This document shows positions 1 to 64,000 of a stretch of DNA of 64,000 nt, in pieces (position 1 is the stretch's first letter; every line of letters begins with the position of its first letter). The notes under the pieces were generated by a model. The model did not search any database and was not told the origin of the DNA. It saw only the letters and a list, made by a program, of their open reading frames with translations. The DNA is from Limonium bicolor (lineage: Eukaryota > Streptophyta > Magnoliopsida > Caryophyllales > Plumbaginaceae): contig CM041779.1 in assembly GCA_023374045.1 (NCBI GenBank), positions 295,688,167 through 295,752,166 of the forward strand, in the 5' to 3' direction. Both the position numbers and the translations under genes were made by a program.

Positions 1-409
1 ATGAAATAACTTATATTATGTATCTTGCTGTGTTCTACTGAGTCTTTTCATCTTTCGAGTATTCTCTCAATTACTTCCTCCAAGTTTTTGAGTTTGAGTA
101 ACTGCTTCCGCGCACTTAGTTCGATTGAGTGTTTCCACATCATTAGTGCTTCCGCATACTTAGCACGATTGAGTCAAACCATCTCACAGACTAACATCTT
201 GAGTTGGTATGCGTCAGCTGTTCGATCCTACATTAACTAAACCACAAATATATTACATTCATAATTGATACTAATCATCATCCAAAACTTAAATACAAAC
301 ACATAAGTAGTATGTTATTATAACCAATTACGCTAATAGATAGGCTAACATCCAAGAAGGTTTCATTACATGAAAGTCTTCCACTCCAAAATACATACTC
401 ACGTGGTAC
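1..409. other. Host flank with a possible coding fragment
   Basis: No complete gene is visible. On the minus strand, 51-173 is a stop-free stretch of 41 codons bounded by in-frame TGA codons. It reads as a charged, leucine- and glutamate-rich helix (it includes LKNLEEVIERILER) and could be a decayed coiled-coil exon, but it has no start codon and I recognise no family. The rest of the interval is AT-rich sequence without visible signals. It ends at the ATACC target site of the solo LTR. Confidence 0.3.
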
Positions 410-414
410 ATACC
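410..414. repeat. Target site duplication of solo LTR D (left)
   Basis: ATACC immediately before TGTAACACCCC; the identical right copy is at 13909-13913. Confidence 0.9.
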
Positions 415-2153
415 TGTAACACCCCTACCATTAATACTATCATTACCGTCCAATCTCCTCGTACTTCCAGATTCACGCAGCGGATACATACTTACTCACA
501 ATGGGTGATACAATGTCGTTAGCCACCCACGTGACTAACAAGGCTACTACTATTACATACAACATCGGTCTGATGGACCGGAATATCCGAGTACTACTTA
601 ATACAATACATACTCTCATTACATACTGATTACTACAATACTCCATTCGATACAATACTTCACAACTCCGTACAAGATAATACACTACGCATACCGAGTT
701 TACTAGGTTCCAAAATCAGTACAGTACCTCTCCCAAATTCATACACACTCACTAGGAGTCAATCTGCTGCCCATTCCTCACAAACTAGATACTTCTAATT
801 ACAAGGCGCGTCGCCGGTCTCTTACCTTGACCGTATTCGCTCCGGGTACCTGCACACTAAAAATGTTCCCCCGAGGGGATCAGCTTACGCTGAATATGAT
901 AACCGCATACCCCGTACTAGCGAGGGTACGCCGACCATTTGGTCGAATACATGCAATTCATTTGCAATACATACATTCATACATACATACATACATGCTT
1001 TCATTCACGATACTACAATACTACACAAGGTATACATACATACGCACAGTACAATACATGCTTGGGAGACAATACAAGTCAACCAATGCTTACTTACCAT
1101 CTTCCAGTATACACATACACAATACATACCCCTTACATATCCAATACGCAATCGGAGATACAATTCTCCAATACATACAAGGTCCAGTTAGCTTCATTAC
1201 ACACCCGGGTTTATCGGGTGTTCGATACTCTTTTACTTCCGGTCGATGACTTACAATAGTCAAGACCAATACACATACAATACTTACTTCTTACATACTT
1301 TACTTCCAGTTAAGTCGGTATGACCTCCGGGCAGGGATTACTACATCCCACCACCGGGCTTTAGGGTGGCCCACTAATCCAGGATGCTACCCATTCAAGG
1401 GAATGGTCCAAGGAAAAGATTATAGCCAGGATTCGGATCCAACCTCTTGTGTTTCCTTATCCTCACGCGTGGCCGAAACTATATCGGACTTCTACTCATT
1501 CCATTTACTCATTACCCAAGTTAGGAGTTAGGATGTTAGGAATTAGTAGAAGTCAATACTTCATTTCCATACATACATACAATACTCAAGTACACAATAC
1601 TTACACATACTTCTCAATTCCATTCATTCATTTCATGAATTATACAAACTAGTTGTTCAAGAAGATACAACAAGAACAATAGTTTAGACACAGTTAAGTG
1701 CAATATAAATCCGATTCGTGCATTTATCTTATTGGTGATCACATAAGCACACAAATCGGGGTAACCAGGTTAGGATACAGAGCATGAAGAAATCATACCG
1801 TACACCGTCATATTCGCACTACCGGTTCCTTAGAGATCAACTATTTGATTCCTATACATACATGGAGTAGCATGATCAATGATCTATTATTGATCTAACT
1901 CACTCCTCCATTGATACTTTCAATTTTTACTTACCACTTCATTACTTTCTTACTTGATTATAAAACCTTCCTTTACTTTACTACTTCTTAAACTTGTTTT
2001 CTTACTCCTTTACTTACTTTCTTACCATTACTACTTCATTAATGGTGTGTTACTACATATATATGCATATGTATATATAGGCATATATACATGTATATAT
2101 GATTACTATAATCATATAATTAAAACAATTATTTTTTTTTTCTTTTTTTTTGA

Positions 2154-2553
2154 CTCGACCGGACTTGCGACCGACCTTGCAAGTCCGGTCCATTCCAGTA
2201 GGTCACGTCGTGTGAAATTCCAGGGCCGACCGACCTTGCAAGTCCGGTCCCAAGGTCGGTCCATTCCAGTAAGTTTCGTATTTGAAAATTTTAGCCCGAC
2301 CGACCTTGCAAGTCTGGTCGCAAGGTCGGTCCATTACAGTAGCTTACATTACGGGAATTTTTCTGGCCGACCGAACTTGCAAGTCCGGTCGCAAGTTCGG
2401 TCCATTCCAGAAGGTTTCTGACGGGGGAAATTTCTGGTCCGACCGAACTTCCAAGTCCGGTCGCAAGGTCGGTCGACTCCAGAAGGTTTCCCGTCTTGTA
2501 AATCTGGGCTCGACCGACCTTGTTAGTTTGGTCCTAAGGTCGGTCCGGCCCAG
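2154..2553. repeat. Hairpin array D1 (six units) in solo LTR D
   Basis: Six GC-rich inverted repeats sit about 70 bp apart in otherwise AT-rich DNA. Most units have a left arm such as GACCGACCTTG, a middle arm CAAGTCCGGTC and a right arm CAAGGTCGGTC, followed by a CCATTCCAG-like tail. The unit at about 2369 has 12-bp perfect arms (GACCGAACTTGC / GCAAGTTCGGTC). Arms vary between units but the pairing is mostly kept. The array resembles the one in element B's LTRs. Confidence 0.85.
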
Positions 2554-2844
2554 TACTTCAGTTTTAAAAATCTGTTTTTGGGTGTTTTCTTTACCCATTG
2601 TTTCCCCGGTTCATACTTATTAATTCGGGGTTATTCAAGTTCATCCACTTTACATACTTACTAATTCTTACTTGTACAATTTCATTCCCATTCTTTACTT
2701 ACTCCACATTCTTATTCTCGCTTGTGTATACTCCTAATGACTCTTAATTATGATTAATTGAGTCTTATGCAACTTATACAATTATACCCAAACAATGCCT
2801 TAACTTATAACCCATTAAAATTTCTCTTTGGTGAATTATGGTGT

Positions 2845-3098
2845 TGGTCCGGGACCTTGTCCAGGTCCTAAGTCGCGGACCAACACAGATCAGAACCCTC
2901 GAATTGATTTTAGCTATGGTCCGGGACCTTATACATAAGGTAGTCCCGGACCAGATGCAACTTAACCTCTCGAATGAATTGGCTAGTAGTCCGGGACCTT
3001 ATACCAGAGGTAAGTCCCGGACCCTTAATGATTTGCAACTCTCGGGTAGTTTTAGATGGTTGGTCCGGGACTTAATACAAGGCCTAAGTCCCGGACCA
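2845..3098. repeat. Hairpin array D2 (four units) in solo LTR D
   Basis: Four units about 70 bp apart with a different core from D1. The typical unit has outer arms GGTCCGGGAC and GTCCCGGACC, and in the second unit an inner CTTAT/ATAAG stem. It lies about 300 bp from D1 within the same LTR, which therefore carries two unrelated hairpin arrays. Confidence 0.85.
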
Positions 3099-3627
3099 AC
3101 AATGGTCTGCTACGATTCAGAATTATTTTTCTTGCTCTGTTTCTCTCCATTCTCTTGCTCTAATCCATTCCTAATTGTCCCCAACCTTAATCCTACATGT
3201 TTAACTGCTTATTTTACATCCAACTTACCTAAATCCATCACCAAAACTTCTCTCTCATTCTACTGGTAACTTACCACTTCCTCTGTCAATTTATTTTCAT
3301 CTGTTGCAGAGCTCGAGCTGCTGCTGCTTCTGTTTCTTTCTTTTTTCTTTCACAAATGTTACCAGCTCCTAAGCAAGATAGTTTCCTCTCTAAATTTTGA
3401 AATGGTGTCCCCTAAAACTTAAGGTTTTCACACATTCATTTGCTCACACATGAAAACTCATTCAACCTGCATCAGTTTATATATGTATATGCATTCAGAT
3501 GCAAACTCACGTTTACAGCAGCTCATTATTTGTTTCTTTGACAGATTCTTACTTACTAATACTATCAATACCATTATACTCATTCCATTTCTATGGTTGC
3601 AGCAAGTTTCACATTTGCTGAGACAGT

Positions 3628-3632
3628 GTATA
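3628..3632. repeat. Target site duplication of element C (left)
   Basis: GTATA directly before the 5' LTR; the identical copy is at 12666-12670, directly after the 3' LTR. Confidence 0.92.
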
Positions 3633-5851
3633 TGTTAAACCCGTATAATTCATACCTTAGGTTATATCAGTTGCAATGTTTTTCTAAGTTGGATTATTGA
3701 TTCCTTTGCTATCAGTTGGGACTCCGGTGGTATTCTTTTATTTGCCAAGGGCGAGGAGGTCATTACCCCTGCTATTTAAGGTAATCAGATTAATTGATAA
3801 TAAGTAAAGGAATTACTTATTTATTTTTCCTTCTTAATCACTTTTATTTCCCGATCAATTCATTCACGTCAGTTCAGTCGTGAGGAGCGCCTCTCATCGT
3901 GGTTTGAACGACAGTTTTCTCTGCTCTCTCTCTCTCTCTCTCAGTTTCTCACTTTGTTGAAACGGTGATTGTTCTGCTGCAATCAGATTGGAGATCTTCG
4001 CTGCGGTGTGTTCCGCCTTCGTTACTCAGGTTTGGATTCTCTGATTGTGTCGGTCGGTGTTGCGTTCTTCCCTCTTCTGTTTCCTGATTTTTTTGAAACT
4101 TCGAATGGCTGAATTCAGAGACAACGGGGTTGCTGTCGATCTGTGGTTTGCACGGGCTGTGAGCTGTTGCGAATTGTTGGATTCTCTGCACATCGGGTTC
4201 AGGTTCGTGTTGCAGATTAAGGGTTGTGTTGTCTCGGTTTGTCTCTTCCGTTTTTCTGATTTTGGATTATCATTTATGGGAATTCAGTGGCTGTTCGGTT
4301 CGGCCTGGTTGAGGAATTGTCGTTGCTGTTGTTGCTGCGTTCTGTGGATTCTGCACTCTGAACTGAGGTAAGGTGGTTACTCGATTCGGTTTGGAAGTTC
4401 AGCCATGGGGATTGCAACGGTTCTGTTTGTGGTGTTGTCTGATTTGTGATGTCTGTTTGGTTGCGTTTTGGAATGGTAAAACCCCATGGTTTCCTGTTTT
4501 AATGTCTGATTTGGTGTGTGTGCTTAATTGGCATTTTAAGGCTTTGATTTGTGTTGTTTTCTTCTGTTCGTCTTCTGGAAACTGCATTTTTTGTCCGAAC
4601 TTCCGTCCGAGTTGAAGTTCGGACAGTGCGTTTCTGCCTTTCTGATTTGCGAGTTCGGGGTATGTCCGAACATCTGTCCGAACATAGATGTTTCGGACAC
4701 ACCCTCAGGTTTCCCTCGGGTTTAAGTTCGACCTGTGTCCGAACTTCGACGTCCGGACACAAGGTCGGACCTCCGCGTGTTTCCCGTAAAACCTATGTCC
4801 GAACATCCGTCCGAACTTGGATGTTCGGACATGCTGGATTCCTCTATCTGATTTCAACTCGACTTGTGTCCGAACATTGATGTCCGGACACAAGTTCGGA
4901 CTTTTGGCTTTCTCTGGTTTCTGAGTCTCGACTTGTGTCCGAACTTCGATGTCCGGACACAAGTTCGGACACCCCTCTGTTTTCAACATAACTTCTTCGT
5001 TTGAACTCCGATTTGAGCGCCGTTTGTGGCGTTGGTTTCCTTATGATCTGTGCTACTGATTTATGAGTGTTTTGGCATATTTAAATGCAACTTTGCTTCT
5101 GATTAAGCAACCTTTCTGTTTTGGGACATTGCACTTTATTTCTGAGCCGTGAATGGCTGGGTCGAGCTATTCCGTGGTATACCATGTAGACGTCATTCTG
5201 AGTGTGGGTCATTCCCTTTCTGTTCTGTGGGGTTGACGAACCCTTTGGCTCTTTCGAGTCATTTCTGCGTTGCCGAGAGACCTGGTATGGTCTATGGGTC
5301 TTCGACCCTTCTGAGTGTGTGCATTGTGTCTTGTCCCCCTTTCTGTTTAAGTGCTCTGACTGTTTCTGAAATGGGAACCCTTTGTGTTCCACTCTACTTC
5401 TGTTTCTGAAAGCTTCTGACTATCTGAGAATTGTGCATAAGATGTTTATCTTCTCTTCTTCTGATTTCAATTGTTTTGAGCGACCTTGCTGATGACGGTC
5501 GCTGCTTACTGGGCATAGTTGTGTGCTCATTCCCCTACTTCTAACATTTTTGCAGATTGATCAGCGAGGATCATCTTGAGTTCTGGAGCTGTAGTGTTTA
5601 GCTCATTTGACTGTTTAAACTTTTGTTATGACGTTGTAGCCTTCGGGCCTTCCTCTGTTTTGAGTTTCTGAATTCGGATATGTATTTGGAATCCGTTTAC
5701 TTCCGCTGTATTTGAATACTTTGGTTGGCAATGTTAAGTGAACTCTGTTTTGGGCCTTTATTGCTTTTGATCGTTTAGAGCCTTGCGTTATTGGTAGTAA
5801 TACGCGGCGTGTAATACCCTTAACTCTTAGGCCGGTTTTAGGGGTGTTACA
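3633..5851 (+). repeat. 5' LTR of element C
   Basis: 2219 bp, starting TGTTAAACCCG and ending GGGTGTTACA. Compared with the 3' LTR (2211 bp, starting TGTTATAACCCG) it differs by scattered single bases and small indels, so the insertion is fairly recent. It includes a CT microsatellite (about 3918-3942) and a hairpin array at 4592-4971. The apparent frames inside it have no family resemblance and are not annotated. Confidence 0.93.
4592..4971. repeat. Hairpin array in 5' LTR of C (six units)
   Basis: Six units about 65-70 bp apart. The last unit shows two mutually exclusive perfect stems: CTTGTGTCCG with CGGACACAAG (10 bp), or TGTCCGAACTT with AAGTTCGGACA (11 bp). The left arms overlap, so only one stem can form at a time. 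The first unit is shortened relative to its counterpart in the 3' LTR. Confidence 0.88.
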
Positions 5852-5856
5852 TTTAG

Positions 5857-5868
5857 TGGTATCAGAGC
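5857..5868 (+). other. Primer-binding site of C (initiator Met tRNA)
   Basis: TGGTATCAGAGC, five bases after the 5' LTR. It matches the complement of the 3' end of plant initiator methionine tRNA, the usual primer of plant Ty3/gypsy elements. Confidence 0.93.
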
Positions 5869-5983
5869 CAGGTTTGGCTTTCTTTGGTGTCTGTGGGTGT
5901 GTTTGCTTGTGCGAGGCTCAGTTGTGACAGTTGTTTTGAAGTCTGAGTCAGTTCTGACAAGTTTTGGATTTGTGTATCTCAGA

Positions 5984-7075
5984 ATGGCTCCTCGTAGGAC
6001 ACCAGTGACCCCTCAGGGAGATGCTGCGGATGTAGTGCAGCAGTTTGTGACGCAGTTGATGCAGACGATGGCTGCAGCTGCTGGGGGAGCTGGTGGAGGA
6101 GCTGGTGGTGCTGGCCCAGCAGGAGCGAATGCTGTGGGAGGCCGAGTCCGAGCTCTCCAGGAGTTCATGAAGCTTAAGCCTCCATCCTTTGATGGCTGTG
6201 GTGACCCTCAGGAGGCGAGCCACTGGATTACAGAGGTCGAGGACCTGCTGAGAGTGATGGGGTCGGAGGATGACCAGAAGGTGGACTTCGCTACGTTCCT
6301 CTTTAAGGGGGAGGCGAAGGAGTGGTGGCGCATGGTGATGGGTAGGCATCCCCAGCCTTGGACCTGGGATCAGTTCTGCTTGGAGTTCAACAAGCAGTTC
6401 TATCCGGATGTGTACAAAGACCAGAAGATCAACGAGTATAACCGGCTGCGCCAGGGGAGAGATATGTCTGTAGAAGAGTATGTGAGGAAGTTTGTGACGC
6501 TGTCGAAGTATGCTCCAGAGCCGGATGAGCACAGGAAGGCTCGTAAATTTGAGAGCGGATTGAGGCCAGACATCAGGTCGGCGGTGACACCTCTTCGTCA
6601 CCGGACCTTCAGAGATGTGGCGGATGTCGCCTTGCTGGTAGAGGCTGACATCAAGGGCAGACAGGCGGGCAGAGACCATAAAGGGAAGAGGCGTGCTGAA
6701 GAGCCTCAGAAGAAGGAGGCTGCCCCTCCTCAGAAGAAGCAGACCTATGGAGATCGCCGGGGAGCGTCTTCATCTTCGTCAGCTGGGACGAAGTGTGGGT
6801 CTTGTGGTCGCTCCCATCCTGGTAGGGAGTGCTACAAGAAGACCGGTGCTTGCTTTAAGTGCGGGTCGATGGAGCACCGGATTGCTCAGTGCCCTCAGGC
6901 GTCCAGTAGAGGCTCAGGGGATAGAGGTACCGGCTCAGATTCAGGGGCGAGGTCCGATCAGAAGAAGCCTCAGACTCAGGCCCGGGTTTATGCTATGGCC
7001 GGAGAGCGTGATCGAGCTGGTGATCGCGTCGTCTCAGGTATTCTCCATATCCTCGAGATGTGTTTTGTCTTTTGA
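5984..7075 (+). CDS. Gag of element C
   Basis: Capsid/nucleocapsid polyprotein that packages the element's RNA in cytoplasmic particles. I chose the ATG at 5984 (MAPRRTPVTPQG) rather than the upstream in-frame ATG at 5897, because the latter lies in the leader just after the primer-binding site and its extension is not Gag-like. A Gly/Ala-rich stretch precedes the capsid region, which has the family signature of FLFKGEAKEWW and YNRLRQGRDMSVEEYVRKF. Two zinc knuckles follow near 6795-6893 (CGSCGRSHPGREC and CFKCGSMEHRIAQC). The frame runs past the expected gag-protease join and stops at about 7075; the protease continues in a neighbouring frame, so a one-base change near 7060-7070 has broken the fusion. 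Confidence 0.9.
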   Translation: MAPRRTPVTPQGDAADVVQQFVTQLMQTMAAAAGGAGGGAGGAGPAGANAVGGRVRALQEFMKLKPPSFDGCGDPQEASHWITEVEDLLRVMGSEDDQKVDFATFLFKGEAKEWWRMVMGRHPQPWTWDQFCLEFNKQFYPDVYKDQKINEYNRLRQGRDMSVEEYVRKFVTLSKYAPEPDEHRKARKFESGLRPDIRSAVTPLRHRTFRDVADVALLVEADIKGRQAGRDHKGKRRAEEPQKKEAAPPQKKQTYGDRRGASSSSSAGTKCGSCGRSHPGRECYKKTGACFKCGSMEHRIAQCPQASSRGSGDRGTGSDSGARSDQKKPQTQARVYAMAGERDRAGDRVVSGILHILEMCFVF

Positions 7076-8523
7076 TTCTGGAGCTACGCATTCCTTGTCT
7101 GCTATGATTTGTTGGTGACCTTGGACTGACTGCTGTGCCTAGTGAGATAGACTTGTGTGTGAGTAGTCCATTAGGTGGGGTTGCCCCTTGTGTGCTGGAT
7201 TCTGTGTGTAAGGCTTGTCCCATAGTAGTTAGGGACAAGACTTTCTTTGCTGACCTCATCCCGATGCGGATGACCTGTTTTGATGTGATTCTGGGCATGG
7301 ATTGGCTAGCAGAGCACCATGCCCATATAGATTGTGCAGCGAGAGAGGGTGTGTTCGACTTGCCAGACGGGTCTCGTTTTGCTTTCTCTGGGAATGCAGT
7401 TCCATGTGCGCCGGTGATTGTGTCAGCGATGCAGGCAGCCAGTTTCTTGAGGAAGGGCTGCCAGGGCTTCTTATGTTATCTGCCAGAGGTGCGTGAGGGA
7501 TCTAGCTTGGAGAGCATCCCGATTGTCAGAGAGTTTCCTGAGGTCTTCCAGGACGACGTGCCCGGACTTCCACCAGTGCGAGAGGTGGAGTTCACCATCG
7601 ATTTAGCGCCAGAGACTCAGCCCATCTCTAGGGCCCCTTACCGTATGAGTCCGGCGGAGTTGAAGGAGCTAAAGGTCCAGCTTCAGGAGCTGTTGGATAA
7701 GGGCTTCATACGCCCTAGTGTTTCGCCTTGGGGAGCGCCAGTGCTGTTTGTGAAGAAGAAGGATGGGACCTTCCGTTTGTGCATCGATTACAGAGAGTTG
7801 AACAAGGTGACCATCAAGAATCGCTATCCCCTTCCGCGCATCGACGATTTGTTTGACCAGTTGGCGGGTGCCACAGTGTTCTCGAAGATAGATCTTCGTT
7901 CAGGCTACCATCAGTTGAGGATTAAGGCCGAGGATGTGCCTAAGTCCGCTTTTAGGACTCGTTATGGTCATTACGAGTTCCTAGTCATGCCGTTTGGTTT
8001 GACTAATGCTCCATCAGTATTCATGGACATGATGAACCGGGTTTTCAAACCCTATTTGGATCAGTTCGTAGTGGTCTTCATAGATGATATCTTGGTGTAC
8101 TCCAGGAGCGCAGAGGAGCATGAGGAGCATCTGAGGATTGTTTTGCAGACGTTGAAGGATCATGAGCTGTATGCTAAGTTGAAGAAGTGCGACTTCTGGC
8201 TTGATCGTGTAGTGTTCTTGGGACATGTGGTCTCGAAGGACGGTATCTCAGTGGATCCTGAGAAGGTTAGAGCTGTGATGGAGTGGGCGAGGCCCACGAA
8301 TGTTGCTGAGATTCGCAGTTTCCTTGGGTTAGCTGGGTACTACAGGAAGTTCGTTGAGGGGTTCTCTAAGATTGTATCCCCGCTGACCCGTCTGTTGAGG
8401 AAGGAGATCAAGTATGAGTGGAGCGAGGCTTGCGAGCAGAGTTTCCAGGAGATTAAGAAGAGATTGACGACGGCACCGATTCTGACTTTGCCTTCTGGGA
8501 CGAGGGTTCGAGGTCTTCTGTGA
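7060..8523 (+). pseudogene. Protease and reverse transcriptase of element C (frame-broken)
   Basis: The aspartic protease motif FDSGATHS is at about 7071-7095. The frame is lost just after it (stop near 7116) and is recovered in another frame from about 7110, continuing to [16 protein letters not shown]. Reverse transcriptase follows without a break, with [18 protein letters not shown] (about 7750-7803), a QLRIK fingers/palm segment and the catalytic FIDDILVYS (about 8077-8103). The frame breaks again at about 8510, at the start of RNase H. Protease normally processes the polyprotein and RT copies the RNA into DNA; as read, this copy cannot make the full polyprotein. Confidence 0.9.
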
Positions 8524-9896
8524 TGCGTCCCATAAGGGACTGGGATGTGTTTTGATGCAGCAGGGTAAGGTAGTGGCTTATGGCTCCGACAGCTTAAGCC
8601 CTATGAGAAGAACTACCCTACCCACGATCTGGAGCTGGCAGCTGTAGTGTTCGCGCTGAAGATTTGGAGACATTATTTATATGGAGCGTCGTGTAAGGTT
8701 TACACTGACCACAAGAGCCTCAAGTATTTGTTCACTCAGAAGGAGCTGAACTTGAGACAGAGGAGGTGGTTGGAGCTACTTCATGACTACGATTTAGAGA
8801 TCCTCTACCACCCGGGTAGAGCGAATGTTGTTGCAGATGCCTTGAGCCGGAGAGGTGCTTCGGGTGTAGCTTGTGCCTTGTCAGGAGTTCAGAGGTCCGC
8901 CTTAGAGCTTCAGCGTATGGGTTTGGGTAGTCAGACCAGCCAGTGCCAGTGTGATAGCAGCGCTTCAGGTGCAGTCTTCGTTGGTCGACAGGATTCGGGT
9001 TGGTCAGGAGCAGACTCAGCTTTGTGTCGGATTAGAGAGGGGCTGTCTGCAGAGCAGAGTTCAGATTTCAGTGTCTCCAGCGATGGTTGTCTGCGTTTCA
9101 GAGCCGTGTATGTGTGCCAGACGATGCAGTGCTGCGCAGAGAGATCCTTCAGGAGGCCCATGGAGCGCCTTATTCAGTTCACCCAGGAGGGGTGAAGATG
9201 TATCGAGACCTCAGAGAGTCATTCTGGTGGTCTGGGATGAAGCGTGATATCTCAGAGTTTGTCTCGAAGTGCCAGACCTGTCAGCAGATTAAGGCTGAGC
9301 ACCAGAGGCCAGCGGGTTTGCTTCAGCCCCTTCCCATTCCTGAGTGGAAGTGGGAGAGTGTGGGGATGGATTTCGTCATGGGTTTGCCCAGGACTCCTTC
9401 GGGTTGTGATGCTGTTTGGGTGATAGTTGATCGTCTGACGAAGTCTGCTCATTTTCTGCCGGTGAAGAAGACCTTCAGTCTGGAGCGCCTAGCTCGTTTA
9501 TATCTGGATGAGATAGTGAGGCTTCACGGTGTGCCTACTACTATTGTGTCTGATCGTGACCCTCGTTTTGTTTCGAGATTTTGGCGCAGTTTGCATAAGG
9601 CCTTGGGTACGAATTTAGCGTTCAGTTCAGCTTACCATCCTCAGTCGGATGGCCAGACGGAGAGGACTAATCAGGTTTTGGAGGACATGCTTCGTGCATG
9701 TGTCCTGGACTTTGGTGGTAGCTGGGAGCAGCATGTGACTCTGATTGAGTTCGCCTACAACAACAGCTTTCAGGCGAGCATTGGTATGGCTCCGTTTGAA
9801 GCGTTGTACGGTAGGAGGTGCAGGTCCCCCATCTGTTGGGATGACCTGAAGGAGAGGGTCTTGGTTGGACCCGAGCTGTGGTGCAGGGAGCAGTAG
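8524..9896 (+). pseudogene. RNase H and integrase of element C (frame-broken)
   Basis: RNase H continues in shifted frames: [15 protein letters not shown] near 8516-8560, a break near 8585, then [16 protein letters not shown] and [11 protein letters not shown] to about 8850. The spacer 8850-9080 is scrambled between frames. Integrase is then open from 9087 to 9896: zinc-binding CQTCQQIK, core motifs GMDFVMGLP, VSDRDPRF and DGQTERTNQ containing the D, D, E catalytic residues, and FAYNNS...ALYGRRCR. The frame ends at a stop near 9896 and the C-terminal part resumes in another frame. Confidence 0.88.
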
Positions 9897-10011
9897 AGAA
9901 GATCAGGACGATTCGGGAGCGTTTGCTTGTTGCTCAGAGCAGACAGAAGTGCTATGCAGATCAGAGGCGCAGGCCGCTTGAGTTGATGTTGGTGATCATG
10001 TCTATCTGCGA

Positions 10012-10410
10012 GTGTCGCCGGTCAGAGGCGTGGTTCGGTTTGGGAAGCGTGGGAAGCTTAGCCCGAGGTTCGTTGGACCGTTTGAGATTCTGGAGAGGAT
10101 TGGCCCTGTGGCTTACCGTTTGGCTTTGCCACCTGCTTTGTCTGCTGTCCACGGAGTTTTCCATGTGTCTATGTTGAGGAAGTATCTGCATGATCCGTCT
10201 CATGTGATCGACTACAGCCAGCTTCAGTTGAGAGAAGATTGCAGTTTCGAGGCGGTGCCTATTCGCATTCTAGCCAGGGACGTCCGTCGGCTTCGTAGTA
10301 AGACCCTGCCTATGGTGAAGGTCCAGTGGTCAGATCAGCTAGAGAGTGAAGCTACGTGGGAGCTCGAAGATGAGCTGCGTGCCAAGTTTCCCTCCTTGTT
10401 CGAGCAGTAA
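10012..10410 (+). pseudogene. Integrase C-terminus and chromodomain-like tail of element C
   Basis: Open frame carrying the end of the integrase ([28 protein letters not shown]) and a short chromodomain-like segment (MVKVQWSDQ...ATWELEDEL) up to the final stop at 10410. In chromoviruses this tail is thought to steer integration to particular chromatin. It is out of frame with the preceding integrase segment, so it is listed separately. Confidence 0.85.
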
Positions 10411-10441
10411 GGTGAGTTAATCTCGAGGACGAGATTCTTTT

Positions 10442-10454
10442 AAGGGGGAGGTGA
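10442..10454 (+). other. Polypurine tract of element C
   Basis: Purine-rich AAGGGGGAGGTGA directly before the 3' LTR, the expected primer for plus-strand DNA synthesis. Confidence 0.88.
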
Positions 10455-12665
10455 TGTTATAACCCGTATAATTCATACCTTAGGTTATATCAGTTGCAAT
10501 GTTTTTCTAAGTTGGATTATTGATTCCTTTGCTATCAGTTGGGACTCCGGTGGTATTCTTTTATTTGCCAAGGGCGAGGAGGTCATTACCCCTGCTATTT
10601 AAGGTAATCAGATTATTGATAATAAGTAAAGGAATTACTTATTATTTTCCTTCTTAATCACTTTTATTCCCGATCAATTCATTCACGTCAGTTCAGTCGT
10701 GAGGAGCGCCTCTCATCGTGTTGAACGACAGTTTTCTCTGCTCTCTCTCTCTCTCTCAATTTCTCACTTGTTGAAACGGTGATGTTCTGCTGCAATCAGA
10801 TTGGAGATCTTCGCTGCTGTGTGTTCCGCCTTCGTTACTCAGGTTTGGATTCTCTGATTGTGTCGGTCGGTGTTGCGTTCTTCCCTCTTCTGTTTCCTGA
10901 TTTTTTTGAAACTTCGAATTGCTGAATTCAGAGACAACGGGGTTGCTGTCGATCTGTGGTTTGCACGGGCTGTGAGCTGTTGCGAATTGTTGGATTCTCT
11001 GCACATTGGGTTCAGGTTCGTGTTGCAGATTAAGGGTTGTGTTGTCTCGGTTTGTCTCTTCCGTTTTTCTGATTTTGGATTATCATTTATGGGAATTCAG
11101 TGGCTGTTCGGTTCGGCCTGGTTGAGGAATTGTTCGTTGCTGTTGTTGCTGCGTTCTGTGGATTTTCTGCACTCTGAACTGAGGTAGGTGGTTACTCGAT
11201 TCGGTTTGGAAGTTCAGCCATGGGGATTGCAACGGTTCTGTTTTGTGTGTGAATTCTGTTTGTGATGTCTGTTTGGTTGCGTTTTGGAATGGTTAAAACC
11301 CCATGGTTTCCTGTTTTAATGTCTGATTTGGTGTGTGTGCTTAATTGGCATTTTTTGATTTGTGTTTTTTTCTGCTCTGTTCGTCTTCTGGAAACTGCAT
11401 TTTTCGCACTGTCCGAACTTCCGTCCGAGCTTTGAAGTTCGGACAGTGCGTTTCTGCCTTTCTGATTTGCGAGTTCGGGGTATGTCCGAACATCTGTCCG
11501 AACATAGATGTTCGGACACACCCTCAGGTTTTCCCTCTGGTTTAAGTTCGACCTGTGTCCGAACTTCGACGTCCGGACACAAGGTCGGACCTTCCGCGTG
11601 TTTTCCCGTAAAACCTGTCCGAACATCCGTCCGAACTTGGATGTTCGGACATGCTGAATTCCTCTATCTGATTTCAACTCGACTTGTGTCCGAACATTGA
11701 TGTCCGGACACAAGTTCGGACTTTGGCTTTCTCTGGTTTCTGAGTCTCGACTTGTGTCCGAACTTCGATGTCCGGACACAAGTTCGGACACCCTCTGTTT
11801 TCAACATAACTTCTTCGTTTGAACTCCGATTTGAGTGCCGTTGTGGCGTTGGTTTCCTTATGATCTGTGCTACTGATTTATGAGTGTTTTGGCATATTTA
11901 AATGCAACTTTGCTTCTGTTTAAGCAACCTTTCTGTTTTGGGACATTGCACTTTGTTTCTGAGCCGTGAATGGCTGGGTCGAGCTATTCCGTGGTATACC
12001 ATGTAGACGTCGTTCTGAGTGTGGGTCATTCCCTTTCTGTTCTGTGGGGTTGACGAACCCTTTGGCTCTTTCGAGTCATTTCTGCGTTGCCGAGAGACCT
12101 GGTATGGTCTATGGGTCTTCGACCCTTCTGTGTGTGTGCATTGTGTTTGTCCCCTTTCTGTTTAAGTGCTCTGACTGTTTCTGAAATGGGAACCCTTGTG
12201 TTCCACTCTACTTCTGTTTCTGAAAGCTTCTGACTATCTGAGAATTGTGCATAAGATGTTTATCTTCTCTTCTTCTGATTTCAATTGTTTTGAGCGACCT
12301 TGCTGATGACGGTCGCTGCTTACTGGGCATAGTTGTGTGCTCATTCCCCTACTTCTAACATTTTTGCAGATTGATCAGCGAGGATCATCTTGAGTTCTGG
12401 AGCTGTAGTGTTTAGCTCATTTGACTGTTTAAACTTTTGTTATGACGTTGTAGCCTTCGGGCCTTCCTCTGTTTTGAGTTTCTGAATTCGGATATGTATT
12501 TGGAATCCGTTTACTTCCGCTGTATTTGAATACTTTGGTTTGCAATGTTAAGTGAACTCTGTTTTGGGCCTTTATTGCTTTTGATCGTTTAGAGCCTTGC
12601 GTTATTGGTAGTAATACGCGGCGTGTAATACCCTTAACTCTTAGGCCGGTTTTAGGGGTGTTACA
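10455..12665 (+). repeat. 3' LTR of element C
   Basis: 2211 bp, TGTTATAACCCG to GGGGTGTTACA, followed by the GTATA duplication. It aligns with 3633-5851 throughout, with scattered indels. Its hairpin array is at 11405-11790. Confidence 0.93.
11405..11790. repeat. Hairpin array in 3' LTR of C (six units)
   Basis: Same array as at 4592-4971. Here the first unit keeps a perfect 17-bp inverted repeat (CGCACTGTCCGAACTTC and its complement) around an 11-12 base loop; the 5' LTR copy has lost part of the left arm. Confidence 0.88.
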
Positions 12666-13913
12666 GTATAAATTCTTGCATACATGTTTATACAGTTCTT
12701 GTACAGAGACGTTAGTTACCTTGTTCTGGTTTTCTTCTTCTTTTCTCTTCTTCTAGCTTTGCTCCCTTTCCTTCTCTGTTTGTTTTCTTGTTTTCTTGTT
12801 TTACTCAGACCAAACTTGGACTTCTAAATGGAGTTTGGCAGTGAGATAAAAATGCCAACCGGTTAGAAAACGAGACATAGGTTCACGGCTGTTTTGGTTT
12901 TGCATCAGAGAAATGGAACAGATGAAAACCAAAGAAGAGTTTAACTCTTTGCTTTACCTTAAAACATGGTTAGAAGGGAAAATGGGGCTTCAGCTGGTGC
13001 TTTCCACGCTTCAGTCGTTCACACCCACAAAATAAAGTTGTTTGTTTTGAATTTTTGGAAGGTGGGAATCGATCTCCTAAGCAAGGGGATTCTAACGGTA
13101 TATTATTTGTGGCATTTGGAGCTCGTTTGGATGTTCAACAATGGAGGAGAAGGGGGCGGTTTGGGCTAGGTTTCAAAATCGCCATAGCCAGGGAAATGAA
13201 GAAGAGGATTCTGCGCAGAAGAAAAATCGTGGGGGAGTAGGGTATGGTACAGTAGCTTTTTACCTTTAGTTATTTCATTGCCTTGTTAATTGTTTTGTCT
13301 TTTGTGTATAAGGAGAGAGTTAATAGGGTGTGAGAGAGAGCAATAAATCGGCCCACTCACAGCCCATACAGGTTTTGAGTTTTTATTTTTCAAAAGGGGA
13401 CACAACAACTTGGGTTTATTACACTCTCACCCCACAACCTACCGTTTTTGACGGTTTTACTAACCGGTACCCGTTTTTCAGAATTTTCTTGTTTAATTAA
13501 TTTTGTTGGCTCTAGACCTTCATTAATATTTATTAATGACTATTTAATTAATTATAATTATTACGAGTCTATTTAACCCGTTTAAAGTCACGTTTTCCCG
13601 GTTGCCTCGAAAAACGCGCTTTAATGTTCATTAGTGTTTTTAATCCATTTTAAGGATCGGTTTTCTTCGGGATTTGTTCCCTAATATTTATTTAGACTTA
13701 ATTAAGCCTTTAGAATCCTTATATTACGCTAACCGAGGTCTTATACCTCCTATGGTTGTTTAACGCTTATTTAGCGTTTTACGCTTTTTAAGCGTTTCTT
13801 TATTTCTTTTGGATTTATTTTTCCTTACCAATATTACTTAATCATTATTAGGCTCTTAAATACCCATTAGGATAATTTAATCGCCATATTTAAGGTCGGG
13901 GTATTTCAATACC

Positions 13914-14143
13914 AAGCAAAATTAATTGTGAGTAGAGGAGCAGCCTAATATTAGTTAACAAAAGCCAAAATACGAGGTTTACAAGCGAAAGGGGTGAACA
14001 ATGTTTGGTGCTGCCCAAGTTTTTATCCCCGTAAAAGCAAGGGTAATAATGTCCAATGTGGGAGTAAGCAAACGAAGAAGCGAAGCTGCTGAACGAACGC
14101 CTCCAAAACCCTCCCAATTAAAAGCGGACAAAGCGCCCAAACA
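13914..14143. other. Host remnant between solo LTR D and hAT element E
   Basis: About 230 bp of non-repetitive host sequence between two insertions. A minus-strand frame (13979-14173) passes through the hAT junction and so is not a native frame over its full length. I recognise no gene. Confidence 0.4.
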
Positions 14144-14151
14144 GATATAAG
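14144..14151. repeat. 8-bp target site duplication of hAT element E (left)
   Basis: GATATAAG; the perfect second copy is at 45849-45856. Eight bases is the hallmark of hAT-superfamily insertion. Confidence 0.9.
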
Positions 14152-15002
14152 TAGACCTGGAAATTTGGGTCACTGGCCCAACCCATTTAAAATATCATCA
14201 ACTGAACCCAAACCAAAAATTGATGGGTCAGAAAATCATGACCCCAACCTAACCCGTTTAAAATCCTTTAACCCTAACCAACCCACACAACCCATTTTTA
14301 AGCATACAATAATTTTGAGGGATTAGGTGTGAAATTATAAATAAATCAAAAACATCCAGTGCTAGCTGACACACTAATTTGGATGAAACAAAAGGAAGAT
14401 AAGTAATCTTACTTGATCGACCTATTTTTAAACGAATTCCATGTTATGCAAAGAATGTAAAAGTACTGCACCAATTTTCCATGAACAGAATAACACGTAT
14501 TTTTTCCATAAGTTTATATCTATCAATTTGAGCCTAAAACTCTACCACTGTTGGGGAGGAATCCTAGTGCCCTTAATACAAAGGGGAACGAAAATGAAAA
14601 TCTTCATTATGCATTAGAGAAATATACTAAAGACAAATCTTCTAAAGTTTGAAATAATTTATAAACTAAGAGCTCAAAGCCTCAAACTATGACTGATAGT
14701 TTTAAAAAACTACACCTGTTTAAATTGAGTGCTCATCCCTGATAAACGTACAATCACAATCACTTAATCATTACTAACAGTTGAGAAACTTTTATGCAGC
14801 ATGCTATTCGCATTGTTGGCTTCAGAATTCACTAAGAGATCTATAATCAAGACCCTACTTATAAAAAATACATATCACCTACTTTTGTTCACCCTTCTAG
14901 ATAACCTAAACAGACCTATGTTCTCAAGAACAACTATGGCGGTGAGAATAAGAAAAACAAACCTTGGCAGAGATGAAGAGAGACATAGACATGAACAACG
15001 AC

Positions 15003-15007
15003 GTAGA
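15003..15007. repeat. Target site duplication of element A (left)
   Basis: GTAGA on the left, GTATA on the right (45411-45415); one mismatch out of five. Confidence 0.75.
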
Positions 15008-18000
15008 TGTAACACCCCAACCCGAAATCCAATAACCTGTACGGCGATCACTCCCAAATAAAATACAACTGCAGCGGAAATAAATACAACAACCGGGCGG
15101 TATTACAATGCCGTTGGCCACCCTTGTGGCCAACAAGGCTAACTCCAAATACAATCTCCAAAAGTCACGGTCTGAATACGAATACAATCCGAGATACTAG
15201 GAATCAAACTCAAATGAAAAATACTTAAGTAAAACAAATAACTAGTAGGAGACTCCCATAGCTTGAATCTACCCCACCTACACTCGGTGTGGTAATCTTC
15301 TCAACTTCAGGTACCTGAAAAATGGGGGTGCCCCCAAAGGGGCTCAGTAAACATTGCTGGTATGGAAAACGTGTAGCCCATCGGCTACCGGGCCACACCA
15401 ACTACTCTGTCGAATACATGTAGTTCATTTTTGTAAAGCTGTAAACAAACATAGTATGATAATAACAAGAATCCATACAAGGACAACGATGTCACATAAA
15501 ACAAGACTTCAGAAGGTCAAGTTAGATGAACTGTAATCATTTGATAATAGTCGGGTCCGCACGATGGGACTGACAGGTGTAAAGAGTATGTCAATACAAC
15601 GAAGGTATAGTGACCTCGTTAAAAGAAAGGTGGGTAGTTAGTCCACATAAAATGATGTAGTTAACTCCTGTACTTGGAAGAGGTGGGAATCGAACCCTCG
15701 AGAGGAATGAAGTCTTCCCCTCCACTTGAACTATTCCGGTACGCAGCCGGCGAGTGACATAGTGCACCCCGAACTCTAGAACTGTTCCGGTACGCAGCCG
15801 GTGAGTGACATAGTGCACCCAGAACTCCCGTCACGACGTAAATTGATTAGGAGACGACCTGAGATAGGTACAACTCCCGTAGCATGCATGGCCAGATCCA
15901 ACTGGGCTCCTCGTTCTCGTAGTATGGAATTGTTAGGTGTCAAACAAGGGCATTAATCAAGAATGAAATGTGTACTGTCAGTTATCATGTTTAGGATAAC
16001 GACGTTTGTTATAAAGTGAAGTTAGTGAGAGACTTGAGTACAAGTTCTCAGTATAATAAAGCGCAGGTATTTAATCCACTGGTATAGTAGTGTTTGTATG
16101 CGTGGGACATACACGTCGTAGTTAGCATCATTCACGCACATAAAATAATACAACAATGCACACGAGTAAAACAACATTTTACATTAATTATCTTGGTCGT
16201 TATTTCAAACAACAGATAGCACACAAGCCGGTGTAATCCGGTAGAAAACAGGTTGCAAGAATCCCATACCGTTCACCGTAGACTGTACTTGTTTAATTCC
16301 CGGTCAACGTCTGGTCAAAAAGTCCTAGAATAGGATTAACTGAGAGGGTTAATTTATGTTACCCTTATATAATAGTCTTATTGGATCATTCAACAAATTT
16401 CGTATTTGTTATTTCATGTGAGGTTTATTCTTTTAATTACCTCATGCTTTCATGTACTTCTTATTTGTTACTCCTTTTATTTATTTATAAATCCTTTAAT
16501 GTACATGTAAGTATTTATTTATTCATGTACTATGTTTGTTGTTTATTTTGATTGTCTAGGTGACATAACAACTTATAATTCCTTAACTATATTTATATGT
16601 CATACATGGACATAAATTCTTATAGTTTTTATTATACCTCCTTTAAGGCTTTAACCATATTATAATATTGGTTACCTTTAATTTCCTTATAACTATAGTA
16701 ATAGTTTCATCTTCATAATTCCTTTAATCAAAATCTTTCTTCTAATTCCTCCAAATATCCATAGGACCTATATTTATTTAAATCTAAATTTTACCCTTAT
16801 ATTTCGGTTATTTACAAAACAACCACATTAATTCATAAACTTTATTTTTAAATTCTAATCTCATATATACATAGTTTTAATTCCTTATTTAATTAAATCA
16901 CAAAACTACCATTAATATTTTGGTATATACTTTTAAATATTGCAACTTTTGAAAATTACAACTTAGCCCCTCCAATTCTCGGCCTATATATATATTTCTT
17001 ATAATTGCAATTTAGCCACAAAATCTTATAATCTTTACATAATGCCTTATAAACTATAGTTTTAATTTTAATTCTCCATAAATGCCGAATATATATATAA
17101 ATTCTTAAATTACCAAACTAACCCCAAAGTAATTCGGCTTTGTCATTTATTTTTCCTTAATTACATTTTTATCCCAAAACTTTATAATAGTTTCTTAATA
17201 ACTTATAAACTATAGTCTAAATATTAATTCCTCAAAATTTCGAAGGTGAACCTAATAAATCTCTTAATTATGAATTCGCCCACTAATAAGTTCCAAACTT
17301 TCATAACAACTTTTATAAATTACATAATAGCCCAAAACTTTATAAAATGTTATTTTAACACTTGTTTAAATTATCTAAAATTCATAAACTTAATTCCTAA
17401 CCTTATATTATATTATAATTACACCAAACAGACCCTTAACTCTCGGTTTTCACATTAAACTCACCAAACTTTGTAAAAATTACATTTAAGCCACATAACT
17501 TAATTAATTAGCCATTTAAGCTCTAATAAAATATTTTTAACTCACCAAACTTTATAGTATAAGTTTATATACATAAGTAGCTCATAAAAATCTATTTTTC
17601 ACTTAGACAATTCGGCCATAATTAAATAGCTACCATATAGTATATAAAAGTGGATTTATATGTCATAATAAATATACATAAATTCATATGAGTCATATAA
17701 CTCATGTAAAAATTATTGTAATGTCTTATATGATTCTTAGCTCAAAATAAAGTATTTTTGCCCTGACATTTCGGCTTGAATTTATATGTAACATAAATAA
17801 ATTTGTGACACAAAATGTGTCTTAAGGTAAATATTTTCCATATATGTTATAGATTATATTTTGGCATATAATACCATATAGTTTCGGTTTTAATTAACCT
17901 AGGAGATGTACATAATTTTTGTATAATTTTTAGAAGCTTAACAAAGCTTATAACATAAAGATTTACTTAGTAAACTTACTTCTTAACAAAGGTGGTTAAG

Positions 18001-19872
18001 TGCTTGAACTCTTCTTGAATCTCCAAGCTTTCTCCAATGAAATTTTGATGCTCCACTTCGGTTATATGCAAGTGGTGAAGGAGTTTAGGAGTTAGATCTT
18101 CAATAAGATCTTAAGTAGATTTGTAAGTAGTTTTACAAGAATTTACCTTAAGCTTTTCTCCTTATAATTTCGGCTCACTTAAGGTGGATGAAGAACAAGT
18201 TTTCCTTCATGAAAATAAGAAGAAGAAAAGAGCCTTAGAAGAGATAGAAATCGGTTACACAATAAAATGTGCTTTAAGGATTTTCAAGCTTGAAAACTAC
18301 CTTAAGATAACCTTGAGATGCTCCTTGGTTTAATGTTGGTTTGGACAACCTCCTTGGAACAATAGTTGATGCCGAAATGCTATGGTGTGCTAGGAAGAGT
18401 TTTGCTTCAAGGCTTGACAAGAAATGCTAGGAAATTACCTTAAAGATGAAGATAGAAGTTAAAACTCCATTAATGGACTTAAGAGCTTCAAAGGAAGAAG
18501 ATGAAGCAAGAAGAGAGAGGAGAGAGCCTTACCAATTCATGAATGAAGTGTGCAAGGGGAAGAATGAGACTAAGCTCACGTAAGAAGAGAATGCAATTTG
18601 GAATTTGATTTTTGTTTTGTTAATTTTTAATGTCATTTGATCATTCTTTCCTTTAGTTTATTCCATGAGTTATTGGCTCAATAAATGCCCCTCTTTCCAG
18701 CATGTGTTCGGCCATAATGCAAGACAAGGCAAGGTGGAGGGAAATAATTGTGAGCTAAGAGACAAGGTAAGAAAAGTAAGGTTTATTCTTTTGATTTTTC
18801 AATGTTTGTAACTTGTCTTCTTCTTCCTTGTAGGTGCACGATTTCAAGGCCAAATGGAGCTCATCAATCGGCATTTAGGAGCTAAGAACAAGCTAGGAAG
18901 GTCACTTGAAGTTTAAGAAATGAAAAAGGTGGAATCTAGATCTACTTTTTGCCTTTTTCATTTTGTTTTTGTCTAGCCAACATGGCCTTGTTCCCTTGCA
19001 TAATTTCGACAGCTTGTGGTCATAGAGACCTATATTTCTTTGCCATTAAGTATTATAGCACATGGGAAGATGAGTCACCATGTTTTATGCCTTTTAAAAT
19101 TTTAATGTAAGTTTTATACTAGTTTTTGCACATAAAATCGGCCCCTATAGAGCACCTTGTTTGACACTGTCATTAATTGATTTAGAGGGTCATTTTAGCC
19201 CTATTTAAGATTCTTAATTCGTGGCATGTCAAAAACTACAAGGTAATTGCGTAAAACGCGTTTTTGTGACACCCGAAGGTGTGTTTTTGTGCTCTAAGGA
19301 TTTGTAAAATAAATTGTCTTTATGAGTTCCAAGTGTTTATAAACACTTATTATAGTAAATAAACATATATTAAGATGTTACATTGAGTTATATGGGGTTA
19401 CATCAACCCGTGACATAATTTACGGGCCATCGGGACACTCCCGGGCAAAAAGGAGCGCTAAGAAATCCTGTGGTTTTTGTTGAATTTTGAGAAACCACTT
19501 CGTGGGTTCTCTTTAGAATGGTTAATAATGATGTTAGGAACTCTAATAATTAATTTTATAGGAGTTCGTGCCACCTCGGCCCCTCCGGGCTTTTCGTGCT
19601 TTAAGGGGCGTGCGTGAGCACTCCCGAGCATTTTGCGTTTTTGACTGAATATAGCCTAGGGAATATGTTTATATTCATATAATGAGTGTATGACCATTTG
19701 GTTTGAGTTTTAGAAGGTCATACAAGGTCATGCTTGATCACATGTTTCTAAGGACTATTTTTACGCAACGTTTTCATGCATGGGTTTGCATGCGTACGTG
19801 AAATGATTTATATTTGGATTATACTCCATTAAATAATGGTTTTATAATATTAATTAGATTTGGGGTATTTCA
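15008..19872 (-). repeat. 3' LTR of element A (left copy)
   Basis: 4865 bp, TGTAACACCCC to GGGGTATTTCA on the plus strand (read in reverse by the element). AT-rich. A tandem pair of about 60-bp repeats lies at about 15730-15825, each with GGTACGCAGCCGG and GTGACATAGTGCACC. No GC-rich hairpin array like those of B, C and D was seen. The small frames inside it are not supported as genes. Confidence 0.93.
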
Positions 19873-19890
19873 ATCTACCCCCCTTAAAAA
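19873..19890 (-). other. Polypurine tract of element A
   Basis: Read on the minus strand, an AAGGGGGGTAGAT-type tract directly precedes the TGAAATACCCC end of the 3' LTR. Confidence 0.85.
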
Positions 19891-20267
19891 AGGACTTTGC
19901 CCCGAAGTCTCATATCTAAATTTATAAGGTTGTGGGGAATCAAGTTCCGTTAGGTATCCACAACTCAATCTTGTTTTTAGGGATCAAGTCCCAAGTCTCT
20001 ATATTCCTAAGTTCACAGTGTACATCAAACACAACAGGAATACTTTGAAACAATGTAGTGTAATGTAATAACACAATCACATTTCATATCAAATAGTGCA
20101 GCGTAGTGCACATAAACTTTCCATTGTAGTGTAACGAAGTACACATCAGCAAGTGGAAGTACAAAGTGCATTCAAATATGGTGTTTCACAAGAACACATA
20201 CAAGACAAGGTGTCATAGGAATACACAGAAGTGCAACAAGATGCATAACAAACTCACAATGAAAAAG

Positions 20268-20320
20268 GCTCTACCCCCCCCCCCCCCAAAAAAAAGAGGG
20301 GTACGCCCCCGTACCCTAGA
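20268..20320 (-). other. Second PPT-like tract of element A
   Basis: Just downstream of the pol stop codon, a 14-base C run plus an 8-base A run (plus strand) precede GGGGTACGCCCC. On the element's strand this is a second purine tract with the same GGGGTAGA core as the PPT at the LTR. Element B has the equivalent at 31481-31518. Confidence 0.6.
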
Positions 20321-20329
20321 CTAAAGTGC

Positions 20330-23300
20330 CTAGTCGGTAAATAATGAGGGAAACTTCGCTCGCATATCCGCTTCTAGTTCCCATGTGGCCTCCTCAACAT
20401 CATGCTTCGACCAAAGAACCTTTACGAGGCTCACAGACTTGTTTCGAGTCTCTCGTGTCTTTCTATCTAAGATTCGTTGCGGTGTTTCCACGTAGCGCAT
20501 TGTTGGTTCTAATGAGAGTGTCTCTGGTTGTAGAACATGAGAAGGATGAGGCATGTATTTCTTAAGCTGAGACACGTGAAAAACATTGTGTACTTTGCCC
20601 AACTCTGCTGGCAAATCAAGTTGATATGCCACAAGGCCCACCCGCTCTGTGATAGCGTAGGGTCCTACAAATTTCGGGCTTAGCTTGCCCTTCTGTCCAA
20701 ATCTGAATACACCCTTCATGGGTGAAACTCGTAGAAATACCTGGTCACCAACCGAGAACTCAAGGTCTCGTCGCCTTTCATCAGCATATGATTTCTGTCT
20801 GTCTTGTGCTGTTTTCATGTTATTTCTGATTTGTTGTACTTCTGTCTGGACTCGCTCCAAGTACTCAGGCCCAATGATGACGGTCTCACTAGACTCGTCC
20901 CAGCACAATGGTGTGCGACATGGTCTGCCATATAAGGCTTGAAAAGGTGACATCTGTATAGAGGCGTGATAGCTGTTATTGTATGCAAACTCGATGAGAT
21001 GTAATCTATCTATCCAGCTGCCCTGGAAATCCAAGGCACATGCTCGTAGCATGTCCTCTAAGGTCTGAATAGTCCTCTCTAACTGACCATCCGTCTGAGG
21101 ATGAAATGCTGTGCTAAGCTGTAATTCAGTGCCAAGTGCTTCGCGAGTAGCTCGCCAATACCGTGAAAGAAATCTAGTATCCCGATCTGAAACAATAGTC
21201 TTTGGTACTCCATGATGTCTGATAATCTCCTTCTCAAATAGTTCTGCCAACTTTGGCACTTTCCAAGTGTCTTTCATCGGAATAAACCTAGCAACCTTAG
21301 TCAGTCGATCAACAACAACCCATATCATATTCAGTCCTCCTCTCGTAGGTGGTAGTCCCACCACGAAGTCCATAGAGATATCATAAAACTTCCATTCAGG
21401 AACTGGCATAGACTGTACCATACCTCCTGGTCGTCTATGTTCGAATTTCACTTTCTGACAAGTGAGACATCGAATCACATATTCTGTCACGTCGCCCTTC
21501 ATACCACTCCACCAGAAATACCTCTTTAGATCTTTGTACATCTTAGAAGCTCCTGGATGGACAGATGTGGCAGAAGTGTGGGACTCTCGAAGAATATGCT
21601 CTTTTATATCAGTGCTGTCTCTGGGAATACATAATCTGCCCCTTAATCTGATCAACCCATCGTCGTGTAGCTGAAACTCATACTTCCCACCTTCAAATGT
21701 ACCGTCAGACAGCTTCTGACTGATCTCCATCATTCGCTGATCATTCTGCTGTGCGCTACGTATGTCGTCTATAAGACTCGAGCTAGCCACAATGGCATTT
21801 AAGGAATGTGCTCGTCGACTCAATGCGTCTGCTACAACATTAGATTTCCCTTCTTTGTACTGCAAATCAATGTCATAATCCTTGAAATTCAACCATCTTC
21901 TCGTCTCATGTTTAACTCCTTCTGGGTGAATACATATTTCAAACTTTTATAATCCGAGTATACGGTCATCTGGACACCATACAGGTAGTGGCGCCAGATC
22001 TTCAATGCAAAAACAATTGCTCCAAGCTCCAAATCATGTGTAGGGTAATTCTATTCATGTTTCTTCAGCTGTCGGGAAGCGTAGGCTACTACCTTCCCAT
22101 TCTGCATGAGTACACACCCTAATCCCCTGCCTGATGCATCACAGTAAACTTCATAACCCTCTGTGCCTTCAGGTATAGTCAAAACTGGTGCTGATGTCAA
22201 AGCATTCTTCAAATACTGGAATGAGGTCTCACATTCTGTAGTCCATGTGAATGGTGCGTCCTTCTTCATTAAACTGGTCATAGGTTTTGCTATTTTGGAG
22301 AAGTCTCTGACAAACCTCCTGTAGTAACCTGCTAACCCAAGGAAACTCCTGATCAGTCACTGTCTTTGGCCTAGGCCAGGTGCGAACTGCTTCTTTTTGC
22401 TGGATCCACTGCGATCCCAGCGTCAGAGATAACATGTCCTAGAAAGGAAACTCTGTCTAACCAAAACTCACATTTGGAGAACTTAGCATAAAGCTGGTTC
22501 TCCCTTAAGATCTCAAGTACATGTCGGAGGTGACTCTCATGCTCTTCCTTAGACTTTGAATAAATTAGGATGTCATCGATGAATACAACCACGGTCTTAT
22601 CCAGCTGCTCTCTGAATAATCTGTTCATTAAATCCATGAAACTGCTGGTGCATTTGACAAGCCAAAAGGCATAACTGTAAACTCATAGTGGCCGTATCGT
22701 GTTCTGAACGCTGTCTTTTCTATGTCTTGCTCCCTGATAGGTATCTGATGGTATCCTGATCTCAAATCGATCTTCGAAAACACCTTTGCTCCTCTCAACT
22801 GATCAAACAAATCGTCAATTCGTGGTAGTGGATATTTGTTCTTCACTGACACTGCATTAAGCTCTCTGTAATCGATACATAACCGAAGGCTTCCATCCTT
22901 CTTCTTCACAAAAAGAACTGGTGCTCCCCAAGGAGATACGCTAGGTCGTATGTATCCCTTGTCCAACAAATCCTTCAACTGTTCTTCAACTCAGCCATCT
23001 CTGCTGGTGCCATACGGTACGGTGCCTTAGCTATGGGACCGGTACCTGGTAGTAATTCAATGGAGAACTCTACCTCTCTGGGTGGCGGTAAGCCTGGAAG
23101 TTCCTTTGGAAAAATATCTGGAAATTCTGACACCACTGGCATATCTGGATCAAAATCAGGGTCGTGCTCTACATCCTGAACATAGCATAAGTATACTTCC
23201 TTCTGCTTCCTGACGTGTTTGTACATGGACATAGCAGATATCACTTTTATTGATGGTGCTCTAGGGCTCTGGCGGTAAGATACTGTCACTCCTGATGGGC

Positions 23301-23697
23301 TCTTAAGTAACAGTCTGCGCTCTGCACAAAGAATGCGGCCTCTATGCCGCCCCAACCAGTCCATCCCGGCTATAACGTCGAATCCTAGACCTCTGAACTC
23401 AATAAGGTCAATGGGAAATTCCTCCTCCTTAATACGGATAGTGGCTCCTCTAAAAGACGAGTGCAACTGATCTTCTCCTTAGACGGGAGTGCCACCTTAA
23501 AATCAGGTAACTCTACAGCGTCTAGCCCCAACTTCCCCGCAAGCGAAGGCGAAACGAAAGTATGTGAGGCTCCGGAGTCGAACAATACTAATGCAGCCAC
23601 TCCATTGATAGGAAAGGTACCAGTGAGGATCGCGCGCCCTTGCTGGCCTCCTCCTCAGTAAGTATACTTAAGGCACCTTCCGTCTCCTTAGCACAAC
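20330..23697 (-). pseudogene. Pol of element A (protease, RT, RNase H, integrase), frame-broken
   Basis: Protease motif [10 protein letters not shown] near 23573-23550. RT carries [18 protein letters not shown] and FIDDILIYS (about 22590-22560). RNase H carries [13 protein letters not shown]. Integrase is open in one long frame, 21892-20330, with [23 protein letters not shown] and DGQLERTIQ supplying the D, D, E residues, and it ends in a chromodomain-like tail. The frame changes near 23660, 22975, 22630, 22280 and 21890, so no single polyprotein can be made. The upstream edge 23697 is a proposed splice acceptor (TTGTTAG before GTTGTGC) whose phase fits the end of gag exon 3; the AlkB-like frame lies inside that putative intron. 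Confidence 0.88.
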
Positions 23698-23826
23698 CTA
23701 ACAACAGAATCTGGGTAAGTACTTTGCATATGATGGAGGTCGAAAACATTCACTTTCATAACAATAATGCTTCATTGATGAGATGATCTTCTCTCAGTGT
23801 CCAAAACAATTACAACACTAGTACTT

Positions 23827-24549
23827 CTAAAAGTCAAACTTAATCTTCCTGGTTTCATGTGAGTGGTGTTTATCACTGTCGAAGGTGTTGTGTTCATTTA
23901 ATCCTTTAATTCCATGGTATAGCAACCTTGACTTTCCACCCATTATTAAAACATCTCCTGAATTCAATATGATTTTCTTTGCAAGGTCCACACGCTTCTG
24001 CTCGCCATAAAGGAACTCTGCGTCATCTCCAATTGACAAAGACAATACTGGTATCCCCTGATCGAGGGACCCTTGTGTTTCATCCTTGTCCTGATGTAGT
24101 CCTAAACGGCCTCCTTCTTCATAGAAGTTGATGATACATAGATCAGCCCTTAGATTGGGAACTGGATCTTCTTCTAACTGTTGAGCTGTATTAACTGCTT
24201 GTTCCACAATTTGTAAAAATTTTCCTGGGATTTTTGGCACTTGTGCTTCATCTCCATTTCTTGTATTGGTAGGTCTTTGAGTAGGGATTCCAATCTTTTC
24301 CTAAGCACATCATTTTCAACTTCATTTTTGATCCTCCTGGAAATTCTGGAGTGTAGAACCCTCCTGGTCCCGCTCCTAATTCTTGACATCTTCTGATGAT
24401 TGCAATTTGTGTCTCCGGTGTTAGGTATCCTTTGAGTAGTATCAAACCTGGTTGGATAACCTTACATTGTTCGTTCGTTGGTTCTGTGCTTTGATAAGGT
24501 TTTTCTAGGGAGGGCGGTGAGGGGATAGGAAAGCATATCTTATAGCTTC
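23827..24549 (-). pseudogene. AlkB-like 2-oxoglutarate/Fe(II) dioxygenase in element A
   Basis: AlkB-family enzymes oxidatively remove methyl groups from nucleic-acid bases. The N-terminal half (24549 to about 24248) has VIQPGLILLKGYLTPETQ and GPGGFYTPEFPGGSKMKL, typical of the plant ALKBH1-like group. The catalytic half has GRLGLHQDKDE (the HxD iron ligands) and GDVLIMGGKSRLLYHGI (the distal His). The frame shifts near 24245, between the halves, and again near 23865, so the final RLSLTFR-type arginine motif lies out of frame. The proposed start is a splice acceptor (CACGTAG before GAAGC, 24549), in phase with gag exon 3; there is no convincing ATG. A host gene at this place is excluded because gag and pol of the same element flank it on the same strand, in the same order as in element B. 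Confidence 0.85.
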
Positions 24550-24677
24550 CTACGTGGTTTAAAATTCTACTAGTGAGTCTTATTAGTTCTTTCCTATGCA
24601 ACTAGGCAATCAAGGCATGCAAGCACTCATTCACATCATCCATTGCTCAATAACAGGTTTACATGGGTTTAGAATAC

Positions 24678-26037
24678 CTGGGTTGGTAGAAGGACCAGCC
24701 TCATCCGAGCGGTCCATGACATGCAGGGCGGGTCCCGATGCTGGGCCCTTGCCCTTATTCCCCTGAGCTTGGTTTGTTGGTGGAGGGCGAGTATCGCTGG
24801 CTCCATTCTTATGGCCGGTATTTGCCTTTGCTCCCGGGCGGTAGTTCCGGCTCTCCGGGTTTCGGATGCACTCGAAGGCACGGTGTCCATATATCTGACA
24901 GTGGCGGCACTGGACTTTCTCCCCTTGGAAGTCCACCCCGGGGTGATCCTTTCCACATTGTCTACAGTTGAAGTGGCGGACAACCCTTTGGCCCGTGTTT
25001 GAGCCATGTCCAGAACCTATTACAATCGAGGTCAATTTTATATCCCAACGGTACTGAAGTAATCAAAAAGTTTCAAATTAAACTGCTTGTTTAGAGTGCC
25101 TACCCTTAGATGGGTAAGTTTTCTGGGAGTTTGTAGCTCCGTAGGTTCCTGACTGGGGATTCCCGTAGTATGGTTCCCCTTCCCTTGATAGGGCTTGTTC
25201 CTTCTGTTGGAGTTTCCCTGTTTGGCATCCTCACTGCCAGGTCCATCCTTTCTCTTTTGGGAGCTCAAAGCATCCCTTCTCTTGCATGTGATCTCCACAA
25301 TGGAGGCAGCATGGTAGCATTCCTGAAATCTCAAGGTATCAGTCTCCAAATCTCCCATGACGGGGTATAGTAGGTAATAAAATTTTCAGCTGGTTTAGAC
25401 TCTCCTGTTTTACCTGTAAACTGGTAGGGATGATTGGTCCCATCCCAAACTGGAGTCGAGGACTCAGTCCCCCGTAGAACCGGTCGACCAACACCTGGTC
25501 CGAGTATCCTATTCCGGGCAGTAGTCGGAGTAGTGAAGTAAACTTCGCATAATATTCATCTACCGTCATCTTTCCCGTCTGCTCCAGTGCATCAAACTCC
25601 CTAGTTTTCACCATCCTGGTGTGGGCCGGGTAGTACTTGCCCCTTAGTAGTGCAGTGTAGTGTCCCCAAGTGAAAGCTGGGTCATCCAGGTGGTCGGCCT
25701 TCACCATATTCCACCAATCTCTCGCTGCATCCTTCAGGTAGAAGGCAGCAAGTCTCACTTTTCCCTAGCTGGGACTGCCAGTGTCTCGAACGCTGTTTCC
25801 ATCTCCATAATGTAAGTCTCCAAGTGTGCAGGGTCAGTCTGCCCCTTGAATGCAGTTGGCCTCAGATCAGCCAAACTCTTCACCCAATCCCTCTCTCTGG
25901 GTGGTGGTGGGGAGTGTGGTAGCTGCTGCTGTGCAACCCCCGCCTGTGCAAATGCTTGAGCTATTAAAGTAGCAATGTCTGCCAGCCTGATGGTTGGCTC
26001 CTCTTCGGCCTGTCCACGCGTCCCCTCTTCCTGACAT
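24678..26037 (-). pseudogene. Gag of element A, apparently three exons
   Basis: Start ATG at 26037 (MSGRG). Exon 1 26037-25414 includes the capsid signature YLKDAARDWWNMV and frame breaks near the start and near 25768. Exon 2 25322-25104 begins ECYHAA and has one frame change. Exon 3 25016-24678 holds the zinc knuckle (CRQCGKDHPG and CRHCQIYGHRAFEC) and ends in MDRSDEAGPSTNP. Introns of 91 and 87 bp have GT-AG ends (CAG|GTAAAA...TTTCAG; AAGG|GTAGGC...TAATAG). Element B has introns at the same two places, so this is unlikely to be chance decay. Exon 3 ends at a GT (24677) with one base left over, which fits both the AlkB-like acceptor and the pol acceptor. Confidence 0.78.
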
Positions 26038-26201
26038 CTGCAGGATGTTGAGGTATATTAGATACTGTGGTCACAATCTTGGTCTTGGATAGTAGTCTAA
26101 GTAAAAACTAACTTAAACTCTTTCTGTACTATCACTCAACCCGTAACCTAAGCTTTAGAAATCCTAATCTCGGTGTATTCCTGTATCCAGAGCGTAACTA
26201 C

Positions 26202-26213
26202 GCTCTGATACCA
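26202..26213 (-). other. Primer-binding site of element A
   Basis: On the minus strand TGGTATCAGAGC, a few bases inside the 5' LTR; complementary to plant initiator methionine tRNA. Confidence 0.92.
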
Positions 26214-26218
26214 CTTTT

Positions 26219-27269
26219 TGTAACACCCCAACCGAAATCCAATAACCTGTACGGCGATCACTCCCAAATAAAATACAACTGCAGCGGAAATAAATACAAC
26301 AACCGGGCGGTATTACAATGCCGTTGGCCACCCTTGTGGCCAACAAGGCTAACTCCAAATACAATCTCCAAAAGTCACGGTCTGAATACGAATACAATCC
26401 GAGATACTAGGAATCAAACTCAAATGAAAATACTTAAGTAAAACAAATAACTAGTAGGAGACTCCCATAGCTTGAATCTACCCCACCTACACTCGGTGTG
26501 GTAATCTTCTCAACTTCAGGTACCTGAAAAATGGGGGTGCCCCCAAAGGGGCTCAGCAACATTGCTGGTATGGAAAACGTGCAGCCCATCGGCTACCGGG
26601 CCACACCAACTACTTGTCGAATACATGCAGTTCATTTTTGTAAAGCTGTAAACAAACATAGTATGATAATAACAAGAATCCATACAAGGACAACGATGTC
26701 ACATAAAACAAGACTTCAGAAGGTCAAGTTAGATGAACTGTAATCATTTGATAATAGTCGGGTCCGCACGATTGGACTGACAGGTGTAAAGAGTATGTCA
26801 ATACAACGAAGGTATAGTGACCTCGTTAAAAGAAAGGTGGGTAGTTAGTCCCACAGAAAATGATGTAGTTAACTCCTGTACTTGGAAGAGGTGGGAATCG
26901 AACCCTCGAGAGAAATGAAGTCTTCCCCTCCACTTGAACTGTTCCGGTACGCAGCCGGTGAGTGACATAGTGCACCCCCGAACTCTAGAACTGTTCCGGT
27001 ACGCAGCCGGTGAGTGACATAGTGCACCTAGAACTCCCGTCGCGACGTAAATTGATTAGGAGACGACCTGACACAGGTACAACTCCCGTAGCATGCATGG
27101 CCAGATCCAACTGGGCTCCTCGTTCTCGTAGTATGGAATTGTTAGGTGTCAGACAAGGGCATTAATCAAGAATGAAATGTGTACTGTCAGTTATCACGTT
27201 TAGGATAACGACGTTTGTTATAAATGATGTTAGTGAGAGACTTGAGTACAAGTTCTCAGTATAATAAAG
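26219..27269 (-). repeat. 5' LTR of element A, right-copy segment 1
   Basis: Aligns with 15008-16054 of the left LTR, including the tandem pair (about 26935-27030). It is interrupted at ATAATAAAG by insertion of element B; the left LTR reads straight through at that point. Confidence 0.93.
27265..27269. repeat. Target site duplication of element B (left)
   Basis: TAAAG on the left; TAAG on the right at 41587-41590. The uninterrupted LTR at about 16050 reads AATAAAGCGCAGG, so the right copy has lost one A. Confidence 0.8.
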
Positions 27270-30200
27270 TGTAACACCCCTACATCGTACTTCACAACTA
27301 AATGAAATCGCAGCGGGAATAAATAACTAAACAATAACTAACGCTTCGGTGCTACAACGCCGTCAACCACCCACGTGGTTGACAAGGCAGAATAAATACA
27401 AGTGTACCGGTCTGATGATCAGACTCCCGAGCATAAACTAAACCATAAATACATCATATACAATACCGAGTATTACTTACATTCCTTCACTGTAAACTGT
27501 CAATATACCGCCATAGTAATTTCAACGGAATCAAAATATAATGCCACGGGAGCACAGGCGCATCCCGGGCTCAACATCCAAAATAAACCAACATACAACT
27601 GCAGTCTAGATCCTACAGCCACTCTGCCTCCTCGATCCTCATCCTGCAGTAAAAATATGGAGTCCCCCGAGGGGGTCAGCAACCCTTGGATGGTATGGTT
27701 AACGCGCAGCCCATCGGCTACCGGGATACGCGCAACTAATTGTCATGATAACATGGCATTCATTTTATACATAACATAACATAATATGTGGCATAGCATC
27801 AATAGTGCATAGCACAACATCACATACACAGTGGATCTTCGCTCCATAACAAAAACCAAGAAGGTTAAATAACATAAGAGCCTAGAGAATGATTCACTCT
27901 CATGTTAAGCTCGTTACACACACTCATTACCGCTCTGTTATTCGAACGAGTAACTTAAGTCACAGATGGTTCGGATATAGTGACCCGAACACACACACAA
28001 ACACATGTTCCCACTAAACCGATCATAAGTCAGAATAGGTAAGCTTTGGAGGAAGCTAGCGGGAGATCGAACGCCAAATTAAGGAGAACAATCTTAACAA
28101 CATAAGAGTCGAATCTGATTCAGATATCCACTCTTAACTTACATGCATGACCGGACAACCGGATTCCTCACTTCCCAGTTAACACTTGTTAGGAGTTCAT
28201 GGTGGAACTTAACAACCAATGCACAATAGGTGGTAAGTCATGTTAGACACACAAGGGAAATAAGTCACATCATAACATCACAATAATATGAACAACTGTA
28301 AACTCATTACATGTTTAGATCTTATAACGTCATAAACACACAGAAAAACATACAACACACAGCCGGTGTAAACCGGTAGGCGACAGACTGCAAGAAAACC
28401 ATACCTTGGTCCTTGCCTCGATTGATTTCCTCCGTAGGTCACTCCTATACATGTTTAATAACGTCGGTTAATTATTTATTTAACTTCAAACTTACTAAAT
28501 GTTTAACATGATTGTATGACATGTTTTTAATGTCTAACTTACCCTAGGTTACCTTCATTACACCCCCTAGGGTTAACTACATAAGTCACATTCTTTTCTG
28601 TTTTTTTTTTTACAAGTTTTGGTCCGACCGACCTTACCGACCGAACTTACCCAAGTTCGGTCGATTCCAGAACACATTTCCGTCAAAATTTTCTACTCCG
28701 ACCGACCTTGTAAGTTCGGTCGCAAGTTCGGTCCATTCCTGAGAGTTTCTTCTCTTTGAAAATTCAGCCCGACCGAACTTGCCAAGTCCGGTCCCATGTC
28801 CGGTCGATTCCAGAAACTTAATCCGTACACAAAATACAAGCCCGACCGACCTTGCAAGTCCGGTCCCCAAGGTCGGTCCATTCCAGAAGCCAATTCTCGC
28901 AGGGTAAACTGGGCTCGACCGAACTTGCAAGTTCGGTCGCAAGTTCGGTCTACTCCAGACCTTGTTTTCCATTTCTCATTTAACTCCAAACTTCACCCCA
29001 TATATCCAGTACACCCTAACTCATTTGGGCACTTCAAACACACCTTAAGACATCCTTAAACACTCATAAAACTCATAATTCCTTAACCTTTACTCATTTC
29101 TTCCCAAATTCCTAACACTATCTATTTCCTCCTTAGTCTCAAAGTGGTGTTTCATACCTAAAATGACTACATCCCAAAATGCTTTTCCTCACTTCAAATC
29201 ATCTCCCAAGCATCATTTCTTACCATCAACTCCTTATGTCATTCTTGAAATCCTTTTTCAAGTTCACACTTTCTCCTTGTTCACCAAAGTTTGCCCAAAT
29301 CCTAACACAAGTCCAAATGACTCTAGTGTATCCCCAAAACATTCCTTGCATTATAAAATCCTCTAGAACATTTCCTAAGCCCTTCTCACATCTTAAAACA
29401 CCTTAATGCATGTTCTTTCCCAAGGAGAGCACTTAACCATTCCAAACATTTCTTAACTCATCAACTTATTTTTAAACCTTAGGAACTTCTTGTTTGTTAC
29501 CTAAATTTGACATAGGTTCTCCTAGAACATACTAAACCAAAACATATTGTTTTCACCAACAAACAGCCAAGAACACAAAAATCCATCAAACACATCTTAC
29601 ACACAAACTTCACACATATAGCACTACATCACAATATAGTGAAATTTAAATTGCATGGCACTTAGGCCCTTAAATGACATGGCTCTTAGGCCCTTAAAAT
29701 GCATAAATCATAACACTGAATTTCCCAATATATTTGCCTTTGACCTGCAAATACACTCAAACCACATATGCCTTTACTAAACTCTTAAGAGCATTCTTCT
29801 AAGTCACTTCTCATTGGCTCCTTAGATATCTTCATAAGAAATACAAGCACATTTCTCCTAAGACTTGAAACCACATTAGGTTAGCATATTTACCTCTTTT
29901 CCACACAAACTTCTTCTTTGTTTCCTTATAAAAACCGGTAAGGTATTTGATTCCTTGTCAACTACTAAACATTATACAAATCACATAATGAGTATTCAAG
30001 CTTTAAGCTTCATCTCATTGTAAACCTAGGTTTACATTATTTCAAAAACATTAATGTAGTTGTTTTACCTTGGTCTTTGAAGAGAGTTTGAATATATATC
30101 AAGAGAGGACTCCACCTAGTCCTTGAAAGGTGGAATGAAGCTAGAACAAAGTCACACAAAGAGCACCATTAATGGGCATTTTCGGTCAAGGTAAAAACAT

Positions 30201-31198
30201 GGAGGAAACATGATTTTTCTTTGAGATTCCTTACCTAGAAGCAAAGGAGAGTAATAATATGTAGAAATGTAAGCTCAAGCTCCTTCAATGGTGGAACTCC
30301 ATGGCACCGAAATGGGGCTCTTGAAGTTTTGAGAAGATAGGAATGAGAGCTTGATGAGAGGAAGAGAATGGTGGTGTTTGTTTTGATGGTGTAAGTGAGC
30401 TAGGAATTAAAAGTGGTCAAAGATGGAGTTTGTGTTGGTTTACTATTACAATCGTGTATGAAGAGAAGAAGAGAGGTTGAAGAAGACTTGGAACCGTGGG
30501 AAATGAAGGAAGGAAAGAAATGAGAGAATGAGATAAGTGAGTTTGTTTTGCTTTTTAGAAGATATTTATGCGTATAAAGTAAAAAGTAACTTAAGTAGTC
30601 TTCTTCATTTTCTTAACATATTAACAAGAGAGTGGTGAGTCACCACACTTAAGAAAACCGGCCCCCAATAGTACTTAGGGGTAATATAGTCTTTATTTGT
30701 CAATTTAATTACTTATACAACATATGTTACAAAATAGCTTATTAAAATCACTATTCATAAAAACAAGGCACATAGAAGTGAAATTTTTGATTTCCCATTG
30801 ATATAGACTTCAAAATGTGATACTATATAGTACACATGTTAATTAAAGAGTAATGATGGACATCTAGCCATTAAAAACTCATTTACAAGAAATTTTTCGA
30901 AAATGTGCTTTAAGACTCCTTAAAGTACATTTTGTGTTTTAACTTGTTTCCAAGCTTGGTTTTCTTTGGTAATTGGTTTAATATGTTCATTAATATATAA
31001 ATAAGGTCTTGGTAAGTTCATTAGGTCTTAACCAAGCTTATCCCAAGCTTAGAGCACATTTTGGCCTTTATTGACCTTAAAGCACATTTTGTGTTTTCTT
31101 TTGTTTAAATTTGTTTACTAATGTTTCTAAGACTCTTTTTAGTCTTAATATACCATATTTAGGTGTTTAAACAATATACTAAGCTTTGGGGTATTTCA
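27270..31198 (-). repeat. 3' LTR of element B (left copy)
   Basis: 3929 bp, TGTAACACCCC to GGGGTATTTCA on the plus strand. It contains the five-unit hairpin array at 28621-28965. The remainder is AT-rich with no convincing gene. Confidence 0.95.
28621..28965. repeat. Hairpin array in 3' LTR of B (five units)
   Basis: Five units about 72-75 bp apart, e.g. GACCGACCTTG ... CAAGGTCGGTC, each followed by a CCATTCCAG- or GATTCCAG-like tail. In the last unit the left arm GACCGAACTTG is followed by two consecutive copies of CAAGTTCGGTC, so it can pair with either. Confidence 0.88.
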
Positions 31199-31214
31199 AT
31201 CTACCCCCCTGAAA
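31199..31214 (-). other. Polypurine tract of element B
   Basis: On the minus strand CAGGGGGGTAGAT directly precedes TGAAATACCCC, the start of the 3' LTR. Confidence 0.85.
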
Positions 31215-31480
31215 AGAACTTTGTCCTCAAAGTTCACACTTCCACATATCCTAACTGATAGAACACGGGAATACTTATAAACAATACTTCCATACATCAT
31301 TAACAACCCACTTACATAACGTTGGACACAAGGTCCATACAACATAACATCGGGTACATAACATTGGACACAAGGTCCATACAACATCATCAACATCATT
31401 CAGACACAACGGTCTGTAACATGACAACATAACATAGACGATGTATTCAAATACACGTCGTACACACATAACCGAAAGCG

Positions 31481-31518
31481 GCTCTACCCCCCTTAAAAAG
31501 GGGTACGCCCCGTACCCT
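31481..31518 (-). other. Second PPT-like tract of element B
   Basis: On the minus strand, just after pol: GGGTACGGGGCGTACCC (an inverted repeat), then a T/A run and AAGGGGGGTAGAG. The core matches the LTR-proximal PPT about 280 bp away. The same arrangement is present in element A. Confidence 0.6.
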
Positions 31519-31531
31519 ATACACATAAGCA

Positions 31532-34500
31532 CTAAGAAGTAAACAATGACGGGTACTTCGCCTTCATCTTGTCTTCCAGCTCCCAAGTGGCCTCCTCAAC
31601 GTCCTGGTTAGACCAAAGAACTTTCACCAGTCTCACAGACCTATGGCGAGTGTCTCGAGTCTTAGTATCCAGAATCCGTACCGGAGTCTCCACTGATCGC
31701 ATGGTCGGCTCTAAGGTTAGCCTTTCAGGCTGAAGCACATGAGACGGATGAGACATATACTTCTTCAACTGGGACACATGAAATACATCATGTACCTTGC
31801 CCAGCTCGGCGGGTAAATCAAGTCTATAAGCTACCGGGCCGATCCGCTCCGTCACAACATAAGGCCCCACATATTTTGGGCTCAACTTGCCTTTCTGGCC
31901 AAAACAAAATACTCCCTTCATGGGGGATACTCTCAAAAATACCTGATCGCCCACGGCGAACTCCAGGTCACGTCTGCGCACATCTGCGTACGACTTCTGT
32001 CTATCCTGAGCTGCTTTCATGTTAGCCTGGATCTGGCGAACTTCTGCCTGAACTTGTTCAAGATACTCTGGTCCTATAATGACCGTCTCACTCGACTCAT
32101 CCCAGCATAATGGCGTGCGGCATGGTCTACCGTACAAGGCCTGGAAGGGAGACATCTTGATCGATGCATGATAACTGTTGTTGTAACTAAACTCGATCAG
32201 ATGTAACTTATCAATCCAGCTGGTCTGAAAGTCAAGTGCACATGCACGTAACATATCCTCAAGTGTCTGGATGGTACGCTCACTCTGACCATCTGTCTGT
32301 GGGTGGAACGCTGTACTTAGCTTCAGCTCGGTGCCAAGCGCTTCCCGTGTAGACTTCCAATACCTCGACAAGAATCTGGTATCTCTGTCCGATACAATGG
32401 TCTTCGGTACCCCATGATGTCTTACAATTTCTCTATCAAAGAGTTCTGCCAGTTTTGCCACTTTCCAGGTGTCCTTCATCGGAATGAATCGGGCCACCTT
32501 GGTCAGTCGGTCAACAACAACCCATATCATATTCAGACCTCCCCTTGTAGGCGGAAGCCCTACTACGAAGTCCATGGAAATATCATGGAACTTCCACTCA
32601 GGCACTGGCATTGGCTGTACCATACCACCAGGCCGTCGGTGCTCAAACTTGACCTTCTGGCAAGTGAGACACCTCAACACATAATCACTTACATCTTTTT
32701 TCATTCCAGTCCACCAAAAATATCTTTTCATACCCTTATACATCTTTGAAGCTCCGGGGTGAATCGAAGTAGTAGAACAATGGGATTCACTCAATATGCG
32801 CTCCTTCAACTCAGTGCTACTCCTCGGTATACACAGTCGACCATTAAGCCTAATCAGGTCATCATCGTGGAGTCTGAAGTCGTACTTCTGACCCTCGAAT
32901 GTGCCATCAATAAGCTTCTGCCTGATCTCTATCATATACTGATCCGTCATCTGAGCACTCCGCACCTCTTTAACCAAGCCAGTATGAGAGACTAGCGAAT
33001 GGAGAGAGTGTGCTCGGCGACTCAATGCGTCAGCTACCACATTTGCCTTACCCTCTTTATATTGCAGATTAATGTCGTAGTCATTCAGAAATTCAACCCA
33101 CCTTCTTTGTCTCATGTTCAACTCCTTCTGAGTGAACAAGTACTTTAAGCTTTTGTGGTCAGAATAGATTGTCACACTTACCCCATACAAATAATGTCGC
33201 CATATCTTCAATGCGAAGACAATGGCACCCAACTCTAGATCGTGGGTAGGATAGTTCTCCTCATGCTTTTTCAGCTGTCGGGAGGCGTAAGCTACGACCT
33301 TCCCGTGTTGCATCAATACACAACCCATACCTCTACCTGATGCGTCGCAATAGACCTCAAAACCATCTGGACCGTCTGGTATAGTCAGGACTGGTGCAGA
33401 AGTCAGAGCATCCTTGAGACTCGTGAAAGAACTCTCACAGTCGACTGTCCACTCGAATGGTGCATCCTTCTTCATCAAGGAAGTCATCGGCTTCGAGACA
33501 CTGGAGAAGTCCTTTACAAACCTCCTATAATAACCTGCCAGACCGAGGAAGCTCCTGATATCGGTAACTGTCTTCGGCCTAGGCCAGGTGCGCACTGCAT
33601 CTATCTTTGCCGGATCAACAGCGATCCCGGCCTCAGAAATCACATGTCCAAGAAAGGATACTTGGTTCAACCAAAATTCACATTTCGAAAACTTAGCATA
33701 CAACTGATTCCTTCTCAATGTTTGTAACACATTTCTCAGGTGGCTTTCGTGCTCACCTCTCGATTTCGAGTACACAAGAATATCATCGATGAAGACTACC
33801 ACAGACTTGTCCAACTGATCTTGGAACAAGCGGTTCATTAAGTCCATGAACTTAGCTGGTGCATTTGATAAGCCAAACGGCATAACTGTGAACTCATAAT
33901 GCCCATACCTAGTTCTGAATGCTGTCTTTTCAATATCACTGTCACGGATGGCAATCTGATGGTACCCGGATCGTAGGTCTATCTTGGAGAATACTGATGC
34001 TCCCCTCAGCTGATCAAATAGATCGTCGATGTGTGGTAAAGGGTAACGGTTCTTCACCGTAACTGCATTCAGCTCTCGATAGTCAATACACAGGCGGAGG
34101 CTACCGTCCTTCTTCTTCACGAAGAGGACCGGCGCTCCCCATGGTGAAACGCTAGGGCGGATGAACCCCTTGTCGAGTAGGTCTCTCAGCTGCTCCTTGA
34201 GCTCAGTCATTTCTGCTGGAGCCATACGATAGGGCGCCTTCGCAATTGGTCCGGTACCCGGAACCAAATCAATCTCAAACTCCACTTCCCGTGCTGGCGG
34301 CATGCCCGGCAGTTCCTTAGGAAATACATCAGGAAACTCCGACACTACCGGCACATCTGGGCTGAACTCTGGATCTCTCTCTATGTCCTGGACATAGCAG
34401 AGGTATACATTACTCCCTCGTCGTAATTCACGATACATAGCCATGGCGGTGATGATCTGAGTCGAAGGCTCCCTGGGCCTCTGGCGGTAAGATATGGTAA

Positions 34501-34911
34501 CCCCAGATGGACTCCGAAGAAGTAGTCGATGCTCGGCACACAGGATTCTGCCCTTGTACCGCTCCAACCAGTTCATCCCGACAATCACATCAAAATCAAG
34601 TCCGTCGAACTTTATCAAGTCGATCGGAAACTCTTCACCTCTGATTCGTACAACAGCATCTCGGTGGTAGCGGGTACACCTGGTCCGCTCTTTCGACGGG
34701 AGAGTGACTAGAAAGTCTGGCATCTCATAACCGTCTAACCCCAGCCTCTTCGCAAAAGATAGCGAAATAAATGTGTGTGAGGCTCCGGAGTCGAACAAGA
34801 TCGAAGCGTCCACGCCATTGACTGGAAAGGTACCGGTGAGGATTGTGCCGCTCTTGCCGGCTTCTGCCTCATTGCAGACACTCAGTATACCTCCCGTTCC
34901 GAGTGCACAGC
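31532..34911 (-). CDS. Pol polyprotein of element B (PR-RT-RNH-INT-chromodomain-like)
   Basis: An uninterrupted frame with every catalytic motif. Protease [10 protein letters not shown] lies at the start. RT has [18 protein letters not shown] and FIDDILVYS. RNase H has [13 protein letters not shown] and [16 protein letters not shown]. Integrase has [23 protein letters not shown] and DGQSERTIQ (D, D, E). The tail [19 protein letters not shown] is chromodomain-like. From the first in-frame ATG (34813) it is 1093 residues, but that ATG lies only a few codons before the protease motif, so it is probably not the true start. The same frame is open back to 34911, where AATTAG precedes GCTGTGC; this putative acceptor has the phase of gag exon 3's donor. 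I infer a spliced Gag-Pol. It copies and integrates the element. Confidence 0.93.
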
Positions 34912-35094
34912 CTAATTCATTGGCAAACTAATAAGTATTGGGTAACAACCGGTTGATATACTTCAATAACTCCACTTTATTCATTAACACATTCTCCTTA
35001 CAACATTGTTGGTTTACACTGTTGACATAACTTAACACATATATAATATCCCTAACATACACTGGCTTAACACATTACATAATTATACAAGGCT

Positions 35095-35832
35095 TTAAAA
35101 CTGTCTGAAGGTCAAATTCAAACGTCCGGGTTTCATGTGTGTGGCATTGATCACTGCCGACGGTGCGGTATTCAGTTTGATCTTTCTGATGCCATGATAT
35201 AGCATCCTTAACTGCCCACCCATGATTAACACATCTCCCGATTTCAACACTAGCTTCTTTGCGAGATCAGCACGCTTCTGCTCGCCATACACAAACACTG
35301 CGGTATCACCAATGGACCAAGACACCACGGGTACTCCCTTACTTAGAGACTCGGGTGACTCGTCCTTATCTTGGTGTAAACCTAATCGTCCACCTTTCTG
35401 GTAGAAGTTCACAATACACAAATCTGCTTTCACATTTGGAATTGAATCCGTTTCAACTTGTTGAGCAATTCCTACGGCGTGGTTAACGACCGCATGGAAC
35501 TCCTCGGGAATACTTGGTACTGTTGCTCCGTCTTCAGCTCGCACTTCTTGATATGTCTTGGTGTAAGGGTTCCAGTCCTTACCCATGCACATCATCTTCA
35601 ATTGCATTCTTGATCCGTTCGGGTATTCGGGTGTGTAGAAACCTCCAGGTTTTGCTCCTAGTTCATCGCATCATCTGATGATATGGATTTGTGCTTCCGG
35701 TGTCAGGTATCCATTTAAGAGTATCATACCTGGCTGGATAACCTGACATTGCTCCACTGGAAAGTCGGTGATGTTGATGGTGGTTTCTTCAGGGTTTGGT
35801 GTGGGTGGGATTGGATAACATATTGAAGGTTC
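35095..35832 (-). pseudogene. AlkB-like 2-oxoglutarate/Fe(II) dioxygenase in element B
   Basis: AlkB-fold nucleic-acid demethylase. The open part 35607-35095 contains the whole catalytic core: CIVNFYQKGGRLGLHQDKDE (HxD), GDVLIMGGQLRMLYHGI (distal His) and GRLNLTFRQ (both arginines of the RxNxTxR motif that binds 2-oxoglutarate in AlkB). Upstream, VIQPGMILLNGYLTPEAQ and GGFYTPEYPNGSRMQL continue the family match, interrupted by an in-frame TGA at 35671-35673 where element A has an arginine codon; CGA to TGA is the change expected from CpG decay. The proposed acceptor at 35832 (TTAAAG before GAACC) aligns with A's, but B is two bases shorter just after it, which also shifts the frame. Over the 77 residues from CI(I/V)NFY to YHGI, A and B match at 56 positions by my count. 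Confidence 0.87.
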
Positions 35833-35979
35833 CTTTAAGTTTAGAATTATCTAGTTAGGTGACTTTCACACTATACTTTAACTCTTTACTCACATGATAA
35901 CACATTTGGACTCACTAGTACACACATGCATGAAATGCGGTATGCAATCACTTATTACATTCAACAGTTTAGGCGGTAC

Positions 35980-37437
35980 CTGGTCTAGAAGAGGGCCCTG
36001 GCGCCTCAGACCGGTCCACCACATTCAGGGCGGCCTTGCTAGGTCCCGACCCCTTCCCCTTCTGGGAATCAGTGTGTCTCTGATCAGCGGGTGGCTGGTT
36101 AGCCGTCTTCGGGCATCAATAGCTGTTGTGGCCTTACCCTTCCATGCCCTTGGGCGGTTGACTCTACGTTGGGGTTCCGGGTAACACTCGTAGTCACGGT
36201 GACCCCACTTCTCGCAGTAACGACACTGTACGTCGTTTCCCTTGCAGTCCTTGCCGGGGTGGTCTCCGTTGCACCACTTACAGTAATAGTGGCGCTCCGG
36301 TCCAGAGCCCGTGCTAGCTGCTATCACAATACACAATCAATACTTGTTCCACAATTTATCAACATACACTTCAACTTATCACACAGGATTAGATAATTAC
36401 CCTTAGGTAGGTAAGAGCGTAGGGGTTTTGCCGCATAAGCATATGTGAGCTTCAGTGGCTCCTCAGCTGTGGTGGTTTGGGCTTGGACCTTGTCACCCTG
36501 GTGCTGACTCTTCTGGGGCTGGGGATAAGGTTTCTTCTTCTTCTTTCCTCCCCCGTACCCCTGCGGACTCTGGCCCTCGCTCGTGGCCTTGCACTTGTGC
36601 GCATTCTCCTCGTCCCTCAGACGGACGGTGATCTCAACCTTAGCAGCGGCATGATAGCACTCCTGAATTTAGGATGTCAGTCATGCCCCGCAAACATACT
36701 CACAAACTCACATTAATACTCACTTATGGATTACACTTATTCACATCACACTTCATTAAAATTACTTGCAAGGTAGTATACTCAGCTGGCCCCATCCCAT
36801 AGCGAAGACGGTGGCTGAGACCGTTGTAAAAACGGTATACCAGTACCCGGTTCGAGTATCCCAGGTCCGGTAACAGGTGGATAAGGCCGGTGAATGCAGT
36901 GTAGTACTCATCAACCGACACCTTGTCCCCCTGCCTCAGACTATCCAGCTCCAGGCGCTTGGCCTCTTGAACATGCACAGGGTAGTATTTGGCTCGCAGT
37001 AGAGCCGTGTACTCCCTCCATCCAAACTGAGGATCCGCCATCCGGTCCTCTCTCACAAGCTTCCACCAACTCTGTGCCGAACCCTTCAGGTAGTAAGCGG
37101 CAAGACGGACCTTAGCCTCTGCAGGTACAACCAAGGTCTCGTAGGCGGTCTCCAACTCGGAGATGTACGCCTCCAGCTTACGTGGGTCGGTCTCCCCATG
37201 AAATGAAGGGGGTCTAAGTGCCAATGCCTTGACCCAGTTGGTCTCTCGTGGCGGTGGCGGTGGTGGTTGAACTTCGGGGTGTTGCCCCTGCTGAATTGCA
37301 GCTACTAGTTGTGGAACCATTTGGGCTACGGCGGCCGCTACAGCTTCGGCCATGACCTGGGCCGTAGTATTCTCGCCCTGGTCATCCGTATCTCCAGTAC
37401 CGCTTCCGCGGCCCCTACCTCGCGGTCTACCTGACAT
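35980..37437 (-). CDS. Gag of element B, apparently three exons
   Basis: Exon 1 37437-36766 (224 codons from MSGRPRGRGRG) holds the capsid region with YYLKGSAQSWWKLV. Exon 2 36662-36401 begins ECYHAAAKVEITVRL and has a lysine-rich stretch. Exon 3 36320-35980 has the zinc knuckle (CKWCNGDHPGKDC, CRYCEKWGHRDYEC). Introns are 103 bp (CAA|GTAATT ... ATTCAG) and 80 bp (AAGG|GTAATT ... GTGATAG), phases 0 and 1, matching element A. Without splicing Gag would stop soon after exon 1 and lack its nucleocapsid. After the zinc knuckle the frame drifts once (stop near 36025) before the VVDRSEAPGPSSRP end that matches A, so this copy carries at least one indel. Confidence 0.78.
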
Positions 37438-37637
37438 CTGAATTCACATGAACATTATTAGCATTATGCTTACACACTTATCGGTTCCAACGGTTGAAAC
37501 GTTTCCCGACAACAAGGTATCTCCACACTTGGTTAGTGGTTAACCTTTCCATAACTGATCACTTAGGTAACTGTAGTTAGGTTTCCTAACTCGGTATATT
37601 CCTAAGCTCGGTATTCTAGTCATCAGAGCGATACTTC

Positions 37638-37649
37638 GCTCTGATACCA
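37638..37649 (-). other. Primer-binding site of element B
   Basis: TGGTATCAGAGC on the minus strand, next to the 5' LTR; initiator methionine tRNA primer. Confidence 0.93.
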
Positions 37650-37654
37650 CTTTT

Positions 37655-40600
37655 TGTAACACCCCTACATCGTACTTCACAACTAAATGAAATCGCAGCG
37701 GAATAAATAACTAAACAATAACTAACGCTTCGGTGCTACAACGCCGTCAACCACCCACGTGGTTGACAAGGCAGAATAAATACAAGTGTACCGGTCTGAT
37801 GATCAGACTCCCGAGCATAAACTAAACCATAAATACATCATATACAATACCGAGTATTACTTACATTCCTTCACTGTAAACTGTCAATATACCGCCATAG
37901 TAATTTCAACGGAATCAAAATATAATGCCACGGGAGCACAGGCGCATCCCGGGCTCAACATCCAAAATAAACCAACATACAACTGCAGCTAGATCCTACA
38001 GCCACTCTGCCTCCTCGATCCTCATCCTGCAGTAAAAATATGGAGCCCCCGAGGGGGTCAGCAACCCTTGGCTGGTATGGTTAACGCGCAGCCCATCGGC
38101 TACCGGGATACGCGCAACTAATTGTCATGATAACATGGCATTCATTTTATACATAACATAACATAATATGTGGCATAGCATCAATAGTGCATAGCACAAC
38201 ATCACATACACAGTGGATCTTCGTTCCACAACAACAAACCAAGAAGGTTAAACATAAGAGCCTAGAGAATGATTCACTCATGTTAAGCTCGTTACACACA
38301 CTCATTACCGTTCTGTTATTCGAACGAGTAACTTAAGTCACAGATGGTTCGGATATAGTGACCCGAACACACCACACAAACACATGTTCCCACTAAACCG
38401 ATCATAAGTCAGAATAGGTAAGCTTTGGAGGAAGCTAGCGGGAGATCGAACGCCAAATTAAGGAGAACAATCTTAACAACATAAGAGTCGAATCTGATTC
38501 AGATATCTACTCTTAACTTACATGCATGACCGGACAACCGGATTCCTCACTTCCCAGTTAACACTTGTTAGAAGTTCATGGTGGAACTTAACAACCAATA
38601 CACAATAGGTGGTAAGTCATGTTAGACACACACAAGGGAAATGAGTCACATCATAACATCACAATAATATGAACAACTGTAAACTCATTACATGTTTAGA
38701 TCTTATAACGTCATAAACACACAGAAAAACATACAACACACAAGCCGGTGTAAACCGGTAGGCAACAGACTGCAAGAAAACCATACCTTGGTCCTTGCCT
38801 CGATTGATTTCCTCCGTAGGTCACTCCTATACATGATTAATAACGTCGGTTAATTATTTATTTAACTTCAAACTTACTAAATGTTTAACATGATTGTATG
38901 ACATGTTTTTAATGTCTAACTTACCCTAGGTTACCTTCATTATACCCCCTAGGGTTAACTACATAAGTCACATTCTTTTCTGTTTTTTTTTTACAAGTTT
39001 TGGTCCGACCGACCTTACCGACCGAACTTACCCAAGTTCGGTCGATTCCAGAACACATTTCCGTCAAAATTTTCTACTCCGACCGACCGATTGTAAGTTC
39101 GGTCGCATGTTCGGTCCATTCCCGAGAGTTCTTCTCTTTGAAAATTCAGCCCGACCGAACTTGCCAAGTCCGGTCCCATGTCCGGTCGATTCCAGAAACT
39201 TAATTATACACAAAATACAAGCCTGACCGACCTTGCAAGTCCGGTCCCCAAGGTCGGTCCATTCCAGAAGCCAATTCTCGCAGGGTAAACTGGGCTCGAC
39301 CGAACTTGCAAGTTCGGTCGCAAGTTCGGTCTGCTCCAGACCCTTGTTTTCCATTTCTCATTTAACTCCAAACTTCACCCCATATATCCTAGTACACCCT
39401 AACCTCATTTGGGCACTTCAAACACACCTTAAGACATCCTTAAACACTCATAAAACTCATTTCCTAATTCCTTAAACCTTTACTCATTTCTTCCCAAAAT
39501 TCCTAACACTTATGTATTTCCTCCTTAGTCTCAAAGTGGTGTTTCATACCTAAAATGACTACTATCCCAAAATGCTTTCTCCTCACTTCAACATCATCTC
39601 CCAAGCATCATTTCTTACCATCAACTCCTTATGTCATTCTTGAAATCCTTTTTCAAGTTCACACTTTCTCCTTGTTCACCAAAGTTTGCCCAAATCCTAA
39701 CACAAGTCCAAATGACTCTAGTGTATCCCCAAAACATTCCTTGCATTATAAAATCCTCTAGAACATTTCCTAAGCCCTTCTCACATCTTAAAACACCTTA
39801 ATGCATGTTTCTTTCCCAAGGAAGCACTTAACCATTCCAAACATTTCTTAACTCATCAACTTTTTTAAACCTTAGGACTTCTTGTTTGTTACCTAAATTT
39901 TGACATAGGTTCTCCTAGAACATTACTAAACCAAAACATATTGTTTTCACCAACAAACAGCCAAGAACACTAAAAATCCATCAAACACATCTTACACAAA
40001 CTTCACACATATAGCACTACATCACAATATAGTGCATAATTTAAATTGCATGGCACTTAGGCCCTTAAATGACATGGCTCTTAGGCCCTTAAAATGCATA
40101 AATCATAAACACTGAATTTCCACAATATATTTGCCTTTGACCTGCAAATACACTCAACACACATATGCCTTTTACTAAACTCTTAAGAGCATTCTTCTAA
40201 GTCACTTCTCATTGGCTCCTTAGATCATCTTCATAAGAGATACAAGCTCATTTCTCCTAAGACTTGAAACCACATTAGGTTAGCATATTTACCTCTTTTC
40301 CACACAAATTCTTCTTTTTTCCTTATAAAACCGGTAAGGTATTTGATTCCTTGTCAACTACTAAACATTATACAAATCACATAATGAGTATTCAAGCTTT
40401 AAGCTTCATCTCATTGTAAACCCTAGGTTTACATTATTTCAAAAACATTAATGTAGTTGTTTTACCTTGGTCTTTGAAGAGAGTTTGAATATATATCAAG
40501 AGAGGACTCCACCTAGTCCTTGAAAGGTTGGAATGAAGCTAGAACAAAGTCACACAAAGAGCACCATTAATGGGCATTTTTGGTCAAGGTAAAAACATGG

Positions 40601-41586
40601 AGGAAACATGATTTTTCTTTGAGATTCCTTACCTAGAAGCAAAGGAGAGTAATAATATGTAGAAATGTAAGCTCAAGCTCCTTCAATGGTGGAACTCCAT
40701 GGCACCGAAATGGGGCTCTTGAAGTTTTGAGAAGATAGGAATGAAGAGCTTGATGAGAGGAAGAGAATGGTGGTGTTTGTTTTTGATTTGGTTAAGTGAG
40801 TTAGGAATTAAAAGTGGTCAAAGATGGAGTTTGTGTGTTTACTATTACAAATCGTGTATGAAGAGAAGAAGAGAGGTTGAAGAGACTTGGAACCGTGGGA
40901 AATGAAGGAAAAAATGAGAGAATGAGATAAGTGAGTTTGTTTTGCTTTTTAGAAGATATTTATGCTTATAAGTAAAAGTAACTTAAGTAGTCTTCTTATT
41001 TTCTTAACATATTACAAGAGAGTGGTGAGTCACCACACTTAAGAAAACCGGCCCCCAATAGTACTTAGGGGTATATAGTCTTTATTTGTCAATTTAATTA
41101 CTTATACAACATATGTTACAAAATAGCTTATTAAAATCACTATTCATAAAAACAAGGCACATAGAAGTGAAATTTTTGATTTCCCATTGATATAGACTTC
41201 CAAATGTGATACTATATAGTACACATGTTAATTAAAGAGTAATGATGGACATTTAGCCATTCAAAACTCATTTACAAGACAATTTTTCGAAAATGTGCTT
41301 TAAGACTCCTTAAAGCACATTTTGTGTTTTAACTTGTTTCAAGCTTGGTTTTCTTTGGTAATTGGTTTAATATGTTCATTAATATATAATAAGGTCTTGG
41401 TAAGTTCATTAGGTCTTAACCAAGCTTATCCCAAGCTTAGAGCACATTTTGGCCTTTATTGACCTTAAAGCACATTTTGTGTTTTCTTTTGTTTAAATTT
41501 GTTTACTAATGTTTCTAAGACTCTTTTTAGTCTTAATATACCATATTTAGGTGTTTAAACAATATACTAAGGTTTGGGGTATTTCA
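37655..41586 (-). repeat. 5' LTR of element B (right copy)
   Basis: 3932 bp, nearly identical to 27270-31198; most differences are single-base indels and occasional substitutions. It includes the second copy of the hairpin array. The junction at 41586 returns directly to element A's LTR sequence. Confidence 0.95.
39002..39344. repeat. Hairpin array in 5' LTR of B (five units)
   Basis: Same five units as at 28621-28965. The second unit carries a short CCGA duplication that weakens its stem; the other four keep their pairing. Confidence 0.87.
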
Positions 41587-44500
41587 TAAGCGCAGGTATT
41601 TAATCCACTGGTATAGTAGTGTTTGTATGCGTGGGACATACACTCGTAGTTAGCTCATTCACGCACATAAAATAATACAACATGCACACGAGTAAACAAC
41701 ATTTACAATTATTATCTTGGTCGTTATTTCAAACACAGATAGCACACAAGCCGGTGTAATCCGGTAGAAAACGGTTCAAGAATCCCATACCGTTCACCGT
41801 AGACTGTACTTGTTTAATTCCCGGTCAACGTTGGTCAAACAAAGTCCTAGAATAGGATTAACTGAGAGGGTTTATTTTATTTACCCTTATATATAGTCTT
41901 ATTGATCATTCAACAAATTTCGTATTTGTTTATTTTCATGTGAGGTTTATCTCTTTTAATTACCTCATGCTTTCATGTACAACTTATTTGTTACTCCTTT
42001 TATTTATTTATAAACTTTAATGTACATGTAAGTATTTATTTATTCATGTACTATGTTTGTTGTTTATTTTGATTGTCTAGGTGACATAACAACTTATAAT
42101 TCCTTAACTATATTTATATGTCATACATGGACATAATATTCTTATAGTTTTTATTATACCTCCTTTAACCATATATTATAATTATTGGTTACCTTTAATT
42201 TCCTTATAACTATATTAGTCATAGTTTCATCTTCATAATTCCTTTAATCAAAATCCTTTCTTCTAATTCCTCCAATATCCATATAGGACCTATATTTATT
42301 TAAATCTAAATTCTTACCCTTATTTTCGGTTATTTACAAAACAACCACATTAATTCATAAACTTTATTTTTAAATTCTAATCTCATCATATTATATAGTT
42401 TTAATTCCTTATTTAATTAAATCACAAAACTACCATTAATATTTTGGTATATACTTTTAAATATTGCAACTTTTGAAAATTACAACTTAGCCCCTCCAAT
42501 TCTCGGCCTATATATATATATTTCTTATAATTGCAATTTAGCCACAAAATCTTATAATCTTTACATAATGCCTTATAAACTATAGTTTTAATTTTAATTC
42601 TCCATAAATGCCGAATATATATATATAAATTCTTAAATTACCAAACTAACCCCAAGTAATTCAGCTTTGTCATTTATTTTTCCTTAATTACATTTTTATC
42701 CCAAAACTTTATAATAGTTTCTTAATAACTTATAAACTATAGTCTAAATATTCAATTCCTCAAAATTTCGAAGGTGAACCTAATAAATCTCTTAATTATG
42801 AATTCGCCCACTAATAAGTTCCAAACTTTCATAACAACTTTTATAAATTACATAATAGCCCAAAACTTTATAAAATGTTATTTTAACACTTGTTTAAATT
42901 ATCTAAAATCATAAACTTAATTCCTAACCTTATATTATATTATAATTACACCAAACAGACCCTTAACTCTCGGTTTTCACATTAAACTCACCAAACTTTG
43001 TAAAAATTACATTTAAGCCACATAACTTAATTAATTAGCCATTTAAGCTCTAATAAAATATTTTTAACTCACCAAACTTTATAGTATAAGTTTATATACA
43101 TAAGTAGCTCATAAAAATCTATTTTTCACTTAGACAATTCGGCCATAATTAAATAGCTACCATATAGTATATAAAAGTGGATTTATATATCATAATAATA
43201 TACATAAATTCATATGAGTCATATAACTCATGTAAAAATTATTGTAATGTCTTATATGGATTCTTAGCTCAAAATAAAGTATTTTTGCCCTTGACATTTC
43301 GGCTTGAATTTATATGTAACATAAAAATCTTGTGACACAAATTGTGTCTTAAGGTAAATATTTTCCATATATGTTATAGATTATATTTTTGGCATATAAT
43401 ACCATATAGTTTCGGTTTTAATTAACCTAGGAGATGTACATAATTTTTGTATAATTTTTAGAAGCTTAACAAAGCTTATAACATAAAGATTTACTTAGTA
43501 AACTTACTTCTTAACAAGGTGGTTAAGTGCTTGAACTCTTCTTGAATCTCCAAGCTTTCTCCAATGAAATTTTGATGCTCTACTTCGGTTATATGCAAGT
43601 GGTGAAGGAGTTTAGGAGTTAGATCTTCAATAAAGATCTTAAGTAGATTTGTAAGTAGTTTTACAAGAATTTACCTTAAGCTTTTCTCCTTATAATTTCG
43701 GCTCACTTAAGGTGGATGAAGAACAAGTTTTCCTTCATGAAAATGAAGAGAAAAGAGCCTTAGAAGAGATAGAAATCGGTTACACAATAAAATGTGCTTT
43801 AAGGATTTTCAAGCTTGAAAACTACCTTAAGATAACCTTGAGATGCTCCTTGGTTTAATGTTGGTTTGGACAACCTCCTTGGAACAATAGTTGATTCCTA
43901 AATGCTATGGTGTGCTAGGAAGAGTTTTGCTTCAAGGCTTGACAAGAAATGCTAGGAAATTACCTTAAAGATGAAGATAGAAGTTAAAACTCCATTAATG
44001 GACTTAAGAGCTTCAAAGGAAGAAGATGAAGCAAGAAGAGAGAGGAGAGAGCCTTACCAATTCGTGAATGAAGTGTGCAAGGGGAAGAATGAGACTAAGC
44101 TCACGTAAGAAGAGAATGCAATTTGGAATTTGATTTTTGTTTTGTTAATTTTTAATGTCATTTGACCATTCTTTCCTTTAGTTTATTCCATGAGTTATTG
44201 GCTCAATAAATGCCCCTCTTTCCAGCATGTGTTCGGCCATAATGCAAGACAAGGCAAGGTGGAGGGAAATAATTGTGAGCTAAGAGACAAGGTAAGAAAA
44301 GTAAGGTTTATTCTTTTGATTTTTCAATGTTTGTAACTTGTCTTCTTCTTCCTTGTAGGTGCACGATTTCAAGGGCCAAATGGAGCTCATCAATCGGCAT
44401 TTAGGAGCTAAGAACAAGCTAGGAAGGTCACTTGAAGTTTAAGAAATGAAAAAGGTGGAATCTAGATCTACTTTTTGCCTTTTTCATTTTGTTTTTGTCT

Positions 44501-45410
44501 AGCCACATGGCCTTGTTCCCTTGCATAATTTCGACAGCTTGCTGGTCATATGAGACCTATATTTCTTTGCCATTAAGTATTATAGCACATGGGAAGATGA
44601 GTCACCATGTTTTATGCCTTTTATAAAATTTTAATGTAAGTTTTATACTAGTTTTTGCACATAAAATCGGCCCCTATAGAGCACCTTTTTTGACACTGTC
44701 ATTAATTGATTTAGAGGGTCATTTTAACCCTATTTAAGATTCTTAATTCGTGGCATGTCAAAAACTACAAGGTAATTGCGTAAAACGTGTTTTTGTGACA
44801 CCCGAAGGTGTGTTTTTGTGCTCTAAGGATATTTTGTAAAATAAATTGTCTTTATGAGTTCCAAGTGTTTATAAACACTTATTATAGTAAATAAACATAT
44901 ATTAAGATGTTACATTGAGTTATATGGGGTTACATCAACCCGTGACATAATTTACGGGCCATCGGGACACTCCCGGGCAAAAAGGAGCGCTAAGAAATCC
45001 TCCTGTGGTTTTTGTTGAATTTTGAGAAACCACTTCGTGGGTTCTCTTTAGAATGGTTAATAATGATGTTAGGAACTCTAATAATTAATTTTATAGGAGT
45101 TCGTGCCACCTCGGCACCCCTCCGGGCTTTTCGTGCTTTAAGGGGCGTGCGTGAGCACTCCCGAGCATTTTGCGTTTTTGGCTGAATATAGCCTAGGGAA
45201 TATGTTTATATATTCATATAATGACTGTATGACCATTGGTTTGAGTTTTAGAAGGTCATACAAGGTCATGCTTGATCACATGTTTCTAAGGACTATTTTT
45301 ACGTAACGTTTTCATGCATGGGTTTGCATGCGTACGTGAAATGATTTATATTTGGATTATACTCCATTAAATAATGGTTTTATAATATTAATTAGATTTG
45401 GGGTATTTCA
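41587..45410 (-). repeat. 5' LTR of element A, right-copy segment 2
   Basis: Resumes at the exact base where segment 1 stopped (AAGCGCAGGTATTTAATCC) and runs to GGGGTATTTCA. It aligns with about 16050-19872 of the left LTR. Confidence 0.93.
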
Positions 45411-45883
45411 GTATAGAAGAAAATGGATGTAAGTCTACAAGACGAGAGCATTTGGGTTCAACATTATGTTAAGGTTTGGTTGGGCCCTTTGTTTGATATG
45501 CAGCTCATTGGGCTGTTTGTTTAGTTAAGATTATGTGATATTATTCAAGGTGGGATAGTCCAACTGCACTTGGGCTTAAGGCTAAGCTATAGTTTGATCC
45601 GAAAATAATATATATATATATATGTTAATTAATATTTTTATTTTTTATTGTTAACAAATATATTTTCTGGTTTTGGGTTGGGTCATAGTCATATGGGTTA
45701 AGATCTCTACCCTAACCCAACCACAAAATTAGCTTATTACCCTAACCCAACCCAAAAAATATACGGGTCAATAATCAAGACCTTAACCCGCAAAAGTATG
45801 GGTTGGGTTCGGGTTGGGTTTCGGGTTGGGTCAAAATTGCCAGGTCTAGATATAAGTATAAAGTTGGACGATAAGCTTCCAAT

Positions 45884-46442
45884 TAGGGGTGTTCATAACC
45901 GGTTAATCAGTTTTTCGCGTTAACTGGATTTTTGGTTAGTCAAATTTGATAACTGTAACCGGTTCATTTAGAAGAGGTTATCGGGACCGGCTAATTTTCA
46001 ATTTCAGTGTAATTTTACCGGCTTAACGGTTAACCGAAATGATTTAGATTTATGTATTTTTCTTATAATTAGTAAACAACGTACGATTTTAATGGTTTTG
46101 GTGCGGTATTAAACAGGTTAACCGTCAATTTTGGTAAGATTTTATTGGTTTTAGTATATATCTAACAATTATCTATATAAGTGTACAATTATTTTTGGTA
46201 AATCTGATAACTAACCATATAGTTTTATATTTATACTAAAAAAAATTAGAAAAATTAATAACTGAAAGTGCTTAAACGGTTTGTCCGGTTAACCGGATTC
46301 CTTAAAATCAATAATCGTAACCGGGAAATTAAATGGTTTGGTTAGCCGAACAGTCAAACTACTTCGGTTAACCGGATTTCGATTTCGGTTTCACTAGTTC
46401 CGCTTTCAGTTTGACGGTTCCGAATTTCCGTGAACACCCCTA
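45884..46442. mobile_element. Short hAT-like non-autonomous transposon F
   Basis: 559 bp bounded by a 12-bp terminal inverted repeat, TAGGGGTGTTCA. Eight-base flanks are CTTCCAAT on the left and ATCCCAAT on the right (6 of 8 match, an aged duplication). The inside is dotted with GGTTAACCGG-type motifs in both orientations, the subterminal pattern of hAT MITEs. No coding capacity. Confidence 0.8.
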
Positions 46443-46479
46443 ATCCCAATCACCATATTTCTCAGCATCAAATGGCACC

Positions 46480-46488
46480 TCATATATA
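46480..46488. repeat. 9-bp target site duplication of MULE G (left)
   Basis: TCATATATA; the perfect copy is at 54252-54260. Nine bases is the Mutator-superfamily signature. Confidence 0.92.
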
Positions 46489-46753
46489 GGGAAAATTTTC
46501 GGTTCAGAGTTGGTTTCCCAACTCAATTCCCATTCACGGTTGAATTGTCCCGTAATTACACACATGTGTGATTTTTTCTTTTGGCTGAGTGGGAAGCGCA
46601 CAATAGAAGTCAGCTTGTTGGCTGACTGATTTCTATTGTGCGCCTCCTGTGCAATTTTTTTTTGATTTCTCCTTTGTTAAGGAGGCGCACACTGCAAGTC
46701 AGCCTCCTGGCTGACTGATTTGCAGTGTGCGCCTCCCTAACAAAGGAGAAATC
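46489..46753. repeat. Left terminal inverted repeat of MULE G
   Basis: Pairs with 54001-54251. It contains two hairpins: 46596-46643 (GCGCACAATAGA ... TCTATTGTGCGC) and a larger palindrome 46664-46753 with imperfect arms of about 40 bp (GATTTCTCCTTTGTTAAGG ... ). Confidence 0.9.
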
Positions 46754-47012
46754 AAAATGTTTTAAATCGGCAACTTTGTTTAGGGAGTGCATACTAGAAG
46801 TCAGTCACCCTTAGAAATGAGACATCAACGACTCTTTCTTCTCCCAACGGCTATTAACGACTAGTTTTTTCACAACATCTATATATATATATGCATCTTT
46901 ATTTTCTGATTACAATACCTACTCTTCTTATCAAATTGCTTCTCCAAACTAAACTCAGAAACACATATTGCTTCCTCTTCCTTTGCTCCTTTCTGTCAAA
47001 ACCATCTAAACT

Positions 47013-49374
47013 ATGGAAATTCCTTGTACTCTCTATCTTCATATAGATCTCAATTATGGAAATCATGGAGTATATTTTCATATTTCCCCTTCTTCTAGGT
47101 TTATATTCACACACATATCCGAATTATCCACATTCAGTTCTTTCAAAAATCATGTTAAAAATCAAATAGATTCAGATTTGGGAGGAGATTACGTGATTAC
47201 CTCCATCGTTTATCGGAAGCTTGAGAGCAGATACCCACTCCCTTCATTTGTTCCTCTTCAAGTCAACAACGACGCTCTTGTTATGATGATGATATCCAAC
47301 TTCTTGCAGAATCCCGATATCGTGATGAACCGTGGAGTGAAGTTTGAGTTGCGCCGCTACAACTTCATTCGAGAATAACCCCGTTAATTTGGGTGTTGAT
47401 GAACATAGTTCGGAAGATAATCCTGAGATGGATCCGGAAGACTTCCCTGATGATGATGATGATGTTGATGAAGTTGACGAAGCCGGTTCTTCGACACCAG
47501 CTGAACCTTACACACCAATTGCTTCATTCTTAATGCAGGTAGACCTACAAGCCATAAGCCAAATGCCTTCAGATCTCGACCGACGTGGTATACCGTATTG
47601 GAGGCCAGGGCAAGAGTTTGTCAAAGGTCAGGAGTTTCTAAACAAAAATGTTCTTGTTATGGCTGTCAAAGATTATCACTTGCAAAAAAATGTTGATTTT
47701 GTACCACAAGAAAACACCAGAAAAGTCTACGCGTTAAAGTGTCGACAAGATGAAGGATGCAAGTTCTATTTTCGAGCATGTCTGTTGAAGGATGCATTTG
47801 AATGGCGTGTACGCAAGTTCACTCCTCACTCATGTTCTCCTGTCTTGAACGAGAATAATGACCGGTTCATAACCTACCATTTCATTGCCGAGGCGATGAT
47901 TCCCCGAGTGAAGGAGAATCCGGGACTACAAGTGAAGACGGTTATTCAATTAATCCGCCAGGAGTATCGTAGGAAAATAAGCTATAAAAAAGCTTGGTTG
48001 GGTCGTGCTGAAGCCATAAGAAGAGTTTACGGGGATTGGGTGCAGTCATATGCCGAACTACCCAGGTACATCTTAACCATAAGACATTACATGCCTACTT
48101 CGTTTGTGGAGTTGGAGTCTAATGTTGTGTTTGAGAACGAGATGCAAACCACATCAGTTAGGCAATTTAAGCGTTGCTTCTGGGCATTCGGGCCATGCAT
48201 AACTGCTTTCAAGTACATGAAACCCCTACTGCAAATAGATGCAACTCACCTTTACGGGAAGTACAAGGGTAAGTTACTAGTGGTTGTTGCGCAAGATGGT
48301 AATAACAAGATTATTCCCATGGCTTTCGGCTTGGTTTCCGGGGAATCTAGGGATGACTGGAAATATTTTCTCGATCGTGTGCGTAACAAAGTTATCGGGC
48401 CACGTTGTGATGTCGCTGTAATTACTAACCGTGCCGCAGCTATAATGTCAATTATGAGGGAGGATCAATACTGGTTTCCACCATAGGCAGAACATTTCTT
48501 GTGTCTCCGTCACGTAGCTTCGAACTTTTAAACCAGATATGGGAACAAGGAATGGAAGAAGTTTTTGATAAACACCGGTAATTATTTGATTTATACTTAT
48601 GTTTATTAACTGTAAGTTAGTAGTAATTGTTTATGCCTGTTTGATTTTTATTTGTTTGTTGTTAGGTTACTCATTTAGGAAGGATATTGTTGATGAAAGA
48701 TTGAGTCATTTAATATCTCTTCACCCCTCGATTGCTGCCTTCTTCAATGATCTCCCAGTGGAGAAATGGTCCCGTGCTTATGATGACGGTAGACGGTGGG
48801 GTCATACAACCACCAATCTGGTGGAGTGCATGAATGGTGTGTTGAAGATGGTTCGCTTGCTGCCCGTGACAGCAATTGTGGAGAGCACACTATACAAGCT
48901 TATTGATTATTTCTGAGATAACTTGGAAACGTATACTGCACAAAGGAATAGCGGATCGATTTTACAAGGCAACTGCTTGAAAGGGTTAACGAGAACCAAA
49001 TCCTATCGAACTATCACCGTGTGGTTGTCATTGATTCGATGGATTTGGTATTCGAGGTCGTTGACAATGGTGATGCCACCCTAAGGCGAGACAAAGGTAA
49101 ATTCGTTGTTCGAATCAACGAAAGACTATGTGAATGTGGGGAGTGGCAGGCCTTTAAGTACCCCTGTTCACATGTTATGGCTGTTTGTTCCAGCACCACA
49201 CTTGATTGGAAGAACTATGTTCATAGCGTTTACAGACTTGATACGATGATACAGGCATATCAGGAGAACAAATTTGTTCCTTTAGGTAACCAAGGCAACT
49301 GGCCTTCGGATGTCGGCCTCAAACTGTGTCCCGAAATCATGTGGCAACTGACCCACCATCGTATCGACATATGA
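47013..49374 (+). pseudogene. MuDR-type transposase of MULE G (decayed)
   Basis: Cut-and-paste transposase remnant. An N-terminal segment 47013-47378 (LPSFVPLQVNNDALVMMM) precedes a frame change near 47350. The long frame 47344-48486 has an acidic linker, a MuDR DNA-binding domain (GQEFLNKNVLVMAVKDY, CRQDEGCKFYFRA) and the MULE catalytic domain (LLQIDATHLYGKYKG, IPMAFGLVSGESRDDW). The second catalytic aspartate, normally in a SDR-type motif, is asparagine (VITNRAAAIM, AAC at 48427-48429). In-frame stops occur at 48484 and near 48528. A probable intron runs from about 48580 to the TTGTTAG acceptor at about 48664, then the exon ending at 48916, a frame change, and a SWIM zinc finger (CECGEWQAFKYPCSHVMAVC) before the final stop at 49374. 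Confidence 0.88.
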
Positions 49375-52300
49375 AGAGGGTACCAGAGCGTACATACCTA
49401 GTGTAAGTGTACTTGACACAGGCGGTATGACCGGCCGATATCCTTCCACGTCGGGGTGTCCCGCCTGGTGTGGGTCCGCTGCCTGGTGTGGCTCCTGTGC
49501 CTGGTGTGGCTCCTCTGCCTGCTGTGGCACCTCTGCCAGACCTAGCTGATTCTCGGCCTCCATAGGTTCTGCCAGACGACGCGGCCCTCTTCGTCTTTGA
49601 CTGTACGGCCGGTTTCTGACTGCTCGGGGAGGAGGGTTGTCGTGTATGACATATGCAGGGTATTGAATGTCCATCATTGGAGGTGCCTGACTTGAGTAGT
49701 CCTGCTCAATGTGGCCAACTCTATGGTAGTGGCCGACATCAAGCGTCTGGGAAACCTGGGACGCAAAATCCCTAACACTTTGGTCTACTGGAATTCGCTG
49801 CAGCTGCTCTAGCGTGCTTGCCTATACATGCATGTCATCGTATCAAGTTAAGAATATATTATAAAAAAAATAAAAACAATGAACAATTAAATAGATGACA
49901 CTTACAGTGATCACATTTCGTCTACTCTCCTCGGTATACCAGGCCACCGAGTGTTGTCGATACCAAACCATGTAAGCGCTCCTCAAATCGAGTGGGGTAC
50001 TCCGTGGTAGCTGTGCAAGTGGAATTTGATACTGCTGTCTTTCCGACCACATACGCAGGTAGTCGCTGAAGATCTCCCACCACTTAGCGTCGGTCCTCCC
50101 GAACCTTGTAATAACGTGCAGGTAATCACAATCAAGGGGTGGATTCGGTATTGGCTGGTCCACCCCAAACTGTCGCAACACCCGATCAGCCTGATAACCT
50201 TCCACCACATTGAAGTGGATGACAAACACACGAACCGCAAATTGCTGAGGATTAGGTGATCTTTCACCATACGGTTGCCAAATCCACTACATATGCACAC
50301 AATATGTTTATTAGACTTTTATTAGTGAAAAGAACCTACCCAGGAAAAAAAGATCTCACCTCTCTCTGCGTGGGTGGAACGTGCAGCGTGTCTAGGTACG
50401 CACGAGCAGAGTGCGAATCAATGTTGCATAACTTCCCATTGTATCTGCAATGAACAAAAAAAGTTACCCAAATATAAGGACTATAACATTACTAATATAG
50501 GGAAAATTAGTTTCAAGCTTTTACTTGTAAGCTAGGGGAAGATCAGGTGGTGGTTCAATCAAGTTTCTCGGACGAAAATGAGGTAGGCGTTCATACGCCC
50601 ATACAGTCAGCAACTTGCTACAACCATTTATACATGTTGAATCATACTTGGTAGCATTGCACATCTCTCTGTAGAGATGCGCAAGTAAAGCGGAGCCCCA
50701 ACTTATCGTACCAGCCCTGACAAAGTCTCTAAGGAGTAATAGGTATGCAACATCTACGCATGCTCCACTTGCATTAGGAAACAAAAGGCCACCAAGCATT
50801 CAAAGCATGAATGCCCTCGCATGCTGCTCGTGTATGACAGGGTCAAGAAGATGAAAATCTGGGTCAGTCTCCACAAATCTAGAGGTAAGCCAATTTATAG
50901 GGATTTGGTTGCCTCTACGGGTGGGTGGTACATCCCCAAGAAGCTCCATGTAGACTGCATTCACATCAGGTATATTCGTGGTAGAACATAATGAGTAGCC
51001 ATCCACCGGTAGCCCGAACAGGACATGAACATCCCCAAGTGTGATGGTGACCTCACCAAACGGTATAAGAAAAGTGTGCGTCTCTGGACGCCACCTCTCT
51101 ATCAAAGCACTAACGAGCCCTCTACTTGTGGTAAGTCCCAACGCACAAACTTTGAACAAACCAGCACTCATAATGTATGACGCAATAGATGCATGAGGAA
51201 CCTGAGCCTTCCAATTTGATCGGGTTCTTAGGGTACGGTTTCTATAAGGTTCGTACCTCTGAGATATAAAACAATACATTATAAAACAAATAAATTAATA
51301 ATAATAAAGCTACATTATACTTAACGAATTACATTTATAATTATAAACTACATTATAAAGCTACATTGTAGTAGCAAGGTTAGATTATCATTATAAATAT
51401 ACGATATAATTAAAAAAATGTATTTATAATTACAAAGATACATTATCGTTAACGAAAATTATATAGATTATTATTATAAAGCTAAATTCTAATTAAATTA
51501 ACTACATTGTTAATCAAGTCTATATTATAATTATAATGAAGTTAAATTATTAACTATAAAGCTACATTATACTTAACGAATTACATTTATAATTATAAAA
51601 CTACATTATAAAGCTACATTGTAGTAGCAAGGTTAGATTATCATTATAATTTATAGTAACAAAGAGACATTATCGTTAACGAAAATTATATAGATTATTA
51701 TTATAAAGCTACATTCTAATTAAATAAACTACATTGTTAATCATTTCTAAATTATAGTTATAAATAAGTTAGATTACAATTACAAAGCTACAATATAATT
51801 AACGAATTACATTTATAATTATAAAACTAAATTATAAAGCTACATTCTAATATCAAGGTTAGATTATGATTATAAATATACGATATAATTAAGAAATTTA
51901 ATTTATAATTACAAACTACATTATGGTTAACGAAAAATATATAGATTATTATTATGAAGCTACTTTCTAATTAAGTAAACGTTTTGGGTTACTCATCTTG
52001 ACATTCTAATTAAATAAACTACAAAATGTTAATCATGTCTACATTATAATTATAAAGAAATTAGATTACAATTATAAAGCTACAATATAATTAACGACTT
52101 ACATTTATAATTATAAAACTACATTATAAAGCTACATTCTAGTATCAAGGTTAGATTATCATCATAATATACGATATAATTAACAAATTGTATTTATACT
52201 TACAAAGATACATTATCGTTAACGAAAATTATATACATTATTATTATAAAACTACATTCTAATTAAATAAACTACATTGTTAATCAACTCTATATTATAA

Positions 52301-53770
52301 TTATAAGGAAGTTAAATTACAATTATAAAGCTACAATATAATTAACGACTTACATTTATAATTATAAAACTACATTATAAAGCTACATTCTAGTATCAAG
52401 GTTAGACTATCATCATAATATACGATATAATTAACAAATTGTATTTATACTTACAAAATACATTATCGTTAACGAAAATTATATAGATTATTATTATAAA
52501 GCTACATTCTAATTAAATAAACTACATTGTTAATCAACTCCATATTATAATTATAAGGAAGTTAAATTACAATTATAAAACTACAATATAATTAACGACT
52601 TACATTTATAATTATAAAACTACATTATAAAGCTACATTCTAGTATCAAGGTTAGATTATCATCATAATATACGATATAATTAACAAATTGTATTTATAC
52701 TTACAAAGATATATTATCGTTAACGAAAATTATATAGATTATTATTTTAAATTTATAATTATAAAACTACATTATAAAGCTACATTCTAATATCAAGGTT
52801 AGATTATGATTATAAATGTACGATATAACTAACAATTTTATTTATAATTACAAGCTACATTATCATTAACGAAAAATATATAGATTATTATTATAAATTT
52901 ATAATTATAAAACTACATTATAAAGCTACATTCTAATATCAAGGTTAGATTATGATTATAAATGTACGATATAACTAACAATTTTATTTATAATTTCAAG
53001 CTACATTATCATTAACGAAAAATATATAAAGAAATTATTATTAATTTATAATTATAAAACTAATATCAAGGTTAGATTATGATTATAAATGTACGATATA
53101 ACTAACAAATTTTATTTATAATTACAAGAGACATTATCATTAACGAAAAATATATAGATTATTATTATAAAGCTACATTCTAATTAAATAAACGTTTTGG
53201 GTTACTCATCTCGACATCCTAATTAAATAAACTACAAATGTTAATCATGTCTACAGTATAATTATAAAGAAATTAGATTACAATTATAAAGCTACAATAT
53301 AATTATTAACCTACATTCTAATTAAATAAACTACAATGTTAATCAACTCGTAATATTAAATATAATGTTATATTACAATTACAAATCTACATTATATTTA
53401 CGAAATATATTAAAAATTATAAAGTTACATTGTAATTAAATATAGTACAATGTTAATCATTTCTACATTCTAATTATAAAACTACCATACGATTAACGAA
53501 ATAAATTTATCATTACAAAACTACATTATAATTTCACTCAAATAATTCACAATCTCTAACACATAATCAATAACTAACTATAAAATATAACACAAAGATA
53601 AAGTAATTAACACTAAACAAATTTAAAAAAATTTATACTAATTCAAAAACAAAAAAACTAACCTCATCTGCAGACGCATAAGCTGTAGAAATATGGGTCG
53701 TCTGCAGGCTAAACGGTTGATTCTCGACTGGTCCCTGCGCATCGAACACTTGATAATGCCCCGGATCCAT
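49282..53770 (-). pseudogene. Plant-mobile-domain (MAIN-like) gene in MULE G, one nonsense codon
   Basis: Five exons with consistent phase and GT-AG borders: 53770-53663 (MDPGHYQVFDAQG), 51258-50525, 50444-50360, 50286-49906 and 49821-49282. They total 615 codons plus stop. Exon 2 has the plant mobile domain signature ([33 protein letters not shown]), and later exons have SHSARAYLDTLHVP and EGYQADRVLRQFG. The C-terminus has a PHQAQEPHQAADPHQAGHP repeat. A TGA at 50800-50802 interrupts exon 2, the only break seen. Members of this domain family occur both as host genes (MAIN/MAIL) and in MULEs and Ty3/gypsy elements; its role in transposons is unknown. Intron 1 (about 2.4 kb) is mostly tandem repeat. 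The last exon overlaps the transposase end by about 93 bp on the opposite strand. Confidence 0.87.
51290..53540. repeat. AT-rich tandem repeat array in intron 1 of the PMD gene
   Basis: Degenerate units marked by TCAAGGTTAGATTAT-like blocks at about 51375, 51630, 51858, 52143, 52396, 52650, 52793, 52938 and 53063: about 250 bp apart at first, then about 140 bp. Each unit contains AACTACATT, AAGCTACATT and TTAACGAAAATTATATAGATT segments. No coding signal. Confidence 0.88.
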
Positions 53771-54000
53771 GGTTTATTCAAAATCAGTTAATCGACAGAT
53801 GGGGAGGTGGACTAGTTGTGGGTGTGGAGGAGAAATACTTGTAAAATGTAAATTGAAATGGATTTTGAGAGGGAGAGAGGTAAAAAAATGGAGGAACTCG
53901 CGGTGGAAGAGGAAGAAGAGAAGCGGCGAGGAAGAGAAGCGGCGAGGAAGAAGAAAGAATGAAGGGCGCGGCGTGTAAGGGAAATGCGCTAGGTTATACA

Positions 54001-54251
54001 GATTTCTCCTTTGTTAAGGAGGCATACACTGCAAATCAGTCAACCAGGAGGCTGACTTGCAGTGTGCGCCTCCTTAACAACGGAGAAATCAAAAAAAAAA
54101 AAACTTGCACTGGTGGCGCACAATAGAAGTCAGTCTGTTGGCTGACTGACATCTATTGTGCGCTTCCCACTCAGCCAAAAGAAAAAATCACACCTGTGGT
54201 GTAATTACGGGACAATCAAACCGTGAATGAGAATTGAGTAGGAAAATTTCC
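54001..54251. repeat. Right terminal inverted repeat of MULE G
   Basis: Inverted copy of 46489-46753 with the large palindrome at 54001-54090 and the small hairpin at 54116-54163. The outermost part is about 14 bp shorter than the left TIR, which has an extra GTTCAGAGTTGG-like segment. Confidence 0.9.
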
Positions 54252-54470
54252 TCATATATAGAGGTAGCACGTGGACCATATTTTCTAGTTCATCTCTAAT
54301 ATAGTCGTTAGCTGATATAAAAGATAAAATAAAATAAAAATATTTAAAAGAAAAGTAATAAATCAATATAATAATAAAAGATAAATTAGTTTCTATACGT
54401 GAGGAATTTATTGGGACCCAATCGGTCACTTGTTTATAGCATACTTTTACAGCTTGGTTCACCTCAAATA

Positions 54471-54698
54471 ACTCCCTCCGTTAATTAATATTTGTCATTT
54501 TAGGATATAATACTTATTTAATAATATATGTCATTCTAGTTTTTTAACACATTTTTTTCACTTTTAACCCTACTATTCGACATAAAAGTAATTATTATGT
54601 AGATGGAAAAATAAAAATAGGATACATATATTATTTTTCTACTTTCCTTAATAAATGTGCAAATTTCTAAAATGATAGATATTGTTGAACGGAGGAAG
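54471..54698. mobile_element. Stowaway-type MITE
   Basis: About 230 bp with terminal inverted repeats (A)CTCCCTCCGTT and the complement of AACGGAGGAAG, followed inward by TTTGTCATTTTAG-like segments, flanked by TA. Non-coding Tc1/mariner derivative lying between MULE G and the 3' end of FIP2. Confidence 0.82.
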
Positions 54699-54702
54699 TA
54701 TT

Positions 54703-55173
54703 ACGTTATGGAGGAGCGTCAGCCTCAAATTTAAGTTAATGTATTGATTGTTCAAATCGTTACAAAAGTATGAATTGATATAAAGATTATTACAACTTTA
54801 TATAATGATTGAAGATTGTTCGAGAATGTATCTAATTATCTGATTGCACCCATTGACCTCACCCACTCTCAAAATAATAAAAAAAATGGGACGAAAGCAT
54901 TTGATACGCAAATTTGGGAAAAATGGCATGTATGAATCCAATGAAGCCTTGTTCTCTAAATTGGAAAAAACGTTCAACATAAAAGAGTAGAATAAACGTA
55001 ATCTTTCAAACCTTCCCACCATTATACATGCTCTTTTCCAGAGAGAAAGGAAAACAGTGTAACTTCTATGCGCAGCGATTGGACGGATAACCCATCTGAC
55101 CTTTTCTTTTTGCTCTCTTTAGGAATTAAAAATCACACACACATTACCCCAACAATAATTTCTTGTCCATCAT
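54703..55173. other. Intergenic DNA including FIP2 3' UTR
   Basis: The AT-rich interval downstream of the FIP2 stop codon should contain its 3' UTR and polyadenylation region. I see no other gene or clear repeat. Confidence 0.5.
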
Positions 55174-58100
55174 CTATCTGATTGCTCCGAGCAGATTTGC
55201 ACCATCTAGCTTTGCCCCTTCCAGATGCTGCCACCGAACAAAGACAAAAATGAGAAGGTAGAAGAGAATAGAATAGTGAAGAAGAGCCTTCACACATAGA
55301 GAGAATCATTCCGGAGGATTTGCAGATCGAAGCTATCATAAACAGTCATGCAAACAGTAATAGTTGGAATGGCCCAGTAGAAAATCTGTGCACAGTCCCC
55401 ACTCAGACCAAGACATAACTTTTACTTGTTCAAGTGGTGGGTTTAAGTTTGTTTTTGACCGAAAGGTCACAAATTCAACATGTCCAATGGCTTACACAAA
55501 TAGTCAACACCCCTCTCTATGTAGTATGTACGTCCACCTTTCAGTAGGAGATTACCTAGCAGCCTGAGTTGCAAATTGTTCAGGCTGCCTAATCAACTGA
55601 TGAACCAGACTACAATGAAGAGATGGTAAAAAAAAAAAGCTACACAAGAAATAAAAATTGATGACACAGTGCAACGTAAATTGAGTAGTAGGAATTATAA
55701 AGGCAGATATGGAAGTAACACAGAATTATTCTTAGACGACTCACCGTATCCCGAAGATTCACATGTCGTAGATAAGCTCGTTGCAGGTTTGCTCCTTTTA
55801 AATTTGCATTGATTAACTTTGCTCCCTGGAAAGTACATTGAGAGTACGTCAGAACCCATGAGACCAAGAAAGGGGGGAGGGAAGGAAGCAACGTTTACAC
55901 GTAGGCACACCCTCATGGAAGCATATACATGGTTAAGCAGGCAGCAGAGAGATACCACAACTAGAACTGCCAGCACTTCAGGAACTATAAGCAGCTACAA
56001 AACAAAACAATTGAATGGAAACAAAAACTGCAGTGCGCAAGTGAAGCAAAGTTAAGAGCCATTGAAGTTCACGTATTCAGCACCAATGATTGCCCTCCAC
56101 CGCACACAACGCACACATCATAGAGGAAACTCAACAATTATCTAGAACCCAGTCATTATATCATAACCACCAAACTTCCCGGCCCCTCAAGACGAAGAGC
56201 TACATCCAGTTACTTATTCAGAGCAGAAGAGAGACTATCAAATGTAAACTCTTAATAGCTCATAAGAGAATCTATCAAATCTGCAACAATGATTTGAACT
56301 TTGAGAAACTCTACATATGCATTCTAATTTATGGCATCTTAATAAAAGCTTAACTAGAAAGAAAAATCCAAACATAAGCACGGACAGCACTCAGAAGTAC
56401 AGCATCCCTAGTGTAATCATCGTATCCTGATATTCTGATCAAGCTAGTAGATGGGATATTACACAGAGCACGGCAAACCACCTTAACCCCTTATTCACTC
56501 ATCTATCCTCCATTATTACCTCAGGTATAATGTGGCAAAAGCTAGAAAAGCGTTCATCAATTTATTTGCATATATGTCAATGTTAGTACATTTGTAAATT
56601 TGTCAACCTCATTTCAAACCAATAGTAAGTATACTTCCATAAGTATTGCAAAATCTCAATCACTGAGGGGTCTTGTTACAAGCCCGCCCAATCCACGAGG
56701 GCCATATTTCGCAAACATAAACAGAGGGGGAAATAGTTATACCTTCAAGTTGGCGCCTTCAAGATTAGCACCTTCTAGATTCGCATTGGTAAGATCAGCT
56801 GTCTGCCATTGAGTTACCAAATGAGTAAGTACACTAACCATGCTAAAAATTCAAGAACAGTAGAGAAGCCTATCAACGTTATCTGTCATACACATATATT
56901 CCTCACATTCCTCCCTCATTCTTTTTGCCTATCAAAGTAATACAGAAGACATCAAACCTGCAAGTGTGCCGAACGCAAATCAGCCCCACAGAAGCTACAG
57001 TCTATCAGAGACGCATCTGCAGAATTGGAAAACCATTCCAGATCAGCATGATATTCTTTCAATATATCCATATTATTTATCAACAAAGTGTCTTTCCAAC
57101 TGGGTAGCATCATAAGAACAAACCCCAACAAGTGCCCAGATCTATGAGGATTAAACAAACAGTTATTCTGAAGTTACAAGAATTAAACAAACAGCCATAG
57201 AAACCAGTGACCTGCTTTGTTTTTGGTACAGCTTACAAGTCCATCTTGAGCTGAAGTTCACCAATTCAGCACTTAAGGGTCACATTTTAGAAACCATGGG
57301 ACCAGAAGTCCAGAATTTCAACTCTTCACAGTGGCGACCAGGTAACAAGGACAACATATTTGAGGAAAATCAACAATGCTTTATATCATCATAATGAACG
57401 GATGGCATTGACTTCAGATTTTCTTTTCATATGTCTCTTATAGTAATAAAACAGCTCCTTAACAAGTACATCTGATCCCCCAGTGCTTTTAAGTAGCAAA
57501 ACTTCCATAAAGCCGTTCAAAAACATTATAATGTGAGCACGATTGGTACAAAACTATTTCGCAACCATTGTGAAATAAAGGACAGAGTGATTCACGATTC
57601 ATGATTACTAAACCGCCTCAGCTTATAGCCAAAGCAGGATGAGATAACAGGAGTAACTCTTTTTACAAAATCTATGATTATAAGAGCATATGACACTGCC
57701 AAGATGCAGTAACGATAACCATTTCAGCCACCAATTTTGATTGTACCAAATAACAAAACGATATATGAGGGAAAAAGAAATAAATGGTGTAGGAGATTTT
57801 CCTTGGAGATTTGCACTCTGAAGATTAGCGCCAGCAAGTAGAGCTCCACGAAGATTGGCCCCAGTGAATTCACATCTTCCTAGGCAAAGACAAAAATATC
57901 AGAAGAAAAAAATAATGCTAAAAACCTAGATATTGGTGTTATTATGCCAAATAACACTACTGATAAGATGAAATAGCGCTCATCAAATTCAAGAAATCAT
58001 AAAACGTGAGGCAACAAAGTTCACCCCCTTGCCATTGGTCACTAGAGGCAATATGGTCAAACATTAGTAACAAAGAATACTTTTTTTGAGAAAACATTAC

Positions 58101-61100
58101 TAATAGAGGATTTTAAATAACAAACTTTAGTAGGTTTGCAATCATTAGCCCGTATGCATTTGCTTGCATGATAGAATCCAAATGCATTCTCGAAACATCT
58201 TTTTTAAAAAAAGCAGCACCTGGAGATGAACTGCTAAAATTAGTCACATTTTGAATAAGAAACTTAAGTTATGGTTTCTCGTATAGACATACAGAACATG
58301 GAGGGAAAAAGGGATATCAGAATGGAAAAGCTACAAGAGACATAGAGGGGAAGCGGGGAATAATAAAGAGAGAAGATGTTTTTTGTGTTAAATAGACTCC
58401 CTCCATTCAACAATATCTGTCGTTTTAGAAACTTGCACACTTATCAAGAAAAGTAGAAAAATTACACATGTATCCCTATTTTTTACTTTTCTATCTAGAT
58501 ATAATTATTTTTGTGTTAATAGTAAGGTCAAAAGTGGGAAAAGGGTGTCAAAAAACTAGAATGCCTTGTATTTTTTATCAAGATTCAAATTCTAAAACGA
58601 TAGATACTGATTAACGGAGGGAGTAATATTTATGAAAAAGCTGTTGGCGCTGTTGGGATTGTATCTGCTTTTACAAAGTTGTAGATGCTCTTACTCGCGT
58701 AAAATTGCATTGTGGAAAATAGACCCTTCAGCGTCCACATCCTGACATTAGAAGAGCAAACACCTCACAACCAGCATAACATTGATAATAGCAAACAAAA
58801 AACAGATAATAGATAACCAAATGAAGGGTACCTTAAACTTTGCGCATTGCAGGTTTGAGCGGGAGAAGAACACATGCTTAAGACGTGCATGACTAAAGTC
58901 CACAAATGACAGATCCTAGGGATTTATTTAAAAACATAAGTCAGAACTACCCCTAAGCATAGAATGACTTAAAGTGCCATTCCTCTCTGCTTTCCATAGT
59001 AAAGGAAGCTATCAGGATGCCATGACTAGAACACAGAAATAAAGCTGAAAAATTGGAGAAAAAGTTAAAACTATAACAAACAGTGATTTATAGTTCATTG
59101 CCTGGTGGACCTTACTATTTTGAGAATAATATGACATGGCTAAAGCAAATCTCTATTGTACTACCAACATGAATTGCTCTATTCAAGAATGCTTTAATGC
59201 ACAATTAGGTGACAGCAGAAACATGATGCAAAGGACAACTTTTTTTTTTATAAGAACCAGTTGATGACTAAGAGCAACCAAAATGCCTAGAATCTTCCTA
59301 CAAGCAAAGTCATCATAGTGGCTTACCAGCTTAGACAAATCAAGACCGGAAAGATTCACCCCTCGAAATCTAACTCTCTCGGATTGTATGCATTTAATGA
59401 TGTCCGTGCGGGTCAATTCACTGTTCAAGTCATCTTCTTCCTTACTCTTGCTTAAAGCTTCATTTATTCCCTCAATTAGTCCCTGCAAAATAGACAGTGG
59501 CTTCAAATAACAAGTAAAAGGTTTCATAACTCAGATGATGTAAGGTATAAAATATTGCAACAGTTCTTGACTTGTGCTGACATTTGATATAATCAAATGC
59601 AGAAGAACAAAATTCAGTAAATAGTAATCATTATTATAGAAGTACATCTAATTCAGGTAGTAGCAACAGGAACTTAACAGAATACAATACGTGCAACAGG
59701 AAATTAACAGAATACAGTTCGTGCACATTTCTATTGATGCATACACTTCGAGAAGGAAAATAGCAGATGAATCTGCTAGAAACCCAAGGCGTAAAGATTT
59801 GGCATAAAAAGAAATGCTTGGTTCAAGATCATATACTATCCGTAGATCAAGTTTAGACTAATCTCTGCATTCTTCCATGCTAGAGCTGCTGCATGGAATG
59901 TTATAGTACTTTCAAAAATAAGAAGGTGTAGAACTTAAGCCGTGTGCGAATAACTATTTGGATCAAAAGAAGATAAACAGCAAACAGGGGTAAAAGGAAA
60001 CTTTCACTTTCTTACGTGTCTTCCACCCAGGAGAATTAGACATTTAAGGCAATTAGTCGAAAAATCTAGTGGTATATTATGCCCATCCATCTCCCTTCCT
60101 TATCCTGATGAAGGACTTAATTTTCTCCTGTTCTCTTTTCCCATACCAAAAAAAAACCAAGAGCTGGTGGTATAGACAAAACAGATAGTTGGATTCAACA
60201 TATTAATGTACCAAGCCTTTATCTTTAGAAAATGAAACAGAGAAATTATAAAACACAAACTGAAATAATAAAACATCTTACAAGTAGCTGATAGTATTCT
60301 GCCTCTCGCATAAGCTCAGAATACTCAGACTCCTTTAATATGGGCACAGAACCATCTCTTAACCAGTTCAAGACATGCCGAAAATGTTTTCCATCCCTAT
60401 CAACAAATACATAACCCTGCATGTCCCAATATGGTCAAAGAGATTAACCAAAAATAAAATGTAACATCAAAAGCACAGAACTCAAATGCAAGCACCCCAA
60501 TTTCTTATATTCAACTAAGAGCTTTCCATTATGATGGACAAATCATAAAAAAGGCAAAAAATTTGCTAGTTCTACAATGACATGAAGACAATGTCATATG
60601 ACAGGATTTGACCATTCCAAGGTCTATTTATGATTTTGTAGCCAGTTTCAAATTAAATGAACCACCGGTGACTTTTCTTCCCTTTAGAGATTGGCGAGCT
60701 ATAACCATTAGGTGAATTTTGTCTGTTTGTCGCAAAATCCATCAGACTAGCTTGTCAAAACCCATAAGCTTCTACCAAATCTAGAATGTTGAAGGCACCT
60801 CTCTAAGCTTCCTCATGAAAGAGACATGTCAGTTATAATACCACAATTTTTTTTTAAAAGGTGGGGTAGGTTTTGAACCCAAGACCTTTGGTTCGAGGAT
60901 ACCACTCCTCTACCGACCAAGCCACGAGGGCTTCGTATAATACCACAATTATATTACCCTACAGAAAATTACAGTGACTCCTACCAGGAAAAAGGTACCA
61001 CTAACAATAAAGCTGAGGTTCCGATTCCCCCATTGACTACCCACATCTCCATCCCCATCCATTCCTTGAAAGATTTAGCCAAAGTGAGACCTAACCTACG

Positions 61101-62377
61101 CAGGCCAACCCATTTCACATGGACTAACAATGTTCATCTCTAATAGCTGTCATGCCTCCCAAATTCTAGCAAATTTAAGATTGAACTCGATTGCAGTATT
61201 CTCATTATTATAACAGAAATCAGAGGAACAGAAAAGAAAAAGGGCTCTCACTAAAAGATAACGGTAAAAATTAAATTTTTAACCCACTCACATCACATTC
61301 TAAAGGCCATCTTCTTTAGTGTTTACCTTCTCCGCATAATGTTCAGTCACAATGTGAATATTCTTCAATGCTCCTAGCGCGTATTATCTCTGAAGCCGGC
61401 CAGCATCTAAACATTTTAATTCAGTCACCTTGTCCTCAGTGAAGTTCCACCCTAGTATAAATATTCTAAGATGCTCCAATATTACCTCTGAAAATTACTC
61501 CATATGGTCGCCCAACACCTACTACACCTGAACTCTGTCATTTTCACCCCTGACCCCTGTGAATGTCAATATTCTAGGAACTTAATATTTAAACTCGCCC
61601 AGCACCCAATCCATAGGACATGCAAGTTCCAGTTCCTGTATTTGTCTCAACTCTATTTAGAATGAGTTCATTCATTTTATGAGGAAGCTTTCAATGAGAA
61701 AAAGGAGGGTGATATAATGCAAAGAAGCACTGAAATCAGGCTGAAAAGATACCAACAACGTCCGAGTTCGTGGCTTTTTTCAATTAGATAACACATTTAC
61801 ATAACTTAGAAGCACGTAGTATCAAAGCAAACAATATGACAGTGCAAAAGAAAACTAGATATGGCAGGACACAAGATTATTGAAGATTTCAAAGAAAGAG
61901 AAGTGGTGATCAATGGCAAGAGAGAGGGAGAGAGAAGCACCTTTCCAGGGTCCTGGCAAATAGCGTGGCGACCACTGAACATAGCGGCCAGCATTGAATC
62001 AGGTTCTCTCTGGGTCAATGTATCAACAGTAGTGCAAAATTTCTTCCCTCCTTCACATCAAGAACAAGTTTTTTCACCACAAAGTTAAAAAAGCGTTACT
62101 CCACCGAATGGTTTATTCTACTGGTCATGTATTATTGGTAATTCAGACTCATCAAACACTATCAAGAGTTCAATTCCGTCTTGATAGAGGATCAACAGGT
62201 TTTCTAGTACAGTGACTACGGAATTGTAATCGTAGGCATACAAGGTATCAAAATACCCAGCAGATTAACCCGATCAAGATGGATATAAGTCTCGTAAAGT
62301 TGGGTAAATTGAAACAAGGGGGGAGAAAGACAGAGACCGATATTGAGTCGGACGATTGAATCGGAGTTGGAGGACAT
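55174..62377 (-). CDS. FIP2: FIP2-like BTB/POZ and pentapeptide-repeat protein, 11 exons
   Basis: Exons: 62377-62338, 62050-61941, 60416-60282, 59482-59327, 58915-58832, 58741-58695, 57875-57802, 57016-56958, 56802-56743, 55825-55745 and 55227-55174; 900 nt, 299 residues. Residues about 9-95 form a KCTD-type BTB/POZ domain (VRLNIGGKKF, REPDSMLAAMFSG, GYVFVDRDGKHFRHVLNWL). From about 135 to the end are pentapeptide repeats (RGVNLSGLDLS, GANLRGALLAGANLQSANL, NANLEGANLEGANL, GANLLGAIR), which fold as a right-handed beta-helix. Length and domain order match plant FIP2 (Arabidopsis At5g55000), reported to interact with formin FH1; BTB proteins often serve as CUL3 ligase adaptors. The gene is intact except that intron 7 starts GA instead of GT. 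Introns hold a MITE and a short SINE. Confidence 0.94.
58396..58623. mobile_element. Stowaway-type MITE in FIP2 intron 6
   Basis: About 228 bp with ends ACTCCCTCCATTC and the complement of AACGGAGGGAG, internal TCTGTCGTTTTAG-like repeats and flanking TA. Same family type as 54471-54698. It lies between FIP2 exons 6 and 7. Confidence 0.83.
60849..60935 (-). mobile_element. Very short tRNA-like SINE in FIP2 intron 2
   Basis: On the minus strand: a tRNA-like head GCCCTCGTGGCTTGGTCGG with an A-box (TGGCTTGGTCGG), a B-box-like GGTTCAAAACC, and a short A tail. The insert is only 87 bp. A perfect 15-bp duplication flanks it (TATAATACCACAATT at 60834-60848 and 60936-60950), as expected for LINE-type retroposition. 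Folding as a functional tRNA is not evident. Confidence 0.82.
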
Positions 62378-62750
62378 CGCAGTCGGTCTAAGCATTCCGC
62401 GGGAGAACTTCCAAAGCACAGAGCAGAAAAAGCATGCGAAGAAGACTTGCAATGATGGAGGTCGCCTTAGGCTCTGTTTGGTGGTAGAAGATTTGCGTTT
62501 TTATTTTTATTCTAGAAAAAGAAAATATCCGGGGGGAATTTCTCAATCGGAAATGCTAGCATATTTGGTGATTTTGTAGTTTTATACTTAAGCTGGAGTT
62601 TGTTTCAGGAGATCATGAAAGAGGACTACAATGATTATGTTTGTTTATATAATTTTTTATTTTTATGAAAGGGTAATTTTCTCCAGTTTGATTTTACTCC
62701 TTAGTCCAGGGTTGTTTTGCTGTTGGGATGATAATTTCTAGAAGCCAAAT
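62378..62750 (-). promoter_or_regulatory. Upstream region of FIP2
   Basis: About 370 bp between the FIP2 ATG and the inverted-repeat element. The 5' UTR and core promoter should lie here, but I can identify no definite TATA box or other element. Confidence 0.4.
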
Positions 62751-63749
62751 TCTTGGCTACAGCCGGTTGTAGCCATCTTTGGCTACATCCCGGCCCTTTG
62801 AAGGTGTTTTTTTTAGATGAGGTGTCGGTTTTTCTTTATTTTTTTTTTCTTTTTTTTATCTCAAAAGCTTTAAATTATTGTAACTTTTAATATATAGGTC
62901 CAAAATGAAAAAAAATTATATCATTGTTCATATAAATTCAAACTCTTCGAAACAAGACCAGTCATGGATATGTTTTGACAGCTTTTAAAAAAAATATTTT
63001 TACATGTATATAATGATACCCTAACATGATAATATGATTCATTAATTTTGTATTTATGATTCATTAAAATTGATATTATGATTTAGTAAGTAATAAGTGG
63101 TGAATTCAATGTTTTTATATTTTAATGTGATGCACATATTTTAATGTGAGAATGTACATGTTTTAATGTGACAATGTACATGTTCTAATGTGAGAATGTA
63201 CATGTTCTTTAATGAACATCTGTACATGTTTGTATCGCCATTTGTACATGTTTGTATGACCGTTTATACAAGTGTTCTTCCTTATATGTACATGTTTTAA
63301 TCTAAGGATGTATATATTTAATGATTCATACATGTTTATATGACTATCTATATGTTTTTAACGCGAGGATGTACATGTCTTTACGTGAGGATGTACATGT
63401 TTTAGTGAACATTTGTACAGGTTTGTATGACCATCTGTACAAGTTTTTATTTTATGTTCTGTGCACTTTACATGTAAAAATAATTTTTTAAAAAGTTGTC
63501 AAAATATATCCATGATTGGTCTTATTTTGAAGAGCTTGAAATTAGATGAAAAATGATATAATTTTTTTTCATTTTAGACTTATATATTATAAGTTACAAT
63601 AATTTAAAGTTTTTGTAATAAAACAAGAAAAAAATCATTACAAAAAAACAAATCATCTAGTGTGCGCGCGCCTTTCGTAAAAAAAAAAAGAAAAAGAAAA
63701 GAAACGCAGGTATGTAGCCAAAGTTGGCTACAGTGACCTGTAGGCAAGA
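62751..63749. mobile_element. Inverted-repeat element of about 1 kb upstream of FIP2
   Basis: Arms of roughly 250-280 bp (about 62751-63010 and 63480-63749) are inverted copies: outer TCTTGGCTACAG versus TCTTGCCTACAG, then shared CTTTGGCTACAT, AAATGAAAAAAAATTATATC and AATCATGGATAT-like blocks. The centre is a tandem array. No transposase and no convincing target duplication were found. It is probably a non-autonomous DNA transposon or foldback element of undetermined superfamily. Confidence 0.75.
63105..63475. repeat. TGTACATGTTT minisatellite in the loop of the inverted repeat
   Basis: Repeated TGTACATGTTTTAATGTGA- and TGTACATGTTTGTATGACC-like units about every 30 bp with degenerate spacing. 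TGTACA and ACATGT are themselves palindromic. Non-coding. Confidence 0.8.
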
Positions 63750-64000
63750 CCCTCTGTTCCTAATTCCTGAAATGGAACTGTAAGAATGGAATATGACATA
63801 ATATTTGGTTTTTATGATATAAATACTTATAATTTGATGATTTATTTGTTTGGTTGCCAGAATAAGAACTAAAAAATAAGTTAATAAATTATTTTTAAAA
63901 TTTCTCTTAATTTCTATTTAAATTTTCTAGATAACATTAAATTGATACTATGAATATAAACTTGTAATTATTGAGCATGTAAAACGTAGGTAAAAGGATA
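63750..64000. other. AT-rich end of the window
   Basis: No gene, repeat or regulatory signal recognised. Confidence 0.5.

Follow-up and report, generated by a model that had tools for sequence, protein, structure and literature searches.

Organization of the locus

The window, that is, the whole 64,000-nucleotide stretch of Limonium bicolor DNA analyzed here, contains three pairs of long terminal repeats (LTRs) in self-comparison, which belong to elements A, B, and C. Element B is a Ty3/gypsy retrotransposon of 14.3 kb with LTRs, a PBS, a PPT, and the order gag-PR-RT-RH-IN, and it holds a frame for an AlkB-type dioxygenase between gag and pol (Table 1). A sequence-only reading of this DNA had described near-identical LTRs, a PBS, and a PPT, with gag and pol on the strand of AlkB, and we found the same: the LTRs of B are 97.3% identical by BLAST (K2P divergence, 0.0132; 51 differences in 3895 sites), the PBS is TGGTATCAGAGC, the PPT is AGGGGGGTAGAT, and gag, AlkB, and pol all lie on the minus strand. 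We take this PBS to be of the tRNA-iMet type. The insertion is flanked by a short, imperfect target duplication, and the pre-insertion site is visible in the uninterrupted counterpart LTR of element C. The gag of B is broken between its capsid and zinc-knuckle parts, and the pol is open.

Table 1. Positions of the features of elements B and C in the window.
Feature	Position	Strand	Basis or remark
Element B, AlkB-carrying Ty3/gypsy	27270-41586	-	LTR pair by self-BLAST; sits in LTR of element C
5' LTR of B	37655-41586	-	self-BLAST
PBS of B, TGGTATCAGAGC	37638-37649	-	read from sequence
gag of B, capsid part	36724-37437	-	Retrotrans_gag and Ty3_capsid matches
gag of B, zinc-knuckle part	36025-36336	-	separate open piece; knuckle by eye
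Proposed splice donor GT (CCAG/GTA)	35978-35979	-	last gag exon base 35980; phase 1
Proposed splice acceptor 1, AG, directly ahead of AlkB	35833-35834	-	phase 1
AlkB (ALKBH1C/D type), proposed exon with own stop codon	35095-35832	-	one in-frame stop at 35673-35671
AATAAA, poly(A)-signal-like, AlkB-pol spacer	34976-34981	-	by sequence
TACTTAT, branch-point-like	34931-34937	-	by sequence
Proposed splice acceptor 2, AG, ahead of pol	34912-34913	-	phase 1
pol of B: PR, RT, RNase H, integrase, weak chromodomain	31532-34911	-	open
PPT of B, AGGGGGGTAGAT	31199-31210	-	read from sequence
3' LTR of B	27270-31198	-	self-BLAST
5' LTR of C, outer part	41587-45410	-	self-BLAST; split by B
5' LTR of C, inner part	26219-27269	-	self-BLAST; split by B
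gag of C, in pieces	24678-26057	-	donor after 24678
AlkB of C, frameshifted, three frames	23818-24549	-	PF13532 match
pol of C, in pieces	20330-23697	-	acceptor 2 before 23697
3' LTR of C	15008-19872	-	self-BLAST

Element C shares with B the PBS TGGTATCAGAGC, a G-rich PPT, and the LTR ends TGAAATACCCC...GGGGTGTTACA. Its gag, AlkB, and pol are all broken, and its AlkB (PF13532, E 3.3e-30) occupies the same position between gag and pol as that of B. The self-BLAST comparison gave DNA identities between B and C of 73% in pol and 71% in AlkB, and no match between the two gag genes at the same setting. The LTR divergence of C is 0.0127 (K2P), and both elements would be about half a million years old at a substitution rate of 1.3e-8. 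The pol domains matched were RVP, RT, RNase H, integrase, and SH3_Tf2-1. Chromo (PF00385) scored 21.5 bits in B (E 0.00022) and 22.6 bits in C (E 0.0001), under the Pfam curated cut-off of 25.1 in both cases, and by these matches the lineage of B and C is best called a chromovirus-like Ty3/gypsy lineage.

The third element, A (3632-12665, plus strand), is gypsy-like, with LTRs at 3632-5851 and 10454-12665 that are 1.2% diverged, a GTATA target duplication, and gag and pol frames; no AlkB frame was seen among its listed ORFs. To the left of A, a short, internally repeated stretch (2132-2553) is 71-76% like the parts of the B LTRs at 28602-28959 and 38983-39340. A long tandem array with overlapping self-matches, whose smallest offsets are about 130 and 250 bp, occupies 51278-53533, and the frames at 47013-48486 and 50800-51279 presumably encode a MULE-type transposase and a plant mobile domain protein.

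Identity of the AlkB frame

The boundaries given to the frame by the sequence-only reading are exact: the frame runs on the minus strand from 35832, just past a conserved splice-acceptor-like AG, to 35095, where the stop codon ends. Coding on the plus strand of this interval was rejected, as it contains many stops. The open piece at 35095-35670 matched the Pfam profile 2OG-FeII_Oxy_2 (PF13532) with E 2.8e-43 and 148.9 bits against a cut-off of 31.2, which upholds the assignment to AlkB, and the active-site set is complete as had been claimed, with the HxD, the distal His, and both Arg. The HxD...H and RxxxxxR motifs are accompanied by a predicted double-stranded beta-helix fold. The copy in B is not intact, having the in-frame stop listed in Table 1 and a length difference relative to other copies near its start.

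The closest relatives of the element AlkB, by sequence and by structure, are the plant ALKBH1C/D proteins. These comparisons, one of them on a predicted fold, indicate that the enzyme is of the plant ALKBH1C/D (OsALKBH1) type. In regards to the substrate, the earlier assignment to AlkB stands, and its suggestion of RNA m6A has to give way as the default role because the ALKBH1C/D relative of rice acts on 6mA in single-stranded DNA in the available account of that enzyme (PMC10469495).

Database proteins P0001-P0004 and P0011 are element-like AlkBs with 63-71% identity, and P0120 has 58%; all lie on ENA or Logan contigs, which points to the presence of the lineage in other sampled DNA. A profile search with seven element AlkBs yielded, among the best 120 of 964 proteins (E up to 1e-30), no element-like AlkB beyond these six, as judged by identity. 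The AlkB scan of viral contigs gave no relatives.

Abundance in the host genome

We searched the host assembly (2.92 Gb) with the AlkB query and found at least 150 places with at least 96% identity over the full 191 residues among the best matches listed. An exact degenerate pattern for GLHQDKDE had 9,536 matches (4,765 + 4,771), and a pattern for the protease start of the lineage had 12,907 (6,474 + 6,433); the reversed control of each had none. Both counts are too low, because an exact match of 24 or 26 bases was demanded. Counting a repeat unit of about 10.4 kb for every protease motif, the family would occupy near 5% of the genome.

The two motifs occur together. The first 14.25 Mb of C1 contains 100 protease motifs: 54 of them are preceded on their own strand, at a distance of 350-750 bp, by an exact AlkB motif, and none has an AlkB motif on the other strand at 750 bp or less; in the reverse view, a protease motif lay near 54 of 73 AlkB motifs. 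Eight of the other 46 protease sites were sampled, and all eight had an AlkB homologue: five carried GLHQDKDE with a glycine codon outside the pattern, and the motif was changed in three. AlkB was thus present at all 62 settled protease sites of this region (54 by motif and 8 fetched of 46). In two places, C1:1430339-1461739 and C1:497439526-497470359, AlkB occurs in one-strand runs of four with spacings of about 10.46 kb and about 10.1 kb; these are close to an LTR plus internal part, and the runs are probably tandem arrays that share LTRs.

Twenty copies were chosen by hand from 100 listed AlkB places so as to span the motif variants, and 9.9 kb was read around each. On the strand of AlkB, gag was found upstream in 18/20, and the downstream region contained protease, RT, and RNase H in 19/20 each, integrase in 18/20, and the chromodomain region in 17/20. 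The exceptions included L012, which is cut by other sequence, and L025 and L026, which lack a gag match. Many of these 20 copies have a disrupted AlkB frame. The earlier proposal that the frame is cargo of the element is supported, and other copies carry it.

Selection on AlkB

Between B and C, the pN/pS value of AlkB was 0.287 (bootstrap, 0.227-0.366; 235 codons), compared with 0.443 for gag (379 codons) and 0.141 for pol (1,104 codons); synonymous sites are near saturation in this pair. We then compared 29 rows, consisting of 27 genome copies, B, and C (L001 was excluded because it is element B). The dN/dS values of AlkB in five distance bins were 0.085, 0.197, 0.157, 0.204, and 0.113, and the corresponding ranges were 0.071-0.149 for RT-RNase H, 0.061-0.201 for integrase, and 0.135-0.381 for gag. 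The first bin rests largely on L002-L008, and its value is lowered because these copies were selected as nearest to the query. Among scored rows, the distal His is kept in 29/29, the first Arg in 26/28, and the second Arg in 27/27; the HxD residues give no evidence of conservation in the sampled copies, since the AlkB motif itself selects for an intact HxD. These results indicate that AlkB is under purifying selection, tighter than that on gag and somewhat looser than that on pol.

The sequence-only reading had named three findings that would count against it, namely a frame confined to one copy, dN/dS close to 1 across copies, and a lack of profile support. The first is contradicted inside the window by C, which has an AlkB of its own in the corresponding place, and also by the genome copies; dN/dS is well below 1 in every bin, and the profile search supports AlkB.

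Splice signals and reading phase

The gag-AlkB and AlkB-pol borders were aligned across the 29 rows, of which L025 is non-homologous upstream and L012 downstream. A GT follows gag in all 28 homologous rows, and 27 have AG|GTA. An AG precedes AlkB in 27/28 homologous rows (L009 lacks it at the aligned columns) and precedes pol in 27/29 (L012 has foreign sequence, and L025 a deletion). TACTYAY lies 24-30 nt upstream of acceptor 2 in 26/29 rows. AATAAA is present in the AlkB-pol spacer in 21/29 rows and absent in eight, including all four C-type rows.

The spacers themselves have diverged. Among divergent, hand-picked rows, the mean pairwise identity was 0.446 upstream (11 rows) and 0.371 downstream (10 rows), compared with 0.657-0.731 in the flanking coding parts. 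In putative intron 1, conservation in at least 90% of 11 subfamily rows is limited to 8 of 159 dinucleotide positions, with GT and TA of the donor and TA and AG of the acceptor among them; the conserved splice dinucleotides are not independent observations, because the compared copies are related. Among nine subfamily rows of the second spacer, the AG of acceptor 2 falls under the 90% cut because L025 lost it by deletion. A stretch containing ATG/TG, about 86-100 columns past the donor of intron 1, is also kept in at least 10 of the 11 subfamily rows.

The donor and both acceptors are in phase 1. The gag frame is open for 20 codons ahead of the donor in 27/28 rows (not L004), AlkB for 20 codons past acceptor 1 in 27/28 (not B; L006, L015, and L028 shift frame within), and pol for 25 codons past acceptor 2 in 26/27 (not L005). 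An out-of-phase gag-AlkB junction, seen in B alone, was rejected, since 26 further copies and C read in the AlkB frame. A joined Gag-AlkB frame would read ...VVDR...P-G-TFNICYPIP, where FNIC corresponds to FDIC of host genes; in B-type frames, this motif comes after acceptor 1 and ahead of the first Met. The joined Gag-Pol frame resembles the continuous protease start of relatives without AlkB.

Descent of the lineage and probable capture of AlkB

In the RT-RNase H tree, which left out the Ogre and orchid sequences, 29 AlkB-bearing rows (28 from the host genome and P0122) form one clade (100/100), with L019 and L028 on long branches. P0122, a pol sequence, and the AlkB P0002 come from contigs of equal length and probably share a contig. 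The nearest rows without AlkB, P0139 and P0143 (fork 81/79), are single gag-pol frames with more than 400 residues ahead of the protease start, and P0140 of Cuscuta epithymum has a similar single frame. No PF13532 domain was found among the best 120 of 7,962 pol relatives.

In the AlkB tree, the element rows again form one clade (100/99), which lies on a long stem outside the 53 sampled plant rows (99/93) and inside Volvox and P0085. Two plant-like proteins, P0085 and P0106, have extra residues exactly after G(L/M)HQ, as if an intron had been read through. This insert is absent from the element copies read, which suggests capture through processed RNA. The lineage probably captured an ALKBH1C/D-type gene, presumably by way of a processed mRNA, and kept AlkB as a core gene.

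Proposed expression and function of AlkB

From these sequence comparisons, we consider it probable, with some reserve, that AlkB serves as an alternative 3'-terminal exon of gag and is made by splicing as a Gag-AlkB fusion that acts on element cDNA or RNA. In this model, gag and pol are separated by an intron-like segment, and AlkB is part of that segment. If the whole segment were skipped, from donor CCAG/GTA to acceptor TTAG/G, Gag and Pol would form a continuous frame; use of the inner acceptor would join the end of Gag in frame to AlkB, ending at the AlkB stop, which is often followed by AATAAA; and the unspliced RNA would be the genome. The fusion would carry an adenine-demethylating dioxygenase into or beside the virus-like particle, where it would act on the single-stranded cDNA of the element, its RNA, or both. 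We infer the splicing, the fusion protein, its location, its substrate, its benefit to the element, and the way in which AlkB was captured from sequence. Single-stranded cDNA is a plausible substrate in light of the activity of the rice relative on 6mA in single-stranded DNA; further candidate targets are m6A in RNA, m1A, alkylation damage, and host chromatin.

Several other readings of this layout were weighed. AlkB could be translated on its own, through internal initiation or from a subgenomic RNA with the 5' leader joined to AlkB, the gag-pol intron merely removing it. The AlkB stop codon would suit this reading, as would the Met at PGM(I/V)LL, present in 21/29 rows, and another Met slightly upstream (FPMEQ) in some B-type copies; the AlkB of an orchid element is also described as a separate ORF (PMC9289625). 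The Met at PGM is, however, replaced by Leu in four rows (the C type) and by Ile in one (three were unread), the frame upstream of it is kept down to the FNIC/FDIC motif of the host genes, and the reading phase carries over from gag to AlkB when the donor is joined to acceptor 1. The FNIC ahead of the first Met and the C-type Leu fit a fusion better than an internal start, and we regard separate synthesis as unlikely. Expression of gag and pol without splicing, through readthrough, frameshift, or reinitiation, with the GT and AG as relics or products of chance, appears less likely still. Shared ancestry of the copies would account for some conservation of GT and AG, but expression without splicing does not sit well with the divergence of the spacers relative to the flanking coding parts, with the donor GT/TA and acceptor TA/AG being among the few dinucleotides kept in intron 1, with the common phase of the three junctions, or with the stop codons present in all three frames between gag and pol in both B and C.

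The remaining alternatives concern what AlkB is for. Its reading as a decaying passenger could draw on the stops or frameshifts in many sampled copies, but this was rejected as highly improbable, given the purifying selection found for each distance bin and for the B-C pair, the retention of the distal His and the second Arg in all scored rows, and the occurrence of AlkB at every settled protease site. AlkB may instead act on host chromatin or RNA, for example by removing 6mA at R-loops so that the element stays transcribed, which we hold to be possible but doubtful. The status of 6mA in plant nuclear DNA is disputed, and the Gag fusion proposed here would favour particles over host chromatin or RNA. 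On the other side, rice ALKBH1 is reported to be nuclear, to be needed for the removal of 6mA at R-loops, and to impair PRC2-mediated repression (PMC10469495). Returning to the Gag-AlkB fusion, its full consequence can be put forward only tentatively: a lineage with far more than ten thousand copies in a single plant genome would package Gag-AlkB of the ALKBH1 type with its reverse-transcribing genome, where the enzyme would clean methyl marks or damage from single-stranded cDNA or RNA, and it would represent a second, independent capture of AlkB by gypsy elements, here of an enzyme of the DNA type and not the RNA type.

Comparison with known systems

In the open-licence literature without preprints, we found no report of the present lineage; the only relevant items were a paper on Phalaenopsis and those citing it. 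That paper reports Gypsy_Pa_2799, an AlkB-bearing Ty3/gypsy element of 25 kb with a Tat/Ogre-like RT, a tRNA-Arg PBS, and a dual RNase H, in which a single gag-pol frame is accompanied by an ALKBH5-like ORF2 with m6A RNA demethylase activity in vitro; its authors report that, across 121 genomes, they did not detect the domain in any other plant (Alvarado-Marchena et al. 2022, PMC9289625). In common with this description, the present lineage is a Ty3/gypsy LTR element of high copy number whose AlkB has all cofactor residues and presumably benefits the element. In contrast to it, the present element is 14.3 kb long, with the PBS TGGTATCAGAGC, a chromovirus-like pol, and an ALKBH1C/D-type AlkB within a gag-pol intron-like segment. 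Membership in Gypsy_Pa_2799, judged against its published description, was rejected: the AlkB is of the ALKBH1C/D and not the ALKBH5 type, the PBS is TGGTATCAGAGC and not that of tRNA-Arg, gag and pol are separated, and SH3_Tf2-1 and a weak Chromo match are present. AlkB cargo under selection in a gypsy element is already known in kind; what is new is the lineage, the type of enzyme, and the proposed layout based on splicing.

The occurrence of different AlkB types in two gypsy lineages suggests that retrotransposons have repeatedly profited from adenine demethylation, and hence that hosts may control them at a step involving methyl marks on adenine, or damage, in element nucleic acid. With an AlkB of the DNA 6mA type that is apparently linked to Gag through splicing, this one abundant family makes a role of 6mA or m1A on plant retroelement cDNA or RNA testable, and its AlkB domain offers a natural tool for asking whether plant 6mA has a function. 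Rice OsALKBH1 (PDB 5xeg, 5xoi) and plant ALKBH1C/D are host genes, whereas the element AlkB forms its own clade; the rice protein is described as a nuclear enzyme with in vitro demethylase activity towards 6mA in single-stranded DNA and with a function at R-loops (PMC10469495). ONSEN of Arabidopsis is reported to be mobilised with the help of the host demethylase ALKBH9B (PMC12786077), which indicates that demethylation can help a retrotransposon.

With respect to expression, Ogre elements resemble the present lineage in having a putative intron between gag and pol; unlike it, they belong to another gypsy lineage and, according to the orchid description, typically lack an AlkB ORF (PMC9289625). 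Among plant Copia elements, EVD is reported to produce shGAG, a spliced and prematurely polyadenylated gag mRNA (PMC8892269), and BARE a spliced gag mRNA (PMC3735527). As in our model, splicing in these elements separates a short gag mRNA from the Gag-Pol mRNA, with premature polyadenylation in EVD. The short mRNA of EVD and BARE, as described, encodes Gag alone, whereas that of the present lineage would encode Gag fused to a captured enzyme.
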